Origin: Aequorivita xiaoshiensis
GTDB lineage: Bacteria > Bacteroidota > Bacteroidia > Flavobacteriales > Flavobacteriaceae
DNA: 64,000 nt
NCBI RefSeq assembly: GCF_022008395.1
Contig: NZ_JAIRBB010000001.1
Span: forward strand, 558,001-622,000
Direction: 5' to 3'
Position numbers and translations under genes: made by a program. Below the pieces are notes generated by a model that saw nothing but the letters and a program-made list of their open reading frames with translations, was not told the DNA's origin and did no database searches. Shown here piece after piece: positions 1 to 64,000 of the stretch; positions within the stretch are counted from its first letter, which is position 1, and every line of letters begins with the position of its first letter.

Positions 1-770
1 CGGTTGCAGAAATAGGGAATAAGGATTTAATAAAGCTAATAGATTTTGTAGATAACAACCTTAAAATCTTAAAGTTTCTTCCCGATAATAAGGAGATTTA
101 TACTAAAAAACTTGACTTTACGTATTACGGAGTGCTTCCAATACTTTCTATGCGAAAAATCCCGATGGATGAACCGTTTAATAAGTTTATAAAACGAGGT
201 TTTGATATAGTACTCTCAATTTTGGTAATTGTAGGAATTCTTTCGTGGCTTACACCACTTTTAGGCTTGTTTATAAAACTGGAGTCGAAGGGGCCGGTGT
301 TTTTTAAACAGAAAAGAAACGGTTTGGATTACAAAGAATTTTACTGTTATAAGTTCCGCTCGATGAAACCAAACCCCATGGCCGATTTACACCAAATTAA
401 AAAAGGGGATGAGAGAGTTACGCGAGTAGGGCGAATAATTAGAAAAACGAGTGTGGATGAACTGCCACAGTTTATCAATGTTTTAAAAGGTGAAATGTCT
501 GTTGTGGGGCCAAGACCGCATATGGTGAGCCATACACATATGTATGCAGAGCGTATTGACAAATTTATGGTTCGCCATTTTATTAAACCAGGAATTACAG
601 GCTTAGCACAGGTAAGCGGATTTAGAGGAGAGGTAGAGACTGAAAGTGATATTGTAAATCGTGTGAAATACGATATTTTTTACCTTGAAAATTGGAGCTT
701 ATTCTTGGATATAAAAATTGTATTTCAAACAGTTTACAATGCCCTAAAAGGAGAAGAAAAAGCATATTAA
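1..770 (+). CDS. Undecaprenyl-phosphate sugar phosphotransferase, 5'-truncated by window edge
   Basis: The reading frame is open from base 3, so the gene starts outside the window; the first methionine codons seen are internal. The visible part is the bacterial sugar transferase catalytic domain (EpsL/WcaJ type): a basic KRGFD entry, one membrane helix, the KGPVFFKQKR block, a YKFRSMK block, DELPQFINVLKGEMSVVGPRP and KPGITGLAQVSG. This family transfers a sugar-1-phosphate from a nucleotide sugar to undecaprenyl phosphate at the inner membrane, starting surface-polysaccharide repeat-unit synthesis. Which sugar is used cannot be read from the sequence. Its stop codon overlaps the convergent glycosyltransferase gene by 4 nt, which fits a compact polysaccharide locus. 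Confidence 0.9.
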   Translation, partial: VAEIGNKDLIKLIDFVDNNLKILKFLPDNKEIYTKKLDFTYYGVLPILSMRKIPMDEPFNKFIKRGFDIVLSILVIVGILSWLTPLLGLFIKLESKGPVFFKQKRNGLDYKEFYCYKFRSMKPNPMADLHQIKKGDERVTRVGRIIRKTSVDELPQFINVLKGEMSVVGPRPHMVSHTHMYAERIDKFMVRHFIKPGITGLAQVSGFRGEVETESDIVNRVKYDIFYLENWSLFLDIKIVFQTVYNALKGEEKAY

Positions 771-1930
771 ACAGTTTCAATAGCACTTATAAATGCCTTG
801 AATTGTTTTTCAAAATTAAATACTGAAACTGCAATATTCTGAACTTTTTCTTTTGGATATGTATATAATTCGTTTTCTGAAACAGTATTGATAAACTCCT
901 GAAGTTTCTTTGTGTTATTCACAGGAATTACCCATCCCAAAGATTCTTTTGCTATAATTTTTCCTCCTTCACCTCCTGCAAAATAAAGTATAGGAAGTCC
1001 TAAGCGTGTATATTCAAATATTTTTGAAGGTACAGACCCATATATTCTATTTACCAACGGAACAAAGGCTAGGTCGTATTTTTTTAGCTCTGTATGTAGC
1101 ACCGCTCTATCGACTTCCCCATAGAAGTAAACGTTTTTAGATTGTAACGATTTCAGCCTTTCTGCATCGGGTCCTGCTCCATAGATATGAAAACTTACAT
1201 TTTGTGGAAAAGTGATTTTTTCACAGATTTCAAAAATTCCTTGAGCCACGCCTAACAAACCGGCATATACAATTTTCACCTCCTTAGAACTAGCTCGATC
1301 ATTGATTTTCGGCACTTTAAAATTTGGAATATTTCGATATAGAAAAAGTGGCTTTTTATCTTCCAGTTTTGAAATATGGTGGAGGATTTCTTCAGACTGA
1401 CCTACAATTAAGTCGGATTTTTTGTAACAATAACGCTCCATTTTTAAAAGTATCGTATAATAAAACCCCTTGTTTAAAATACCCATTTCCAAACCTGCCA
1501 ATGGCCAGAGGTCTGATACGTTTAGAATGATCTTTTTTGAAAATATTTTCCCCAAACAAACTGCTGTAAACCCAATAAATACTGGAGAATATTGAATAAA
1601 AATTGTTTTTGGAGTTTTTCTAAAAATAAAAAACACCGCTAGGCTCAATGAAAATGAAAGCATTGAAAGCAACCGAATAAACTTATTCGTAGAATTACTT
1701 GGCCAAGTCCACAAACGTGAAACTTCCCCGAAGGTGGTTTTTTCTGATATTGACAATTTCCCGCGATAACCTTCAAAAATTTCTCCGCTGGGATAGTTAG
1801 GTAAAGGACAAATTACTTTAACCTTATATCCTGCTTTTCCTAAGTTCTCTGCAATGCTATGCATGCGGTTTGCCGCAGCTCCTTTTTCGGGTGGAAAATA
1901 GTTTGTTATTAAGAGAATTTCTTTTTGCAC
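767..1930 (-). CDS. Glycosyltransferase family 4 (WbuB-like)
   Basis: 387 residues with a GT-B fold pattern. The N-terminal half opens with NYFPPEKGAAANRM, the acceptor-side pattern of GT4 enzymes of the WbuB/WcaI type. The C-terminal donor domain has KIVYAGLLG, FHIYGAGPDAERL and SVPSKIFEYTRLGLPILY, where the glutamate of the KIFEY block is the usual nucleotide-sugar ligand. A hydrophobic stretch around residues 85-125 suggests membrane association. It probably adds a sugar to the lipid-linked intermediate begun by the neighbouring sugar transferase. It lies 12 nt downstream of the PaaK-like gene on the same strand, so the two are probably co-transcribed. Donor and acceptor are unknown. Confidence 0.88.
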   Translation of the reverse strand: MQKEILLITNYFPPEKGAAANRMHSIAENLGKAGYKVKVICPLPNYPSGEIFEGYRGKLSISEKTTFGEVSRLWTWPSNSTNKFIRLLSMLSFSLSLAVFFIFRKTPKTIFIQYSPVFIGFTAVCLGKIFSKKIILNVSDLWPLAGLEMGILNKGFYYTILLKMERYCYKKSDLIVGQSEEILHHISKLEDKKPLFLYRNIPNFKVPKINDRASSKEVKIVYAGLLGVAQGIFEICEKITFPQNVSFHIYGAGPDAERLKSLQSKNVYFYGEVDRAVLHTELKKYDLAFVPLVNRIYGSVPSKIFEYTRLGLPILYFAGGEGGKIIAKESLGWVIPVNNTKKLQEFINTVSENELYTYPKEKVQNIAVSVFNFEKQFKAFISAIETV

Positions 1931-1942
1931 ACTACCGAATAA

Positions 1943-3253
1943 TTATTGGTTAACCATAGAAACGAATTGCTTCAGTTTTCCACTTGCCGTTCTATCTAAT
2001 TGCTCTCTTCTATTAAAATGAAAACTCAATCCTTTTTCTAAATACTGCTCAAGGGTTTTTGTTATTATCTGAATTTTTTTGGGGGTTAAAGTATCATCGC
2101 TCACATAATTTATTTCAAAAGTATCTTTCTTTAATTGGGTCACTTTAAATTCTTTTATGTTTCCACTTTCTTCCATAATCTTCTTGGTGATTACGTAAAA
2201 AGTCATGCCAGCTGCTTTTTTCCCACTTGGAAGTATCGCAAAATCATTAGTTCTCCCCAACAACTTTTTTAAAATGGGCTTTTTCGGAGTGCTTTTCTCA
2301 CTTAATGCTCCATAGTCGCCAATTTCATATCTTATAAAAGGATGCGCTTTATTATGTAATGAAGTGATAACAATTTTTCCCTCTTCACCTAAAGGTACGG
2401 GGTTGTTATTGTTATCCAAAATCTCCATAAAAAGTGTTTTGGAATCTACTTCCCACTCATCATCTATATTGGTGAAAGCTATTACGCCCACTTCTGAACA
2501 GCCGTATTCATTAACAACGGGAATGCCTAACTGAGTTTGAAGTAATGTTTTATCGGCCTCAAAAAGCATTTCAGACGTAACAATACAGACTTTTAAAGTT
2601 GGGCAAACATCTTTTAATATTATGTTTTGAGCCTTTAAATATTTTGCAAATAGAACAATGCTACTAGTGTAACCATTTATATAATCAAAAGGTTTCTGCG
2701 TATATACTTCTAGCATTTTATCTAAAGCTTTTTCAGAAAGGTCAAGAACTGAAAATCGATGGCGCTTGGCTAGAAAGTCTTTTAGTTGAACCGTTTTATT
2801 TTCAATGGTATCTAAGGGAATTCCGTAATACCGTGCTTGCAGCGACGTGTTGAAGTCTATTCCGTACCATCCAAACCGTTCCATGTGGTAAGCCCATGTA
2901 ATAGCGTGGCTATATTTGTCTTTTGCAAAGCGCATCGGATTACCACTCGAACCTGAAGTTTTGTTTGTATAAATGTTTTTTTCTGAAAAACCTTTGGAAA
3001 GCCTCTGTTGTAAAGGAATTTGAAAATCAGTTTTTTTCATAATTGGAAGTGATTCCCAATTTTTAAAATCTCCATTCACCAAATCTCGATAAAAATTATT
3101 GTGCAATAAGTGATGCTTTACGATTTCAGTTTTTTTGTTGTTCAAAAAACGCTCGTAGTTTGCTTCTTCTATTTTAGAAGTTTGAACCAATTCCTCCTTG
3201 GCTTTCTTTATAGGAAAACGTTTAAGAAAAAGTGAAATATCAAAAAGTCTCAA
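1943..3253 (-). CDS. PaaK/CapK-like adenylate-forming enzyme
   Basis: 436 residues similar to phenylacetate-CoA ligase and CapK-type capsule proteins. The AMP-binding P-loop is seen as TNKTSGSSGNPMRF near residue 100, with NEYGCSEVG and FIRYEIGDYG further on, matching later motifs of the acyl-adenylate superfamily. A basic C-terminal tail ends in TASGKLKQFV, resembling the catalytic-lysine region. In polysaccharide clusters such proteins are thought to activate a small acid for sugar modification; that role here is inferred from its position beside GT4 and sugar transferase genes. The true substrate is unknown and it need not be phenylacetate. Confidence 0.82.
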   Translation of the reverse strand: MRLFDISLFLKRFPIKKAKEELVQTSKIEEANYERFLNNKKTEIVKHHLLHNNFYRDLVNGDFKNWESLPIMKKTDFQIPLQQRLSKGFSEKNIYTNKTSGSSGNPMRFAKDKYSHAITWAYHMERFGWYGIDFNTSLQARYYGIPLDTIENKTVQLKDFLAKRHRFSVLDLSEKALDKMLEVYTQKPFDYINGYTSSIVLFAKYLKAQNIILKDVCPTLKVCIVTSEMLFEADKTLLQTQLGIPVVNEYGCSEVGVIAFTNIDDEWEVDSKTLFMEILDNNNNPVPLGEEGKIVITSLHNKAHPFIRYEIGDYGALSEKSTPKKPILKKLLGRTNDFAILPSGKKAAGMTFYVITKKIMEESGNIKEFKVTQLKKDTFEINYVSDDTLTPKKIQIITKTLEQYLEKGLSFHFNRREQLDRTASGKLKQFVSMVNQ

Positions 3254-3339
3254 ATGATTACTTTCAGTTTAAATCAAAAACAAATTATGAAAACTCAAAA
3301 TTCGTTTTAAATAAATTAGTGGTTCAAGGTACAAACAAT

Positions 3340-3347
3340 TATTTTTG
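3340..3347 (+). promoter_or_regulatory. Candidate -7 box upstream of purD
   Basis: TATTTTTG matches the Bacteroidota -7 consensus TAnnTTTG exactly. It lies 115 nt before the purD start codon, leaving a leader that contains the palindrome at 3423-3441. No clear -33 TTG element stands at the expected spacing, so this is a motif call only. Confidence 0.35.
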
Positions 3348-3422
3348 ACAGCTGGATTTAGGTACAATTTAAACCAAAAAGAGTTTTAAAATAACTAAAT
3401 CAACTAAAATTAAAACTTACTG

Positions 3423-3441
3423 CAAGGTTTTGAAAACCTTG
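3423..3441. repeat. Palindrome CAAGGTTTTGAAAACCTTG (copy 1 of an interspersed family)
   Basis: A perfect 9+1+9 inverted repeat 20 nt before purD, followed by TAGGT. Its reverse complement reads ACCTACAAGGTTTTCAAAACCTTG, which closely matches the element at 6275-6296. Because it sits directly before a start codon and has no T-tract, it is unlikely to be a terminator for purD. It may be a REP-like repeat or a leader hairpin. Confidence 0.6.
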
Positions 3442-3461
3442 TAGGTATAAAAAATATATCT

Positions 3462-4733
3462 ATGAATATTCTAATCCTTGGTTCTGGCGGTCGCGAACAT
3501 ACATTTGCTTATAAAATAGCACAAAGCTCTCGTTGTTCAAATCTATTTGTTGCACCTGGAAATGCAGGTACAGAGTCAATTGCAACAAATTTAGCAATAA
3601 ATGTAAACGATTTTGAAGCCATAAAAAATTGTGTTGTTGAAAACAATATTGAAATGGTTGTGGTGGGTCCAGAAGATCCGTTAGTACAAGGAATAGCCGA
3701 TTACTTTGCTGAAACTTCAGAATTGAAGGACGTTATGCTTATAGGGCCTTCTAAGCGCGGCGCTTTGTTGGAAGGAAGTAAACAGCGCGCAAAAGAGTTT
3801 ATGATGCAGCATAACATCCCTACGGCAGCTTACGAGAGCTTTACTGTAGAATCCCTAGAGGCTGGAAAAATATTTTTAGAACAATTAAACCCTCCTTATG
3901 TTTTAAAAGCCGATGGATTGGCAGCAGGAAAAGGTGTTTTAATTCTTAACGATTTAGACGAAGCAAAGCAAGAGCTTGAAAATATGCTTACCCATAGTAA
4001 GTTTGGTGAAGCTAGCTCTAAAGTTGTTATTGAAGAGTTTTTAGATGGAATTGAACTAAGCGTTTTTGTATTAACAGATGGCAAAAATTATAAAGTTTTG
4101 CCTACTGCTAAAGATTACAAACGTATAGGCGAAGGGGATACAGGCTTAAATACTGGTGGAATGGGAGCAATCTCTCCAGTGCCATTTGTAGATGAGGAAT
4201 TGATGAACAAGATAGAAGATCGCATTGTAAAACCAACGGTTAATGGTCTAAGCGAAGAAAACATAGACTATAAAGGCTTTGTTTTTATCGGGTTAATTAA
4301 GGTAAATAACGAACCGTATGTAATAGAATACAACGTTAGAATGGGAGACCCTGAAACTGAAGTTGTTCTTCCGCGAATTAAAACAGATCTTATAGATATA
4401 TTGGAAGCTACATATCGTCAAAAGCTTGATACTATAGATATTGAAATAGATAAAAGAGCGGCTACGACTGTGATGCTTGTTTCGGGTGGATATCCTGAGG
4501 CTTACGATAAAGGAAAGGAAATTTCAGGATTGGAAAATATAGAAGACTCAATCGTATTTCACGCTGGAACTAAATCTGATGCAGGAAAAGTACTTACTAA
4601 TGGAGGACGTGTAATAGCAATTACTTCCATGGATAATGACTTCAGAAAAGCGCTAAAAAAATCCTATCAAAACATAGCTAAACTAAGTTTCGATAGGATG
4701 AATTATCGTAGAGATATTGGGTTTGATCTTTAA
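3462..4733 (+). CDS. purD: Phosphoribosylamine--glycine ligase (GAR synthetase)
   Basis: 423 residues, the normal length for PurD. It catalyses ATP-dependent joining of glycine to 5-phosphoribosylamine, the second step of de novo purine synthesis, in the cytosol. The N-terminal GSGGREHTFAYKI loop, the ATP-grasp core with KADGLAAGKGV near residue 150, GEGDTGLNTGGMGA, and the metal-binding end EYNVRMGDPETEVVLPR are all present, so the enzyme should be active. It stands alone, not in a pur operon; its stop codon is buried in a convergent hairpin shared with the DUF6341 gene. Confidence 0.97.
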   Translation: MNILILGSGGREHTFAYKIAQSSRCSNLFVAPGNAGTESIATNLAINVNDFEAIKNCVVENNIEMVVVGPEDPLVQGIADYFAETSELKDVMLIGPSKRGALLEGSKQRAKEFMMQHNIPTAAYESFTVESLEAGKIFLEQLNPPYVLKADGLAAGKGVLILNDLDEAKQELENMLTHSKFGEASSKVVIEEFLDGIELSVFVLTDGKNYKVLPTAKDYKRIGEGDTGLNTGGMGAISPVPFVDEELMNKIEDRIVKPTVNGLSEENIDYKGFVFIGLIKVNNEPYVIEYNVRMGDPETEVVLPRIKTDLIDILEATYRQKLDTIDIEIDKRAATTVMLVSGGYPEAYDKGKEISGLENIEDSIVFHAGTKSDAGKVLTNGGRVIAITSMDNDFRKALKKSYQNIAKLSFDRMNYRRDIGFDL

Positions 4734-4762
4734 TCCAATATCTCTAAAAATATTGGATTAAA
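4729..4762. terminator. Convergent hairpin between purD and the DUF6341 gene
   Basis: TTTAATCCAATAT and ATATTGGATTAAA form a 13-bp perfect stem with an 8-nt loop, and the purD stop codon lies in the left arm. It sits between convergent genes, which is the normal place for a shared terminator. Neither side has a long T-tract, so it may act partly by protecting mRNA 3' ends. Confidence 0.5.
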
Positions 4763-4774
4763 AATAAACCTCAA

Positions 4775-5002
4775 TTATACTGTTTCTTCGTAAGTATGTG
4801 TGTCGTCAGTGTTTTCGTCGTATTTTTTCAATTGAATTAGCCAGTATACAAAAGCTACCGAACCAATTGCAAGAAATATCCAAGACATAATATTAGCGCC
4901 CCACCAAGTTTGTAATTCAAAGTCGCGCATACCATCTAGTGGATTCAATAAAACGGTTTCAAAAAAGGAAGCAATTCCTTCCCAAATATCTTTCAAGGCC
5001 AT
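4775..5002 (-). CDS. DUF6341-type small membrane protein
   Basis: 75 residues with one clear transmembrane helix (about residues 37-57) after an amphipathic N-terminus that begins MALKDIWEGIASFF, and an acidic tail. It matches a small flavobacterial family (DUF6341, from memory) commonly found beside the DUF6427 membrane protein, as here. No catalytic residues are apparent and no function is known to me. It is divergent from the next gene with only 40 nt between start codons. Confidence 0.75.
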   Translation of the reverse strand: MALKDIWEGIASFFETVLLNPLDGMRDFELQTWWGANIMSWIFLAIGSVAFVYWLIQLKKYDENTDDTHTYEETV

Positions 5003-5022
5003 ATCTTTAAACTTTTAGAAAG

Positions 5023-5030
5023 CAAAAATA
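5023..5030 (-). promoter_or_regulatory. Candidate -7 box for the DUF6341 gene
   Basis: On the minus strand this reads TATTTTTG, an exact TAnnTTTG match, 20 nt before the DUF6341 start codon. That would give a leader of roughly 10-15 nt. It is a motif call without a recognised -33 element. Confidence 0.4.
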
Positions 5031-5042
5031 TAAAAAAACCCT

Positions 5043-5996
5043 ATGTTAACAAGCTTTTTCGGGAAATCTAATCCTATAAACTATTTAATACTCTCTGTGT
5101 TTATTGTATTTGGATATTTATTGGGTTTATTTTCTGAATCGAAGATAGACTTAAGCTCTACTTCGCTATTTCGGCATTTCTTATTTATAGCATTAAGTGT
5201 GTTTAGCATGTTATTGTTTGATTTTATCATCCGAAAAAATCACCTCACAAAAACCAACACTTTTGCGATTTTATTTTTCTCGTGCTTTATGGTGATGCTT
5301 CCTGTTGTTTTTCTTAATCACGAAATACTCCTTGCTAATTTGTTTAACTTATTAGCATTACGCAGGATTATGAGTCTTCGAAGTGATACTAATTCTGAAA
5401 AGAAAATTCTAGACTCAAGTTTTTGGATTACCGTAGCATCTTTGTATTATTTTTGGAGCCTTTTGTTTATGGTTCCTTTGTATATAGGTCTTATCCAGAA
5501 GCCAAACATTAATTATAAGCAAATGCTGATACCTTTTGTTGGCTTTTTTGCTGTCGTAGTTTTGAATACTACCTATCAATTGCTAATAAACGATTCATTT
5601 GCTTGGTTTTTTAGCTGGAGGGATGATATAAGCTTAGACTTTTCAAATTACAATTCGGCATCTATACTAGTACCAGTAACGGTATTATTAGCTTTCTATA
5701 TATGGGCAGGGATTTCTAGAATAGTTAAAATTGCGAGCATACCTTCTAAAAGTAAACCGAATTATCTGTTACTGTTTTACGTGAGTTTGGTGAGTATTGG
5801 GGTAGCACTTTTAGGTCCAGAAAAAACAGGAGCTGAAGTTTTATTTATTATGGCTCCACTCGCTATAATAGCAGCCAATTATATCGAAAACTTTGGCGCA
5901 AAAGGTTTTGTGAAAGAAGATGTTATCGAATATAGATTTAAGGAAACCCTGCTTTGGATGGTTGTTTTATTACCCTTCGTATTTATGTTTTTATGA
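5043..5996 (+). CDS. DUF6427-type polytopic membrane protein
   Basis: 317 residues, almost wholly hydrophobic, with about eight to ten membrane helices; loops are short and basic on one side, as in RKNHLTKTN and RIMSLRSDTNSEKK. It resembles the flavobacterial DUF6427 family, which is consistently neighbour to DUF6341 proteins. No substrate or enzyme motif is visible. Its promoter must lie in or over the divergent DUF6341 gene because only 40 nt separate the start codons. Confidence 0.75.
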   Translation: MLTSFFGKSNPINYLILSVFIVFGYLLGLFSESKIDLSSTSLFRHFLFIALSVFSMLLFDFIIRKNHLTKTNTFAILFFSCFMVMLPVVFLNHEILLANLFNLLALRRIMSLRSDTNSEKKILDSSFWITVASLYYFWSLLFMVPLYIGLIQKPNINYKQMLIPFVGFFAVVVLNTTYQLLINDSFAWFFSWRDDISLDFSNYNSASILVPVTVLLAFYIWAGISRIVKIASIPSKSKPNYLLLFYVSLVSIGVALLGPEKTGAEVLFIMAPLAIIAANYIENFGAKGFVKEDVIEYRFKETLLWMVVLLPFVFMFL

Positions 5997-6096
5997 TGGC
6001 TAGCTATACAACAACGACTGGATGTTAAATTAATTTATACCTAAAAGCATGATAGGATGCTAAGGCTCATTTTCTAAATCCTAAGGCAAAATTTGA

Positions 6097-6104
6097 TACA
6101 TTTG
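6097..6104 (+). promoter_or_regulatory. Candidate -7 box for the structured RNA at 6.1 kb
   Basis: TACATTTG is an exact TAnnTTTG match placed 7 nt before the first base of the 10-bp terminal stem of the RNA candidate. The spacing is what would be expected if transcription starts at the base of that stem. Confidence 0.45.
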
Positions 6105-6110
6105 TATTTT

Positions 6111-6212
6111 AGGTAAAAACCTGTGATGGTATAAATCTCGGCTACGCCCAATATACTCGGTGTCTGAGCATAGAAGATGATAGTATATCTTTTGCTGGCA
6201 GCGGTTTTTACC
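6111..6212 (+). ncRNA. Structured RNA candidate, 6S-like (6S-Flavo type?)
   Basis: This stretch lies in a 315-nt gap without a gene. It is closed by a perfect 10-bp stem, GGTAAAAACC at 6112-6121 with GGTTTTTACC at 6203-6212. Inside it ATATACT (6151-6157) pairs with AGTATAT (6182-6188), and CTCGG/CTGAG (6156-6160, 6164-6168) can form an alternative small hairpin. The result is a rod with a large central bubble, the general shape of 6S RNA, which binds housekeeping RNA polymerase. A good -7 box lies just upstream. I know that a flavobacterial 6S family exists, but I could not align to it, so the family name is an inference. Another regulatory RNA or the leader of the DUF4254 gene remains possible. 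An imperfect stem at 6215-6251 follows. Confidence 0.5.
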
Positions 6213-6274
6213 ACCTATTCCTTCAAGGATTATCAAGCCTTTTAGGGAATAACAAATAAAGCACCAATATTAAA

Positions 6275-6296
6275 CCTACAAGGTTGGAAAACCTTA
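6275..6296. repeat. ACCTACAAGGTT palindromic element (copy 2)
   Basis: ACCTACAAGGTT followed by GGAAAACCTT forms an imperfect inverted repeat ending 16 nt before the DUF4254 start codon. It matches the reverse complement of the element before purD over ACCTACAAGGTT and AAAACCTT. Two related elements just before start codons within 3 kb suggest an interspersed palindromic family. Confidence 0.5.
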
Positions 6297-6311
6297 GATA
6301 AATAAAAAAAT

Positions 6312-6920
6312 ATGTTTTCAGACAAAGCCAATCAAATCTTCGCAGAAGTTATAAATAAATACCACGAAGTAAATACTGTAGATCAACCTTTCAGTAATCC
6401 TTACGATAAAGAAAGTCAGTTACTGGAACATCTATTATATCGCAAATGCTGGATAGACACCGTTCAATGGCACTATGAAGATATCATCCGTGATCCAAAT
6501 ATTGATCCTGTTGCTGCGCTTAAATTAAAGCGTCAGATAGATGCTTCTAATCAGGATAGAACCGATATGGTTGAATATATCGACAGCTATTTTCTAGAAA
6601 AATATAAGGACGTAAAGGTAAACGACGATGCTACTATTAACACCGAAAGTCCTGCTTGGGGTGTCGATCGTCTTTCAATTTTAGCATTGAAAGTTTACCA
6701 TATGAATGAAGAAGCTGAGCGTGAAGATGCATCACAAGAACATCAAATGGCTTGTAAAGCAAAATTGAATGTGCTGTTGGAGCAGCGTGTGGATTTAAGC
6801 ACTGCAATTAACCAATTGCTAGACGATATTGCTAATGGTAGAAAGTATATGAAAGTGTACAAACAAATGAAAATGTACAACGACGATGAACTAAATCCAG
6901 TTCTTCGAGGAAAGAAATAA
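6312..6920 (+). CDS. DUF4254 family protein
   Basis: 202 residues, hydrophilic and helical, without a signal peptide or membrane segment. The sequence matches the DUF4254 family of Bacteroidota, which usually sits directly before an ADP-heptose:LPS heptosyltransferase-like gene, as it does here (55 nt upstream). An LPS-linked role is suggested only by this conserved neighbourhood; no catalytic motif is recognisable. WHYEDIIRDP and the alternating charged helices are typical of the family. Confidence 0.8.
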   Translation: MFSDKANQIFAEVINKYHEVNTVDQPFSNPYDKESQLLEHLLYRKCWIDTVQWHYEDIIRDPNIDPVAALKLKRQIDASNQDRTDMVEYIDSYFLEKYKDVKVNDDATINTESPAWGVDRLSILALKVYHMNEEAEREDASQEHQMACKAKLNVLLEQRVDLSTAINQLLDDIANGRKYMKVYKQMKMYNDDELNPVLRGKK

Positions 6921-6932
6921 TTTAACAATCAG

Positions 6933-6966
6933 CCCTAATAGGTTTTAATAACTTGTTAGGGTTTCT
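6933..6966 (+). terminator. Probable terminator after the DUF4254 gene
   Basis: CCCTAA and TTAGGG frame an imperfect hairpin followed by a short T-rich run. It lies between the DUF4254 stop and the GT9 start, so it could be a weak or partial terminator inside a two-gene unit. Confidence 0.45.
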
Positions 6967-6974
6967 TTATTCCC

Positions 6975-8012
6975 ATGGCTAAAAACCCAAAACATATATT
7001 AGTAATTCGCCTATCTGCAATGGGCGATGTGGCTATGACGGTGCCTGTCCTTCGGGTTTTCAGTCAAACCTATCCCGACATAAAGCTTACAGTAGCATCA
7101 CGACCGCATTTTAAACCTTTTTTTGATGGGATACCAAATTTAGATTTTCTTGAGGCAGATGTTTACGGCGAACATAAAAACTTGGGATTAATTAAGCTTG
7201 CTAAAAAAGCAAAAGCCAATGGGGTTGAGGTTGTGGCAGATTTACACAATGTTATACGCTCTAAAATAATCACTAAGTATCTGATTTTTAAATGGATTAA
7301 ATCGGTTAAGATTGATAAGGGCAGAGCAGAGAAAAAAGCATTGGTTAACGCTAAAGGGAAAAGTATTTCGCAATTAAAAACAACGCATCAACGTTATGCC
7401 GATGTTTTTGAAAAACTTGGCTTTCCGTTAGATTTAAGTCAGTTTGTAGCGCCACCTAAAAAGCAACTAACCCCTAAGCTCAACGGCTTAATTGGTGTAG
7501 AGCAAAAAAAACTGATTGGCATTGCACCTTTCGCGGCTCACGACGGAAAAATGTATCCTTTAAGCTTAATGACTGAAGTTATTCAAGAGCTAGATGAAAC
7601 CAATAAATACCGTATCTTTCTTTTTGGCGGAGGAAAGAAGGAAATTGAGCAACTTAAAAAACTTGAAAATCCTTTCGCAAATGTAACCAACGTAGCTGGA
7701 AAATTAAGCTTTGAAGAAGAGTTAGCTCTAATTTCAAATTTAGACTTAATGCTTTCTATGGACAGTGGTAATGGTCATTTGGCGGCAATGTATGGCATTT
7801 CAGTAATTACGCTTTGGGGCGTTACACATCCGTATGCTGGTTTTGTACCTTTTGGCCAGCCAGAAAGCAACCAATTACTTGCCGACCGAAAAAAATTTCC
7901 TTTAATTCCAACTTCTATTTACGGAAATAAATTTCCGAAAGGGTATGAAGATGCAATAAAGACTATTGCACCGCAAACTGTTGTCATTAAAATTGTTGAG
8001 GTACTGGAATAG
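6975..8012 (+). CDS. Glycosyltransferase family 9 (LPS heptosyltransferase-like)
   Basis: 345 residues. GT9 enzymes transfer heptose (or a related sugar) from an ADP-sugar to the LPS inner core at the cytoplasmic face of the inner membrane. Visible family features are the start HILVIRLSAMGDVAMTVPVL, FLEADVYGEHKNLG, KLIGIAPFAAHDGKMYP (donor domain entry), a glycine-rich FLFGGGKKE loop, and DLMLSMDSGNGHLAAMYG followed by TLWGVTHPYAGF. It follows the DUF4254 gene, a common pairing. The exact sugar is not known, since many Flavobacteriia lack a classical heptose core. Confidence 0.88.
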   Translation: MAKNPKHILVIRLSAMGDVAMTVPVLRVFSQTYPDIKLTVASRPHFKPFFDGIPNLDFLEADVYGEHKNLGLIKLAKKAKANGVEVVADLHNVIRSKIITKYLIFKWIKSVKIDKGRAEKKALVNAKGKSISQLKTTHQRYADVFEKLGFPLDLSQFVAPPKKQLTPKLNGLIGVEQKKLIGIAPFAAHDGKMYPLSLMTEVIQELDETNKYRIFLFGGGKKEIEQLKKLENPFANVTNVAGKLSFEEELALISNLDLMLSMDSGNGHLAAMYGISVITLWGVTHPYAGFVPFGQPESNQLLADRKKFPLIPTSIYGNKFPKGYEDAIKTIAPQTVVIKIVEVLE

Positions 8013-8244
8013 CTTATTTTATTTAAATTCCACGAATGGTTCCTTTACTTCGGCTTGTGTATTTCTTCACTGTGCAATGATTTTTTGACAGTAGTTGAGG
8101 CTTTCAGGCAGGGAATTTTGTCACACTTTATTACAATTCAATTCTTGGAAAAAATGAGGTTATTAAAATTTAACAATTAAAAAAATATTTGTGTCTTTTT
8201 TTGTGCTTGATTTGCCTGCTTAAACGAAATATATTTTTTGACCC

Positions 8245-8693
8245 ATGAAAAAGAGATTTTTAACACCTACACTTATTCTCTCTCTCTCTTCTTTAGCAGT
8301 TGCGAAAGAGAGGAATTCAAAAATGAAACCTTAACACTGATGGAGAGCGTTTCCTCAGCGGCCCAAAGAGGTACTGAAAATGAAGAATGGTTTGAACAAA
8401 AACAAATTGTTCTTGGCGGCCAAAGGACCAATGCTTATTCGGTTGCAACAATGGATTCCGCTTTTGCATATTACAATAATTATTTGCCAAATTCACCATT
8501 TCAGGGCAAGCAGGTTACGGCCACACACAAATACTCCATAAGTACTGGCACGAGTCTACAGCCAATTTTCAACAAGCTTACGGGCAGCATTAACTCTGCT
8601 GCCGCTTTGAAAAACAGTTTAATAGGGACGGGTTCTGGAAGTGCTGCCACTGCTGTTAAAATCAATGAATTATTCACGAGCTATGGGTATTAA
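8245..8693 (+). CDS. Small lipoprotein gene, out of frame at a (TC)6 tract (possible phase-variable OFF state)
   Basis: From ATG 8245 the protein starts MKKRFLTPTLILSLS, then leaves frame in the alternating TC tract at 8277-8289 and stops after 29 codons at 8332-8334. The adjacent frame carries the matching end of a lipoprotein signal, LFFSSC, and then an open frame of about 130 residues. Removing one TC unit (or adding two) would restore MKKRFLTPTLILSLFFSSC, a textbook signal peptide with lipobox cysteine, and a 148-residue protein. The alternative in-frame start, TTG 8238, gives the acidic THEKEIFNTYTY, which is not a signal peptide. The mature part (rich in S, T, N, G) has no family I recognise. 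The stop overlaps the next gene's start by 11 nt. Phase variation, sequencing error and simple decay are all possible. Confidence 0.55.
8277..8289 (+). repeat. (TC)6 dinucleotide tract in a signal-peptide coding region
   Basis: Thirteen alternating T and C bases, the only such tract I noticed in the window, placed exactly where the lipoprotein reading frame breaks. Dinucleotide tracts of this kind change length by slipped-strand mispairing; a 2-nt loss restores the frame. Confidence 0.85.
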
Positions 8694-9219
8694 AATTCAT
8701 TATTTGGCAATAGCCATACTCTTTTTTGGCGTTTTATCTTGTGACCCGCCAAGAGAGTTTTGTGACGATATGGGCACCTTCGCCAGAGTTTCGGACATAT
8801 TTATCTTGGAACCGCTACAGGACACATACCATAAGGGGGATGTGGTTACCCTTAAAGGAAGTATCGCAAACATATCTCCTTATTTCGCAGAACCAAACGT
8901 CAATCTTTTAGAGGTTACGGGTGTTGATACTGCATGGCTTATAGGAGGTGCGACGGCATTATTTGACGATAATTCTATAAATTATATAAAAGGCTCAAAA
9001 AGGGAAGGTGCATCTAATTGGTACAACATGCCATATAGCGAAATAGGTGATAAATATGAGTTTGAAGTAAATATCACCTTAAATCGTACAGGAACGTATA
9101 ACTTTCATTCTTCTTATCTAATCGATATAATTGGCGAAGGCTGCAACACTTATAATTTTGATACAAACATTGCCGGAGCCAACGCAGACAGCAGGATTGA
9201 ATTTGAGGTGCTGGAATAA
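8683..9219 (+). CDS. Hypothetical lipoprotein, translationally coupled to the preceding gene
   Basis: 178 residues from ATG 8683. The signal peptide MGIKIHYLAIAILFFGVLSC ends in a lipobox cysteine at residue 20. The mature part has a short cysteine-containing start (CDPPREFCDD) and a beta-rich body containing LQDTYHKGDVVTLKG and a final EFEVLE, suggesting an Ig-like or beta-sandwich fold; I do not recognise a family. An in-frame ATG at 8665 would add MNYSRA before the signal and is less convincing. The start overlaps the previous stop by 11 nt, so translation is probably coupled and would fall when the upstream gene is out of frame. A strong terminator follows. Confidence 0.65.
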   Translation: MGIKIHYLAIAILFFGVLSCDPPREFCDDMGTFARVSDIFILEPLQDTYHKGDVVTLKGSIANISPYFAEPNVNLLEVTGVDTAWLIGGATALFDDNSINYIKGSKREGASNWYNMPYSEIGDKYEFEVNITLNRTGTYNFHSSYLIDIIGEGCNTYNFDTNIAGANADSRIEFEVLE

Positions 9220-9236
9220 CTTTAATTACATCAATG

Positions 9237-9275
9237 AAAAGATCCCAAAGGTTTTTAAAACCTTTGGGGTCTTTT
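9237..9275 (+). terminator. Intrinsic terminator after the lipoprotein pair
   Basis: Arms at 9237-9255 and 9257-9275 pair over 19 positions with one G-T wobble around CCCAAAGG/CCTTTGGGG, flanked by A4 and T4 tracts. The AAGGTTTTTAAAACCTT core resembles the palindromes at 3423 and 6275. Confidence 0.75.
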
Positions 9276-9331
9276 ATTTCTTCAAAGATATTTTTGGATA
9301 AATTCACTAACTTGCACTAATGCAAATAGGT

Positions 9332-9376
9332 ATGCCGACCTCATTTATCGTTTTCGGTCTTAGATTTTTCTTTTAA
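9332..9376 (+). pseudogene. N-terminal remnant of a DUF4160 protein
   Basis: ATG 9332 gives MPTSFIVFGLRFFF and then a stop at 9374-9376. DUF4160 proteins typically begin MPTI...G.RFFFYSNEH, so this is the first 14 codons of such a gene with the rest deleted. It abuts a DUF2442 remnant, the usual partner of DUF4160. The match is short, so confidence rests on the pairing. Confidence 0.5.
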
Positions 9377-9378
9377 TA

Positions 9379-9618
9379 ATGAACACTTTAGAAAATAATA
9401 TAGAAATTAAAAGACTTTGGTTTACAGACTCAAAAATATGTATCGAAACCCTCGATGGGCAGAAGCTAAGCCATCTATTATCCTGGTTTTCAAAGTAGAA
9501 AAATGCAAGCGAGGTAGAGAAAAACAACTACGAACTCTCCCCTTTTGGAATCCATTGGTTAAAACTTGATGAAGATTTAAGTTTCAGTGATCTTTTGATT
9601 TTAAAAAATAAAGTCTTT
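9379..9618 (+). pseudogene. DUF2442 protein, broken by an in-frame TAG
   Basis: From ATG 9379 the frame reads MNTLENNIEIKRLWF and then IETLDGQKLSHLLSWFSK, followed by TAG at 9496-9498. In the same frame it goes on KNASEVEKNNYELSPFGIHW and LKLDEDLSFSDLL. This is the full DUF2442 pattern (LSWFP.L..A....R..YEL...G.HW..LDEDLS), with the stop where a leucine normally stands; a single TTG to TAG change would explain it. DUF2442 proteins often pair with DUF4160 proteins in small toxin-antitoxin-like modules; here both partners are ruined. The 3' limit is approximate, as the frame then runs into the convergent reductase gene. Confidence 0.75.
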
Positions 9619-9645
9619 AGCCCTATCTTCTCGCTTTTTTTTTGG

Positions 9646-9675
9646 AATTTGGGATTTCAAAATTTGGGATTTCAA
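9646..9675. repeat. 15-bp exact tandem duplication
   Basis: AATTTGGGATTTCAA occurs twice head to tail, ending 3 nt before the stop of the convergent reductase gene. It looks like a replication-slippage duplication in decaying sequence; no function is evident. Confidence 0.8.
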
Positions 9676-9678
9676 GCT

Positions 9679-10719
9679 TTAAACATCATCATAATCTACA
9701 ACAATCTTAGCTGTTGTAGGATGTGCTTGGCAAGTTAAGATTAAACCTTCTGCAATTTCAGAATCGGTAAGGATTTGATTTTTGCGCATTTCGGCTTTTC
9801 CTTCTCTTAAGCGAGCGATACAGGTACTGCAAATTCCTCCTTGACAAGAATATGGGGGATCTAAGCCTTCGTCTAATGCCGCTTCAAGAATAGATTTCGT
9901 TTGTGGCATAACAAAGGTTTCTTCCTCATCATCAAGCATAACTACCACGCTAGTATCACCGTCGTGTGCTTCAACTAAAAGTCCTTTTTCTGCAGTTGAA
10001 AACAGTTCGTGGTGGATTTGTTTTGAATTTACTCCGTTGTGTTTCAATGTAGCCGAAACCTCGTCAATCATTTCTTCAGGACCACACAAATAATAGGCTT
10101 CGTGTATATCTTCCCCATATTTATTTTTTAAGAAATAATTTGTGATAGATCGATCTATTCTACCAAATCTAGCACCTTCTTCTTCTTTTCTGCTGAAAAC
10201 AAATTCGACATAAAATCTATCTGGATATTGGTCTTTAAGCGCTACTATTTCATCGTAAAACATTGTTTCTTCTACGGTTTTATTGCCATAAATTAGTAAG
10301 AATGTGCTTTGAGGCATTTCTTCCATAGTAGATTTTATAAGCGATAACACTGGGGTTATCCCACTTCCAGCTGCAAATGCAACATAGTTTTTAATATTTG
10401 GCTCCAAAGTAAATTTACCTGTTGGTGGCATTACTTGCAAAGTGTCGCCAGCTTTTAAAACTGAATTCGCATATTGTGAAAATAATCCGTTTTCAACTTT
10501 TTTAACCCCAACCTTTAGCGTCCCACTTTTCGGGGAAGAACATATAGAATAAGCGCGGCGTATCTCTTTGTCATCGGCTAGGTATTTTATTGTAATATAT
10601 TGTCCAGCTTTAAAAGAAAATGTACCTTTCAAATTATCTGGAATTTGAAAACTAATTGAAACTGAATTTGGAGTTTCTTTTTTTACCTCAGAAACGGTAA
10701 GCGTATGAAATTCGCTCAT
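9679..10719 (-). CDS. PaaE-like FAD/NAD(P) oxidoreductase with C-terminal 2Fe-2S ferredoxin domain
   Basis: 346 residues from the start MSEFHTLTVSEV; an upstream ATG would add 18 residues but they look like untranslated leader. Three domains follow in order: an FAD-binding barrel with RRAYSICSSP (about residues 1-105), an NAD(P)-binding domain with GSGITPVLSLI and YYLCGPEEMI (110-240), and a plant-type ferredoxin domain with CQGGICSTC and a distant LTCQAHP cysteine (255-346), giving all four cluster ligands. The family shuttles electrons from NAD(P)H to an oxygenase or other acceptor, as in PaaE. No paa genes are nearby, so the partner is unknown and a general ferredoxin reductase role is equally likely. 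Confidence 0.88.
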   Translation of the reverse strand: MSEFHTLTVSEVKKETPNSVSISFQIPDNLKGTFSFKAGQYITIKYLADDKEIRRAYSICSSPKSGTLKVGVKKVENGLFSQYANSVLKAGDTLQVMPPTGKFTLEPNIKNYVAFAAGSGITPVLSLIKSTMEEMPQSTFLLIYGNKTVEETMFYDEIVALKDQYPDRFYVEFVFSRKEEEGARFGRIDRSITNYFLKNKYGEDIHEAYYLCGPEEMIDEVSATLKHNGVNSKQIHHELFSTAEKGLLVEAHDGDTSVVVMLDDEEETFVMPQTKSILEAALDEGLDPPYSCQGGICSTCIARLREGKAEMRKNQILTDSEIAEGLILTCQAHPTTAKIVVDYDDV

Positions 10720-10910
10720 AATCGTAATTTTTTTTGCAAAAGTACAAATGATATCAGTTAAATAAAGTTTCAACCACTTTAAAGTGATGTATTTTTTCAG
10801 AGTTTCATTAAGCAGATAATAAAAAGAAACGTATTTTTACCGCTCTTTAGCGATTCTACATACTAAAAAAGAACCTTTTAAGTTAGAATACCATAAAAAC
10901 TGAAATCATT

Positions 10911-13454
10911 TTGAAGGGCACTTATAAAATTACATTATTCACTCTAGCTGTAATATTTTTTGCGGCTTGTTCACGTAAAAAGAATACTTTTATAAACCGT
11001 AATGTTCACGCGGTAACTGCTGAGTTCAACACCTTGTACAATGGAAATTTAGCCTTTACCGATGGTAAGAACAGACTTGCAGCAGGTTATCGCGATAACT
11101 TTTGGGAGATCTTGCCTGTAGAACGTATCGAAATTAAGGAAGCTGAAATTAAAGCGCCAGGGAAAAATAACAGTGGCGACTTTAATAGAGCAGAAGAAAA
11201 AGCTGCCAAGGCAATCCAAAAACACTCGATGTATATCGATGGCCGTGAGCATAACCCACAGATAGATGAGGCTTATATTCTTTTAGGAAAAGCACGTTAC
11301 TACGACGGACGTTTTGTTCCTGCACTAGATGCTTTCAACTTTATTTTAGACCGTTACCCTACTAGTAATAGCATAAATATTGCTAAAGTTTGGAAGGCAA
11401 AAACAAATATTCGTTTAAATAACGAAGAGTACGCAATCGAGAACCTAAAAAGAATGTTCCGAGATGACGATCTTAATGAAGAAGAATTAGCAGATGGTGC
11501 CGCAATGATGGCGCAAGCATTTATCAATCTTGATTCATTAGAGCCAGCGCTAGAGTATATGAAGATGGCTGTAGATAACGTTCAGGATAACGAGCTAAAA
11601 GGAAGATACACTTTTATAAAAGGTCAGCTTTACAACCGTTTGCAAGAAAAAGATAGCGCAAATATGGCTTTCGATGAGGTGATTGCAATGAATCGTAAAA
11701 CTTCTCGCGTTTATATGATTAACGCTTATCTTGAAAAAGGAAAGAATTTTGATTACGCAAGTGGAGACCGTACTGCATTCTTAACACTGTTAAACGACCT
11801 AGCAGAAAACCGTGAAAACCGTCCGTTTTTAGACAAGATTTACAATCAGTTTGGAGATTATTACCGCAATAGCGATAGTATCGAAAGAGCTGTTGCGTAT
11901 TACAACAAATCGATACAGGCGTTTAATCAGGATAGAGTACTACAGGCAGTAAACTATCAAACTTTAGCTGAAATTAATTTTGATGATGCCGAGTACAAAA
12001 AAGCAGGAGCGTATTACGATAGTACCCTAACTTTCCTTGAACAAAATAGTCGTCAATGGCGTAGAATTACAAAAAAGCGTGAAAATCTTGACGATGTAAT
12101 TAAGTATGAAGACATCGCTTCGGTAAACGACAGTGTTTTGAGGCTAGTGAAAATGAGCCCAGCAGAACAAGAAGCGTTTTTCGTTTCGTATACTACTGCT
12201 TTAAAAGAACAAGCTCGACTAGATTCAATTGAAGCTGTAAAAACAGAACAGAGAATTGCCAATAACGAATTTTATAAAAAAGAAAATACAGCCGCCGGTC
12301 CAAATAAAGGTAGCACTTTCTATTTCTACAACACTTCAACTATAGCATACGGAAAAGGAGAGTTTAGAAAAATTTGGGGTGACAGAAAGCTTGAAGATAA
12401 CTGGAGACTTTCTAGTAAGAATTCTTCGTTAATTTCTGATGAAGACATTGAAGCTGAGGTTATTCCAATTTCTGAAAACGAAAAGTTTAAGCCAGAAACT
12501 TATATTGCTTTAATCCCGACCGATGAAAAGGTAATCGATAGTTTAGCAAAAGATAGAAACTTTGCTTACTACCAATTAGGGCTTATTTATAAAGAGAAAT
12601 TCAAGGAGTACAATCTTGCAGCAAATAGATTAGAGACATTGCTTACCAACAATCCTGAACATAGGTTAGTGGTTCCTTCTAAATATAACTTGGTTAAAAT
12701 TTATGAAGAGCTAGATAACGCTTCAGCTGCTGAAAAGTATAAGAATGATATTCTTACAAATCATGCTGATACGCGTTATGCGGAAATATTACGCAATCCA
12801 AATTCGCAATTACCAACAGACGAATCTAGCCCAGAATTTAAGTACAAACAATTGTATAAAGAATTTGAAGCTGCAAAATACGCTGAGGTAATTGAAAAAT
12901 GCGATGAGTATATGATGGTATATAATGGTAATGACATTGTGCCAAAATTTGAATTGCTTAAAGCTACCGCGCTCGGACGTCAACAGGGTTTTGAAGTGTA
13001 TAAAAAAGCTTTAAACTTTATTGCGCTTAACTATCCAAGTACAGCAGAAGGGAAACAAGCTCAGCAAATCTATAGCAATGTGCTACCGCAATTAGAATTT
13101 AAAAACTTCGGAAAAGATGAAGATGCTAAATCTTGGAAGCTAGTTTATAAGTTTGAAAATACTGAGGGCGAAGCTGCCGAAAAATTAAAAGAAAAGTTAG
13201 ATAAAGCGATAGAAAATCACCGTTATATTAATATGACTACTTCTATTGACTACTACAATCCGAAAAGTAAATTTGTAATCGTTCACGGATTAAACACTAA
13301 AGGTGGTGCGAAAGGATTTGCCGAATTATTAGAAGAAAATAAAGAGTACAAGGTGAAGCACCCGTATTTTGAAATTTCTAGCGATAATTATAAAATCGTT
13401 CAAATTCATAAAAACTTGGATGATTATTTAAATCAAGAAGCATCCGCACAATAG
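10911..13454 (+). CDS. sprE: T9SS/gliding-associated TPR lipoprotein (SprE/PorW homologue)
   Basis: 847 residues beginning with a TTG codon and a lipoprotein signal ending VIFFAAC (cysteine 20), followed by RKKNTFINRNVHAVTAEFN, a start typical of SprE/PorW. Several TPR-like helix pairs occupy about residues 110-370, then a charged linker, then a second helical-repeat block from about 540. SprE of Flavobacterium and PorW of Porphyromonas are outer-membrane or periplasmic lipoproteins needed for type IX secretion and, in gliding species, motility. Secreted proteins with type A sorting tails are encoded at 34.8 and 48.3 kb, which agrees. The bactofilin gene follows after 50 nt. Upstream, TATTTTTA at 10831-10840 is one base off the -7 consensus. 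Confidence 0.85.
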   Translation: MKGTYKITLFTLAVIFFAACSRKKNTFINRNVHAVTAEFNTLYNGNLAFTDGKNRLAAGYRDNFWEILPVERIEIKEAEIKAPGKNNSGDFNRAEEKAAKAIQKHSMYIDGREHNPQIDEAYILLGKARYYDGRFVPALDAFNFILDRYPTSNSINIAKVWKAKTNIRLNNEEYAIENLKRMFRDDDLNEEELADGAAMMAQAFINLDSLEPALEYMKMAVDNVQDNELKGRYTFIKGQLYNRLQEKDSANMAFDEVIAMNRKTSRVYMINAYLEKGKNFDYASGDRTAFLTLLNDLAENRENRPFLDKIYNQFGDYYRNSDSIERAVAYYNKSIQAFNQDRVLQAVNYQTLAEINFDDAEYKKAGAYYDSTLTFLEQNSRQWRRITKKRENLDDVIKYEDIASVNDSVLRLVKMSPAEQEAFFVSYTTALKEQARLDSIEAVKTEQRIANNEFYKKENTAAGPNKGSTFYFYNTSTIAYGKGEFRKIWGDRKLEDNWRLSSKNSSLISDEDIEAEVIPISENEKFKPETYIALIPTDEKVIDSLAKDRNFAYYQLGLIYKEKFKEYNLAANRLETLLTNNPEHRLVVPSKYNLVKIYEELDNASAAEKYKNDILTNHADTRYAEILRNPNSQLPTDESSPEFKYKQLYKEFEAAKYAEVIEKCDEYMMVYNGNDIVPKFELLKATALGRQQGFEVYKKALNFIALNYPSTAEGKQAQQIYSNVLPQLEFKNFGKDEDAKSWKLVYKFENTEGEAAEKLKEKLDKAIENHRYINMTTSIDYYNPKSKFVIVHGLNTKGGAKGFAELLEENKEYKVKHPYFEISSDNYKIVQIHKNLDDYLNQEASAQ

Positions 13455-13504
13455 GTAATTAGAACCTGAAATTCTATAGCATAATAATATTAAAATCTAA
13501 ATCC

Positions 13505-13975
13505 ATGTTTCCAGAAAAAAAAGCCAAGAAAAATAATGTTGAACCAAGCACGGCTCAAAACAGAATAAGTGAAGGTACAACTCTTAAAGGAGATATATCT
13601 TCTTCAGGTTTTTTTAGAATTGATGGTTCCATAGAAGGGAATGTGAATACCCCCTCAAAAGTTGTTTTAGGGAAAACTGGAGAAATTAAAGGAACGTTAA
13701 GTTGTGAAAATGCCGATTTAGAAGGAAAATTTGAAGGAAGTCTTCAAGTTACCGGAACGCTAACGCTGCGATCTACGGCTTTAGTAGAGGGTGAAATTGT
13801 TGTAGGAAAGCTATCTGTTGAACCCGGAGCAGTATTAAATGCGTCTTGTATTATGCAAGACGGTAAGCCTAAAGCTGGACTAAACGCTCCAAAGTTACCT
13901 GGAGATTCGCAACCTCGACTTTTTAATAAGAAACAAAAGGTTAAGGAAACCTCTACACTCACAAAATCAGACTAA
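13505..13975 (+). CDS. Bactofilin (polymer-forming cytoskeletal protein)
   Basis: 156 residues. A disordered N-terminus is followed by the bactofilin (DUF583) beta-helix, about residues 18-115, with regular repeats such as ISEGTTLKGDISSSGFFRID, GSIEGNVNTPSKVVLGKTG and LEGKFEGSLQVTGTLTLRST. A basic, proline-containing tail follows. Bactofilins self-assemble without nucleotides into filaments that localise cell-envelope proteins. The gene lies between the SprE homologue (50 nt) and atpZ (15 nt), so it may be transcribed with the start of the ATP synthase operon. Confidence 0.9.
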   Translation: MFPEKKAKKNNVEPSTAQNRISEGTTLKGDISSSGFFRIDGSIEGNVNTPSKVVLGKTGEIKGTLSCENADLEGKFEGSLQVTGTLTLRSTALVEGEIVVGKLSVEPGAVLNASCIMQDGKPKAGLNAPKLPGDSQPRLFNKKQKVKETSTLTKSD

Positions 13976-13990
13976 ATATAATGTATAAAA

Positions 13991-14200
13991 ATGTCTGCCG
14001 ATAATAAAAATAATAATCGATGGATTGCTCTTTCGGGTATTGGAATTCAAATGGGACTTACAATATTCCTTGGAAACCTATTAGGTAGGTGGCTAGCCAG
14101 CACTTTCGAATTAAATTTTTTGGAACCAACCCTCACTATCGCAGCAATATTTTTGTCGATTTTTAGTGTCATTAGAGGTGTAAATAAATTAAACAAATAA
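13991..14200 (+). CDS. AtpZ/AtpI family protein
   Basis: 69 residues with two membrane helices (about 11-35 and 45-62). The pattern GIGIQMGLTIFLGNLLGRWL is typical of the small AtpZ/AtpI proteins encoded at the head of F1Fo operons, which are thought to help c-ring assembly or Mg/Ca supply. It lies 15 nt after bactofilin and its stop abuts the next ATG, indicating an operon. Confidence 0.82.
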   Translation: MSADNKNNNRWIALSGIGIQMGLTIFLGNLLGRWLASTFELNFLEPTLTIAAIFLSIFSVIRGVNKLNK

Positions 14201-14596
14201 ATGCTTCAGAAAAAAATACTTCATTACACCTTATTATGTGGGTTGGTTTTAATTGCTGGTTATGCTATTCATAACTTCATTCTTGAACAATTAAATATAG
14301 AACATCCGTTTAACTTATGGCATATATACCTTTTTCAAGGCATAGCAACGCTTATTCTTTGTATTAACTTTGAATTTATTTCGCAGAAAATGCAGCAATT
14401 AAAAGACCAGTTAGGCTTTTTTTATTTAGCAGCAATGGCCGTTAAAGTTGGATTATTTAGTTTATTCTTTAAAGATATTCTTTTTTCATCGTTAGTATTG
14501 TCAAAAACAGACAGTCTTTCGCTGTTAATTCCAGTATTTCTGTTTCTATTTTTAGAGGTTCTAATAATTGTTAAAATTCTGAATAGAAACAACTAA
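14201..14596 (+). CDS. DUF6168-type membrane protein of the ATP synthase operon
   Basis: 131 residues with four predicted membrane helices (about 7-27, 42-62, 75-95, 105-125). It occupies the place between atpZ and atpB where many Flavobacteriia encode a small membrane protein (DUF6168, from memory). It may be the counterpart of AtpI/subunit i, but sequence similarity to E. coli AtpI is not evident. ATG directly abuts the atpZ stop codon. Confidence 0.65.
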   Translation: MLQKKILHYTLLCGLVLIAGYAIHNFILEQLNIEHPFNLWHIYLFQGIATLILCINFEFISQKMQQLKDQLGFFYLAAMAVKVGLFSLFFKDILFSSLVLSKTDSLSLLIPVFLFLFLEVLIIVKILNRNN

Positions 14597-14641
14597 AATA
14601 TAAATTTGCATTTGTTGTGGGTATTTTAAATAGAAATTCCC

Positions 14642-14649
14642 TACTTTTG
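14642..14649 (+). promoter_or_regulatory. Candidate -7 box upstream of atpB
   Basis: TACTTTTG matches TAnnTTTG exactly and lies 39 nt before the atpB ATG. A second match, TAAATTTG, lies at 14601-14608. The ATP synthase structural genes may thus have their own promoter apart from read-through from bactofilin/atpZ. Confidence 0.4.
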
Positions 14650-14688
14650 CCGCCGAATTAGACAGGCATTATTTTTTCAAGAGAAGCA

Positions 14689-15879
14689 ATGAAAATATCA
14701 ATTTATTCAATTAAATTTTTCGGATTACTACTTACTTGTTTGTTGACTATCAATGTTTTTGCTAATCAGAGCAATGAACAAGCGCAACAAGACGACGGAA
14801 GAGTAAGTACTCCAAGTGAAATCGAAGAATATATTCTTCATCACTTAAAAGACTCACATGGTTTTCATTTAGTATCTTTTACTAATGATGCAGGTGAACG
14901 CGTGCATGTTGGATTTCCACTTCCGGTTATCGTTTATGGAAACGATGGCTTCACTACATTTATGTCTTCAGAATTTCACCACGACACTGAAGGCGAGGTG
15001 ATTGTAGAGAAAAATGGAAGCCGTTTTGTAAACTACCACAGTAAAATTTACGAGTTGGAGGAAGGTGCAACTGAGCTTGTGTTTGACGAAGCGCATCATC
15101 CTGTTAATGCTTCAAAACCTTTAGACTTATCGATTACAAAAAGTGTATTTGGTATTTTGGTGGTAGGGTTGTTAATGTTATGGTGGTTTTCATCATTGGC
15201 TAGACAATATAAAAAGAGAAGTATTCCTAAAGGATTTGGTCGTGTACTAGAACCGCTGGTAATTTATGTAAGAGACGAAATTGCTAGACCAAACATCGGC
15301 GAAACGAAATACAGAAAATTCACTGGATACCTTTTAACTGTTTTCTTTTTTATTTGGATTTTGAATTTATTAGGGTTAACACCTCTAGGGTTTAACGTTA
15401 CAGGGCAGATTGCAGTAACTGCAGCGCTAGCTGTGCTAACGTTAATCATTTACGTATTTAGTGGTAATAAAGATTTCTGGGGTCATATTTTTTGGATGCC
15501 AGGTGTGCCAATTTTAATTCGTCCAATTTTAGCGGTAATCGAATTGGTTGGAACATTAATTATTAAACCATTCTCACTTTTAGTGCGTTTGTTTGCTAAC
15601 ATTTCGGCGGGACATATTATCCTTATGAGTTTAATCGCGATTATGATAAACTTAAAAGCAGATTTAACTCCAGTTGGTTCAACAGCACTATCTTTTGTTT
15701 TGTCGTTATTCATCTCTGTTATCGAGCTCTTAGTAGCGTTCTTACAGGCCTATATTTTTACGATGCTTTCGGCGTTGTTTATCGGTATGGCTGTTGCGGA
15801 ACACGATCACGAACATGAGCACGATGCACATGGAAATGAAGTTCCAGATGCAGAAGATATTAGAGAGAATTTTATATAG
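14689..15879 (+). CDS. atpB: F1Fo ATP synthase subunit a, with long periplasmic N-terminal extension
   Basis: 396 residues against about 270 in E. coli. An N-terminal signal-like helix (residues 8-25) and an extra hydrophilic domain (about 30-150) precede the usual five or six helices. The essential arginine of the proton path is R300 in LLVRLFANISAGH. Subunit a forms the two half-channels beside the c-ring in the inner membrane. The tail HDHEHEHDAHG (about residues 376-386) is strikingly histidine- and acid-rich. The N-terminal extension is known in other Bacteroidota. Confidence 0.95.
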   Translation: MKISIYSIKFFGLLLTCLLTINVFANQSNEQAQQDDGRVSTPSEIEEYILHHLKDSHGFHLVSFTNDAGERVHVGFPLPVIVYGNDGFTTFMSSEFHHDTEGEVIVEKNGSRFVNYHSKIYELEEGATELVFDEAHHPVNASKPLDLSITKSVFGILVVGLLMLWWFSSLARQYKKRSIPKGFGRVLEPLVIYVRDEIARPNIGETKYRKFTGYLLTVFFFIWILNLLGLTPLGFNVTGQIAVTAALAVLTLIIYVFSGNKDFWGHIFWMPGVPILIRPILAVIELVGTLIIKPFSLLVRLFANISAGHIILMSLIAIMINLKADLTPVGSTALSFVLSLFISVIELLVAFLQAYIFTMLSALFIGMAVAEHDHEHEHDAHGNEVPDAEDIRENFI

Positions 15880-15928
15880 TAGTATAGTAGCGTATTTTTT
15901 TGTTTAATTAATTTATATACATTTTTTT

Positions 15929-16129
15929 ATGGAAACAATGATTCCAAATTTAGTAGGTGCTGGTATTATCGTATTTGGTGCTGGTTTTGGTTTAGGTAAG
16001 ATTGGTGGAAGCGCAATGGAAGCTATTGCACGTCAGCCAGAAGCTGCCAACAAAATTCAAACAGCGATGATTATTATTGCTGCACTTTTAGAAGGTTTAG
16101 CATTCGGTGCACTTTTCTTAGGAAAGTAA
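15929..16129 (+). CDS. atpE: F1Fo ATP synthase subunit c
   Basis: 66 residues forming the two-helix hairpin of the c-ring. The polar loop is ARQPEA (residues 34-39) and the ion-carrying carboxylate is E55 in AALLEGLAF. A glycine follows E55 and the Na+-type ligand set is not apparent, so proton coupling is likely. It lies 49 nt after atpB and is followed by an intercistronic hairpin. Confidence 0.95.
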   Translation: METMIPNLVGAGIIVFGAGFGLGKIGGSAMEAIARQPEAANKIQTAMIIIAALLEGLAFGALFLGK

Positions 16130-16145
16130 TCCCAAAAAACCAAAG

Positions 16146-16181
16146 TTCACTTTCCTGTAACGGTTGGTTGCAGGAAGTGAA
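16146..16181 (+). promoter_or_regulatory. Intercistronic hairpin between atpE and atpF
   Basis: TTCACTTTCCTG and CAGGAAGTGAA pair with a single bulged T around a loop of about a dozen bases, just after the atpE stop. A short T-run follows. Such a hairpin could partly terminate transcription or protect the upstream mRNA, helping the higher synthesis that subunit c needs. The role is inferred from position. Confidence 0.5.
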
Positions 16182-16212
16182 TTTTAAAAGAAAAAATTAA
16201 TAACAAAAATCT

Positions 16213-16226
16213 TTACCCCGGGGTAA
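16213..16226. promoter_or_regulatory. GC-rich 14-bp palindrome before atpF
   Basis: TTACCCCGGGGTAA is a perfect palindrome ending 7 nt before the atpF ATG, in otherwise AT-rich leader DNA. The GGGG could act as an unusual ribosome-binding stretch, or the element could be a protein-binding site; the sequence alone cannot decide. Confidence 0.4.
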
Positions 16227-16233
16227 TAATATT

Positions 16234-16734
16234 ATGGAAACATTATTAAACGATTTTTCTCCAGGACTGTTTGTGATGCAGACAGTCTTATTAATAGTGC
16301 TTATTTTACTAATGGTAAAATTTGCTTGGAAACCCATTTTAAATTCATTGAATGAAAGAGAAGAAGGGATTCAAGGGGCATTAGATGCTGCTGAAAAAGC
16401 AAAACTTGAAATGGCAAACCTTCAGGCGGACAATGAAAGATTGTTGCAGGAGGCGCGTACAGAGCGTGAAGCTATGCTAAAAGAAGCTCGTGAGATTAAA
16501 ACAAAAATGATCTCAGATGCTAAAGAGGAGGCTAAAGAAGAAGCAGATAAAATGATTACTCAAGCTCAAGGAGCTATTGAGAGTGAGAAAAAAGCTGCAA
16601 TTGCTGAAATGAAAGCAACCGTAGCAACACTATCTTTAGAAATTGCTGAAAAAGTAGTAAAAAGCGAACTTTCAGACAATGGCAAGCAAATGAAGCTTGT
16701 AAATGAAATGTTAAGTGACGCAAAATTAAACTAA
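16234..16734 (+). CDS. atpF: F1Fo ATP synthase subunit b
   Basis: 166 residues: one N-terminal membrane helix (about 12-32, LFVMQTVLLIVLILLMVKFA), the conserved KPI hinge, then a long charged coiled coil rich in E, K and A that forms the peripheral stalk. It joins subunit a to the delta subunit and holds the F1 head still. It follows atpE and precedes atpH by 6 nt. Confidence 0.95.
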   Translation: METLLNDFSPGLFVMQTVLLIVLILLMVKFAWKPILNSLNEREEGIQGALDAAEKAKLEMANLQADNERLLQEARTEREAMLKEAREIKTKMISDAKEEAKEEADKMITQAQGAIESEKKAAIAEMKATVATLSLEIAEKVVKSELSDNGKQMKLVNEMLSDAKLN

Positions 16735-16740
16735 TATTCA

Positions 16741-17277
16741 ATGAGCAGAGCAGCTATACGATACGCGAAAGCAATTTTGCAGAAGGCAAACCAGAACAAC
16801 ACCGAGGCTGTTGTTTTTGGCGATATGCAATCTGTGTATAAAACCATTGAAGGCAGTCGCGAATTGCAAACAGTACTTCAAAGTCCTGTTATAAAAGCCA
16901 ACGATAAAAAGGAAGCTTTGCTAAAAATATTCAGTGGTCAATCAGAAGCTACACACATTCTAATTAATGTATTGGTGGATAATAAACGTGCACCATTATT
17001 AAGAGCAGTGGCAAAAAGCTACATCGATATTTATAACGACCATCAAGGTGTAAAAGCCGCAACTGTTATAACCGCCGTGCCACTTACCTCTGAACTTGAA
17101 GCTAATGTAATGGCTAAGGTAAAGGAGTTAACAGGTAGTGATAAAGTAACACTTAAGAATGAGGTTGATCCTACAATAATAGGTGGGTTTATCCTTAAGG
17201 TAGGGGATATTCAGTACAACGCGAGTATCTCAAACCAATTAGGAAATTTAAAAAGAGAATTTTCAAAATCAATATAA
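16741..17277 (+). CDS. atpH: F1Fo ATP synthase subunit delta
   Basis: 178 residues, standard for the delta/OSCP family. The N-terminal helical domain begins RAAIRYAKAILQKA and the C-terminal part carries the conserved DPTIIGGFILKVGD signature. It caps the F1 head and binds subunit b. It lies between atpF (6 nt) and atpA (68 nt). Confidence 0.95.
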   Translation: MSRAAIRYAKAILQKANQNNTEAVVFGDMQSVYKTIEGSRELQTVLQSPVIKANDKKEALLKIFSGQSEATHILINVLVDNKRAPLLRAVAKSYIDIYNDHQGVKAATVITAVPLTSELEANVMAKVKELTGSDKVTLKNEVDPTIIGGFILKVGDIQYNASISNQLGNLKREFSKSI

Positions 17278-17345
17278 TTAAAATTTACTGGTGCAGGTTT
17301 TTAAGGCCAAATTCCTGAAAACTACCACCTAAAACCTAGATAAAA

Positions 17346-18926
17346 ATGGCAGAAGTAAAACCAGCTGAAGTATCAGCAATTTTAAAGCAACAACTTACAG
17401 GTTACGAAGCAACTGCTTCCCTGGATGAAGTAGGAACTGTTTTAACCGTAGGTGACGGTATTGTTCGCGCATACGGACTTTCAAACGCCGAGTATGGTGA
17501 ATTGGTGGCTTTTGAAAGTGGTCTTGAAGGTATTGTATTGAACCTTGAAGAGGACAACGTAGGTATCGTACTTTTAGGTCCTTCAAAAGAAGTAAAAGAG
17601 GGTTCAACAGTAAAACGTACTCAACGTATCGCATCGCTTAATGTAGGTGAAGGTATCGTTGGTCGTGTAGTAAATACATTGGGTCAGCCTATTGATGGTA
17701 AAGGTCCTATCACTGGTGAAACTTATGAAATGCCTTTGGAGCGTAAAGCACCAGGAGTTATCTACCGCCAGCCGGTAACTGAGCCACTTCAAACAGGTAT
17801 TAAGTCTATTGACGCAATGATTCCTGTAGGTCGTGGTCAACGTGAGCTTGTAATTGGTGACCGTCAAACTGGTAAATCTACAGTATGTATTGATACTATT
17901 TTGAATCAAAAAGAATTTTACGATGCAGGTGAGCCTGTATACTGTATATATGTTGCTGTTGGACAAAAAGCTTCTACTGTTGCAAACATTGCAAACGTAC
18001 TAGAAGAAAAAGGTGCAATGGCTTATACAACTATTGTTGCGGCAAACGCATCAGATCCTGCTCCAATGCAGGTGTATGCTCCTTTCGCAGGTGCGGCAAT
18101 TGGTGAGTACTTCCGCGATACTGGTCGTCCAGCATTGATTGTATTTGATGATTTATCTAAACAAGCAGTAGCATACCGTGAGGTGTCGCTTCTTCTTCGT
18201 CGTCCACCGGGACGTGAGGCTTACCCTGGAGACGTTTTCTTCTTGCACTCAAGATTACTTGAGCGTGCAGCAAAAGTTATTGCTGATGACGATATTGCAA
18301 AAGAAATGAACGATCTTCCAGATTCATTAAAAGGAATCGTAAAAGGTGGTGGTTCTTTAACGGCACTTCCAATTATTGAAACACAAGCAGGTGATGTTTC
18401 TGCTTATATCCCAACAAACGTTATTTCGATTACAGATGGACAGATTTTCCTTGATGGTGATTTGTTTAACTCTGGGGTTCGTCCAGCTATTAACGTAGGT
18501 ATTTCAGTATCTCGTGTAGGAGGTAACGCTCAGATTAAATCGATGAAAAAAGTAGCAGGTACCTTAAAACTGGATCAAGCAGCTTTCCGTGAATTGGAAG
18601 CTTTCGCAAAATTCGGTTCAGACTTAGATGCTGCAACTTTAAATGTAATTGAAAAAGGTAAACGTAACGTAGAGATATTAAAGCAATCTGAAAACGATCC
18701 TTACACTGTAGAAGATCAAATTGCAATTATCTATGCAGGTTCTAAAAACTTGATGCGTAACGTACCAGTAGAAAAGGTAAAAGAATTTGAAAGAGATTAT
18801 CTAGAAATGCTTAACCTGAAGCACAGAGATACTCTTGATACATTAAAAGCTGGTAAGCTTACAGACGAAGCAATCGACGTAATGGTGTCTGTTGCTAACG
18901 ACGTGTCTGCGAAATATAAAAAATAG
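17346..18926 (+). CDS. atpA: F1Fo ATP synthase subunit alpha
   Basis: 526 residues. The Walker A motif GDRQTGKST is at residues 171-179; the adjacent [26 protein letters not shown] and [20 protein letters not shown] blocks are all intact. Alpha forms the non-catalytic nucleotide sites of the F1 hexamer with beta. The beta and epsilon genes (atpD, atpC) are not in this operon, as is usual in Bacteroidota. Its stop is followed within 2 nt by the heptamer repeats of an inserted element, not by atpG. Confidence 0.97.
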
Positions 18927-18928
18927 AA

Positions 18929-18979
18929 GTTATGAGTTATGAGTTAAGAGTTATGAAAGTACTCTAAACTCATAATTCT
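18929..18979. repeat. Left heptamer array and hairpin of the inserted element
   Basis: Four tandem heptamers, GTTATGA, GTTATGA, GTTAAGA, GTTATGA (18929-18956), are followed by the opposite orientation, CTCATAATTCTAAACTC. GAGTTAAGAGTTATGA and TCATAATTCTAAACTC match as an inverted pair at 14 of 16 positions, so this end can fold into a hairpin. The array begins 2 nt after the atpA stop codon. Confidence 0.85.
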
Positions 18980-18997
18980 AAACTCTGAACTTGAAAA

Positions 18998-19334
18998 ATG
19001 GGGTTAGATGATAGTCCAATTAGAATTAAAACCTTTGAATTCGCTTGCGATATAGTAGAATACTGTGACGTTTTAAAAAGCTAATAAGGATTTTGAATTG
19101 GCATCCTAATTACTTAGGAGTGGAACAAGTATTGGCGCAAATACTAGAGAAGCTCAACGAGGTGTAAGTACAAAAGATTTTAAAAATAAATTTGGTATAG
19201 CTCTCAAAGAGGCTGACGAAACAATGTTTTGGTTAGAGATTTTAGAGGCAACTGGTAGAGAAGTACCTATAGATATGAAGAACAAGTGTGAAGAGTTAAT
19301 TCGAATTTTGGTTTCGATAATTAAAAACTCTTAG
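18998..19334 (+). pseudogene. Decayed four-helix-bundle (S23/IVP-like) protein gene
   Basis: Starting at ATG 18998 the frame reads MGLDDSPIRIKTFEFACDIV and EYCDVLKS, then stops at 19082. One base shift later the frame continues NKDFELAS, a TAA at 19107 where glutamine is usual, then LLRSGTSIGANTREAQRG, STKDFKNKFGIALKEADETM and a helix ending in CEELIRILVSIIKNS with a stop at 19332. LLRSGTSIGAN and KEA.E..FWL are signature stretches of the four-helix-bundle family first seen in 23S rRNA intervening sequences. One frameshift and one nonsense change make it a pseudogene, otherwise nearly full length (about 110 residues). It is bracketed by inverted heptamer arrays and interrupts the atpA-atpG junction. 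Confidence 0.85.
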
Positions 19335-19343
19335 ACTCTGCAC

Positions 19344-19364
19344 TCATAACTCATAACTCATAAC
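19344..19364. repeat. Right heptamer array of the inserted element
   Basis: Three tandem copies of TCATAAC, the exact reverse complement of the GTTATGA unit of the left array, end 7 nt before the atpG start codon. The gene remnant is therefore bracketed by terminal inverted arrays, and the right array borders or overlaps the atpG ribosome-binding region. Confidence 0.85.
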
Positions 19365-19371
19365 TAGAGAA

Positions 19372-20247
19372 ATGGCGAATTTAAAAGAAATACGTAACAG
19401 AATATCATCCGTTAGTTCAACGATGCAGATTACCAGTGCCATGAAAATGGTATCGGCTGCAAAATTGAAGAAGGCTCAGGATGCAATTACAGCAATGCGT
19501 CCTTATTCTGAAAAACTTACTGAACTTTTACAAAATTTAAGTGCAACGCTTGGAGAAGACAGCGGAAGCAAATATTCAGACCAACGCGAGGTAAATAAAG
19601 TTTTGGTGGTTGCCATTACCAGTAATCGTGGTTTGGCGGGAGCTTTTAACTCAAATATCATAAAACAAGCTAAAAACTTGGTAGCTGAAACTTATGCTGG
19701 AAAGCAAGTAGATTTTATGACTATTGGAAAAAAAGGGAATGACATTCTGAAAAAATTCGGAACGGTAATCGAAAACAACAACAATATTTTTGATGACTTA
19801 ACCTTCGAAAACTCTTCAGAAATTGCTCAAAACCTAATGGATTTATTCTCTGAAGGCAAGTACGATAAAATTGTAGTGGTTTATAATCATTTCAAAAATG
19901 CGGCTACACAGTTAGTAATGACTGAGCAATTCTTACCTATTTTACCTCCAAAAGCAATTGAAGGTGAAGCAGTAAGCACAACTGAAACAGCTTACATTTT
20001 TGAACCTTCAAAAGAAGAAATTGTTGAGTCTTTAATTCCGAAAAGCTTAAAAACTCAGTTGTTTAAAGCACTTCGTGATAGTGTTGCTAGTGAGCACGGT
20101 GCGCGTATGACTGCGATGCACAAAGCAACCGACAACGCAACCGAGCTTCGCGACGATTTAAAACTTAAATACAACAAAGCACGTCAAGCCGCTATTACCA
20201 ATGAGATCCTCGAGATTGTTGGGGGTGCAGAGGCATTGGCAGGATAA
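19372..20247 (+). CDS. atpG: F1Fo ATP synthase subunit gamma
   Basis: 291 residues. The N-terminal helix ANLKEIRNRISSVSSTMQIT and the C-terminal helix with ASEHGARMTAMHKATDNA form the rotating coiled coil; both are intact. Gamma transmits c-ring rotation to the F1 head. It is separated from atpA by 445 nt containing the decayed element, whereas these genes normally lie close together, so its ribosome-binding site may have been altered by the insertion. A terminator follows. Confidence 0.96.
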   Translation: MANLKEIRNRISSVSSTMQITSAMKMVSAAKLKKAQDAITAMRPYSEKLTELLQNLSATLGEDSGSKYSDQREVNKVLVVAITSNRGLAGAFNSNIIKQAKNLVAETYAGKQVDFMTIGKKGNDILKKFGTVIENNNNIFDDLTFENSSEIAQNLMDLFSEGKYDKIVVVYNHFKNAATQLVMTEQFLPILPPKAIEGEAVSTTETAYIFEPSKEEIVESLIPKSLKTQLFKALRDSVASEHGARMTAMHKATDNATELRDDLKLKYNKARQAAITNEILEIVGGAEALAG

Positions 20248-20332
20248 GTTTGGCTCCGTTCAGTTACCGAGCCTCGGTTTATCCCGTATTAATTCGGGAA
20301 ACTCAGCTAACTTTGTTATTATAAATTATTTT

Positions 20333-20361
20333 AAAGCCTTTCGTAATCGGAAGGCTTTTTT
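20333..20361 (+). terminator. Terminator of the ATP synthase operon
   Basis: AAAGCCTTTCG and CGGAAGGCTTT pair around a TAAT loop and are followed by further T residues. A weaker hairpin (TCCCG/CGGGA, about 20283-20299) stands just before it. Confidence 0.8.
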
Positions 20362-20450
20362 ATTCCATAAATATTAATTTTTTCCTAAACCCATCTATGT
20401 AATATTATGTTGGTAGGTTTTTTGTTCAATAAAATTCGTAATTTTCCAAT

Positions 20451-20963
20451 ATGATAAAGCAAATAACTATAATACTGACTCTTCCAATCATGCTCTTTAG
20501 CCTTTCTAGCTGCGGAGGAATGAAGAATACGAACAGCAAAAAACTTGTTCAGGACCCTCCTTTTAGAGTAATTGAAGCCTTCTACCAAAATTGGGTAGCT
20601 GGAGTAGAAGAAGGCGGTTCGGGAGTAAATATCCACCTTACTTTTAGTGAAAAAGATACCGATGTATTGATTCAAAGTATCTACTTCAGAAATGCTATCC
20701 TAGAAGCCAAAGGAAACATAAACGCGCCTAATAAGTTTGTAGGGTATCTCAACAATAACACTAAACGCAACGTAATTATGGATGCCGACCCAATGAAAGA
20801 AGCTAAAAACACTATTTCAGAAGAATTTCCATTTCAGTTGAAAGATAACGAGGCGGTAGTTGAATATTGGTATGGTGGAAAAAAGAATTATTATAAAATC
20901 GGAAATATTTCGGAAAGAGATATGATTCCGTATCCACAAGCAAATCCAAATCAACATGAATAG
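20451..20963 (+). CDS. Hypothetical lipoprotein
   Basis: 170 residues with a signal peptide and lipobox FSLSSC (cysteine 21). The mature protein is mainly beta and polar, with VNIHLTFSEK and a tail EYWYGGKKNYYKIGNIS. I do not recognise a family, though the length and style match small flavobacterial envelope lipoproteins. It stands alone between the atpG terminator and the dehydrogenase gene. Confidence 0.75.
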   Translation: MIKQITIILTLPIMLFSLSSCGGMKNTNSKKLVQDPPFRVIEAFYQNWVAGVEEGGSGVNIHLTFSEKDTDVLIQSIYFRNAILEAKGNINAPNKFVGYLNNNTKRNVIMDADPMKEAKNTISEEFPFQLKDNEAVVEYWYGGKKNYYKIGNISERDMIPYPQANPNQHE

Positions 20964-21079
20964 AAAGCAATTTCCTGCTAAGAAGTGAGTTTTACGTCTT
21001 ATCTAGACACGCCCCATTTGTATTCAATATTGAAACAACCTGAAAAGAAATCTTCTTCAAATTATAATATCTTCCTAAT

Positions 21080-22027
21080 ATGAAAATCCTTCACTTAGAT
21101 AACAATCACCTTTTACTCTTAAAAATGTTGAAGGATGCCGGATTTACGAACGAAGAAAACTATACAATTTCTAAAGCTGATACAGAGGAAATTATTTCAG
21201 AATATGATGGTATTGTAATCCGCAGCCGTTTCAACATTGACAAGCAGTTTCTCGATGCTGCCAAAAACCTGAAATTTATAGCTCGAGTTGGCGCTGGACT
21301 TGAGAGTATCGACATCGATTACGCAGAAAAGCTCGGCGTAAAGCTAATTGCCGCCCCAGAAGGCAATAGAAACGCTGTAGGCGAACATTCACTCGGGATG
21401 CTTCTTTCGCTATTCAATAACTTAAACAAGGCCGATAAGGAGGTTAAAAACGGTCTTTGGAATCGAGAAGCCAATCGCGGAATAGAACTAGACGGAAAAA
21501 CTGTTGGTATCATTGGTTATGGCAATATGGGGAAAGCGTTTTCCAAAAAACTAAGCGGTTTTGATTGCGAAGTACTTTGTTATGATATAAAAGAAAATGT
21601 AGGGGATGATAAGGCAAAACAAGTTTCTTTAAAAGAACTTCAACAAAAAGCAAACGTATTGAGCCTTCACACGCCATGGACCCCTTTAACTAATAAAATG
21701 ATTGATGCTGAGTTTATAAATGCCTTCTCAAAACCCTTTTGGCTCATAAACACCGCACGCGGAAAAAGTGTAGTTACTGCAGATTTAGTTTCAGCATTAA
21801 AATCGGGAAAAGTTTTAGGAGCAGGACTGGATGTTTTAGAATTCGAAAAACTCTCTTTTGAAACACTTTTTGATTCAGATAATCTACCCGATTCATTGAA
21901 AGAGCTTTTTGAAATGGACAATGTAATTTTAAGTCCGCATATTGCGGGTTGGACGGTGGAAAGCAAGGAGAAACTCGCTACGGTAATTGCTGAAAAAATT
22001 ATTAGAACTTTTAAAAATTTGAGATGA
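21080..22027 (+). CDS. D-2-hydroxyacid dehydrogenase (SerA-like)
   Basis: 315 residues of the NAD-dependent D-isomer 2-hydroxyacid dehydrogenase family. The catalytic domain holds IVIRSRFNIDKQFLDAA and VGAGLESID. The Rossmann domain has GKTVGIIGYGNMGKAFSKKL (G-x-G-x-x-G), the arginine in NTARGKSV, and the catalytic histidine in LSPHIAGWT. It lacks the ACT domain of long SerA forms. A role as phosphoglycerate dehydrogenase in serine synthesis is possible, but no serC is beside it. The stop overlaps the VOC gene start (ATGA). Confidence 0.88.
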   Translation: MKILHLDNNHLLLLKMLKDAGFTNEENYTISKADTEEIISEYDGIVIRSRFNIDKQFLDAAKNLKFIARVGAGLESIDIDYAEKLGVKLIAAPEGNRNAVGEHSLGMLLSLFNNLNKADKEVKNGLWNREANRGIELDGKTVGIIGYGNMGKAFSKKLSGFDCEVLCYDIKENVGDDKAKQVSLKELQQKANVLSLHTPWTPLTNKMIDAEFINAFSKPFWLINTARGKSVVTADLVSALKSGKVLGAGLDVLEFEKLSFETLFDSDNLPDSLKELFEMDNVILSPHIAGWTVESKEKLATVIAEKIIRTFKNLR

Positions 22028-22410
22028 AGAATAGAGTAACAGGAATTGGAGGAGTATTTTTTAAGTCAAAAGACCCAGATAAAACGAAGGAATGGTACAA
22101 AAACCACTTGGGATTAAACACAGATAATTACGGGTGTACCTTTTGGTGGAAAGATGAAAAGGGCAACAAATGCTCTACCCAATGGAGCCCATTTAAAGCC
22201 GATACCGAATATTTTTCTCCAAGCGAAAAAGACTTTATGTTCAATTATCGCGTGGAAAATTTAGAAGAACTTTTAAAAGTATTAAAAGCAGAAGGGGTTA
22301 CTATTGTAGGTGAAATGCAAGAATTCGAGTACGGTAAATTTGGTTGGATTTTAGATCCTGAAGGAAATAAAATTGAGCATTGGGAACCTGTTGACAAGGC
22401 TTTCTTGTAA
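22024..22410 (+). CDS. VOC (glyoxalase/dioxygenase superfamily) protein
   Basis: 128 residues with one VOC module made of two beta-alpha-beta-beta-beta units: the first begins GIGGVFFKSKDPDKTKEWYK, the second ends GKFGWILDPEGNKIEHWEP, containing the usual metal-ligand glutamate. Substrate unknown; many such proteins in this group are uncharacterised. It overlaps the dehydrogenase gene by 4 nt, so they are translationally coupled and may act in one pathway. Confidence 0.82.
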   Translation: MKNRVTGIGGVFFKSKDPDKTKEWYKNHLGLNTDNYGCTFWWKDEKGNKCSTQWSPFKADTEYFSPSEKDFMFNYRVENLEELLKVLKAEGVTIVGEMQEFEYGKFGWILDPEGNKIEHWEPVDKAFL

Positions 22411-22415
22411 ATAAA

Positions 22416-24266
22416 TTAGTCGGTTGCTTTTTCTTCTTTAGAAGTTTCAGGATCTAGGTTATGATCATTTTTTCCTGAATATTTTCTTTCCAACTCCTCT
22501 TGAAATTCCTCCATTACAGGTTTTACAGTACTTTCGGGCAAATCTGCAATACGAATGTACATTAGACCATCTACAGCATTGTTAAACAAAGGATCTACGT
22601 TAAAGGCAACAACCTTGGCGTTTTGCTTAATATATTTTTTAATAAGAACTGGCAAACGCAAACTCCCAGGTTCTACCTCGTCAATTATTTTATCAAATTT
22701 ATTGAGGTCTGCCGCACTTTCATCAAAAATGAAGTCTTTATCGGCATCCTTCAATTTTACTTTATATTCCTTCTTCGGTTTGATGTATTGCGCAACATAC
22801 GGATCGTAATAGTTCGATTTCATAAACTCTATCATCAAGCCTTTTGAAAACTCTGAAAACTTATTGCTAATACTTACCCCTCCAATCAAGTAACTGTGTT
22901 CTGGATAGCGCAGGGTGGTATGAACAATTCCCTTCCAAAGTAAAAACAATGGCATTGGCCGCAATTGGTATTCCTTAATAACAAAAGCACGGCCCATTTC
23001 AATGGATTTGCTCATCATTTCATATAATTCCGGCTCAAAACGGAAGAGATCTTGTAGGTAGAATCCGTCAATTCCAAAGCGTGCAAATATTTCTGAACCT
23101 AGTCCCATTCTATAGGCTCCAGCCATTTTACGAGCGTCATTATCCCATAAAAACATATGGTGATAATAGCTGTCAAACTTATCGAGGTCAGTGCTATTAT
23201 TTGTTCCTTCACCTACTTCGCGAAAGGTAATTTCGCGCAACCGCCCAATTTCCTGTAAGATATAAGGAATAGAATCTGCCTGCGCTAAGAACACCTCATA
23301 ATTTTTACTTACTAAAAGACGTTTATCTGCCTTACGAAGTTTTTCAATTTCGGCTTCTATTGCTTGCAGCGGAATTGGTCCAGCAATTTTTTTAGGTGGT
23401 TTTGGGAATTTTAATGTTTTTGGGATGCTGTCCAACAACTTTTTCTTTTCAAAAGGATTAGAAAGCATATAGGTTTTCTTCCTAAGAAACTCGGTAAAAT
23501 CTGATAATGATTTGTGTTCTTTTTGGTCGTTAACTGAAATTGGATTTCCAATTCGAACTTTTATTAATCGCTCCCTTTGGGTAAGAAGTTCTGATGGGAG
23601 TTTGGCTGTACGTAAGGTGTCACTAATCTTAGCCATACGGTAGAACAACTTGCTGTTTTTTGCGTGAAAATAGATTGGGACAACCGGCACCTCGGCTTTT
23701 TTAACCAATTTCATCGCGGCTTCTTCCCAAGGCTTATCAACCAAAAGTTTCTCTTCTCTATAGGTGGAAACTTCTCCGGCAGGAAAAATTCCTAGCGGAT
23801 TACCTTCTCGTAGATGTGTAATAGCTGCCTTAAAGCCTGCAACACTAGATTTTACATCCTTTCTATCTTCAAAAGGATTTACAGGCATTACATAGGGCTT
23901 TAGAGGCTCGATTCTATGCAAAAGAAAGTTGGCAATAATTTTAAAATCAGGGCGGTGTTCTAACAGTAATTTTAACAGAAGAATCCCGTCGATTCCACCT
24001 AATGGATGGTTTGAAATGGTTATAAAAGCCCCTGTTTTGGGAATTCTACGAAGATCTTCTTCGGGAATTTCGAATTTTATTTCAAATTCTTCGAGCAGTG
24101 CATTTACAAATTCAAGATCTTGAAGATGCTTGTTTCTATCGTAAATTTTATTCAGCGTAGTGATGTTTAAAATCTTCATTAAAGACCAGCCCATAAATGT
24201 GCCTAGAAAGCCGAATTTATCTACGTTTATTGCTTTAGCAACTTCCTTTGCGTTGACTAATCCCAT
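22416..24266 (-). CDS. olsF: Two-domain acyltransferase, OlsF-like ornithine lipid synthase
   Basis: 616 residues in two parts. The N-terminal PlsC-like domain (about 1-290) has SNHPLGGIDG (residues 85-94), with His and Asp of the acyltransferase active site, and FPAGEVS (161-167). The C-terminal part (about 320-560) matches OlsB/hemolysin-like GNAT acyltransferases: LREITFREVGEGTN, DLDKFDSYYHHMFLWD, the GAYRMGLG block and SIEMGRAFV. This order is that of OlsF, described in Serratia and Flavobacterium, in which one protein makes lyso-ornithine lipid and then acylates it. The identification rests on architecture; phospholipid acylation or another amino acid head group is possible. Confidence 0.75.
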   Translation of the reverse strand: MGLVNAKEVAKAINVDKFGFLGTFMGWSLMKILNITTLNKIYDRNKHLQDLEFVNALLEEFEIKFEIPEEDLRRIPKTGAFITISNHPLGGIDGILLLKLLLEHRPDFKIIANFLLHRIEPLKPYVMPVNPFEDRKDVKSSVAGFKAAITHLREGNPLGIFPAGEVSTYREEKLLVDKPWEEAAMKLVKKAEVPVVPIYFHAKNSKLFYRMAKISDTLRTAKLPSELLTQRERLIKVRIGNPISVNDQKEHKSLSDFTEFLRKKTYMLSNPFEKKKLLDSIPKTLKFPKPPKKIAGPIPLQAIEAEIEKLRKADKRLLVSKNYEVFLAQADSIPYILQEIGRLREITFREVGEGTNNSTDLDKFDSYYHHMFLWDNDARKMAGAYRMGLGSEIFARFGIDGFYLQDLFRFEPELYEMMSKSIEMGRAFVIKEYQLRPMPLFLLWKGIVHTTLRYPEHSYLIGGVSISNKFSEFSKGLMIEFMKSNYYDPYVAQYIKPKKEYKVKLKDADKDFIFDESAADLNKFDKIIDEVEPGSLRLPVLIKKYIKQNAKVVAFNVDPLFNNAVDGLMYIRIADLPESTVKPVMEEFQEELERKYSGKNDHNLDPETSKEEKATD

Positions 24267-24316
24267 GAAATATTTTAGCTGTTTATATCCAACAAATATA
24301 GCGAAACCGATTGATA

Positions 24317-25576
24317 CTACTCCTTAATAACTAATTGCACCGTTTCTTTGCTTTCTTGTTTTAAAAGTACATTTTTATTTTCAGCAAGTGCCTTAACCTC
24401 AGTTGGGTTAAAATGCCTAATTGTGTATAGTGTGACGTTCTCATTCCATTTTACACGGAATTTTTCTCGCAATTTTGCCAATAGCCTTTCTAAATTTCCG
24501 AATTTATCGTTCACACAAACCGAAAAACTTATAGCAGAATTTTGAATTAGCTCTACTTTCATTTTATAGGTATAAAGCCATTTAAACACATCGCCAATGT
24601 TGTCTTCCATCATAAATGAAAAATCTAACGATGATAAGGAAATTAGCACTAAATCCTTCTTTAGTATAAAGCAAGATGTTTCTGGATCTATTCGGTCTCC
24701 CTTACCAACACAAGTTCCCGAAGCTGTAGGATTGAGAAAGGACTTTACAAAAAGTGGAATTTCCTTGCGCTGTAGTGGCTGTAAGGTTTTGGGGTGTATT
24801 ACCGATGCCCCATAAAATGCGAGCTCTATAGCTTCACGATAACTAATGCGATTTAAGAGTAATGTTTTTGTAAAATATCGCGGGTCTGCATTTAAAACTC
24901 CTGGAACATCCTTCCAAATAGTAACACTTTCTGCATTTAAGCAATAGGCAAAAATTGCAGCAGTGTAATCACTCCCTTCTCGACCTAGAGTAGTGGTGAA
25001 GTTGTTTGTGTTTTCTGAACCTAAAAAACCTTGAGTTACACTAAGTCCCGAGGTATTTACTTTTTCTGAAATTTTCTGCTGCGTTATTTTCCAATCTACA
25101 CTGGCATCTCGATGGTTGTCGTCAGTAATTATGCATTTGCGAACATCCAATAATTCGTTTTTTAATCCAAATTCTGTAAGATATTCAGAAACTATAGTGC
25201 TTGAAACTAATTCTCCGTATCCTACTACTTGATCATAAACGAAAGCGTGATTTTTAGACTTGTTTACTTTTAAAAAAGAAACCATCTTATCAAATAACTT
25301 AGCTGTTTTTTGATATATAAGGTGGTTAGTATTCTCAAATAATTCATTAACTATCTCTAGGTGATATTCTTTAAATGTAGTAACAAATTCGTTACATGTA
25401 GCAGTGTTATTTTTTAGATATTCAGCTATTACATTTTCAAGTAAATTGGTAGTTTTTCCCATTGCTGAAACCACAACTACTATATTCTTGTCTTCTGTAG
25501 CTTTAAGTATTTCAGCAACATTTTTTACACTATCTGCGTCTTTTACAGATGCTCCTCCAAACTTGAATATTCTCAT
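24317..25576 (-). CDS. Aspartate kinase
   Basis: 419 residues. It phosphorylates aspartate, the entry to lysine, threonine, methionine and diaminopimelate synthesis. The amino acid kinase domain begins FKFGGASVKDADSVKNVA and has TLGREGSDYTAA and VTIWKDVPGVLNADPR; the catalytic core is intact. The C-terminal region (about 300-419) resembles the ACT regulatory region of monofunctional enzymes but looks divergent, so feedback control by lysine cannot be predicted. It is not fused to homoserine dehydrogenase. It is 50 nt upstream of the OlsF-like gene on the same strand. Confidence 0.9.
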   Translation of the reverse strand: MRIFKFGGASVKDADSVKNVAEILKATEDKNIVVVVSAMGKTTNLLENVIAEYLKNNTATCNEFVTTFKEYHLEIVNELFENTNHLIYQKTAKLFDKMVSFLKVNKSKNHAFVYDQVVGYGELVSSTIVSEYLTEFGLKNELLDVRKCIITDDNHRDASVDWKITQQKISEKVNTSGLSVTQGFLGSENTNNFTTTLGREGSDYTAAIFAYCLNAESVTIWKDVPGVLNADPRYFTKTLLLNRISYREAIELAFYGASVIHPKTLQPLQRKEIPLFVKSFLNPTASGTCVGKGDRIDPETSCFILKKDLVLISLSSLDFSFMMEDNIGDVFKWLYTYKMKVELIQNSAISFSVCVNDKFGNLERLLAKLREKFRVKWNENVTLYTIRHFNPTEVKALAENKNVLLKQESKETVQLVIKE

Positions 25577-25622
25577 AAATTTTTTATATCAATCTCTTTA
25601 ACACAAATGAATACTAAAAATA

Positions 25623-26093
25623 TTATTTTTCAATAAAGGCTTTTAGTCCTTTTTCATCCATATGTACTACGCGCCATTCTTTCATAATATTTGCACCACT
25701 GCGTTCGTAAAATCGAATTGCTCCAGTATTCCAATCCAGCACATCCCATGCAACCCTTTTTAATCCATGATTGTAGGCAAATTTCATAACTTCAGTATAA
25801 AGAGCTTCCCCAATACCTTTGCCGCGATGTTCTTCCTTTACAATTAAATCTTCTAGGTGAAGCGTGCGTCCTTTCCAAGTGGAAAAACGGTAATAAATTA
25901 ACGCTGCCCCAACCACTACATTTTCAATTTCGGCAACAAAACAAGTAAACAGTGGATTTTTGCCAAAACCATTAGACTCTAAAACTTCAACCGAAATTTC
26001 AACAGCATCAGGTTCATTTTCAAAAACCGCAAGTTCTTTTATAAGATCTAGAACCTGTGGCATATCCATTTTATTCGCTTTTCTAACCTCCAT
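25623..26093 (-). CDS. GNAT N-acetyltransferase
   Basis: 156 residues with the acetyl-CoA binding motif [19 protein letters not shown] (R/Q-x-x-G-x-G/A) and the later [15 protein letters not shown] stretch, close to the spermidine/diamine acetyltransferase subgroup. The substrate is not defined by sequence. The gene is divergent from fbp, and the interval contains an inverted repeat of two -7-like boxes. Confidence 0.88.
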
Positions 26094-26138
26094 TCACGTT
26101 ATTTTACTCGTTTTCAATATCGAGCTAAGTTTCTTCTT

Positions 26139-26178
26139 GCAAATATCGGTTCAATTTCTTAAAAATCCCGATATTTGC
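26139..26178. promoter_or_regulatory. Inverted repeat of -7-like boxes between divergent GNAT and fbp genes
   Basis: GCAAATATCGG (26139-26149) and CCGATATTTGC (26168-26178) are perfect reverse complements 18 nt apart. Read outwards, each arm gives GATATTTGC, close to TAnnTTTG, facing the gene on its side. They could be the two -7 boxes of a divergent promoter, or a dyad operator. Confidence 0.45.
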
Positions 26179-26205
26179 GTGAAATTCAGGAACCCCTACA
26201 TCACA

Positions 26206-27213
26206 ATGGCAAAAATAAATCAATCTCTTGGTGAATTTATAATTGAAAATCAAGAAGAATTCAAGTATTCCTCAGGTGAGCTTTCACGACTCATAAATTC
26301 AATCCGTTTGGCGGCAAAAGTGGTAAACCACAAAGTTAATAAGGCCGGATTAGTAGACATATTAGGTACTGCAGGAAATCATAATATACAAGGTGAAGAC
26401 CAGCAGAAATTAGATGTTTATGCAAACGAAGTTTTTATAAACACACTTACAAATCGCGAAATAGTTTGCGGGATTGCAAGCGAAGAAGAAGACGACTTTA
26501 TTACAATTAAAGGCAGAAACGAAAAAAACGACAATAAATACGTTGTTTTGATGGATCCCTTAGATGGTTCTTCAAATATTGATGTAAACGTTTCGGTTGG
26601 AACTATCTTCTCAATTTTTAGAAGAGTAACTCCTACGGGAACTCCTGTAACTATTGAAGACTTTCTTCAACCGGGAATCAATCAAGTTGCCGCTGGATAT
26701 ATCGTTTACGGAACTTCTACTATGATTGTATATACAACAGGTCACGGTGTAAATGGTTTTACTTTAAACCCAGCCATCGGAACATATTACTTATCTCACC
26801 CAAATATGAAGTTTCCGAAAGAGGGACATATATATTCTGTAAATGAAGGTAATTACGTACACTTTCCACAGGGAATTAAAGACTATATAAAATATTGTCA
26901 AAAGGAAGAAGAAGATCGCCCGTATACCTCTCGTTATATAGGATCTTTAGTGTCAGATATTCATAGAAATATGATTAAAGGAGGTATCTATATTTATCCA
27001 AGCACCTCAAAGGACCCGAAAGGAAAACTCAGGTTATTATATGAGTGTAATCCAATTGCTATGATTGCCGAACAAGCTGGTGGTAAAGCTAGTGATGGTT
27101 TTCGACGTATATTAGAAATAGAGCCAAAGAGTTTACATCAACGCGTTCCATTTATTTGTGGAAACACCGATATGGTTGAAAAAGCAGAAGAGTTTATGAA
27201 AGACTCTAATTAA
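26206..27213 (+). CDS. fbp: Fructose-1,6-bisphosphatase, class I
   Basis: 335 residues from the start [12 protein letters not shown]; the frame is open further upstream, but that part overlaps the divergent gene and lacks family similarity. It removes the 1-phosphate from fructose-1,6-bisphosphate in gluconeogenesis. The metal and phosphate site [15 protein letters not shown], the upstream SEEEDD glutamates and [21 protein letters not shown] are intact. A 12-bp terminator hairpin follows directly. Confidence 0.96.
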
Positions 27214-27218
27214 AATAA

Positions 27219-27246
27219 AAAGCCCGAAACAATAGTTTCGGGCTTT
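27219..27246. terminator. Bidirectional terminator between fbp and the TerB gene
   Basis: AAAGCCCGAAAC and GTTTCGGGCTTT form a perfect 12-bp stem with an AATA loop, flanked by A-rich and T-rich sequence, between convergent genes. Confidence 0.88.
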
Positions 27247-27267
27247 ATTATATCTTAAAATAGATAT

Positions 27268-27696
27268 TTAGTCTTCTCTATTTAATAGGTATCTGTAATC
27301 CTCAAGACTTAATCCTCCAGAGTAAATTGCAATGGATCTTTTAATCAAATCTCTTGCAAGTTCTGTAGTGTACCCAAGACCGATAGCATATTTTTCAATT
27401 AAGAAACGTTCGTGATCGTCAATTACATTGTCTGCAAAAATAATTTGAAACAAATCGTGCATGCGCTCTAAACGTCTTTCAGCCGAGTTAGGAGGGTTTA
27501 TAGGATATTTTAAAGGATTCTTTATGATTTCGGCATATTCAGATTCTACAATATCTAATTTACGCGCCAATCGCTTAAGCATTTTCTCTTCCTCAATGTT
27601 GATTTCACCATCAACCGCAGCCATATTAACTATTGAAGCAAAATGACCTAAATTTCGGGAATGCTCCCCGCTCTCGAATAAATCTGTAAATGACAT
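27268..27696 (-). CDS. TerB-like protein
   Basis: 142 residues, all helical. The pattern AAVDGEINIEEEKMLKRLA and FADNVIDDHERFLIEKYAIGLG is that of the TerB/DjlA N-terminal fold, in which acidic helix turns may bind metal. The family is named for tellurite resistance but most stand-alone bacterial copies are of unknown function. It is transcribed towards fbp. Confidence 0.8.
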   Translation of the reverse strand: MSFTDLFESGEHSRNLGHFASIVNMAAVDGEINIEEEKMLKRLARKLDIVESEYAEIIKNPLKYPINPPNSAERRLERMHDLFQIIFADNVIDDHERFLIEKYAIGLGYTTELARDLIKRSIAIYSGGLSLEDYRYLLNRED

Positions 27697-27870
27697 AATT
27701 TAGTTTTAAATATCTCACAAAGATAAAACTTGTTGATGAAATTTACGCTAAAAATAAAGCAATCTATTTTTTGACTTTTTCATTATATACTTGATTTGAT
27801 ATAAACTTTTCTTAATTTACTTCCCATAGGGTAAGACTTTCTTTAATTTTAAACAGATAAAAAAAAGAAA

Positions 27871-28944
27871 GTGGACCAACCGTTGTTAGTTTTTAATGAA
27901 AAGGGCATATACTGTCAACAAGCCGATGTGTATATAGATGCATGGAAACCTGTGGATAAGTGTATAATTACCCATGGACATGCCGATCATAGTCGGTGGG
28001 GACACAAAAAATATATCACTCATAAAAATAACGTACCAATTATTAAACACCGTTTAGGTGAAATTGTAGTTTCAGGCAAAGAATGGAACGAATCTTTTAC
28101 AATAAATGGCGTTAAATTTTCGCTTCATCCTGCGGGGCATATTGTAGCATCGTCACAAGTAAGAGTAGAGTACAAAGGAGAAGTATGGGTGTTTACTGGA
28201 GATTTTAAAACTGAAAATGACGGTATAGCAGAGCCTTTCGAACTCGTAAAGTGCAATACATTTATTACCGAGTGTACATTTGGAATTCCCGCCTTTAAAT
28301 GGACCCCTCAAGAGGAAGTTTTTTCGGATATCAATAATTGGTGGGCGGCAAATAGGGCTGAAAGAAAAACTTCTGTTCTCTTTGGGTATTCATTGGGAAA
28401 AGCGCAGCGATTACTTAAGCATCTAGACCCTAATATAGGAAAAATCTACACTCACGGAGCCATAGAAAATATGACTCAAGTTTTACGAGAAAATTATGAA
28501 TTTCACCAAACAACTCGAGTTACCCGAGATACCAAAAAGGATGAACTGTTAGGAAATATAGTTTTAGCTCCGCCAAGCGCACACGGGGGCACTTGGATTA
28601 GAAAAATGGTGCCTTTTGTTACTGCTAGTGCTAGTGGGTGGATGACTTTTAGGGGCGCGAGAAGACGAAGGGCAATAGATAGAGGATTTGTGTTAAGTGA
28701 CCATGCAGATTGGGATGGACTGCTTACTACAGTTAAAGAAACAGGTGCCGAAAAAGTAATTGCCACCCATGGTTATACCGAAATTTTCTCTCGTTATCTA
28801 CGTGAAGAAATGGGGTTAGATGCACGTACCGAAAAAACGCAATACGAAGAGGAAGGTAGCGAAACCTCAAATAAAGAAGAGAATGACATTTCGCCTGGAC
28901 TTAGTGATCCCCAACAAACTAAAATTAATGAAGACGAAAAATGA
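27871..28944 (+). CDS. Ligase-associated DNA exonuclease (metallo-beta-lactamase fold)
   Basis: 357 residues starting at GTG. The metallo-beta-lactamase signature HGHADHSRWG (HGHADH at 35-40), a second histidine in HPAGHIVASSQ, the aspartate of VFTGDFKTE, and the later DHADWDGLL and IATHGYTE match the SNM1/Artemis-like DNA nuclease branch. It is the first gene of a conserved four-gene ligase-associated cassette. The last 40 or so residues are acidic and probably disordered. The stop overlaps the ligase start by 4 nt. Confidence 0.9.
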   Translation: MDQPLLVFNEKGIYCQQADVYIDAWKPVDKCIITHGHADHSRWGHKKYITHKNNVPIIKHRLGEIVVSGKEWNESFTINGVKFSLHPAGHIVASSQVRVEYKGEVWVFTGDFKTENDGIAEPFELVKCNTFITECTFGIPAFKWTPQEEVFSDINNWWAANRAERKTSVLFGYSLGKAQRLLKHLDPNIGKIYTHGAIENMTQVLRENYEFHQTTRVTRDTKKDELLGNIVLAPPSAHGGTWIRKMVPFVTASASGWMTFRGARRRRAIDRGFVLSDHADWDGLLTTVKETGAEKVIATHGYTEIFSRYLREEMGLDARTEKTQYEEEGSETSNKEENDISPGLSDPQQTKINEDEK

Positions 28945-30539
28945 AAGATTTCGCCAAACTCATAAAAAAACTAGACAGCACCAATAAAACTACCGAAAAG
29001 GTGGCGGCGCTTACGGCTTACTTTCAAATGGCGAATGATGAAGATAAATTGTGGACTATCGCAATATTATCGCATCGACGGCCAAAGCGACCTGTAAATA
29101 CTTCATTATTGCGAATATGGGCTACCGAAATTAGTGGAATACCTCTATGGCTTTTTGAAGAAAGTTATCATATAGTTGGCGATCTTGCCGAAACAATCGC
29201 TCTCATTTTACCAAGTAAAGAATATTCAGAAGAAACAACAAAGTCCCTATCGCAATTTATACTTGAAATTATAGAGCTTCGAACGCTTCCTGAGGAGGAA
29301 AAGAAGAATTACTTACACGAAAATTGGCTTGCATTAAATTATTTTGAACGTTTCGTTTTTAATAAAATCATTACGGGAAGTTTTAGGATAGGTGTGAGCC
29401 AAAAGTTGATGACAAGGGCACTTTCAAAAGCTACAGAAATTGACGAAGATATTCTCGCTTATAAGCTAATGGGAGATTGGACGCCACAGAAAACTACTTT
29501 CAAAAAGTTAATTTTAGAACACAACGAAGAGGATTACCTTAGCAAACCTTACCCTTTCTATTTGGCTTACGCGGTTGAAGATAATTTTCAAGAAGATTTA
29601 GGCTCAATTACCGATTGGAGTTTTGAACATAAATGGGATGGCATTAGAAGTCAGGTAATCATAAGAAATAACGAGGTTTTTGTTTGGTCCAGAGGAGAGG
29701 AATTAGTAACCGATAAATATCCTGAATTTCAAAAATTTCTCTCTGTAATTCCCAATGGAACTGTAATTGATGGTGAAATTCTACCTTTTGGAAATGGCGA
29801 AATTGGAAATTTTAATGCGCTACAAACAAGAATTGGACGGAAAAATTTATCCAAAGCGCTTTTAGAGAAAACCCCAGTTATTTTGAATGCTTATGATTTA
29901 TTGGAATGGAATGGAGAAGATATACGGCAGCTGCCTTTTATAGAACGAAGAAAAATTCTAGATAGGCTTATTCAAGGAATAAATAGCTTAGAAATTGGAG
30001 TATATTTAAGTGAAACTATGAGTTTTAATACTTGGGAAGAAGCTGCGGCAGAACGAGAGTTATCATTAGAGAAGCGCAGCGAAGGTCTAATGTTGAAAAG
30101 AAAAGATTCCCCGTATTTAGTCGGGAGAAAAAAAGGAGATTGGTGGAAGTGGAAAATAGATCCTTTTACTATTGATGCGGTTTTAACCTATGCCATGCGT
30201 GGACATGGGCGCAGAGCTAATTTGTATACCGATTACACATTCGGACTTTGGCATGAAGGTGAGTTAGTGACTTTTGCTAAAGCCTACTCAGGGTTAACAG
30301 ATGCAGAATTTAGACAAGTGGACGCGTGGATTAAACGAAATACCTTGGAGCGTTTTGGCCCAGTAAGAAGTGTAACTCCTCATCACGTTTTTGAAATTGC
30401 GTTTGAAGGAATAGCAGAAAGTAGCCGCCATAAAAGCGGAGTTGCAACACGTTTTCCAAGGATTTTAAGATGGCGAAAAGATAAACCCATAGAAGAAGCT
30501 AATACGCTAGATGATTTAAAAGCTTTAATTCCAAAATAA
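28941..30539 (+). CDS. ATP-dependent DNA ligase (ligase-associated cassette)
   Basis: 532 residues. An N-terminal helical DNA-binding domain (1-200) precedes the nucleotidyltransferase core with the adenylation lysine K231 in FEHKWDGIRSQV, then DGEILPF, EGLMLKRKDSPY and the KGDWWKWK motif; an OB-fold domain follows from about 415. It seals nicks in DNA after self-adenylation with ATP, in addition to the NAD-dependent LigA expected elsewhere. It overlaps the exonuclease gene by 4 nt. Confidence 0.93.
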   Translation: MKDFAKLIKKLDSTNKTTEKVAALTAYFQMANDEDKLWTIAILSHRRPKRPVNTSLLRIWATEISGIPLWLFEESYHIVGDLAETIALILPSKEYSEETTKSLSQFILEIIELRTLPEEEKKNYLHENWLALNYFERFVFNKIITGSFRIGVSQKLMTRALSKATEIDEDILAYKLMGDWTPQKTTFKKLILEHNEEDYLSKPYPFYLAYAVEDNFQEDLGSITDWSFEHKWDGIRSQVIIRNNEVFVWSRGEELVTDKYPEFQKFLSVIPNGTVIDGEILPFGNGEIGNFNALQTRIGRKNLSKALLEKTPVILNAYDLLEWNGEDIRQLPFIERRKILDRLIQGINSLEIGVYLSETMSFNTWEEAAAERELSLEKRSEGLMLKRKDSPYLVGRKKGDWWKWKIDPFTIDAVLTYAMRGHGRRANLYTDYTFGLWHEGELVTFAKAYSGLTDAEFRQVDAWIKRNTLERFGPVRSVTPHHVFEIAFEGIAESSRHKSGVATRFPRILRWRKDKPIEEANTLDDLKALIPK

Positions 30540-30648
30540 TCCATCAAAGCTATACTTTAAACAAAGTAAGATCTCCCTCATTTTCAAATAGGAGTGTCAG
30601 CTTTGCGCAACGGGTGGTTGAATCCTAATTACTAACAAACTAAATAAT

Positions 30649-33120
30649 TTGAATAACAAGCAACTCATATCATTAACAACCTCATGGTTCCAATCCAAAT
30701 CCTGGACCCCCTTCCCATTTCAAAAACAAACCTGGAAGGCATTTTTGGATGGGAAACACGGGTTGTTAAACGCTCCCACCGGAAGCGGAAAAACCTATGC
30801 CTTATGGGTTCCTATAGTGCTTCAGTATTTAAAAGAAAACCCAGATTATAAAACAAAACACACCAAAGGAATTAAAGCTATTTGGATTACACCATTACGC
30901 GCGCTTTCAGTAGAAATTCAACAATCAGCACAACAATTTGCTGATGACCTAGGAACCGGTATGACCGTTGGAATTAGAACTGGCGACACTTCTCAAAGCG
31001 AACGTGCAAGGCAAAAACGCCAGATGCCAGATTTATTAATTACTACTCCTGAGAGTTTAATGCTCCTATTGGCTTCAAAAGGGTACGAAAAAATGTTTAA
31101 AACGCTCACTGCTGTGGTGGTGGACGAATGGCACGAACTACTAGGTAGTAAGCGTGGAGTGCAAATGGAGCTCGCACTTTCGAGGTTGAAAACAGTATCA
31201 CCAAACTTAAGAATTTGGGGGATTTCGGCAACTATTGGAAATTTAGAAGAGGCACAAGATGTATTGTTAGGAATGGATTCTGATTTCAGAAAGAACTCAG
31301 TATTGATTAAAGCAAAAGAAAAATCTAAGATTCAGGTCCGTTCTATAATTCCTAAAAAAATGGAAACTTTTCCTTGGAGTGGACATTTGGGTTTACACCT
31401 ATTAGAAGAAATTATTCCTATCATTAAAAGCAGTAAAACCACGATAATTTTTACAAACACCCGTAGACAATGTGAAATTTGGTTTCAGAAATTATTAGAA
31501 AATCATCCAGAATTTGCTGGGGAAATTGCCATGCATCACGGTAGTATAGGAAAAGATACCCGTCTTTGGGTAGAACAAGCGATACGCAATGAATCGCTAC
31601 TAGCGGTAGTTGCTACTTCTAGCTTAGACTTGGGAGTAGATTTTGCACCAGTGGAAACCGTTATTCAAATTGGTGGCCCTAAAGGGGTTGCTAAATTTCT
31701 TCAACGTGCGGGTAGAAGTAACCACCGACCAGGAGAACCTTCGGTAATATATTTTCTACCTACTCACGCACTTGAACTTTTAGAAGCATCGGCGCTGAAA
31801 AAAGCGGTTAAAGATGAAATTGTGGAAGACAGGACTCCATATTTACTAAGTTTTGACGTTTTGATTCAGTATTTAGTTACCCTGGCCGTAAGTGATGGAT
31901 TTTTTCCAAAAGATATTTACTCAGAAATAACAAAAACGTTTTGTTTTCAAGGAATTACAGAGGAGCAATGGAATTGGTGTCTTAATTTTATAACAGTAGG
32001 AACTCAAAGTTTACAAGCCTACGACGAATACAAAAAAGTGGAAGTCACTCCCGAAGGGCTCTTTAAAGTAGAGAGTCGTAGAATAGCAATGATGCATCGA
32101 CTAAGCATTGGTACTATTGTAAGTGATTCCATGATGCTGGTAAAATACGTTTCGGGAGGGTTTATCGGAACAATAGAGGAGTGGTTTTTAAGTAAAATGA
32201 AACCTGGGGACACCTTCGTTTTTGCAGGAAGGACTTTAGAATTAGTTCGTATTAGGCAAATGCAGGCGCAAGTACGTAGAAGTAATAAACGCACTAATAA
32301 TATTGTGAGTTTTATGGGTGGCCGTCTACCACTTTCCTCACAGATGAGTAAAATTCTTCGAGAAGAAATGCAGAGCGCTCGTTTGCCTGAAGCAAATCGT
32401 AAACCAAGCATACCTGAATTAAAGGCCTTAAATCATATTTTTGAAAGACAAGAACGTGAAAGTATAGTCCCAGGTGAAAATGAATTTTTGATAGAAACGT
32501 TTAAAACACGTGAAGGTTACCATTCGCTCTTTTATCCCTTTGAAGGGCGATTTGTTCATGAAGCAATGAGTAGTTTATTGGCGTATCGAATAAGCTTGTT
32601 GTCTCCCATTACCTTTTCATTGGCGTACAATGATTATGGGTTTGAACTGTTGAGCGACCAGTTTTTAGATATTCAGAATATAATAGATAATAATCTTTTT
32701 ACAGATGAATATCTCTACGACGATCTCTATAAAAGTTTAAATTCCACGGAGTTGGCTCGCCGAAAGTTTCGTGATATTGCGGTTATAAGTGGAATGGTCT
32801 TTCAAGGTTATCCAAATAAAGCGATTAAAACTAAACATCTACAAAGCAATAGTCAGTTGTTATTTGATGTGTTTAGAGATTATGAACCGGACAATTTGTT
32901 ATATCTTCAGGCTTATCGTGAAACCTTTGAGCATCAACTGGAAGAAGGTCGATTGCGCAAAGCATTAGAGCGTATCAACTCTCAAGAAATTGTTTGGAAA
33001 CAATGCGAAAAAGCGACTCCATTCAGCTTTCCGATAATTACCGATAGACTCCGAGAAAAGCTATCTTCAGAAAAACTGGCTGATAGAATTAAAAGAATGA
33101 CTTTGCAACTAGAGAAATGA
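30649..33120 (+). CDS. Lhr-like DEXH helicase (ligase-associated cassette)
   Basis: 823 residues starting at TTG. Walker A APTGSGKT is at 42-49; a DEWH box lies in VVVDEWHELLGS; SATIGN, a TSSLDLGVDF strand and QRAGRSNHRPG complete the SF2 set. The C-terminal half is the Lhr-core winged-helix and beta-barrel region. Lhr-core helicases move 3' to 5' on single-stranded DNA and unwind duplexes; the family is linked to DNA damage response. It follows the ligase after 109 nt, and its stop overlaps PdeM by 4 nt. Confidence 0.93.
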   Translation: MNNKQLISLTTSWFQSKSWTPFPFQKQTWKAFLDGKHGLLNAPTGSGKTYALWVPIVLQYLKENPDYKTKHTKGIKAIWITPLRALSVEIQQSAQQFADDLGTGMTVGIRTGDTSQSERARQKRQMPDLLITTPESLMLLLASKGYEKMFKTLTAVVVDEWHELLGSKRGVQMELALSRLKTVSPNLRIWGISATIGNLEEAQDVLLGMDSDFRKNSVLIKAKEKSKIQVRSIIPKKMETFPWSGHLGLHLLEEIIPIIKSSKTTIIFTNTRRQCEIWFQKLLENHPEFAGEIAMHHGSIGKDTRLWVEQAIRNESLLAVVATSSLDLGVDFAPVETVIQIGGPKGVAKFLQRAGRSNHRPGEPSVIYFLPTHALELLEASALKKAVKDEIVEDRTPYLLSFDVLIQYLVTLAVSDGFFPKDIYSEITKTFCFQGITEEQWNWCLNFITVGTQSLQAYDEYKKVEVTPEGLFKVESRRIAMMHRLSIGTIVSDSMMLVKYVSGGFIGTIEEWFLSKMKPGDTFVFAGRTLELVRIRQMQAQVRRSNKRTNNIVSFMGGRLPLSSQMSKILREEMQSARLPEANRKPSIPELKALNHIFERQERESIVPGENEFLIETFKTREGYHSLFYPFEGRFVHEAMSSLLAYRISLLSPITFSLAYNDYGFELLSDQFLDIQNIIDNNLFTDEYLYDDLYKSLNSTELARRKFRDIAVISGMVFQGYPNKAIKTKHLQSNSQLLFDVFRDYEPDNLLYLQAYRETFEHQLEEGRLRKALERINSQEIVWKQCEKATPFSFPIITDRLREKLSSEKLADRIKRMTLQLEK

Positions 33121-33755
33121 TTCAAACTGTCAAAATAAATAATAATATTTTTCAACTACATCCAAGTGGTTCTATTTATTGGGTAGCTAATAAAATGTTG
33201 CTTATCGCAGATGTACATTTGGGGAAGGTGCTTCACTTTAGAAAATATGGTGCGGCTATTCCGGCAAGTGCTGCTTATAAAAACTTTGAGACACTCACAG
33301 AGGTTGTAAATCATTTTGAGCCAAATACAGTTTGTTTTCTAGGCGATTTGTTTCATAGTACATTGAATAAGGAGTGGAGAGAATTTGAAAAATGGGTAGA
33401 ATATTGCAATGCAAAAGTGATTTTAGTATCAGGGAATCACGATGTTATTCCCCAATATTTATACAAGGATTTGGGAGTAGAAGTTATGGATGAATTAGTA
33501 CTGGACGGGTTCCATTTAACCCATCATCCCTCCGAAATTAATAAAGGTTTTAATTTTTGTGGTCACGTACATCCTGGGATAAGAATGAAAGGGATGGGGA
33601 GACAATTTGTAAAACTCCCATGTTTTTATAAAACTGAAAACCAGCTAATTTTGCCGGCATTCGGGAACTTCACAGGGAAATATATATTAACACCTACTCG
33701 TAAGGATGAGGTGTTTGTAATTGTAGAAGGAGAAGTAATTTGTGTTTCACGGTAA
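33117..33755 (+). CDS. pdeM: Ligase-associated metallophosphoesterase PdeM
   Basis: 212 residues of the calcineurin-like phosphoesterase fold. Two-metal ligands are seen in ADVHLGK (D32, H34), FLGDLFHS, SGNHDV and HLTHHPSEI with GHVHPG. PdeM proteins are the fourth member of this cassette and act on DNA ends or nucleic acid phosphoesters; the exact substrate is not established here. Overlaps the helicase gene by 4 nt. Confidence 0.9.
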   Translation: MIQTVKINNNIFQLHPSGSIYWVANKMLLIADVHLGKVLHFRKYGAAIPASAAYKNFETLTEVVNHFEPNTVCFLGDLFHSTLNKEWREFEKWVEYCNAKVILVSGNHDVIPQYLYKDLGVEVMDELVLDGFHLTHHPSEINKGFNFCGHVHPGIRMKGMGRQFVKLPCFYKTENQLILPAFGNFTGKYILTPTRKDEVFVIVEGEVICVSR

Positions 33756-33766
33756 ATCAAATAATT

Positions 33767-34564
33767 ATGAAAAAAACTTTACAAATAGCCAATATCATTG
33801 CTTTTTTAGCAACCATTTTTATTAACTATTTTGCCAATACTGGAAAAATGAATGGAACTACAGTAGGAGAGATATCAAATAATATTAATTCCCTGTTAAC
33901 GCCTGCAAGCTATGCGTTTTCAATTTGGGGGATTATTTATTTAATGTTGTTGGGCTTTGTGGTTTACCAGGGTAGAAGTCTTTTTACTAAAGTGAGAGAT
34001 GATCAATTTATATTAGATACAGGTTGGTGGTTTGTAGTATCGTGTCTCGCCAATTGTTTGTGGATTACCTTATGGATTTACGGATATATAAGTTATTCAG
34101 TAATTGCAATTTTTATACTTCTCTTTTCAATTTTGAAAATTGTAGTGAATAACCGCATGGAACTTTGGGATGCTCCAATTTCTGTAATCGCATTTGTTTG
34201 GTGGCCATTTGTATTTTATAGCGGATGGGTTACAATTGCCAGTATCGTAAATGTAGCTGCTTATTTAAAATCTTTAAACTGGGGTGGATGGGGAATAAGT
34301 GAAGTTACTTGGACAGTTATAATGATCGTTATTGCGGGAATAATAAATTTAATAGTTACCTGGAAAAGAAATATGCGTGAGTTTGCTTTGGTTGGAACTT
34401 GGGCCTTAGTAGCTGTAGCTGTTGCAAATTGGGATGAAAACAAAATTGTTGTTTATGTATCGTTATTAGTAGGGATAATACTATTTATAAGTAGTAGCTA
34501 CCACGCATTTATAAACCGTGAAACCAGTCCGATTAATAAGTATAAAGAATATTTAGAGCATTGA
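33767..34564 (+). CDS. TspO/MBR-like tryptophan-rich membrane protein
   Basis: 265 residues from MKKTLQIANII; a longer in-frame start would overlap the PdeM gene and add non-hydrophobic residues. About seven to eight membrane helices, with many tryptophans and the stretch LTPASYAFSIWGIIYLML, which is the TspO/MBR-family signature region. It is longer than the five-helix TspO (about 160 residues), a variant seen in other Bacteroidota. TspO proteins bind tetrapyrroles or other lipophilic ligands; the ligand here is unknown. It starts 11 nt after pdeM and may be co-transcribed. Confidence 0.72.
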   Translation: MKKTLQIANIIAFLATIFINYFANTGKMNGTTVGEISNNINSLLTPASYAFSIWGIIYLMLLGFVVYQGRSLFTKVRDDQFILDTGWWFVVSCLANCLWITLWIYGYISYSVIAIFILLFSILKIVVNNRMELWDAPISVIAFVWWPFVFYSGWVTIASIVNVAAYLKSLNWGGWGISEVTWTVIMIVIAGIINLIVTWKRNMREFALVGTWALVAVAVANWDENKIVVYVSLLVGIILFISSSYHAFINRETSPINKYKEYLEH

Positions 34565-34849
34565 GTTTAATTTATAGAAGTGTAAATATTTTTTAATTTA
34601 AATTATCAATATGTCTTTTATATTGTGATATTTAAAACTAACTGATTCAAACATTGCTAATAATGTTAAAGTTTTTTTCTACTTCCTTTGGAAAATACTG
34701 ATTTTATTGAGCTGATGTATTTTTGCTGATAAAATCACATTTTAATTGTTAAAAAATTTGTTTTATATCTTTTATTTGAGTGAATTTTAGTTTTATTTTG
34801 TATAGATAAATCAAACATTAACTGAATTATTCACTAAATCAAAGTAATC

Positions 34850-37800
34850 ATGAAAAACATTTACAAAATTGTTTTTTCAATGTCCTTATCATTACTTTTC
34901 TTACCTGGACATGTTTCCGCGCAAGAAAAAGATGATATAAAGAAAAGCAATAATCAACAACAAGGATTAGTAGTATTCGATGCTTCTCACTCGTATTCCC
35001 TACAAAATTCGACTACAGTTTTTAAGGATGTTTTAAATCCCTCCCCACAAACTTCCTTTACTACATTAAGACAAGAGCAAGATCATTTAGGTTTTACTCA
35101 TAAAAAAATGCAACAATACCACAAGGGTATAAAAGTTGAATTTGCAACAGTTACATTAAGTAGTAAAAATGGTAAGATTCAAACATTAAGTTCTGCTTAT
35201 TTCCCTATAGAAGATGACTTAAACACCAGCCCATCAATTAGCAGTAATCAAGCTTTAACTAGAGCAATGAGTCATGTGGGTGCTAGTTCCTATTTGTGGC
35301 AAAATCCAACAGAAGCGGCTTTATCTAATTATTCGAAACCTACAGGAGAATTGGTGATTTTACCAGCTCTTGAGAATATTAACAATGCAAATCGCTTAGC
35401 TTATAAATTCGACATTTACGCAACGGCTCCTCTATACAGAGCAGATGTTTATATAGATGCAAATACAGGTCAGTTTATAATGGAAAATAAGCGAATTCAC
35501 CATGCAAACGTACCTGCAACGGGAACTAGTCTTTACAACGGCAATGTATCTTTTACTGCGGATAACGCATCTGGACCTTATCGTTTGCGTCAAACAGCTA
35601 GTGGTGGAGGTATTCAAACTTTTGATTTAAATAATGGCACCAATTATAACAATGCTTCAGATGTAACGAGTAATTCTACAAACTTTACTGGAAATGCTAC
35701 TGGTGTGCAAGCTCATTGGGGTGCCGAAAGCACTTGGAATTATTTCAATCAAAAGCATGGAAGAAACTCTTATAACAATGCAGGTGCAGTTATAAAATCT
35801 TATGTAAGCTATTCTAGTAATTATGTAAACGCTTTTTGGGATGGTAGCCGAATGACGTACGGAGATGGAGATGGAACCAACTATGGTCCATTAGTGTCAT
35901 TAGATATTTGCGGTCACGAAATAACTCACGGTGTTACAGAATATTCAGCGAACCTTGTTTATAGCTACCAATCTGGAGCTTTAAATGAATCGTTTTCAGA
36001 TATTTTTGGAGAATCTATTGAAAAATATGCTTCGGGAACAAACGATTGGTTGATGGGAGACGATATAGGAGCAGGTGGAAGCGGTGGAGCCTTGCGCTCT
36101 ATGAGTAATCCAAATGCTTTTAATGATCCTGATACCTATCAAGGAACCTATTGGCATACAGCATCAAGTGATAATGGAGGAGTTCATATAAATTCTGGAG
36201 TACAGAACTTTTGGTTTTATGTGTTGAGCGTAGGTAAAAGCGGAACTAATGATAAAGGAGACAGCTATAATGTTACAGGAATTGGAATGGATAAGGCAGC
36301 AGCAATTGCATATAGAAACCTTACTGTTTATCTAAATTCTAACTCGCAATATAGCGACGCAAGAAGCGGAGCAATTCAAGCGGCGAAAGATCTTTATGGC
36401 GCTGGAAGTGCAGAAGAAATTGCAACTACAAATGCGTGGTATGCAGTTGGAGTTGGTGCAGCTTACGGCGGTGGCGGCGGAGGTGGTAGCGACTACTGTG
36501 CGTCCCAAGGAAATAATGTAAATGATGAGTATATCAGTAGAGTTCAATTAAACACTATTGACAATGCCTCTGGAGCTCAAAAGTATTCAGATTTTACAAG
36601 CATCTCTACAAACTTACAAGAAGGGGCAACCTACACTATTACTGTTACACCAACTTGGACGGGAACTACATATAACGAAGGGTATGCTGTGTGGATTGAC
36701 TATAATGGAGATAAGGATTTTAACGATGCAGGAGAACTTGTTTGGTCTAAGGCAGCATCAAAAAATACACCTAATAGCGGAACATTTACAGTGCCTTCTG
36801 GAACTGTAGGAGGCGAAACTAGAATGCGTGTTTCTATGAAATACAACGGGATACCAACATCTTGTGAAACATTTAGCTACGGTGAAGTTGAGGATTATAC
36901 CATTAATTTAGGTTCAGCTGGCCCAGATACACAAGCTCCAACAGCACCTACAAGTTTAGCAGCTTCAAATGTAGCGCAAACTACACTTTCACTTTCTTGG
37001 AGTGCATCTACGGATAATGTGGGTGTTACAGGATATGAAGTTTTTCAAGGTAGCTCAAGTTTGGGTACGGTAACTGGAACTTCAGCAAATATTACTGGAT
37101 TATCACCAGATACGGCTTATTCATTTAAAGTACGTTCATTCGATGCTGCTGGAAATAACTCTGGTTATAGCAATACTGTAAATGTAACAACGCTTGCTAA
37201 TGGTACTGTAGAATATTGTAATTCTAAAGGAAACAACTCTAATTATGAGTGGATTGACCTTGTGAAACTGAATAATTTAAACAATCCGTCAGGAAATGAT
37301 GGTGGTTACAAAGACAACACGAATATGTCTGCAAATGTGCCCTATGGCTCAAATACAATTCAAATAAGTGCAGGGTTCTCTAGTAGAGGTTATACTGAAT
37401 ATTGGAAAATTTGGATTGATTACAACCAGAATGGAACTTTCGATTCTAATGAACTTGCGGTAAGCGGTTCATCTAGAAGTAGCGGAACCTTAAGCGGAAC
37501 TTTTAATGTGCCGTCTACAGCGCTTGCAGGACCAACAAGAATGCGTGTTTCTATGAAATACAATAGCTCACAAACTGCTTGTGAAACATTTAGTTATGGT
37601 GAGGTGGAAGATTATACTGTGGTAATTGGAGCAAATGGTGTAGCACCGCAAGGGTTTAATGGTGGTGACTCTGTTTCCTCTAATATAGCGCTATATCCAA
37701 ACCCAGTTAAACACTATCTAAACATTGCATTATTAGACGCAGTAGGTAAAGATTATGTAATCTATAATGTTATGGGGCAAGTAGTAGGTAAGGGAGCATT

Positions 37801-37900
37801 TACTGAAAACTTAGATGTTTCTTCCTTACAAAACGGAGTTTATATGTTAGAAATAAACACCGAAAACTCAAAAATGATGAAACGATTTGTCAAGGAGTAA
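34850..37900 (+). CDS. Secreted M4 (thermolysin-family) metalloprotease with GEVED, FnIII and T9SS tail
   Basis: 1016 residues. Signal peptide (1-25); FTP propeptide-like region (about 45-200); M4 catalytic domain with zinc site HEITH (356-360), third ligand E380 in NESFSDIFGE, and catalytic H446 in GGVHINSG; a glycine linker near 545; a GEVED domain (about 550-690), a fibronectin III domain (about 692-780), a second GEVED domain (about 785-925); and a T9SS type A tail ending MMKRFVKE. The two GEVED domains end alike (FSYGEVEDYT). It should be exported by Sec, activated outside, and anchored or released through the type IX system. A terminator follows at once. Confidence 0.94.
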   Translation: MKNIYKIVFSMSLSLLFLPGHVSAQEKDDIKKSNNQQQGLVVFDASHSYSLQNSTTVFKDVLNPSPQTSFTTLRQEQDHLGFTHKKMQQYHKGIKVEFATVTLSSKNGKIQTLSSAYFPIEDDLNTSPSISSNQALTRAMSHVGASSYLWQNPTEAALSNYSKPTGELVILPALENINNANRLAYKFDIYATAPLYRADVYIDANTGQFIMENKRIHHANVPATGTSLYNGNVSFTADNASGPYRLRQTASGGGIQTFDLNNGTNYNNASDVTSNSTNFTGNATGVQAHWGAESTWNYFNQKHGRNSYNNAGAVIKSYVSYSSNYVNAFWDGSRMTYGDGDGTNYGPLVSLDICGHEITHGVTEYSANLVYSYQSGALNESFSDIFGESIEKYASGTNDWLMGDDIGAGGSGGALRSMSNPNAFNDPDTYQGTYWHTASSDNGGVHINSGVQNFWFYVLSVGKSGTNDKGDSYNVTGIGMDKAAAIAYRNLTVYLNSNSQYSDARSGAIQAAKDLYGAGSAEEIATTNAWYAVGVGAAYGGGGGGGSDYCASQGNNVNDEYISRVQLNTIDNASGAQKYSDFTSISTNLQEGATYTITVTPTWTGTTYNEGYAVWIDYNGDKDFNDAGELVWSKAASKNTPNSGTFTVPSGTVGGETRMRVSMKYNGIPTSCETFSYGEVEDYTINLGSAGPDTQAPTAPTSLAASNVAQTTLSLSWSASTDNVGVTGYEVFQGSSSLGTVTGTSANITGLSPDTAYSFKVRSFDAAGNNSGYSNTVNVTTLANGTVEYCNSKGNNSNYEWIDLVKLNNLNNPSGNDGGYKDNTNMSANVPYGSNTIQISAGFSSRGYTEYWKIWIDYNQNGTFDSNELAVSGSSRSSGTLSGTFNVPSTALAGPTRMRVSMKYNSSQTACETFSYGEVEDYTVVIGANGVAPQGFNGGDSVSSNIALYPNPVKHYLNIALLDAVGKDYVIYNVMGQVVGKGAFTENLDVSSLQNGVYMLEINTENSKMMKRFVKE

Positions 37901-37920
37901 GTATTTTTTTCATTAACAAA

Positions 37921-37950
37921 GAGGCCCGGTTCAAACTTGAATCGGGCCTC
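37921..37950. terminator. Terminator between the M4 protease and the convergent lipoprotein gene
   Basis: GAGGCCCG and CGGGCCTC form an 8-bp GC-rich stem extended inside by TTCAA/TTGAA. It lies between convergent genes and probably serves both. Confidence 0.85.
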
Positions 37951-37972
37951 TATTTATTATGTATTTTAATAC

Positions 37973-38389
37973 TTATAGTGGTGCTCCCACTTGTATATCA
38001 CATCTATGGCCTGGTTGTCCGTGAGGAGGGTTTATTTTCCCTTCACCAGATGCCTGAATAGGGCTTGTAGAGTTTGTGTTCATTGGCTTAGCTTTTATTG
38101 TACTAGATCCAGTGCCGTTTAAAGGTGCGCCAACAGGAATTGTACAATCATGCCCTGGTTGTCCGTGAGGTGGATTAACAGCTAAATTCCCGCCTGTATT
38201 TGTTGATCCCTGAGTTTGCTTGGGAGCTACATTCTGTAGGGCTTGCTTCTTTTGTTCAAGTGTAACTTCTTGTGGAGTTTGTGTTGTACTCTCAGTCTTA
38301 GTTTCTTTATCATTACAAGAAACAAATAATAATGCTGAAGCAGCGAATAAGGTTAGAAATGATTTTGATTTAATTTTTGAAAATAACAT
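37973..38389 (-). CDS. Lipoprotein with duplicated NPPHGQPGHxC motif
   Basis: 138 residues: signal peptide and lipobox LLFVSC (cysteine 25), then a Q/T/S-rich linker, and two copies of a 19-residue motif, NPPHGQPGHDCTIPVGAPL (72-90) and NPPHGQPGHRCDIQVGAPL (120-138), the second being the very C-terminus. Similar short HGxPGHxCDIxVGAPL proteins occur widely in Flavobacteriia from memory, with no known function. Each repeat has two histidines and one cysteine, so metal binding is an idea only. Confidence 0.75.
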   Translation of the reverse strand: MLFSKIKSKSFLTLFAASALLFVSCNDKETKTESTTQTPQEVTLEQKKQALQNVAPKQTQGSTNTGGNLAVNPPHGQPGHDCTIPVGAPLNGTGSSTIKAKPMNTNSTSPIQASGEGKINPPHGQPGHRCDIQVGAPL

Positions 38390-38477
38390 ACTTCTCTTCT
38401 TGTTTAATTTATGACCGCTAAAACTACAAAAAATTACATAGAATCACTCGTAGTAGATTACAGATCAATTTTTAAAG

Positions 38478-39191
38478 CTATACGGAGAGTATTTCATCCT
38501 TAGTTAAAATCTCTTCATTTCTGAGTTTTAAAAAAATTTGAGCAACTGCAATAGTATCTTTTTCACAGTAAACGATTATTCTGTCAATGTCTTTTTCTTC
38601 ATAATATACACTACCCACTTGGCTGCCGTCGATGTCGTCTTTGGGTGAAGGTATTCCCAATACGTGCGTCATTAATTTTAGTGAAGTAAAAGTTTTATAA
38701 TCCCCAAACTTCCATAGTTCTAGCGTATCTAGGTGAGGAACTTCCCAGGGCTTTTTCCCAAAAAGGTCAAGTTTATATGGAATTTCAATTCCGTTAATTA
38801 TCATTCGTCTAGCAATATACGGGAAGTCGAATTCTTTTCCATTATGAGCACAAAGTAGATGATTAGGTTTGTTAAAATGTGTGTTTAGAAGGTTTTTAAA
38901 GTCTTTTAAAATCTTTAATTCATCTCCATGAAAACTGGTAACTCGAAAATTTCTAGTGTCACCTTTAAGCACAAAATATCCAACTGAAATACAGACTATT
39001 TTACCAAATTCAGCCCAAATGCCTGCTCGATCATAAAATTCTTCGGCTGAAATTTCATCTTTTCGTTGATATTTGCTTTTAAGATCCCACAGTAATTTTG
39101 TAGTATCATCAAGCTCATCATAATATTGATGCTGAGGTACGGTTTCAATATCCAAAAACAGGATGTTTTCTAAATTAATGCGCTTTATCAT
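38478..39191 (-). CDS. PolB-related 3'-5' exonuclease (DEDD superfamily)
   Basis: 237 residues. The three exonuclease motifs are visible: LFLDIETVPQ (D-x-E), CAHNGKEFDFPYIARR, and the last acidic site in YCEKDTIAVAQIF (Y-x3-D type). This matches the stand-alone proofreading-type exonucleases related to DNA polymerase B. Its target is unknown; a repair role is likely. Single gene downstream of serS on the same strand. Confidence 0.85.
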   Translation of the reverse strand: MIKRINLENILFLDIETVPQHQYYDELDDTTKLLWDLKSKYQRKDEISAEEFYDRAGIWAEFGKIVCISVGYFVLKGDTRNFRVTSFHGDELKILKDFKNLLNTHFNKPNHLLCAHNGKEFDFPYIARRMIINGIEIPYKLDLFGKKPWEVPHLDTLELWKFGDYKTFTSLKLMTHVLGIPSPKDDIDGSQVGSVYYEEKDIDRIIVYCEKDTIAVAQIFLKLRNEEILTKDEILSV

Positions 39192-39321
39192 AATCCGGAG
39201 GTTTATCTCTAATCCTTCTTTAAAGCTACAAAAAATTAAAATCTTTCACTATAAAACAAATGTAGCTGCGATACATTCACCTATCGCAGCTACACTTATA
39301 AATTAGATTGTTGAAGTCTTT

Positions 39322-40593
39322 TTAGTCAATCATGTCAAACCCACAATAAGGAACTAAAACTTCTGGAATTCTAATTCCATCTGCTGTTTGGTAGTTTTCA
39401 AGAATACCTGCCAGTACGCGAGGAAGGGCTAAAGAGCTTCCATTTAATGTGTGTACAAGTTTGTTTTTACCATCAGAATCTTTAAATCGAAGCTTTAATC
39501 TATTTGCTTGGAATGTTTCAAAGTTTGATACTGAAGAGATCTCCAACCATCTATCTTGTGCCGTTGAAAACACTTCAAAATCATAGGTAAGGGCAGAAGT
39601 GAAACCTAAGTCACCACCACATAATCTAAGGATTCTATACGGTAATTTTAGTTCGCGAAGAATATCTTGCACGTGTTCTACCATACCATCTAAAGCCTTA
39701 TAAGAATTATCTGGATGTTCAACGCGTACAAGCTCTACCTTGTCAAATTGGTGTAGGCGATTTAGTCCGCGAACGTGAGCACCATAACTTCCAGCTTCTC
39801 TTCGGAAACAAGGGGTGTAGCTTGTACAAGTAATTGGTAAATCTGAATTGTTTAATAAATCTCCTCTAAAGAGATTTGTAATCGGAACTTCGGATGTAGG
39901 AATTAAATAAAGATCATCAACCCCTACATGATACATTTGCCCTTCTTTGTCTGGTAATTGCCCAGTTCCGTACCCAGATGCCTCATTTACTAAAAGTGGT
40001 ACTTGGTATTCGGTGTAACCAGCTTTAGTGTTCTTATCAAGGAAGTAAGTAATAAGAGCACGTTGTAAACGAGCGCCTTTTCCTTTATACACAGGGAAGC
40101 CTGCTCCGGTTACTTTCACGCCAAGTTCGAAGTCTATTAAATCGTATTTTTTTGCCAACTCCCAATGGGGTAAGGCACCTTCATGAAGAGTTGGAACCTC
40201 ACCTTCTTTAAAAATTTCTTCGTTGTCATTTTCATCAGTTCCAGCGGGAACCAAATCGTTTGGAATATTTGGAAGTGTAAATAATAACTCTTGCAACTTT
40301 TCGGCAGCAATAAGCATTTTCTCATTCAATTGCTTAGACGATTCTTTTAAAGCAACTGTTTTTGCTTTTAACTCATTTGCTTTTTGAACTTCTCCGCTTT
40401 GAAAAAGTTTTCCAATCTCTTTAGAATAGGAGTTGCTCTGTGCCAAAACATCATCTAACTGCGCTTGTGTAGCACGGCGCTCTTCATCATAGGTCAATAC
40501 CTCTTCTAATGTTGAAGTTGCATCAATGCCACGTTTAGCAAGTGCTTGGATATACTTTTCTTTGTTTTCGCGAATGTCGGTTACTTGTAGCAT
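39322..40593 (-). CDS. serS: Seryl-tRNA synthetase
   Basis: 423 residues, standard length. An N-terminal tRNA-binding coiled coil (about 30-105) is followed by the class II catalytic core: motif 2 CFRREAGSYGAHVRGLNRLH and motif 3 GSSLALPRVLAGILEN are intact. It charges tRNA-Ser with serine. Same strand as the exonuclease but 130 nt away. Confidence 0.97.
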   Translation of the reverse strand: MLQVTDIRENKEKYIQALAKRGIDATSTLEEVLTYDEERRATQAQLDDVLAQSNSYSKEIGKLFQSGEVQKANELKAKTVALKESSKQLNEKMLIAAEKLQELLFTLPNIPNDLVPAGTDENDNEEIFKEGEVPTLHEGALPHWELAKKYDLIDFELGVKVTGAGFPVYKGKGARLQRALITYFLDKNTKAGYTEYQVPLLVNEASGYGTGQLPDKEGQMYHVGVDDLYLIPTSEVPITNLFRGDLLNNSDLPITCTSYTPCFRREAGSYGAHVRGLNRLHQFDKVELVRVEHPDNSYKALDGMVEHVQDILRELKLPYRILRLCGGDLGFTSALTYDFEVFSTAQDRWLEISSVSNFETFQANRLKLRFKDSDGKNKLVHTLNGSSLALPRVLAGILENYQTADGIRIPEVLVPYCGFDMID

Positions 40594-40749
40594 ATTCTTT
40601 AATATATTTTGAATTGGCTAAGTTACAACAGACTCAAAAGGTTTTCAAATGCTTTGTGGTCTTTATTTATAAAAATGAAGATTTAACTGTGATTTAGAAT
40701 GGAATTAAAAGCTTCACTTGCTAAGGTTAGATTTCAATAAGTAAATAAC

Positions 40750-42084
40750 CTAAGGAGTTTTACGTTTAGTAAATCCTTCGGGAGAAGGTAAAATCCATTC
40801 ACTATGCTTAAATGGCTGCCATTTTTCAGCTGCAATGTCGATACTTGGGTCTGTAAATTGGTGAAATGGACCATAATTCACCCGCACTTTAGCATCTAGA
40901 TAAACCGCTACGTCCCTTCCCTTTTCGGCTTCAACCTGCTTAATTTTTTGCGCTAACTGCCACATGATATCAGGTTTTGTGGCAACTGAAGCCTGTTGCT
41001 TAAGCCCTAAAAGGCTTTGATGGTCATAAAGCTCTCTTTTTCCATTTTCTTTGTCTTTCACATATACCTTCAACATTCCACCTTTTGAGCGTAACATCAT
41101 TCTCCAACTTAACCGGTGCCCTTCTTCTGTCCAAAGCACATCGTCTTTAAAAAACCAATGACGCAATGGTAGCCCAAGTTGGAAAAGGAAATAAACAGAG
41201 AATGCACCAACAATTAGATGTTTGTTTTTAGGAATAATCACCTCGTTGGCAGGGTATAATTTTTTATTCGGAAGAAATATTCTATGAAGTGTTTCTTTAG
41301 AGAAGAAAAACAAAGCAAAGGAAATCGACATATAAGGGAAAATTCCAATCTGAAATACGATTGAATTAAATAGATGAAAAAACACAGATATTGCAAACCC
41401 TAATAACCGTGTGCGTTTCCATAGCATTAACGGAACGATAAGCAAATCGAATAATATACCTGTGTACGTAATTGCCCAATGCACCCAGTCTTGCTGTAAA
41501 AAGTCGCCAATGAGCCAATAATCACTTTTACTATTCATTAAAAGAGATGCCAATGAAGCGTCAAGCCAATCGGGATAAAGTTTTGCAACGGAAGCGAAAG
41601 TGTAAACTATCCAAACTTGAAGAATTAACACTAATAATACCCAACGAGGCATTGAAGGAGACTTTTGGGAAAGGTTTCTTTCTGCATCTAATGAAAACCA
41701 TCGGTTCGCTGGCAGAAAGGCCATAATCCAACACAACAACATCATTAAATAGTAGTGATTATTGTAGTTAGACTTTTGCATCAAATAAACTGCAGTCCAC
41801 ATTATAGCATAAGCTAACATACTCACGCGGTATTTGTACCCAAGCATTACCCCAATGCCGAAAATACCCATTACCACGAAGTAGAAGTACATAAAATCTC
41901 CTTGCAGGTATTGCAGAAAATCAAAACCTATAAAATTGAAAGTAAATGGAGGTTCTACCAAAGTACGACGAACCCAACCTGTAGCAATAGCTCCGAAAGC
42001 CTCAACGGTAATTAAAAAGCCAAACACTGCTCTAAATAGAACAAGACTTATGTTGTCTATTTGTTTGAACAGAAGTTTATTCAC
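40750..42084 (-). CDS. HTTM-domain membrane protein (vitamin K-dependent carboxylase-like)
   Basis: 444 residues. About eight to nine membrane helices in the first 300 residues, with RWFSLDAERNL between helices, match the HTTM domain shared with vitamin K-dependent gamma-carboxylase. The soluble C-terminal part contains FKDDVLWTEEGHRLSWRMML, a highly conserved stretch in bacterial members. Enzyme activity is unproven in most bacterial homologues. The start overlaps ribF by 8 nt, so it is translationally coupled to FAD synthesis. Confidence 0.8.
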   Translation of the reverse strand: MNKLLFKQIDNISLVLFRAVFGFLITVEAFGAIATGWVRRTLVEPPFTFNFIGFDFLQYLQGDFMYFYFVVMGIFGIGVMLGYKYRVSMLAYAIMWTAVYLMQKSNYNNHYYLMMLLCWIMAFLPANRWFSLDAERNLSQKSPSMPRWVLLVLILQVWIVYTFASVAKLYPDWLDASLASLLMNSKSDYWLIGDFLQQDWVHWAITYTGILFDLLIVPLMLWKRTRLLGFAISVFFHLFNSIVFQIGIFPYMSISFALFFFSKETLHRIFLPNKKLYPANEVIIPKNKHLIVGAFSVYFLFQLGLPLRHWFFKDDVLWTEEGHRLSWRMMLRSKGGMLKVYVKDKENGKRELYDHQSLLGLKQQASVATKPDIMWQLAQKIKQVEAEKGRDVAVYLDAKVRVNYGPFHQFTDPSIDIAAEKWQPFKHSEWILPSPEGFTKRKTP

Positions 42085-43009
42085 GTTGGTTTAAAAATTG
42101 AATTGCTTTTTTTTCATCTTTTTCTATCTCTTGCCTTAATTCTTCAATTGAATCGAAAGTTTCTTCGTCTCGAATGTGTTTTAAAAATTCGATAGTAATT
42201 TCTTCCCCGTATAAGTCTTTGTTGAAGTTTAAGAAATGTGTTTCTATCGTTCTTTTTTTTCCGCCAACCGTAGGATTTGTGCCAATACTGGTTATTCCAT
42301 ATATTTTTTTGCCTTCAATTATAGACGCTACTACATAAACTCCATTTTTGGGAATGAGCTTATATTTTTCTTTTAATTTTAGGTTGGCTGTAGGGTAGTT
42401 TATAGTTCGACCTAAGGCTTTACCTTTTTCAATATCACCAGTAAGCAAATAATTATATCCTAAATAGCTGTTGGCAGTTTCAATATCTCCCGCATTTAAA
42501 GCATTTCTTATTTTTGTAGAGCTGATGGTTACATCATCTAATTCTTTTGCAGAGATCTCTTCAACTTCAAATCCGTAAGTTAATCCAAATTCCTTTAGGT
42601 TTTCAATATTTGCTGTTCTATTTCTTCCGAAACGATGATCGTAGCCTATGATTATTTTTTTGGCTTTCAGTCCGTTAACCAAAATATCTCTAACATATTC
42701 TAAGGCAGTTAACCGTGAAAACGCATGGGTAAATTGATGGATTACCAAATGTTCAAGACCTGTTTTTTCGAGTAATTGAGCGCGTTCTTCAATTGTATTT
42801 AACAAGCTTATTTCTGAATGTTGTTGAAGTACCATTCGAGGATGCGGGAAAAATGTAAGAACCACCGAGTCTAAATCTTCTTTTTTGCCAGTTTCCACCA
42901 ATCGTTTTAGAATAGCCGAATGCCCGATATGAACACCATCAAAGGTGCCTATTGTTACCACACTATGGCGGTCGCTCTTAAAAGTTGAAGCAGAGGTGTA
43001 TTTCTTCAA
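42077..43009 (-). CDS. ribF: Bifunctional riboflavin kinase / FAD synthetase
   Basis: 310 residues. The N-terminal FAD synthetase domain has the nucleotidyltransferase signature TIGTFDGVHIGHSAIL and GYDHRFGRNR; the C-terminal flavokinase domain has GKALGRTINYPTANL and NPTVGG. It makes FMN and then FAD from riboflavin. It sits 2 nt after pth and overlaps the HTTM gene, giving a pth-ribF-HTTM unit. Confidence 0.96.
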   Translation of the reverse strand: MKKYTSASTFKSDRHSVVTIGTFDGVHIGHSAILKRLVETGKKEDLDSVVLTFFPHPRMVLQQHSEISLLNTIEERAQLLEKTGLEHLVIHQFTHAFSRLTALEYVRDILVNGLKAKKIIIGYDHRFGRNRTANIENLKEFGLTYGFEVEEISAKELDDVTISSTKIRNALNAGDIETANSYLGYNYLLTGDIEKGKALGRTINYPTANLKLKEKYKLIPKNGVYVVASIIEGKKIYGITSIGTNPTVGGKKRTIETHFLNFNKDLYGEEITIEFLKHIRDEETFDSIEELRQEIEKDEKKAIQFLNQRE

Positions 43010-43011
43010 AA

Positions 43012-43647
43012 TTATTTTCCGTTAAAGGTATTCATAGTTATATTCATTCCAGCAAGTGCAAAAGACTCAATTGCTTTACAACCTATTTCTAATCGTTCCG
43101 GTAGTGATTTTTTTTCTTCTTCATCCCATTCTCCTAAGACGTAGTCTATTTGTTTTCCTTTCGAGAATGCATCGCTAATTCCAAATCGGAAACGGTTGTA
43201 ATTGGTTGTTTGTAGGGTGTTTTGTATGTCTTTCAATCCATTATGCCCACCATCACTACCTTTCGTTTTAATTCGAATTGTACCGAAAGCTAAATTTAGG
43301 TCGTCGGTAATTACCAGCATATTTTCTAAGGGAATCTTTTCATGATGAAGCCAGTAATTTACAGCTTTTCCACTAAGATTCATAAAAGTGCTAGGTTTCA
43401 GAAAAATAAATGTTCGTCCCTTTAATTTGTGTGAAGTAATATCTCCCAATTTTGCTGTTTCCCAAGTAAGGGAGTTTTTCTCTGCATAAAAATCGAGTAA
43501 TTTAAACCCGATATTATGACGAGTATTTGCATATTTTGGACCAATATTTCCTAGGCCTACAATAAGGAATTTTTTCATAGGATCTGTTTCTTCTGAAATA
43601 GTATTGTGTTCTCTACTTGAAAAGAACTTTTTAATAATAGAAAGCAT
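43012..43647 (-). CDS. pth: Peptidyl-tRNA hydrolase
   Basis: 211 residues from the first ATG; an internal start at 43578 (MKKFLIVGLGNIG) would give 188, the usual length. It frees tRNA from dropped-off peptidyl-tRNA. GLGNIGPKYANTRHNIGF contains the catalytic histidine region, and FLKPSTFMNLSGKAV, DDLNLAFG and GSDGGHNGL are intact. The N-terminal extension (a basic SIIKKFFSS then acidic residues) occurs in other flavobacteria, so I keep the longer form with modest certainty. Confidence 0.92.
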   Translation of the reverse strand: MLSIIKKFFSSREHNTISEETDPMKKFLIVGLGNIGPKYANTRHNIGFKLLDFYAEKNSLTWETAKLGDITSHKLKGRTFIFLKPSTFMNLSGKAVNYWLHHEKIPLENMLVITDDLNLAFGTIRIKTKGSDGGHNGLKDIQNTLQTTNYNRFRFGISDAFSKGKQIDYVLGEWDEEEKKSLPERLEIGCKAIESFALAGMNITMNTFNGK

Positions 43648-43677
43648 CTTTTTTAAAAATCTTTGGTAAAAATAAAA

Positions 43678-43705
43678 AAAGCACCCTGATTTAACAGGAT
43701 GCTTT
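43678..43705 (-). terminator. Terminator of rplY
   Basis: AAAGCACCCTG and CAGGATGCTTT pair with one mismatch; on the minus strand the hairpin is followed by a run of seven T residues. It lies between rplY and pth. Confidence 0.82.
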
Positions 43706-43726
43706 AGTTATAACTTTAAAAAGAAA

Positions 43727-44371
43727 TTATCCTTTTACTGCAGCAACATCATCTGTTTCTGTAGCAGGAACTTCTTCTCCTTCAGCACCTTCAGCAGTTT
43801 CATCATCATCACCATCATCTGCAATTGCAGTACGAGAAGTTCTAACTTGACAGATAACTGTATTATCTGGGTGCATGATTTTGTAATTATCTGTTTTAAG
43901 AGATTTAGTGTACATTTTGTTACCGATACGCATATCAGTAATGTCTGCTTCAATAAAATCTGGAAGATTTTCTGGTAAAGCTTTTACTCTTAATTTACGA
44001 GTAACAATACGTAAAGTACCACCACTACGAACACCACGAGAGTTTCCTGTTGTACGAACTGGAATTTCCATAGTAACTTCTTTATCATCGAAAATTTGGT
44101 AAAAATCGATGTGCAGAATACGGTCTGTCACAGGGTGAAATTGGATATCCTGAAGGATAGCTTTAACTGTTTCTCCTCCTAGGTCGATTACAACTGTGTG
44201 TACGTCTGGAGTGTAAACCAAGTTTTTAAATGCAATTTCTTCTGCTGAAAAACTAATTGGTTCTTCCCCTCCGTAAACTACGCAAGGAACCATTCCAGCA
44301 TTACGTAGGGCTTTAGTTGCCTTTTTGCCCACGCTTTCTCTTTTTGATCCTTTAATTGTAATAGATTTCAT
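43727..44371 (-). CDS. rplY: 50S ribosomal protein L25 (long, Ctc/TL5 form)
   Basis: 214 residues. The N-terminal L25 domain (about 1-95) starts [20 protein letters not shown] and binds 5S rRNA; a second beta-rich TL5 domain follows to about 185, and the tail is long and acidic ([16 protein letters not shown]). This is the two-domain form, as in TL5/Ctc. The leader carries a strong hairpin beside the promoter (44400-44437). Confidence 0.95.
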
Positions 44372-44399
44372 TTCTTTTGAAATTTGTTTATTAATAAAA

Positions 44400-44428
44400 A
44401 CTCCCTAAAAAGCTGTTTTTTAGGGAGT
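44400..44428 (-). terminator. Hairpin with T-tract at the rplY promoter edge
   Basis: ACTCCCTAAAA and TTTTAGGGAGT form a perfect 11-bp stem with a 7-nt loop; on the minus strand a T5 run follows. It begins 1-2 nt after the -7 box of rplY, so rplY transcripts should start inside the first arm, and only RNA reading in from prs could form the whole hairpin. It is probably the prs terminator fused to the rplY promoter. Confidence 0.6.
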
Positions 44429-44429
44429 G

Positions 44430-44437
44430 CAAAGATA
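44430..44437 (-). promoter_or_regulatory. Candidate -7 box of rplY
   Basis: TATCTTTG on the minus strand matches TAnnTTTG exactly, 59 nt before the rplY start codon and directly before the hairpin. Confidence 0.5.
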
Positions 44438-44622
44438 TAGTTTATTTTGGATTTCCGATTTAGGAATTAGGATTTTTTGAAGTAGTGTCCTAAACTAATG
44501 GAAATTAAGGTAAAATCCTTGATGGCTAGAGGGTTATTCTCAATGTTGAACCTCTATTTTCAATTTTATAAAGTTTTATAAGCCGAAATCTTAGCTTATA
44601 AAACTTCGAAATTAAAATGATG

Positions 44623-45561
44623 TTACATTAAAAATTTACTGCTAATTGATTTATTAGCATTAACGCTTAACATAACATCTGCAAAGAGATTTGCACAGCT
44701 AATCACGCGTATTTTGCTATGAGGTTTTGTAGGAATTGAATCTGAAACGATTAGTTCTAACATTTGAGATTTTTCAATTCGTTCGTATGCGTTTCCAGAA
44801 AGTAGTGGGTGAGTACATACAGCTCTAACGCTTAGCGCACCGCGTTCCATCATAAGGTCTGCAGCTGCAGTTAGGGTTCCAGCAGTATCTACCATATCGT
44901 CAACAAGCACTACATTCTTTCCTTTTACATCCCCAATTAATTCCATGTAAGAAATTACATTGGCTTTTTCGCGTTGTTTGTAGCAAATAACTACATCGCT
45001 TTCTAAAAACTTAGAATATGCATAAGCTCTTTTTGAGCCTCCCATATCTGGAGATGCAATTGTAAGATTATCTAACTCTAAACTTCTTAAATACGGTAGG
45101 AAAATAGTTGAAGCAAAAAGGTGATCTACAGGTTTTTCAAAAAATCCTTGAATTTGATCTGCGTGCAAGTCCATTGTGATAATTCGAGTTGCACCAGCAG
45201 TTTCGAGCATTTTAGCTACAAGTTTTGCAGCAATAGGAACACGAGGTTTGTCTTTTCTATCTTGTCGTGCCCACCCAAAATAAGGTAAAACGGCAGTAAT
45301 ATGTCTAGCAGAAGCGCGTTTAGCAGCATCTATCATTAATAATAGCTCCATTAAATGGTCGCTATTTGGAAAGGTTGATCCAATCAAGAACACTCGGCTT
45401 CCACGGACAGATTCCTCGAAAGAAGGTTGGAATTCACCATCTGAATAATGAGAGGTAATTACATTTCCTAGTGGGATACCAAAAGCATCGGCGATTTTTT
45501 TTCCAAGTTCTTCACTTTGTTTACAGGCAAAAATTTTCGGGGTTGGAGCAATATTTGGCAT
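44623..45561 (-). CDS. prs: Ribose-phosphate pyrophosphokinase
   Basis: 312 residues, standard length. It makes PRPP from ribose-5-phosphate and ATP for purine, pyrimidine, histidine and NAD synthesis. The ATP-site stretch RQDRKDKPRVPIAAKLVA, the DLHADQIQGFF region and the PRPP-binding loop VVLVDDMVDTAGTL are intact. It is single, with its own promoter and the hairpin at 44400 behind it. Confidence 0.97.
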   Translation of the reverse strand: MPNIAPTPKIFACKQSEELGKKIADAFGIPLGNVITSHYSDGEFQPSFEESVRGSRVFLIGSTFPNSDHLMELLLMIDAAKRASARHITAVLPYFGWARQDRKDKPRVPIAAKLVAKMLETAGATRIITMDLHADQIQGFFEKPVDHLFASTIFLPYLRSLELDNLTIASPDMGGSKRAYAYSKFLESDVVICYKQREKANVISYMELIGDVKGKNVVLVDDMVDTAGTLTAAADLMMERGALSVRAVCTHPLLSGNAYERIEKSQMLELIVSDSIPTKPHSKIRVISCANLFADVMLSVNANKSISSKFLM

Positions 45562-45584
45562 AAGGCAGATTATTGGTTTTGATG

Positions 45585-45592
45585 CAAAGGTA
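45585..45592 (-). promoter_or_regulatory. Candidate -7 box of prs
   Basis: TACCTTTG on the minus strand matches TAnnTTTG exactly and lies 23 nt before the prs start codon, giving a leader of roughly 10-20 nt. Confidence 0.5.
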
Positions 45593-45809
45593 AAAATTAA
45601 TCGATAGTCACTTTGATAATTTGCCCTTTATCGAAACAAAAAAAATCAATTCAGATTCACTCAAAATAATGTGCTGAGAAGAACTAAAATTTATCTAAAA
45701 TGAGAAATATAAGCTTGCTGTGAATTTTGTATTGAAGACAAGTAAATTAAGACAGAAAATTTATTTTAAATACGCAGAATAAATAATGAATATTTTACAA
45801 TTATTTACT

Positions 45810-45817
45810 TATTTTTG
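45810..45817 (+). promoter_or_regulatory. Candidate -7 box of the tRNA-Leu gene
   Basis: TATTTTTG matches TAnnTTTG exactly and ends 11 nt before the first base of the tRNA, the spacing expected for a very short 5' leader. Confidence 0.55.
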
Positions 45818-45828
45818 CATCCCCAATT

Positions 45829-45910
45829 GCTCGAGTGGCGGAATTGGTAGACGCGTTGGATTCAAAATCCAATGTCGCAAGACGTGCGGGTTCGATTCCC
45901 GCCTCGAGTA
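45829..45910 (+). tRNA. tRNA-Leu, anticodon CAA
   Basis: 82 nt without an encoded CCA. The acceptor stem GCTCGAG pairs with CTCGAGT (one G-T), the anticodon stem TTGGA/TCCAA encloses the loop TTCAAAA giving anticodon CAA, a variable arm TGTCGCAAGACGT of class II type follows, and the T arm is GCGGG-TTCGATT-CCCGC. The discriminator base is A. The long variable arm and the CAA anticodon identify leucine (codon UUG). Confidence 0.96.
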
Positions 45911-45914
45911 CTGT

Positions 45915-45947
45915 AAAAGCTCCAACAGCAATGTTGGAGCTTTTTTT
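45915..45947 (+). terminator. Terminator after tRNA-Leu
   Basis: AAAAGCTCCAACA and TGTTGGAGCTTTT form a perfect stem with a GCAA loop followed by more T residues, 4 nt after the tRNA. Confidence 0.88.
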
Positions 45948-46159
45948 ATTTCGGTTGTTTTTGAATAGAATGTAGGTTTTCAACAGCGTTCGGATGCCTA
46001 GAATACAATACTATTTACGTTAGTTGGAAAATAAAACTTTCTGTTGCTAAAATTTTCATGCTTTAAAAATCAATATTAAGAGAGCCTCAATAATTTTGCA
46101 AACAGTTTTTTTAAAAAAACAATAAATTGATTTTTAATATAGTAGTGGCTTATATAAAT

Positions 46160-46873
46160 TTATTTTATAGCCGTTGATAGTTTTTGAGCCTTTGTTATTC
46201 CAACATTAAAAACCTCTTTAAAATTCTGAATAAAAACTTCATTCAGTTGGTCTTCGTCTATTTCTCTGTTTAATTCAATACTTATTGAAGTTACACCCTT
46301 GTCGGTAATGCCACAGGGTACGATGTTTTTAAAATAAGATAAATCGGTGTTAACATTTAAAGCGAGTCCGTGAATGCTCACCCATCGACTACATCGAACG
46401 CCGATTGCACAAATTTTACGCGCTCGATACGTTTCAGGTTCTATCCAAACTCCTGTGTAACCCTTAAGTCTTTCCCCTTGAATTCCGTATTCCTGAAGCG
46501 TTTGAATAACAACCTCTTCTAGATTTCTAAGATAGAGATGAATACTGCTTCCAAATTTTTCTAAATCCAATATTGGATAGGCTACAAGTTGTCCTGGCCC
46601 ATGATAGGTAATATCGCCCCCGCGATTTGTGTTATAAAATTCAATTCCGTTTTTTTCGAGTTCTTCTTTTCGGAATAATAGATTCTCTGCATGCCCGCTT
46701 TTCCCAAGGGTATAAACATGTGGATGCCTACAAATCAGTAAAGTGTTTTCAACTTCTTCAGACTTATTTGGGTCTTTCTTCTTCGAAATCGCGTTTTTTA
46801 ATAATTCTTCCTGAAGATCCCACGCATCCTTATATGGAATCGTCCCCAGATTTTTTAATTTAACTTGATTCAT
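46160..46873 (-). CDS. lipB: Octanoyl-ACP:protein octanoyltransferase
   Basis: 237 residues. It moves octanoyl from acyl carrier protein to lipoyl domains of dehydrogenase complexes. RGGDITYHGPGQLVAYPILD, the catalytic lysine context around KICAIGVRCSRW, SIHGLALNVN and the active-site cysteine in NIVPCGI are all seen. It lies 39 nt after lipA on the same strand, forming a lipA-lipB lipoate synthesis unit. Confidence 0.96.
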   Translation of the reverse strand: MNQVKLKNLGTIPYKDAWDLQEELLKNAISKKKDPNKSEEVENTLLICRHPHVYTLGKSGHAENLLFRKEELEKNGIEFYNTNRGGDITYHGPGQLVAYPILDLEKFGSSIHLYLRNLEEVVIQTLQEYGIQGERLKGYTGVWIEPETYRARKICAIGVRCSRWVSIHGLALNVNTDLSYFKNIVPCGITDKGVTSISIELNREIDEDQLNEVFIQNFKEVFNVGITKAQKLSTAIK

Positions 46874-46912
46874 AGCCTTATTTGTTAAACGACATTGAAG
46901 AATTTAAAAATA

Positions 46913-47872
46913 TTAAGCTTTTTTGGCCTGAGCCGCTTTCCAGGTATTAATCCCGTAACCAGGAATTGTTTGCTTTTCACTATGGTAAGAAGATCGAATC
47001 ATCGGTCCGCTTTCCACATAATCAAACCCCATTTTATATCCTTCATCTCGAAGCTGAAGAAACTCTTGAGGCGTAACAAATCGTTGAACAGGTAAGTGTT
47101 TTTGTGATGGTCTTAAGTATTGACCAATAGTAATAATATCACATCCCACTGATCTAAGATCGTGCATAGTTTCTAAAATTTCATCAAATTCTTCACCCAA
47201 GCCCAGCATAATTCCAGTTTTGGTACGCATTCCATTTTCTTTCAGATATTTAAGTACAAAAAGGCTTCGGTCGTATTTGGATTGAGGACGAACACTCGGA
47301 GATAACCGTCGAACGGTTTCTTGATTATGAGACACCACAGTAGGTGCTTCATCTACAATTCTTTGAATATTTTCCTCAACACCTTTAAAATCCGGAATCA
47401 AAGTTTCCAAGGTTAGATTGGGGTTCATTTTTTTAACAACACGAATAGTATTTGCCCAAGCTGTTGATCCGCAATCTGCTAATTCATCCCTATCAACTGA
47501 AGTAATTACAGCGTGTTTTATTTTCATTTTTAAAATGGCTTCTGCCACGCGTTTGGGTTCTCCAATATCTACAGCATCGGGACGACCAGTGTTAACATTG
47601 CAAAATTTACATGCTCGTGTACAGGTGTTTCCAAGAATCATAAAACTCGCTGTACCCGCGTTCCAGCATTCTCCAATATTCGGACAACCTCCACTTTGAC
47701 AAATGGTATGTAGTTTATTGTCGTTTACAACACCTCGAACTTTGGTGAAATTTTCTCCAGAAGGAAATTTCACTTTTAACCAAGCTGGTTTTCTTTTAAA
47801 TTTTAAAGCTTGTTTTCCTTCTTCTCGAGCGTCTTTTATTTGATCTTGAATGGAATTAGGTGATGTACTCAT
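46913..47872 (-). CDS. lipA: Lipoyl synthase
   Basis: 319 residues of the radical SAM family. It inserts two sulfur atoms into protein-bound octanoyl chains. The auxiliary cluster cysteines C58, C63, C69 (CQSGGCPNIGEC) and the radical SAM cysteines C84, C88, C91 (CTRACKFC) are present, as is the C-terminal RSSYHSE motif with the serine that ligates the auxiliary cluster. It is the first gene of the lipA-lipB pair. Confidence 0.97.
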   Translation of the reverse strand: MSTSPNSIQDQIKDAREEGKQALKFKRKPAWLKVKFPSGENFTKVRGVVNDNKLHTICQSGGCPNIGECWNAGTASFMILGNTCTRACKFCNVNTGRPDAVDIGEPKRVAEAILKMKIKHAVITSVDRDELADCGSTAWANTIRVVKKMNPNLTLETLIPDFKGVEENIQRIVDEAPTVVSHNQETVRRLSPSVRPQSKYDRSLFVLKYLKENGMRTKTGIMLGLGEEFDEILETMHDLRSVGCDIITIGQYLRPSQKHLPVQRFVTPQEFLQLRDEGYKMGFDYVESGPMIRSSYHSEKQTIPGYGINTWKAAQAKKA

Positions 47873-48187
47873 TTCAAAAGTTATTTTTTGGCTAAATTAA
47901 TCTATACAGATTGATTTCTGCTTAAAAATTTTACAGATTTTACGCTAGAGTTTTTCACCTGTATTCATATTAAAACAACTGTATCACGGTAACTGAATTT
48001 ATGCTTTTAAAAATACTTAAGGCATAATAGAACGTTGGGCTATTGATAATCAGAATTTTGTTAATAGCCAATTATATATTGTGACTAGATGTGCTCTTAT
48101 AATTAAACAGTGGTAGGGATTAATAGGTGGGCAAAAACACTTAAACAATTTTTTTATGTAAACTATTATTCTAACTATTAGAATAAA
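47873..48187. other. Gene-free interval between lipA and the GLUG-protein gene
   Basis: About 315 nt of AT-rich DNA with stop codons in all frames. It holds two hairpins without T-tracts: GGCTATT/AATAGCC and TTATTCTAA/TTAGAATAA (the latter near 48166-48186). It must include the lipA promoter, but I see no exact TAnnTTTG box facing lipA. Nothing else is supported. Confidence 0.6.
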
Positions 48188-48216
48188 AAAATCCTCAGAA
48201 CGTGCCTGAGGATTTT
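48188..48216 (-). terminator. Terminator of the GLUG-protein gene
   Basis: AAAATCCTCAG and CTGAGGATTTT form a perfect 11-bp stem; on the minus strand a T-rich run follows. It lies 35 nt after the stop codon. Confidence 0.82.
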
Positions 48217-48250
48217 AATTATGTTAATAAAGAATTGCTAAAAATTCAAT

Positions 48251-49630
48251 CTATTTTTTGATTATTCTTTTAGTTACCATTCCTTCAGTAGAACGAATTA
48301 CTACGATATAGTTTCCTGTTGAAAGATTACTTGCTAAAACTTTTGTTGATTTTCCGTTTAATTTTCCACTAGAAATCAAAGCTCCAGATATATTATAAAT
48401 TTGGTATGAATCCAACTCTAGAGTAGAAGAAACTGTAAATTCAGTGTCAAAAACAGTAGGATAAACGCTTACTGCAGTTGCATCAAGATTATTGTTTTGA
48501 ACACCTAAAACAAAATTTAGAACAGGGTAGCCTTCATTAACGCTTGAATCGATAGCCCAAGGTGCTTCAGGAGAACCTGCGTTTAATAAATCTACTGTTT
48601 CAGCAGACTTCATTTCGGCTGTAGTAAGTGCAGTAATGTCTGGAGTAACAGGAGGACCTTGTATTCCACCAACGCCCTCTGTCATTCCAGAAGACTCTGT
48701 GTCGAAATACAAGTTTTCAACTTCTATTTGACCAAATAATCCAATTGATCCACCTGCATAATCAGGCGCAGTTACTGTTCCAGTAGAATATGAATTTTTA
48801 ACTATTAAAAAATTGTCTCCACCACCAATTAGACCACCTGCGCGTTCTACGTTAGCAACCACATTAGATCTTGAATAACTGTTATCTATTGTGCTAGTTC
48901 CTGAAAATCCAAAAGGATAAGAACCAACTAATCCACCTGATAGAAGATCTGCTGTTACCGTACCTTCAGAGTAGCATTCAATTACAGCAGAAGTGTCAAA
49001 ACCTGTTCCAGCAAGACCACCTACTTGAAGCGTACCTGTAACATTACCAATTGCGTGACTTTTAGTAATAGTAGAGTTCGTTAAAAATCCACCTACCAAT
49101 CCACCAGTTGTATATTTACCAGTTACGTTTACATTAATAGCGCTACAATTAGTTATTGATCCATTGTCGAAAAGGTTCGCTACTAAAGTCCCTGTATTAT
49201 CATCGCCAATTACATTTGCAGTGTCAATATGAATATTTGAAAAAGAAGCACTTTGAGTATGTCCAAAAAGTCCTGCCATTTCCACTTCTGGCATATTAAC
49301 CCACAAATTGCTTATAATGTGGTTGTTTCCTTCTACAGTTGCAGAAAAAGGAATTTCAAATTCAACACCAATTGGAGTCCATAAGTTCCCATCCAAATCG
49401 ATGTCTGCACCAATTATAATTGTCTTATTTTCAAAAGAGTTTCCGTCTGCAACCAATTGAGCTAAACCAGCTAATTCTTCTGCAGTAGCAAGTGTAAATT
49501 CATCTTGAGCAGAATCGTACCAACTTGTATCAGCAAGGTCGCTCCAAGATGTTGTAGGGTAAGTTTGTGCTTTGGCGAAGGTTGTGAATGCCAAAAATAA
49601 TACTAAAAAGATTTGTAATTTTTTCATCAT
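48251..49630 (-). CDS. Secreted GLUG-repeat protein with T9SS type A sorting tail
   Basis: 459 residues. A signal peptide (1-21) is followed by a beta-helical region in which TATAEELAGLAQLV-type and glycine-rich GGLVGG/GGLAGT units repeat about every 25-30 residues (about 130-310), the GLUG pattern found in bacterial surface proteins and adhesins. The last 75 residues are a type A sorting domain with VSVYPTVFDTEFTVSS and the end TKRIIKK. It should be exported by the type IX system. No enzyme motif is seen, so adhesion is the best guess. Confidence 0.85.
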   Translation of the reverse strand: MMKKLQIFLVLFLAFTTFAKAQTYPTTSWSDLADTSWYDSAQDEFTLATAEELAGLAQLVADGNSFENKTIIIGADIDLDGNLWTPIGVEFEIPFSATVEGNNHIISNLWVNMPEVEMAGLFGHTQSASFSNIHIDTANVIGDDNTGTLVANLFDNGSITNCSAINVNVTGKYTTGGLVGGFLTNSTITKSHAIGNVTGTLQVGGLAGTGFDTSAVIECYSEGTVTADLLSGGLVGSYPFGFSGTSTIDNSYSRSNVVANVERAGGLIGGGDNFLIVKNSYSTGTVTAPDYAGGSIGLFGQIEVENLYFDTESSGMTEGVGGIQGPPVTPDITALTTAEMKSAETVDLLNAGSPEAPWAIDSSVNEGYPVLNFVLGVQNNNLDATAVSVYPTVFDTEFTVSSTLELDSYQIYNISGALISSGKLNGKSTKVLASNLSTGNYIVVIRSTEGMVTKRIIKK

Positions 49631-49941
49631 TTTAATTATAGGGTTTTCCGCAAATCTATTATAAAAATGACAAACTCAAATACTTTTAAAAAGCTGTAAT
49701 GATAAGCGATACCATGTGCTTTATTACCTTTTTAATGAATAAAAAATACTTTCAATAGGAAAAATGTTAATATAGTAATTAGTAGTATCAAAATTTAAGT
49801 GTATTGTGTAGAATGATATAAATGAAAAATAAAGGTCTTTTTTTTAAATAATTTATCAAATCAATTGTTAAACACCTAGAATTAGTAAATATATCTAAAT
49901 ATTTGAGTTGAAAATATAAGCGAATTCTTCTACATTATATC
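49631..49941. other. Gene-free divergent interval upstream of the HupE-like gene
   Basis: About 310 nt between divergent genes, very AT-rich and with stops in all frames. It must hold the promoter of the GLUG-protein gene, although I see no exact -7 box facing it. No RNA gene or repeat is supported. Confidence 0.6.
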
Positions 49942-49949
49942 TATATTTG
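49942..49949 (+). promoter_or_regulatory. Candidate -7 box of the HupE-like gene
   Basis: TATATTTG matches TAnnTTTG exactly and lies 26 nt before the start codon. Confidence 0.5.
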
Positions 49950-49975
49950 GCGTAATACCATAATCATTATCCCCA

Positions 49976-50554
49976 ATGTCAGATTTTTGGCTTTATTTTA
50001 ATCTAGGTCTAAACCATGTTTTAGATTGGAGAGCGTACGACCACGTTTTATTTTTAGTTGTGCTTAGTGCCGCTTATACATTTTCATCTTGGAAAAGGCT
50101 GCTAATTCTAGTTACTCTATTCACCATAGGCCACACGCTATCGTTAGTATTAGTAAATTATAACGTGATAAGTGTTTCAAGTAGTGTTATTGAATTTTTA
50201 ATACCGATAACTATTTTGATGGCGGCTGTTTATAATTTGATTACTGCCAAAAAGCATAAGAAAAACGATAAAATGACTGTTTTTTATGTGCTTACCTTGT
50301 TTTTCGGATTAATACACGGATTGGGTTTCGCAACATTCTTTACTGCATTAGAAAGTGAAGGAAAACTACTTCCATTATTACAATTTGCTTTAGGTATTGA
50401 GGCGGCTCAAATAATAGTTGTAATAGTTTTGTTGATTTTCGCGTTTATTTTTCAAAGTATCCTTCGCTTCAACAAACGAGATTGGATTTTGGTTTTATCT
50501 TCAATTGTAATAGGAATGGTAATCCCGATGCTGGTTGATAATTGGATTTTTTAA
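49976..50554 (+). CDS. HupE/UreJ family membrane protein
   Basis: 192 residues with six membrane helices. The first loop has the HupE/UreJ signature region GLNHVLDWRAYDHVLFLVVL, and FGLIHGLGFATFF follows, with histidines placed as in nickel/cobalt permease-like members. HupE proteins are associated with metal (nickel) uptake; no hydrogenase or urease genes are nearby, so the substrate remains open. Confidence 0.85.
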   Translation: MSDFWLYFNLGLNHVLDWRAYDHVLFLVVLSAAYTFSSWKRLLILVTLFTIGHTLSLVLVNYNVISVSSSVIEFLIPITILMAAVYNLITAKKHKKNDKMTVFYVLTLFFGLIHGLGFATFFTALESEGKLLPLLQFALGIEAAQIIVVIVLLIFAFIFQSILRFNKRDWILVLSSIVIGMVIPMLVDNWIF

Positions 50555-50762
50555 TAGACGGGACGTTAGATTATAAAGATACAGGATACAGTAAAAGAAA
50601 ATCTTTACGTATTCAAATTCAAGTGTAAAGTAGACTCCTATTTAATGGGAATGCGTCTTAATTGATATCCTTCTCGCTCTACGCTTCTTTTTGCAACAAC
50701 TTAACATTAATTTTTTTGGTAGTAGTGTAACTTCCTACTAATTTCGCTATCTATTTAAACGT

Positions 50763-51197
50763 ATGAAAGACAGTAAACAACGTAAATACGATATTGCCTA
50801 TTTAAGGATGGCAAGAGAGTGGAGTAAGTTATCTTATTGTAAGCGTAAACAAGTTGGTGCGCTTATTGTTAAGGATAAGATGATTATTAGCGATGGCTAC
50901 AATGGTACTCCAACAGGTTTTGAAAATTGTTGTGAAGATGATGAAGGCTTAACAAAGTGGTATGTATTACACGCCGAAGCTAATGCAATTTTAAAAGTAG
51001 CTTCAAGTACACAGTCGTGTGAAGGCGCAACACTGTATATTACTATGTCGCCATGTAAGGAATGTAGTAAATTAGTTCACCAAGCAGGTATAACGAGAGT
51101 AGTATATTTAAATGAGTATAAAGATAATGCTGGTATAGCTTTTTTAGAGAAGGCTGGAATTAGCATTCAACATATTTCAGATTTGGAAACAGAATAA
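50763..51197 (+). CDS. Deoxycytidylate (dCMP) deaminase family protein
   Basis: 144 residues. The zinc-dependent deaminase site is complete: H70-A-E72 in LHAEANAIL and PC98-x-x-C101 in SPCKECSK, plus the dCMP deaminase feature NGTPTGFENC. It converts dCMP to dUMP, feeding thymidylate synthesis. The stop overlaps the next start codon by one base (TAATG), so it is coupled to the S41 protease, an arrangement I believe is conserved in related genomes. Confidence 0.9.
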   Translation: MKDSKQRKYDIAYLRMAREWSKLSYCKRKQVGALIVKDKMIISDGYNGTPTGFENCCEDDEGLTKWYVLHAEANAILKVASSTQSCEGATLYITMSPCKECSKLVHQAGITRVVYLNEYKDNAGIAFLEKAGISIQHISDLETE

Positions 51198-52828
51198 TGA
51201 CAAAAAATAATCCCACAAATTTTAGTAAACACAAAAAATACTTACCACTGTGGGTTGGATTGGCACTTGCTATAGGTGTATTTATTGGTTCAAAATTCAA
51301 TTTTGGAGACAAAACTGAAAAAATATTCGCAACTAGTTCAAAAAAAGATAAACTTAACAGGCTTATAGACTACATCGATTACGAATATGTAGATAATGTA
51401 AATACAGACAGTATTGTTGATGTTACTGTAAATGGAATTCTTGAAAACCTTGACCCTCACTCGGTTTATATTCCGAAGAAAAGCTATGCACACACTGCCG
51501 ATGATATGCGTGGAGCCTTTACAGGGATTGGTGTTAGTTTTTATATTTATAAAGACACTATAGCTGTTATAAGATCAATTACAGGAGGGCCGGCCGAAAA
51601 AGCGGGTATCAAAGGTGGTGATCGTATTCTGTTTGCCGATGGTAAAAAACTCTTTGGCGAATTAATTAATCGCGACAGTATCTCTAGTTATTTAAAAGGA
51701 GAAATAAATAGCAAAGTCACGTTAGATGTTTATCGTCCAAGCGAAAAGAAAACACTTGATATAACTGTACGAAGAAATAAAGTGCCGCTTATTAGTGTTG
51801 ATGCTTCGTATAAAATAACAGAGGATTTAGGTTACATAAAACTCAACCGTTTTTCTGAAACTACCTACAAAGAGTTTGAAGGGGCTTTAAAAAAATTAAA
51901 ACGAGACGGTGTGTCTAAATTGGTTTTAGACCTTCGTGATAACCCTGGTGGGTATATTTCTACGGCAGAAAGAGTTGTAGACGAGTTCTTGGAAAATAAC
52001 AAACTTATTCTTATCACAAAAAATAAAAGTGGTGATATAAATAAAACCTACGCTTCCCGTCGTGGCGAGTTTCATCATGCAAAAATTTATGTTTTAATTA
52101 ATGAAAACTCAGCTTCGGCAAGTGAAATTGTAGCTGGTGCACTCCAAGATAATGATAAAGGTATTATTGTGGGGAGAAGGTCGTTTGGAAAAGGCTTGGT
52201 ACAACGCGAAATGTCGTTAGGCGATGGAAGTGCTGTACGATTAACAATTGCACGCTATTACACTCCAACTGGCCGCTCCATACAACGTCCTTATGGCAAT
52301 GGGAATGATAATTACTATAGCGATTATGAAAAACGCTACCGAAATGGTGAGTTGATCCATTTAGACAGTATTAAAGTTGCCGATTCTTTAAAATATACGA
52401 CTCCCAAAGGAAAGGTTGTCTATGGTGGAGGGGGAATAATACCAGATGTGTTTGTTCCTAAAGATACAAGTGTTGAAAATGAAACCCTACAATACGTTTC
52501 TAAAAGCGGATTTATGAGCTATTTTATTTTTGAATATCTCGAAAAGAACAGAGCTCAATTTGAAAGAATGAACTTTGAAGAATTCAGAAATAATTATCAG
52601 GCTGATGATAGTTTATCTACTGAATTTATTGAATACGCTCGACTTAACGAAGCGCAGATAGATTTGTCTAATTATACCGAAGAGTTAAAACGATTACTAA
52701 AAGCAAATATTGCGCAACAGTTGTATGGTCCTAATGAATTTGAGCTTATTCTCAATGAAGCAGATCCTATGCTGCTTAAAGTATTGGAGTTGGAAGCAGC
52801 AACTAATTCTTCAAGTAAAGAAGAGTAA
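51197..52828 (+). CDS. C-terminal processing protease, S41 family
   Basis: 543 residues. One N-terminal membrane helix (about 16-33) anchors it to the periplasmic face. A PDZ domain (about 90-180) precedes the S41 catalytic core; the serine-lysine dyad is S307 in SASASE and K332 in SFGKGLVQ, 25 residues apart as in Prc/Tsp. It probably trims or degrades periplasmic proteins from their C-termini. It overlaps the dCMP deaminase gene by 1 nt. Confidence 0.93.
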   Translation: MTKNNPTNFSKHKKYLPLWVGLALAIGVFIGSKFNFGDKTEKIFATSSKKDKLNRLIDYIDYEYVDNVNTDSIVDVTVNGILENLDPHSVYIPKKSYAHTADDMRGAFTGIGVSFYIYKDTIAVIRSITGGPAEKAGIKGGDRILFADGKKLFGELINRDSISSYLKGEINSKVTLDVYRPSEKKTLDITVRRNKVPLISVDASYKITEDLGYIKLNRFSETTYKEFEGALKKLKRDGVSKLVLDLRDNPGGYISTAERVVDEFLENNKLILITKNKSGDINKTYASRRGEFHHAKIYVLINENSASASEIVAGALQDNDKGIIVGRRSFGKGLVQREMSLGDGSAVRLTIARYYTPTGRSIQRPYGNGNDNYYSDYEKRYRNGELIHLDSIKVADSLKYTTPKGKVVYGGGGIIPDVFVPKDTSVENETLQYVSKSGFMSYFIFEYLEKNRAQFERMNFEEFRNNYQADDSLSTEFIEYARLNEAQIDLSNYTEELKRLLKANIAQQLYGPNEFELILNEADPMLLKVLELEAATNSSSKEE

Positions 52829-52830
52829 GA

Positions 52831-53028
52831 TTATCTTTTTACCTTAGAAGCTATCTTCTTAGATATTAGTAATATACCAAGTAGGATAAACGAGCACATT
52901 CCAGCTAATATGCCGAATACCGCAACTGAGCTATCTCCAACAAGGAGGTTGTCGAACTCTAATTTTGTAGCATTAAAAATTATCAAGGCGAATGATAAAG
53001 CCATCAAGATGTAGATAAATACTTTCAT
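52831..53028 (-). CDS. Small two-helix membrane protein
   Basis: 65 residues with two membrane helices (about 3-19 and 35-56) and a basic tail ASKVKR. It ends 2 nt after the convergent S41 gene. It has credible coding character and a start with few rivals, but no family or function is recognised. Confidence 0.65.
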   Translation of the reverse strand: MKVFIYILMALSFALIIFNATKLEFDNLLVGDSSVAVFGILAGMCSFILLGILLISKKIASKVKR

Positions 53029-53074
53029 AGTAATATTTTATTGAATTCAGTTTTTCAATAATACCAATTAAATC

Positions 53075-53656
53075 TTAATTGAATAACAATTGAATGTTTG
53101 AAGTAAAAAGTTTTATTGCAATTGCTAGCAAAATTACACCAAAAACCTTTTGAATCACAGCAATTCCGTTTTTTCCCAAAAAGCGTTGCAGTTTTCCTGA
53201 AGTTTTTAGCACGGTATAGATAATTACTATGTTTACTACTATAGCTACTATAATATTTTGAATTTCATATTCCGCACGTAATGAAAGAAGTGTAGTTAAA
53301 CTTCCAGGTCCTGCTAATAAAGGAAAAGCTAAAGGAAATATTGAAGCCATATCAGGGTTTGTATCTCCTTCTTTAAATAGCGTTACCCCTAATATCATTT
53401 CTAGAGCAATAAAAAAGAGAATTAATGCACCAGCAACAGCAAATTCATTAACATTTACGCCAATAAGATTTAGAATACTCTCCCCGAGAAAAAGGAATAG
53501 AATCATTACAACCGCTGCAATTATTGATGCTTTTGCAGAATTAATATGACCTGCTTTATCACGTAAGCCAATAATAATTGGAATGCTTCCAATAATATCG
53601 ATTACAGCGAAAAGTACCATAGTGGCTGTTAGTATCTCCTTAAAATTTAATAGCAT
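53075..53656 (-). CDS. MarC family integral membrane protein
   Basis: 193 residues with six membrane helices. The start FKEILTATMVLFAVIDIIGSIPI and the later PLAFPLLAGPGSLTTLLSL are MarC family signatures. The family was once tied to antibiotic resistance but its transport function is not established. Same strand as the small membrane protein, 46 nt upstream of it. Confidence 0.88.
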   Translation of the reverse strand: MLLNFKEILTATMVLFAVIDIIGSIPIIIGLRDKAGHINSAKASIIAAVVMILFLFLGESILNLIGVNVNEFAVAGALILFFIALEMILGVTLFKEGDTNPDMASIFPLAFPLLAGPGSLTTLLSLRAEYEIQNIIVAIVVNIVIIYTVLKTSGKLQRFLGKNGIAVIQKVFGVILLAIAIKLFTSNIQLLFN

Positions 53657-53942
53657 AGCGAAATTTTTCAGGCGGCAAAAGTAAGTTTTATGTTTGGTCT
53701 AATAAAATAAATAATCAATAAAATAAAATGTTTTTTAAAGGCTATAAGGTGTTGAATGTTAGAGCGTAATAATTAAATTAGGATAACCGTAAAGTTAGTA
53801 AAATTATATTTGCCGAAATTCCCAAACTCTATTAAACTACTGTTGACATGTGTGATACTGAAAAAAAATAAGCGTGTGAATCTTAAATGTTGAGACATCT
53901 GTTTGATTTTATCCCGGTAGGTGTAAAATTGTATCGAAGTAG

Positions 53943-53950
53943 TATATTTG
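53943..53950 (+). promoter_or_regulatory. Candidate -7 box giving a (nearly) leaderless DUF3109 mRNA
   Basis: TATATTTG matches TAnnTTTG exactly and ends only 4 nt before the ATG at 53955. Given normal spacing, transcription would start at or within a few bases of the start codon. Confidence 0.5.
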
Positions 53951-53954
53951 CAAA

Positions 53955-54518
53955 ATGTTTCAACTAGGCAAAACAATAGTATCCGAAGACATTATCAAGA
54001 AAGATTTTGTCTGTAACCTCAACGCTTGCAAAGGTGCTTGCTGTATTGAAGGGGAGGCGGGAGCACCCCTAAATGAGGAAGAAGTACAAATTTTAAAAGA
54101 CATATACCCTAAGGTGAAACCATTCCTTCGACCTGAGGGAATTAACTCCATAGAAAAGCAAGGCACCCACGTAGTATCCAATTTAGACGAACTGGAAACT
54201 CCTCTAGTAGATGGGAAGGAGTGTGTTTATGTAACTTTTACCGATAAAGGTATTGCAAGTTGCGGCATCGAAGACGCTTTTAATGCTGGCGAAATAGATT
54301 TTCGAAAACCTATTTCTTGTCATTTATACCCAATACGCGTTCAGGAGTACAGCGAGTTTTCTGCAGTAAATTACCACCGTTGGCCAATTTGTGATGACGC
54401 ATGTACTTTAGGGAAAGAACTTCAAGTACCCGTTTATAAGTTTACAAAAGATGCTCTTATTAGAAAATTTGGCGAAAATTGGTATACCGAATTAGAAAAA
54501 GTGGCTTCTGAGTTATAG
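53955..54518 (+). CDS. DUF3109 family cysteine-rich protein
   Basis: 187 residues. Cysteine sites CNLNACKGACC, SCGIEDAF, SCHLYPIRV and WPICDDACTLG match the DUF3109 pattern, related to the YkgJ-type cysteine cluster proteins thought to bind zinc or an Fe-S cluster. All cysteines seem to be present. No signal peptide, so cytosolic. Function unknown. It is preceded by a promoter so close that the message may be leaderless. Confidence 0.85.
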   Translation: MFQLGKTIVSEDIIKKDFVCNLNACKGACCIEGEAGAPLNEEEVQILKDIYPKVKPFLRPEGINSIEKQGTHVVSNLDELETPLVDGKECVYVTFTDKGIASCGIEDAFNAGEIDFRKPISCHLYPIRVQEYSEFSAVNYHRWPICDDACTLGKELQVPVYKFTKDALIRKFGENWYTELEKVASEL

Positions 54519-54616
54519 GGGTTTCCCCCATTTTTCGTATATTTTAATTATATTTAATTGGCTTTGTTTAACTTAGCTTCTGAAATCCTTATTTCTACAA
54601 TTAAAATTTTAGAATT

Positions 54617-55219
54617 ATGAAAAAATATATAGTAGCACTTTTTGTACTCGGTACACTTATAGCGTGCAAGGACAATCCTGTGAGTAAAAAAGTAAAGGAA
54701 ACGAAAGAATCGGTTTCCAATACTACAAATGCTGTGAAAGAAATGACCAAAATGCAGGACGATATTAAGGAACTGCAAGAAAGCACCCCACTTACCAACG
54801 AAGATTTTAAGAGTTGGCTTCCAGACCAAGTTGATGGTATGAAGCGTATTAGCTATAAAGCTGGTCAAACTGGGATGATGGGAATTGCATCTATTGAGGC
54901 TACATATGCTAATGAAGATAAGTCAAAAAAATTTAGCTTTAATATTATTGATGGAGCCGGTCAAATGGGTGCAGCTGCAACAGCAGGTATGAGAATGGTA
55001 ATGACTCAAGATTTTGAAGAAGAAGATGAAAATGGCTTTAAAAGAACTACTACTAAAAGAGGAACTAAAGCTATTGAAGAATATAGAACTAGAGACAATA
55101 GAAGTAAAATTCAGCTTATGGAAGGCAATCGTTTCTATATAGATGCTACTGGAACTAATATGGATCTCGATGAAACTTGGGAAGCTATTGATGAATTAGA
55201 TATAGACGACTTAGGTTAA
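54617..55219 (+). CDS. Hypothetical lipoprotein
   Basis: 200 residues with a short signal peptide and lipobox GTLIAC (cysteine 17), then a charged helical stretch (about 20-60, probably coiled coil), and a mixed domain with DFKSWLPDQVDGMKRISYKA and NRFYIDATG. An acidic end DELDIDDLG closes it. No family recognised with confidence, although similar lipoproteins occur in related genomes. It has its own strong terminator. Confidence 0.75.
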   Translation: MKKYIVALFVLGTLIACKDNPVSKKVKETKESVSNTTNAVKEMTKMQDDIKELQESTPLTNEDFKSWLPDQVDGMKRISYKAGQTGMMGIASIEATYANEDKSKKFSFNIIDGAGQMGAAATAGMRMVMTQDFEEEDENGFKRTTTKRGTKAIEEYRTRDNRSKIQLMEGNRFYIDATGTNMDLDETWEAIDELDIDDLG

Positions 55220-55238
55220 TACAACTTAAAACAATATT

Positions 55239-55276
55239 AAAAAGGGCTGAAAACATTAGTATTTTCAGCCCTTTTT
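55239..55276 (+). terminator. Intrinsic terminator of the lipoprotein gene
   Basis: AAAAAGGGCTGAAAA and TTTTCAGCCCTTTTT form a perfect 15-bp stem with an 8-nt loop, 19 nt after the stop codon. Confidence 0.9.
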
Positions 55277-55353
55277 GTGTTTTGGAACATATGTTGTCAC
55301 GAATGTTACAATAGTGTTATTCCTCTCAAAATGATTACCATAAATTTGATTAT

Positions 55354-55434
55354 ATAATTATTGAATATTAGACAAAAGTGAGGAGATTGTTTAATGTTAA
55401 ATATGTAAGGCCGTGATATCGCGGCCTTTTTTTT
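55354..55434 (+). ncRNA. Candidate small RNA between two terminators
   Basis: The stretch starts after an exact -7 box (TAAATTTG, 55341-55348) and ends in a strong hairpin with T8. The lipoprotein gene already has its own terminator upstream at 55239, so the second terminator is orphaned unless a short transcript of about 80 nt starts here. No open reading frame of note lies inside. It could also be an attenuator for the TPR gene. No known RNA family is recognised. Confidence 0.3.
55407..55434 (+). terminator. Orphan intrinsic terminator before the TPR gene
   Basis: AAGGCCGTGATATCGCGGCC is a near-perfect palindrome (one wobble) continued by a run of eight T residues; GC-rich in AT-rich surroundings. 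It lies 82 nt before the TPR gene start. Confidence 0.8.
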
Positions 55435-55515
55435 GTAGTATATTGATTGAAGTAAGATTTTTATAAAAAATTTCAGAACTCAATAGCTCTCAAGTCATTT
55501 CATTATATTTACCGC

Positions 55516-57300
55516 ATGCGTAATTTTCTTCTCATTTTAATTTTATTTGTTGTAACTACAGCGAGCTTTTCACAGAGCGATGCTTTGGCAAAAAATTACT
55601 TTGAACAAGGCGAATTTGAAAAAGCACTTCGCATCTACGAAAAACTAAGCGAGCAAAACCCCTACCGAATGGATTTCTTTTTAGGAATGGTGGAAGCAAA
55701 TCAACAACTCGAGAATTTCTCAAAAGTTGAATCCCTATTAAATGAAAAGCTAAATGGAAGTCGAAACTATCCTCAGCTTTATGTAGAATTAGGGTATAAT
55801 TATTCACTTCAAAATAAAACAGAATTAGCTGTCGAAAACTACCATAAAGCCATTGAAACATTAGACTTAAATCCAAACTTCGCTTATAATGTGGGAGCGG
55901 CATTTCAAAAATATAGCCTATTAGATGAAGCTGTTACAACCTATGAAAAGGGAATGAGCTTAAATGATAAAATGGATTTTCATTCGCAGTTGGCGAGAAT
56001 CTATGGGGAACAAGGACAGCTCGAAAAAATGTTTGACAGCTATATTAAGATTATTGAAAGAAATTTAAGCTTTAAGTCGTCAGCACAACGCTATTTTAGT
56101 CAGTATATAACTGAAGATTCTAACAACGAAGCAAACCAAATTCTTAGAAGAATTCTTCTACAGCGCTCACAACAAAACCCAGATGTACTTTACAACGAAT
56201 TGTTGAGCTGGTTGTTTATTCAACAAAAAGAATATAAAAAAGCTTTCGTTCAGGAAAAAGCAATCTACAAACGTTTAGGTGTAGAATTACGTGGCATTAC
56301 AGAGTTAGCCTATATTGCAATAGCAGACGAAGACTATACTTCGGGTAGAGAAATAGTAAGTTATTTAATCGAAAACTCCTTTACTCCTCAAAGTAGATTA
56401 CAAGGCAATCAGATTTTAATGCAAATGGAAGTCAAAACTGCCACTCCAAAAGGATATGCCGATATAGAGAAAAAGTTTGAAAGTTTGTTAGAAGAGTTTG
56501 GAAGAGGACGAGAAACGTATTTATTGCAAATAGATTACAACAATTTTTTAGCTTTTCAGAATAACAAAAAAGAACAGGCAATTAAAAACTTAAAAGCATT
56601 AGCTAAAGAGCCGCTATCTGCTTACCAAGAAGCGAGAGTAAAAATGGAACTTGCAGATATTTTAGTGTTCGACGAAAAGTTCAACGAAGCTTTGATTTAC
56701 TATTCTCAAATTCAGAAAAAAGTTCAGAGCGATGTTCTTGCACAAGAAGCAAGATTTAAAGTGGCGCGCACCAGTTATTTTAAAGGTGATTTTGATTGGG
56801 CTCAAGTGCAGTTGGATGTTTTAAAAAAATCGACATCACAACTAATAGCTAATGACGCTATGGAGCTTAGCTTATTGATAAGCGATAATACTATGGAAGA
56901 CTCTACTCAAACTGCTCTAAAAAAATATGCTCGTGCAGATCTATTGGCTTTTCAAAAAAAAAACTCGGAAGCTATTTCAGTTTTAGACGATATTTTAAGC
57001 AACCATAAAGGTGAAAAAATTGAAGATGAAGCGCTATTTAAACAAGGTAAAATCTTTGAAAAGATAGGGGAGTATTCTAGAGCAGAAAGCAACTACTCAA
57101 AAATAATAGAATTTTATAGCGATGATATTCTAGCCGATGACGCTCATTTTCACTTAGCAAAAATTTATGAAGAGAAATTAGAACTACCTGTAAAGGCAAA
57201 AGAGCATTACGAAGCAATAATTTTTAATTATGCCGATAGCATTTATTTTATTGAAGCTAGAAAAAAATATAGAACTTTGCGCGGTGATGCGATAAATTAA
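55516..57300 (+). CDS. Secreted/periplasmic TPR protein
   Basis: 594 residues. A signal peptide MRNFLLILILFVVTTASFSQ is followed by tandem TPR units: AKNYFEQGEFEKALRIYEKL, then YPQLYVELGYNYSLQNKTEL, and later YFKGDFDWAQVQLDVLKKST and EYSRAESNYSKIIEFYSDD. Such superhelical scaffolds bind partner proteins in the periplasm. The partner is not known. Near-consensus TATATTTA lies about 12 nt before ATG. The gene order TPR, DUF4286, rsmA, mgtE is familiar from other flavobacteria. Confidence 0.85.
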   Translation: MRNFLLILILFVVTTASFSQSDALAKNYFEQGEFEKALRIYEKLSEQNPYRMDFFLGMVEANQQLENFSKVESLLNEKLNGSRNYPQLYVELGYNYSLQNKTELAVENYHKAIETLDLNPNFAYNVGAAFQKYSLLDEAVTTYEKGMSLNDKMDFHSQLARIYGEQGQLEKMFDSYIKIIERNLSFKSSAQRYFSQYITEDSNNEANQILRRILLQRSQQNPDVLYNELLSWLFIQQKEYKKAFVQEKAIYKRLGVELRGITELAYIAIADEDYTSGREIVSYLIENSFTPQSRLQGNQILMQMEVKTATPKGYADIEKKFESLLEEFGRGRETYLLQIDYNNFLAFQNNKKEQAIKNLKALAKEPLSAYQEARVKMELADILVFDEKFNEALIYYSQIQKKVQSDVLAQEARFKVARTSYFKGDFDWAQVQLDVLKKSTSQLIANDAMELSLLISDNTMEDSTQTALKKYARADLLAFQKKNSEAISVLDDILSNHKGEKIEDEALFKQGKIFEKIGEYSRAESNYSKIIEFYSDDILADDAHFHLAKIYEEKLELPVKAKEHYEAIIFNYADSIYFIEARKKYRTLRGDAIN

Positions 57301-57365
57301 TATCAATCAATATCTCAATGCTTTTTAAGAAGGTAGAGGGATTTAAACTCTTATAATATTTAAAT

Positions 57366-57698
57366 ATGTATATATATAACGTTACCATGAATGTAGAAGA
57401 AATTATCCACGACATTTGGTTGCAGTGGATGCTGTCTGATTACATTCCAGCAATGCTAGCCACTGGAAAATTTAGCAAAGCACTTATGACTCGAGTTGTT
57501 GTTGAAGAAGAAATGGGAGGGAAAACCTATTCGGTTCAATACACTACAGACAGTAAAGAAACACTTGAGAAATATTTTACTGAAAATGCCGAAGAACTTC
57601 GCGGTAAAAGCTTACCTTTTGAAGGAAAAGTTGTTTCATTCCGCACCGAACTTGAGGTTATAGGGGAAGCGCATAATGAGCTTTTTAGAAAAAATTAA
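57366..57698 (+). CDS. DUF4286 family protein
   Basis: 110 residues, compact alpha/beta, no signal. MYIYNVTMNVEEIIHDIWL and the YSVQYTTDSKETLEKYF region match DUF4286, a ferredoxin-like-fold family of Bacteroidota. Function unknown. Its place directly before rsmA is conserved as far as I recall. Confidence 0.85.
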   Translation: MYIYNVTMNVEEIIHDIWLQWMLSDYIPAMLATGKFSKALMTRVVVEEEMGGKTYSVQYTTDSKETLEKYFTENAEELRGKSLPFEGKVVSFRTELEVIGEAHNELFRKN

Positions 57699-57765
57699 TT
57701 TTGTTGTGTTTGTGAAGAAAACCTTTTTAGTTTTTTACAGTTAAACATCCTTTTAAAGGTTATGA

Positions 57766-58593
57766 ATGAAGAAAAAATCGAAAATCCAAAAAGAAGCTAA
57801 TACAACCGGAGCAGTACCCGCCAAAAAACACCTGGGCCAACACTTTTTAAAAGACGAAGCCATTGCCGAAAAAATCGGCGATACACTTACGCTTAAAGGT
57901 TACAAAAACATTCTGGAAATTGGTCCTGGAATGGGAGTTCTCACCAAATACTTAGTAAATAAAGACGCTGAGATTATAGCTATGGACCTCGACGCCGAAT
58001 CTATTGTTTATTTAAAAGAAAATTACAAAAACAAAAATCTCAAAATTATTGAAGCAGATTTTTTGAAATACGATCTTTCAGAGCTATTCAATGATGAACA
58101 ATTTAGCATAACAGGTAACTTTCCGTATAACATTTCAACACAAATTGTATTTAAAATGTTGGAATGGAAAGAGCAAATTCCAGAATTTACAGGAATGTTT
58201 CAAAAGGAAGTTGCACAACGTATCTGCGAAAAAGAAGGAAGTAAGGCATATGGAATACTTTCGGTTTTAACGCAAGCATTTTATGATGCTGAATACCTTT
58301 TTACAGTGCCGCCCACAGTGTTTAATCCGCCTCCAAAGGTAGATAGTGGTGTACTGCGCTTAAAACGGAAAGCAGATTATTCCCTTCCATGTGATGAAAA
58401 AATGCTTTATAAAGTAGTAAAAACTGCTTTCCAACAACGTAGAAAAACGCTTCGAAATAGTTTAAAATCTTTTAATATTTCTGATAAACTAAAAGAAGAC
58501 ACTATCTTTGGCCAGCGTCCAGAACAACTTTCTGTTTCACAATTTATAACTCTTACAAAAAAACTGGAGAATGATGCAATTTCAACTGACTAA
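57766..58593 (+). CDS. rsmA: 16S rRNA dimethyladenosine transferase (KsgA)
   Basis: 275 residues. It dimethylates two adjacent adenines in helix 45 of 16S rRNA late in small-subunit assembly. The entry [11 protein letters not shown], the SAM site [14 protein letters not shown] and the catalytic NFPYNIS motif are intact, as is the [14 protein letters not shown] stretch. The start chosen gives a basic N-terminus [10 protein letters not shown]. Its end overlaps mgtE by 23 nt. Confidence 0.97.
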
Positions 58594-59926
58594 TGAATTT
58601 ATTGAGCAGGTTGAACAGCTAATTGCCAATAACGATGGCGAGCAGCTAAAAGCATTATTAAATGAATTTCACTTTGCTGATATAGCAGAGCTTCTTCACG
58701 AGTTAGACACCGACGAAGCCACTTATATCGTAAAGTTATTAGATAGTGATGTAACTAGTGAAATCTTAATTGAACTTGATGAAGATTTTAGAGAGCGAAT
58801 ATTAGACAATCTTTCGCCTTCAGAGATTGCAGATGAGCTTGAAGAAATGGACACCGATGATGCTGCCGATATTATCGCAGAACTCGATGACGATATACAA
58901 AAGCAAGTAATTCGGAATATCGAAGACGAAGAACACGCTGCAGATATTGTGGACCTTCTGCGTTACGATGAAGATACAGCCGGGGGGTTAATGGCAAAGG
59001 AGTTAGTAAGTGTTAAAGAAACGTGGACAGTAGCAGGATGTGTTCGCGAAATGCGCCGTCAAGCCGAAAACGTTACTCGTGTTCACTCTATTTATGTTAC
59101 TGATAAGGAAGGAAGACTAAAAGGTAGACTTTCTTTAAAAGATTTACTTACTGCGCCAGGAAGAGCACATATAAGCGAGGTTTATATCCCAAAGGTGGAT
59201 TATGTAAGAGTGAACACCGAAGCCGATGAAGTTGCTCGTATTATGCAGAAATACGATTTGGAAGCAATTCCCGTAGTAGATGAGGATGGAATTCTTGTTG
59301 GAAGAATTACCATTGATGATATTGTAGATTATATAAAAGAAGAGGCTGAGAAAGATTACCAGTTGGCTGCGGGTATTAGTCACGACGTTGAAGCCGACGA
59401 TGGTATTATTAAACAAACGCGAGCGCGATTACCTTGGCTTTTAATTGGAATGTTCGGTGGTTTAGGTGCGGCAAGTATAATTTCAGGATTTCAAGAAATA
59501 TTAGAGAGCTTTCCAAGAATTTTAATTTTTGTGCCGCTTATTCAAGCAACAGCTGGAAATGTAGGGGTGCAATCTAGTGCGATAGTTGTTCAAGGTTTAG
59601 CAAATGATACCATAAAAGGCAATATTTTCGCTAGGTTGCTTAGAGAATCTGGATTGGCACTAGTAAACGGTCTTGCCATTGCACTAATTGTGCTTTTTAT
59701 TAGCCACTTTATCTTTTCAACCAGTTATTTAGAGTCTATTAGTATAGGTGTAGCTTTGGTTACCGTAATTCTTTTAGCTGCATTAATCGGTACGTTTATT
59801 CCAATTATATTAGATAAAAGAGGAATCGATCCTGCTGTAGCAACGGGACCGTTTATTACTACTAGCAACGATGTTTTTGGGATTCTTACTTATTTCTTAA
59901 TTGCTAAATTAATATTAGGATTTTGA
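58571..59926 (+). CDS. mgtE: Magnesium transporter MgtE
   Basis: 451 residues in the usual order: an acidic helical N domain (about 1-130, rich in [15 protein letters not shown]), two CBS domains (about 135-260) that sense Mg2+, and five membrane helices from about 285 with [20 protein letters not shown] and the conserved ISTSNDVFG-type end (ITTSNDVFG). It is a Mg2+-gated channel in the inner membrane. It begins inside rsmA and its stop overlaps the thioesterase start. Confidence 0.95.
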
Positions 59927-60318
59927 AATCGGATATATTTATACAACGTTTCACGGTGCCCGCTTCGGCGATAGATGGGCTAAATCATGTTAACAATGTG
60001 ATTTACCTACAATGGTGTTTAGAAGCAGCAGAAGCTCATTGGATTTCTAAAACCTCAAAAGAACAACGTAAAAAATACGTGTGGGTGGTGCTTAATCATT
60101 TTATTTCGTACAAAGCTCCTTCATTTTTAGGGGAAGAGTTAGAGGTACATACCTGGATTGAATCTTACGAAGGTGTGAAAAGCGAAAGGCATTATAAGAT
60201 AGTGAGACCTAAAGATGATAAAGTTATCGTTGAAGCACAAACCTTGTGGTGTTTCTTAGATGCTGAAACTTTTAGACCCACTAAAATCACTGAAGAAATT
60301 TCTAAGATTTTCCTTTAG
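59923..60318 (+). CDS. Acyl-CoA thioesterase, 4HBT hot-dog fold
   Basis: 131 residues beginning at TTG overlapping the mgtE stop by 4 nt. The hot-dog signature region is LNHVNNVIYLQWCLEAAEAH, where asparagine replaces the aspartate usual at the active site, as in FatA/YbgC-like branches, and the helix is followed by a typical FISYKAPSFLGEELEVHTWI strand. It hydrolyses an acyl thioester; the chain is unknown. Coupled with mgtE and rsmA in one operon. Confidence 0.85.
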   Translation: MKSDIFIQRFTVPASAIDGLNHVNNVIYLQWCLEAAEAHWISKTSKEQRKKYVWVVLNHFISYKAPSFLGEELEVHTWIESYEGVKSERHYKIVRPKDDKVIVEAQTLWCFLDAETFRPTKITEEISKIFL

Positions 60319-60360
60319 ATAAGTAGTCCCACTTTCTACTTACAAAACCATAATTTTCAA

Positions 60361-60368
60361 TACTTTTG
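60361..60368 (+). promoter_or_regulatory. Candidate -7 box of the flippase gene
   Basis: TACTTTTG matches TAnnTTTG exactly, 53 nt before the TTG start of the flippase gene. Confidence 0.45.
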
Positions 60369-60421
60369 CCTTCTTATATAAGGAACTAAATAAACCTTGT
60401 ATGAATTAAAGCCGAACTTTT

Positions 60422-61876
60422 TTGAGCGTTTTTAAAAAACTATTTAAGCAAACATTTATCTATGGTTTAGCCACGGTTTTACCAAGGGTAATGGCTGTGA
60501 TATTAGTGCCATTATACACTTCGGTAATGCTACCTGAAGAATACGGAATTTACTCAACTTTAATGGCATACCTTATTTTGGGAAATGTCTTGTTGAGCTA
60601 CGGAATGGAAACTGCTTTTTTCAGGTTTGTAACCAAAGATTCTAGCAATCAAAATATTGTACAGTCCACGACTTTAACATCACTCACAGTTTCTACTTTT
60701 ATATTCTTGGGAATAACCATGCTTTTTAGAAATCAAATTGCTGTTATTGCTGATTTTAATCCTGAATACGTTACTTACGGACTGTTAATTTTAGCTTTGG
60801 ATGCTCTGGTAGTATTACCATTTGTTTGGTTTAGAGTAAATGAAAGGCCTTTGCACTATGCCGTAGTAAAAATCTTTAATGTAGTTATAAACTTAGCTTT
60901 CAATCTGTTTTTCTTGTTAATGCTTCCTAAACTAGCGGAAAACAGCACATATTGGAGTTCGCTATGGTTTCCAGAGAATAAAGTGGCTTATGTTTTTCTT
61001 GCAAACTTAATTGCAAGTGGAGTAACTCTATTGGTGTTGCTTCCTCTATATGTTAAAATTGGTTTTGGCTTCAGTAAAACTATTTGGAAACAAATGATGA
61101 AATATGCAATTCCTGTTCTTATCGCTGGAATCGCTTTTAGTATTAATGAAGCCTTCGATAGAATACTATTAAAGTATTTATTACCTAAAAATGTAGCTGA
61201 AGTTGAGGTTGGTCTTTATTCGGCTTGTTATAAGTTAGGAATGTTTATGACGCTCTTTGTAATGGCTTTCCGTTTGGGAATAGAACCGTTTTTCTTTAAT
61301 CACTCGGGGCATGCAAATGCCAAAAACACCTATGCCACAATCACAAAATATTTTACCCTGTGTGGTTGCTTAATCTTACTTGGAGTAATAGTATATATAG
61401 ATCTTTTCAAACATATTTTAATTCCAAACAGCCAATATTGGGAGGCGATTAAAATTGTTCCCATTATTTTATTGGCAAATCTTTTTCTTGGAATTTATCA
61501 CAACCTTTCTGTGTGGTATAAGGTTACAGACCGCACCAAATACGGGGCTTATATTTCGGTTTTTGCAGCTGCAGTTACGCTAGTGCTAAACTTTGTTTTA
61601 ATTCCCTACATCGGGTATATAGGTTCAGCTTTTGCAACTCTTGCCGCTTATGGAAGTATGATGGTGCTTTCGTACCTTTACGGACGTAAGTATTACAATG
61701 TTCCTTACGAAGTGAAAAAGATAGTTGGCTATTTGGTTTTAGCAATAGGCTTTTCAGCAATTTCCTTTTACCTCTTCGACCGAAATATTTGGATAGGATC
61801 TGCGTTATTATTACTGTTTATCGCTATTTTATTTTATTTTGAAAAAAATGAATTTTTAAAAATTATAAAAAAGTAA
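60422..61876 (+). CDS. Polysaccharide flippase (Wzx/MATE-like)
   Basis: 484 residues starting at TTG with about 14 membrane helices. The N-terminal FKKLFKQTFIYGLATVLPRV and VPLYTSVMLPEEYGIYSTL are typical of polysaccharide export (MOP superfamily) flippases, which move lipid-linked sugars across the inner membrane. The later AINEAFDRILLKYLLP-like block (FSINEAFDRILLKYLLPKNV) fits the family. It is followed at 8 nt by a lipoprotein gene, then dut and a nucleotidyltransferase, an order I recall in many Flavobacteriia, so it may serve general envelope glycan rather than a capsule. Confidence 0.88.
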   Translation: MSVFKKLFKQTFIYGLATVLPRVMAVILVPLYTSVMLPEEYGIYSTLMAYLILGNVLLSYGMETAFFRFVTKDSSNQNIVQSTTLTSLTVSTFIFLGITMLFRNQIAVIADFNPEYVTYGLLILALDALVVLPFVWFRVNERPLHYAVVKIFNVVINLAFNLFFLLMLPKLAENSTYWSSLWFPENKVAYVFLANLIASGVTLLVLLPLYVKIGFGFSKTIWKQMMKYAIPVLIAGIAFSINEAFDRILLKYLLPKNVAEVEVGLYSACYKLGMFMTLFVMAFRLGIEPFFFNHSGHANAKNTYATITKYFTLCGCLILLGVIVYIDLFKHILIPNSQYWEAIKIVPIILLANLFLGIYHNLSVWYKVTDRTKYGAYISVFAAAVTLVLNFVLIPYIGYIGSAFATLAAYGSMMVLSYLYGRKYYNVPYEVKKIVGYLVLAIGFSAISFYLFDRNIWIGSALLLLFIAILFYFEKNEFLKIIKK

Positions 61877-61884
61877 AGTTAAAA

Positions 61885-62361
61885 ATGAAAATATTATTTT
61901 CTATTATCTGTATGTTCGTGTTATTGTCATGTAATGACGGAAATAAGGAAAACCAAAAAGTAATTGAAAATGAAAAGTCAGGTTTTTCTGTTGAGTTATT
62001 AGAAAATTATTTTCCTAAAAATGAAATAGAATTTAATTCACCCGTAAAAACGGTGGTTATTAGTGATAAAGTGCGTTTTGAGCAATTTTTTGGAGTAGCA
62101 AAAACTATGAATAATGTAATTTCACCAATTGATTTTGACGAAAATAAAGTGGTTGCTTTAATAGCTAAACCTAGTGATGTTAAGAAGGAAATTCTTATTA
62201 CAGCAACAGAGCTTAAAAAGAACAAATTACTAGTTAAATATAAATTGAAACAAGGAGAAAATCAATCATTTACTTCTACAGACTTAAAGATGTTTGCAAT
62301 TCCTAAATCGGTTTACGCTGTAGATTTTGTTATTGATAGAGACGAATCTGTAAACAATTAA
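61885..62361 (+). CDS. Small lipoprotein
   Basis: 158 residues with lipobox VLLSC (cysteine 16). The mature domain has [18 protein letters not shown] and [15 protein letters not shown] followed by paired beta strands, recalling the PrcB C-terminal-like domain, but I am not sure of that. It lies between the flippase (8 nt) and dut (11 nt), so it is probably in the same transcript. Confidence 0.75.
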
Positions 62362-62372
62362 AAAGAAAAGCT

Positions 62373-62807
62373 TTGAGAGTAAAAATTATAAACAAATCTA
62401 ACCATCCATTACCGTCTTATGAAACATTAGCTTCTGCCGGAATGGATTTACGTGCTTGTGTTGATGAGCCATTAATTTTAAAGCCATTAGAAAGAGCAAT
62501 CGTTAAAACAGGGTTATTCATTGAATTACCTGTTGGTTTTGAAGCTCAAGTTCGTCCTAGAAGTGGCCTAGCAGCCAAAAAAGGAATTACAGTATTAAAT
62601 TCACCTGGTACAATAGATGCCGATTACCGTGGTGAAATTGGAGTGATTTTAGTGAATCTTTCAAACGAAGATTTTACAATTGAAAACTCTGAACGTATTG
62701 CACAATTAGTAATTGCAAAGCACGAACGCGCCGAGTGGGAAGAAGTAGAAGAACTTTCAGATACTTCACGCGGATCCGGAGGATTTGGAAGCACTGGTAG
62801 TAAGTAG
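62373..62807 (+). CDS. dut: dUTP diphosphatase
   Basis: 144 residues starting at TTG, the trimeric dUTPase. All five motifs are present: [38 protein letters not shown] and the C-terminal [10 protein letters not shown]. It removes pyrophosphate from dUTP, keeping uracil out of DNA and supplying dUMP, complementing the dCMP deaminase at 50.8 kb. Confidence 0.96.
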
Positions 62808-62932
62808 CAATTTCTGAGTAACAGAAGTGTCGAAAATAAAAATGTAAATTAAAGTTTAATTAAATATTTTTTTAATCGTTTGAATTATAAGAATATAAAA
62901 TAAAAAAACTCTGTGTTTTCAGAGGAAGATAT

Positions 62933-63949
62933 ATGAAAATTATTGTACCAATGGCAGGTCGCGGAAGCCGCCTTCGCCCACACACTTTAACAGTTCCAAA
63001 ACCATTAATTCCCGTAGCCGGAAAACCAATTGTACACCGTTTGGTTGAAGATATCGCTGGAGTTTTAAATGAAAAAATAGACGAAATTGCATTTATCCTT
63101 GGTGATCCTGCGTTTTTTGGTGATGATGTTATTGCCGAACTTGAAACACTTGCAAAAGGTTTAGGAGCAAAGCCAACTATTTACAGGCAGCTAGATCCTA
63201 AAGGAACTGGTCATGCAATTATGTGTGCTAAAGACTCATTAAATGGTCCAGCGGTAATCGCTTATGCAGATACTCTAATTCGCGCAGATTTCGACCTAGA
63301 TAAAGATGCAGATGCTGTAATTTGGACTAAAAGAGTAGAAAATCCAGAAGCATACGGAGTGGTTAACTTGAATGAGAAAAACGAAATTGTTGAGTTGGTT
63401 GAAAAACCAAAAGAATTCGTAGGCGACCAAGCTGTGATTGGAATCTATTACTTTAAGGACGTGGCCCTACTTAAAAATGAGTTGCAGTTTGTATTAGATA
63501 ACAACATTATAAACGGAGGTGAATATCAAATTAATGACGGAATTAAACGAATGATGTCGTCGGGAAAAATATTCAAAACCGGAACCGTAGATGAGTGGAT
63601 GGACTGTGGTAATAAAGAAGTAACAGTAGAAACCAATCAAAGAATGTTAGGTTTTCTTGCAGCTGCAAATCAGCAATTAATTTCACAAAATATTACTACT
63701 GAAAATTCTAATATAATCGAGCCTTGCTTTATTGGGGAAGGGGTGGTTTTAAAAAATAGTACTGTAGGTCCGTTTGTGTCTATTGGTAAAGGAACGGTAG
63801 TTGAGGATAGCACAGTGAAAAATACTATAATTCAGACAAATTCTAAGATTAGAAACGCTAATCTTGACAATGCAATGATTGGTAACTACGCTACATTTGA
63901 TGGTAAATTTACCAATGTGAGTATTGGAGATTATTCTGAATTGAAATAG
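62933..63949 (+). CDS. Sugar-phosphate nucleotidyltransferase
   Basis: 338 residues. The N-terminal nucleotidyltransferase domain carries the signature MAGRGSRLRPHTLTVPKPLI and the metal-binding DEWMDCGN region; the C-terminal 70 residues form left-handed beta-helix repeats (IGEGVVLKNSTVGPFVSIGK and on). It makes a nucleotide sugar from a sugar-1-phosphate; glucose-1-P thymidylyl or uridylyl transfer are likely but undecided. It is downstream of dut and flippase genes and ends in a terminator. Confidence 0.88.
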   Translation: MKIIVPMAGRGSRLRPHTLTVPKPLIPVAGKPIVHRLVEDIAGVLNEKIDEIAFILGDPAFFGDDVIAELETLAKGLGAKPTIYRQLDPKGTGHAIMCAKDSLNGPAVIAYADTLIRADFDLDKDADAVIWTKRVENPEAYGVVNLNEKNEIVELVEKPKEFVGDQAVIGIYYFKDVALLKNELQFVLDNNIINGGEYQINDGIKRMMSSGKIFKTGTVDEWMDCGNKEVTVETNQRMLGFLAAANQQLISQNITTENSNIIEPCFIGEGVVLKNSTVGPFVSIGKGTVVEDSTVKNTIIQTNSKIRNANLDNAMIGNYATFDGKFTNVSIGDYSELK

Positions 63950-63958
63950 CATACAAAT

Positions 63959-63983
63959 GTCCCCTCGAACGGAATCGAGGGGA
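63959..63983 (+). terminator. Terminator of the nucleotidyltransferase gene
   Basis: GTCCCCTCG and CGAGGGGAC form a perfect 9-bp stem with a 7-nt loop, 9 nt after the stop, followed by a TTTAAT end. Confidence 0.82.
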
Positions 63984-64000
63984 CTTTAATACTTAAATTT

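Follow-up and report, generated by a model that had tools for sequence, protein, structure and literature searches.

Inverted heptamer arrays around a broken four-helix-bundle gene between atpA and atpG of Aequorivita xiaoshiensis, a probable IVS-like unit within an essential operon

What kind of sequence separates atpA from atpG in Aequorivita xiaoshiensis, and how can it be accommodated in an essential operon? The window, that is the whole 64 kb stretch of DNA that was analysed, contains between these two host genes a broken gene of the four-helix-bundle (4HB) family PF05635/TIGR02436, enclosed by two arrays of heptamers (Table 1). A PF05635 match of 53.5 bits extends over positions 19065–19313 with two TAA codons within it. 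The C-terminal part of the gene has one in-frame TAA (19107–19109), and the stop-free piece 19110–19331 scores 65.5 bits with TIGR02436 (E-value 4.2e-18, cut-off 24) and 44.8 bits with PF05635 (1.5e-11, cut-off 33.8). The N-terminal piece begins at the ATG at 18998 in a different frame from the C-terminal part; its 28 residues alone give no family match in the profile searches, and the piece was assigned to the gene through alignment with relatives. The frame change, the in-frame TAA and the matches to both families confirm the broken four-helix-bundle gene of the original prediction. The start codon of this copy is located downstream of the left hairpin; several relatives have theirs inside the final left heptamer, and their stop codon inside the first right one. 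Among solved structures, 2rld is the sole relative found by sequence at E ≤ 0.01.

Table 1. Features of the atpA–atpG region in the window
Feature	Position	Strand	Remarks
atpA, upstream host gene	17346..18926	+	open frame
Left heptamer array (GTTATGA, GTTATGA, GTTAAGA, GTTATGA)	18928..18956	+	
Local inverted partner of the left array, own hairpin	18961..18984	+	83% complementary, 9 nt apart; paired in RNA fold
Broken PF05635/TIGR02436 4HB gene	18998..19334	+	pieces in two frames; TAG end 19332–19334
Right heptamer array (TCATAAC x3)	19342..19365	+	inverted relative to the left array; end 6 nt upstream of the atpG start codon
atpG, downstream host gene	19372..20247	+	open frame

GTTATGA starts at 18929, 18936 and 18950 and the variant GTTAAGA at 18943, the left heptamers spanning 18929–18956, and TCATAAC starts at 19344, 19351 and 19358 (span 19344–19364). 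The predicted arrays, with three GTTATGA and a variant on the left and three TCATAAC in opposite orientation on the right, are thus exact in coordinates and repeats, and the arms 18928–18951 and 19342–19365 are 96% complementary across 24 nt. In RNA folding the left and right arrays pair around the gene both in this copy (z of -3.09) and in the intact element of locus L082 (z of -6.08). The two arrays that a period-7 detector picks out in the whole window are both at this element, compared to 0, 0, 1, 0 and 0 in five block-shuffled controls, and there are no tandem arrays with periods of 4–6 or 8–12 in the 64 kb. The window has no excess of single GTTATGA copies (11 observed, 9.46 expected), indicating that the array itself is the unusual part. 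A chance origin of the repeats is ruled out by these array controls and by the comparisons with mispaired flanks described below. Period-7 arrays are also present elsewhere in the A. xiaoshiensis genome, in stretches outside the window.

No open reading frame of at least 50 residues is listed between atpA and atpG; the frames there contain the broken 4HB gene alone, and by the same frames and list the element does not encode a transposase. A known RNA family is rejected as its identity by the lack of an Rfam match at the gathering score in positions 13000–21000, and a defence system by the lack of a PADLOC match at E ≤ 0.01. The closest likeness is to the intervening sequences (IVSs) of 23S rRNA that carry an S23p/IVP gene, for example in Coxiella, which according to the available part of PMC4990558 are excised by RNase III, the S23p gene being in decay in Coxiella; the same text states that S23p proteins have no known function. 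As far as that part describes them (PMC4990558), these IVSs share with the atp element the protein family, complementary ends that form a stem around the gene, insertion at conserved sites, a sporadic presence and a decaying gene. Unlike them, the atp element separates two protein-coding genes within an operon and is not inside an rRNA gene, its arms are heptamer arrays, and excision by RNase III is here presumed. The atp element is probably an IVS-like unit in decayed form, which dwells in an operon and has hairpin ends, with heptamer arms and a PF05635 gene in the loop.

AtpG was located in 27 of the 28 genomes of the genus, and the atpA–atpG gap was read in all 27. Every one of these junctions contains a hairpin (inverted-repeat) element; eight have the 4HB gene, with arm scores from 18.5 to 28, and 19 are gene-less, all with a stem score of at least 10. 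In our own sorting into five sequence classes the gene is present in class A (GTTATGA, five junctions including that of A. xiaoshiensis) and class B (ATTATGA, three junctions), and the gene-less junctions make up class C (GTATTGA, ten), class D (CTTTGCG, four) and class E (CTCTGTG, five). Class changes 13 times on a DNA tree of atpA and atpG, with a minimum of 4, a shuffled mean of 15.3, and 13 or fewer changes in 13 of 200 shuffles. Five well-supported pairs of nearest relatives are of unlike class, namely A. xiaoshiensis (A) and G010 (B), G017 (B) and G014 (C), G015 (C) and G012 (D), G009 (C) and G026 (E), and G005 (B) and G025 (E). In the first pair the last 960 nt of atpA are 93–98% identical and the first 60 nt of atpG 100%, and the element between them differs. 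Among named records, from which those of this genome itself may be missing, the closest AtpG (88%) comes from an Aequorivita MAG, whose 4HB protein is identical to that of G020, a genome of the genus.

Sorted by their longest frame, 20 of 30 junction copies (8 from the genus and 22 from the family) have one long frame and 10 are broken, two of the broken ones being among the eight of the genus. An insertion common to all relatives and intact is therefore ruled out, and the patchy occurrence, the conflicting trees and the broken copies show a unit that is exchanged and decays, in line with the decayed mobile unit of the original prediction. Judged from these comparisons, the junction switches between the 4HB unit and other hairpins, and the copies often decay.

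In the 60 nt beside the element, genomes of the same class are slightly more alike than the rest of the sequence predicts (likeness as large in 6 of 1000 permutations for atpA and 17 of 1000 for atpG), a weakly positive test for homologous-recombination tracts. This likeness fits short-tract homologous recombination, and dedicated mobility is not required; the site fidelity can likewise be explained by plain homologous recombination. The original prediction had pointed to an empty site and a target duplication in relatives for comparison. None of the 27 readable atpA–atpG junctions of the genus is empty, which leaves no counterpart for reading a duplication at this junction. At another 4HB site, nqrD–nqrE, an empty state does exist: of 27 genomes (L324–L350), four have the 4HB gene, 18 a gap of 67–103 nt and five a gap of 1 nt, and many of the 67–103 nt gaps contain, by our reading, ACTG units resembling the filled form.

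These filled, short-gap and empty states, together with a gene between inverted ends, are also what might be left by an ordinary insertion sequence or by a MITE mobilised in trans by a transposase, but such a relic is highly improbable, since the element lacks a transposase, the atp type is strictly site-restricted, the gene is a PF05635 member and the ends differ between units. REP palindromes with RAYT transposases are short and intergenic, and some are found near the gene of the cognate protein. The element resembles them in these respects but differs in having no transposase and in that its protein is a four-helix bundle.

The site restriction is evident from searches with an intact atp-type 4HB protein. 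In the 28 genomes of the genus there are eight matches with at least 65% identity, all at atpA–atpG, and the best match away from this junction has 55% identity. In the family, 24 of 299 genomes (A. xiaoshiensis included), belonging to 23 of 236 genera, match at E ≤ 1e-30 with one copy each. The copy is located at atpA–atpG in 22 of the 23 other genomes, or 23 of 24 with our own; the exception, L323 (54% identity), shows neither atpA nor atpG as a neighbour. This subfamily is bound to one junction and is therefore not a freely landing unit, and the earlier suggestion that a mobile unit had landed in the operon is not upheld for the atp type in the sense of free jumping.

The heptamers could also be independent dispersed hairpin repeats, with the 4HB gene among them by accident or through a shared taste for operon gaps. 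The sequence GTTATGAGTTATGA is found at 13 places in the A. xiaoshiensis genome, three of them within the atp element, and no PF05635 match among the eight of this genome is bracketed by the remaining ten. The heptamer arrays are accordingly not exclusive to the unit, and the original prediction, which arrays without the gene at similar frequency elsewhere were to refute, is contradicted in part. The GTTATGA array GAGTTATGAGTTATG, which arose as a backward control pattern, is present in 25 of the 28 genomes of the genus compared to eight with the atp-type gene, indicating that GTTATGA arrays are common, and commoner than the gene. These occurrences and the gene-less hairpins of the 19 genus junctions speak for independent repeats, but the arms within one element match far above mispaired flanks, the heptamer type follows the tree of the 4HB protein and not that of the host, and the arms follow the protein identity between unrelated sites, which leaves this explanation improbable.

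Contig C1 carries six of this genome's 13 exact GTTATGA pairs. On the same contig, long arrays that mix GTTATGA-family heptamers with others lie beside ordinary genes (L041:2273–2382 and 3509–3829), and the cysD–cysN gap (L042:2444–2738) contains heptamer arrays in one orientation without a 4HB gene; in six relatives the cysD–cysN site has a 4HB gene. A scan of IMG/VR contigs for the left array places GAGTTATGAGTTATGAG in 27 stretches (L381–L407), some with several copies and in both orientations.

PF05635 matches are present in all 28 genomes of the genus, 317 in total by our sum, and 116 of these loci were examined, namely the eight of A. xiaoshiensis and 108 from the best-scoring part; L176, which is cut by a contig end, was excluded. 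Broken copies are under-represented in this set because the loci were mostly drawn from the best-scoring part. The flanks within 160 nt of the 116 loci show peaks at lags of 7, 14 and 21, and period-7 arrays are found in 30 left and 34 right flanks, compared to 1 of 116 at 350–600 nt upstream; period-8 arrays are present in 12 left and 8 right flanks. Inverted arms, scored as the left flank against the reverse complement of the right with a score of at least 12, are found in 89 of the 116 loci and in 17 of 345 mispaired combinations (4.9%), and direct flank similarity with the same minimum score in 31 of 116 compared to 2.3% of mispaired ones. Inverted flanks surround 1 of 57 mechanically listed open reading frames of the window. 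Both neighbouring frames are co-directional with the 4HB gene in 110 of 116 loci, and in 30 of 47 triplets of open reading frames in the window. At 20 chosen loci, named by reading the flanking proteins by eye without a database search, the sites include nqrD–nqrE, cysD–cysN, sufC–sufD, hemD–hemE, sdhA–sdhB and paaA–paaB.

In a sample of 198 Bacteroidota genomes, PF05635 is found in 147 (E ≤ 1e-10). Among 30 loci of a phylum-wide sample, 25 of them outside the family, 19 have inverted arms (4 of 147 when mispaired), and period 7 is seen in one left and four right flanks; as a phylum-wide mark the heptamers are thus weak. Two 4HB paralogs of A. xiaoshiensis (L009 and L010, C83:45101–47118), 75% identical and about 1.4 kb apart at different junctions, have right arms with the same kind of units, GTCTTACGTCCTACGTC. 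In the right flank of the 4HB gene of L258 there are about 14 tandem copies of AACCTGC, and in L260, L261 and L264 about 4 to 5; this is possibly a variable-number array.

The joint inheritance of gene and heptamers was followed in a set of 37 copies at the junction, of which 22 come from the family and 15 from the genus and the named loci; two identical pairs are among them. L082, L100, L134 and L150, named copies that are a duplicate or fragments, are not part of this set. In the AtpA/AtpG tree the eight Aequorivita rows form one clade (99/98). In the 4HB tree they are scattered among other genera and their monophyly is rejected (AU p 8.2e-7), although the inner branches of this tree are mostly weak, with 7 of 32 starred. 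Each copy was typed as GAGTT/AACTC or GAATT/AATTC by counts. With all rows included the 4HB tree requires 2 changes of type and the AtpA/AtpG tree 11; without the tied row L313 the numbers are 1 and 10. The heptamer type thus follows the 4HB tree, indicating that gene and repeats travel together.

A second line of evidence comes from 4HB genes at unrelated sites. When the genes are clustered by single linkage at 60% identity, a flank is shared by 238 of 698 pairs within clusters, compared to 92 of 6282 pairs that are not directly linked. Pairs without flank similarity were compared in the stretch from the stop codon onward, and counted as alike at a score of at least 14. The right side is alike in 33 of 74 pairs with at least 70% 4HB identity and in 13 of 91 with 60–70%, and in 0 of the 250 pairs sampled in each of the three lower identity classes. 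The corresponding numbers for the left side are 11 of 74, 4 of 91, and then 0, 0 and 1 of 250. Arm likeness tracks 4HB identity at unrelated sites, so gene and arms have moved together from one site to another. The claim that gene and heptamers move as one unit is borne out by both comparisons, which indicate that arms and gene are inherited together and that the atp-type unit has been exchanged between genera of Flavobacteriaceae.

A further explanation is that the hairpin is a regulatory element of the host which sets the ratio of atpA to atpG expression, a function that many sequences could serve, with the 4HB gene as an optional regulator or passenger. Outside the genus, the best 80 of 593 named loci, mostly from Flavobacteriaceae, include 11 junctions with the gene or traces of it by eye (9 by tblastn). 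Of the other 69, which are gene-less, 36 have a stem score of at least 10, as do all 19 gene-less junctions of the genus, compared to 3 of 71 atpH–atpA gaps and 4 of 69 shuffled sequences. Paired changes are found in 4 of 21 pairs in the stems of classes D and E, and in 1 of 16 in class C. Among the closest distinct pairs of intact 4HB copies, dN and dS are 0.019 and 0.635 for L065 and L070, and 0.066 and 0.839 for L090 and L145, values that indicate strong purifying selection. The stems, the paired changes in classes D and E and this selection are all as expected for a regulatory hairpin; the selection and the paired changes, including that in class C, also fit the IVS-like unit. Against a regulatory element, 33 of the 69 gene-less junctions outside the genus have no such stem, some of the gaps being just 12–13 nt, the gene is present in just the 24 of 299 genomes of the family and broken in a third of the junction copies, and the atpH–atpA gaps are shorter (median 44 nt versus 74 nt), for which reason fewer stems are expected there. 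A host regulatory element is thus rather unlikely as an account of this locus, though less so than independent repeats. Period-7 arrays in the gene-less junctions outside the genus (10 of 69) are no commoner than in the atpH–atpA gaps (7 of 71).

For an IVS-like unit, persistence in the operon can be pictured by analogy with the IVSs of rRNA. In the polycistronic mRNA the arms would pair into a stem open to cleavage by RNase III or another double-strand RNase, in which case the essential operon would not be silenced. Homology in atpA and atpG might let incoming DNA replace the junction, and the 4HB protein could assist in this by attaching to its own hairpin; invasion, decay and re-invasion would then form a homing-like cycle. 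More broadly, and as a tentative proposal that we consider possible but doubtful, the core operons of Bacteroidota may harbour a homing-like class of units, in which each PF05635 protein is specific for its own hairpin of inverted heptamers and promotes the entry of gene and arms at one conserved junction, the paired arms permitting trimming of the mRNA so that the operon tolerates the unit. Under such a homing-like reading the gene-less hairpins would be relics or non-autonomous forms.

Short tandem repeats and relatives of the protein are known from other settings. Tandem heptanucleotides of Geobacter metallireducens, paired on opposite strands, are predicted binding sites of a global regulator in the available part of PMC2700814; they resemble the atp element in their tandem repeats of about 7 nt and in many opposite-strand pairs at variable distance, but have no linked 4HB gene in that part, where "four helix" is absent. 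TAACTGA heptamers are described in the part available of PMC4679880 from Beggiatoaceae, Cyanobacteria and five Bacteroidetes, among them Aequorivita sublithincola, as direct repeats mostly near start codons. They too form arrays of 7-nt units between genes, some of them in Aequorivita itself, but the atp arrays are inverted around a gene, and neither "four helix" nor "S23" occurs in the text available of PMC4679880. PF05635 resembles Avd of the diversity-generating retroelements, a related four-helix-bundle family, according to the accessible portion of PMC10053308. Unlike in these retroelements, neither a reverse transcriptase nor a template repeat is apparent in the atp element, and no reverse transcriptase was recognised by eye in the list of open reading frames for positions 12000–26000 of the window. 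In Flavobacterium columnare a four helix bundle gene is noted between the genes for guanylate kinase and nicotinate-nucleotide adenylyltransferase, as far as the available text of PMC5524665 goes. The PF05635 protein family and the IVS architecture are known already; in a literature search that reached few subscription papers, no description was recognised of 4HB genes that lie in operons with inverted heptamers on either side.

In related bacteria the unit appears to enter this one location, decay there and be replaced, which points to a kind of element, so far little known, that inhabits essential operons. If many PF05635 proteins belong to hairpin-ended units of core operons, the atp operon and by our reading also nqr, cys, suf, hem and sdh, this would give the family a testable role and explain the heptamer arrays that surround its genes. 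It would, if true, extend IVS-type elements from rRNA into mRNA, and show a way in which a selfish unit can persist in an essential operon.
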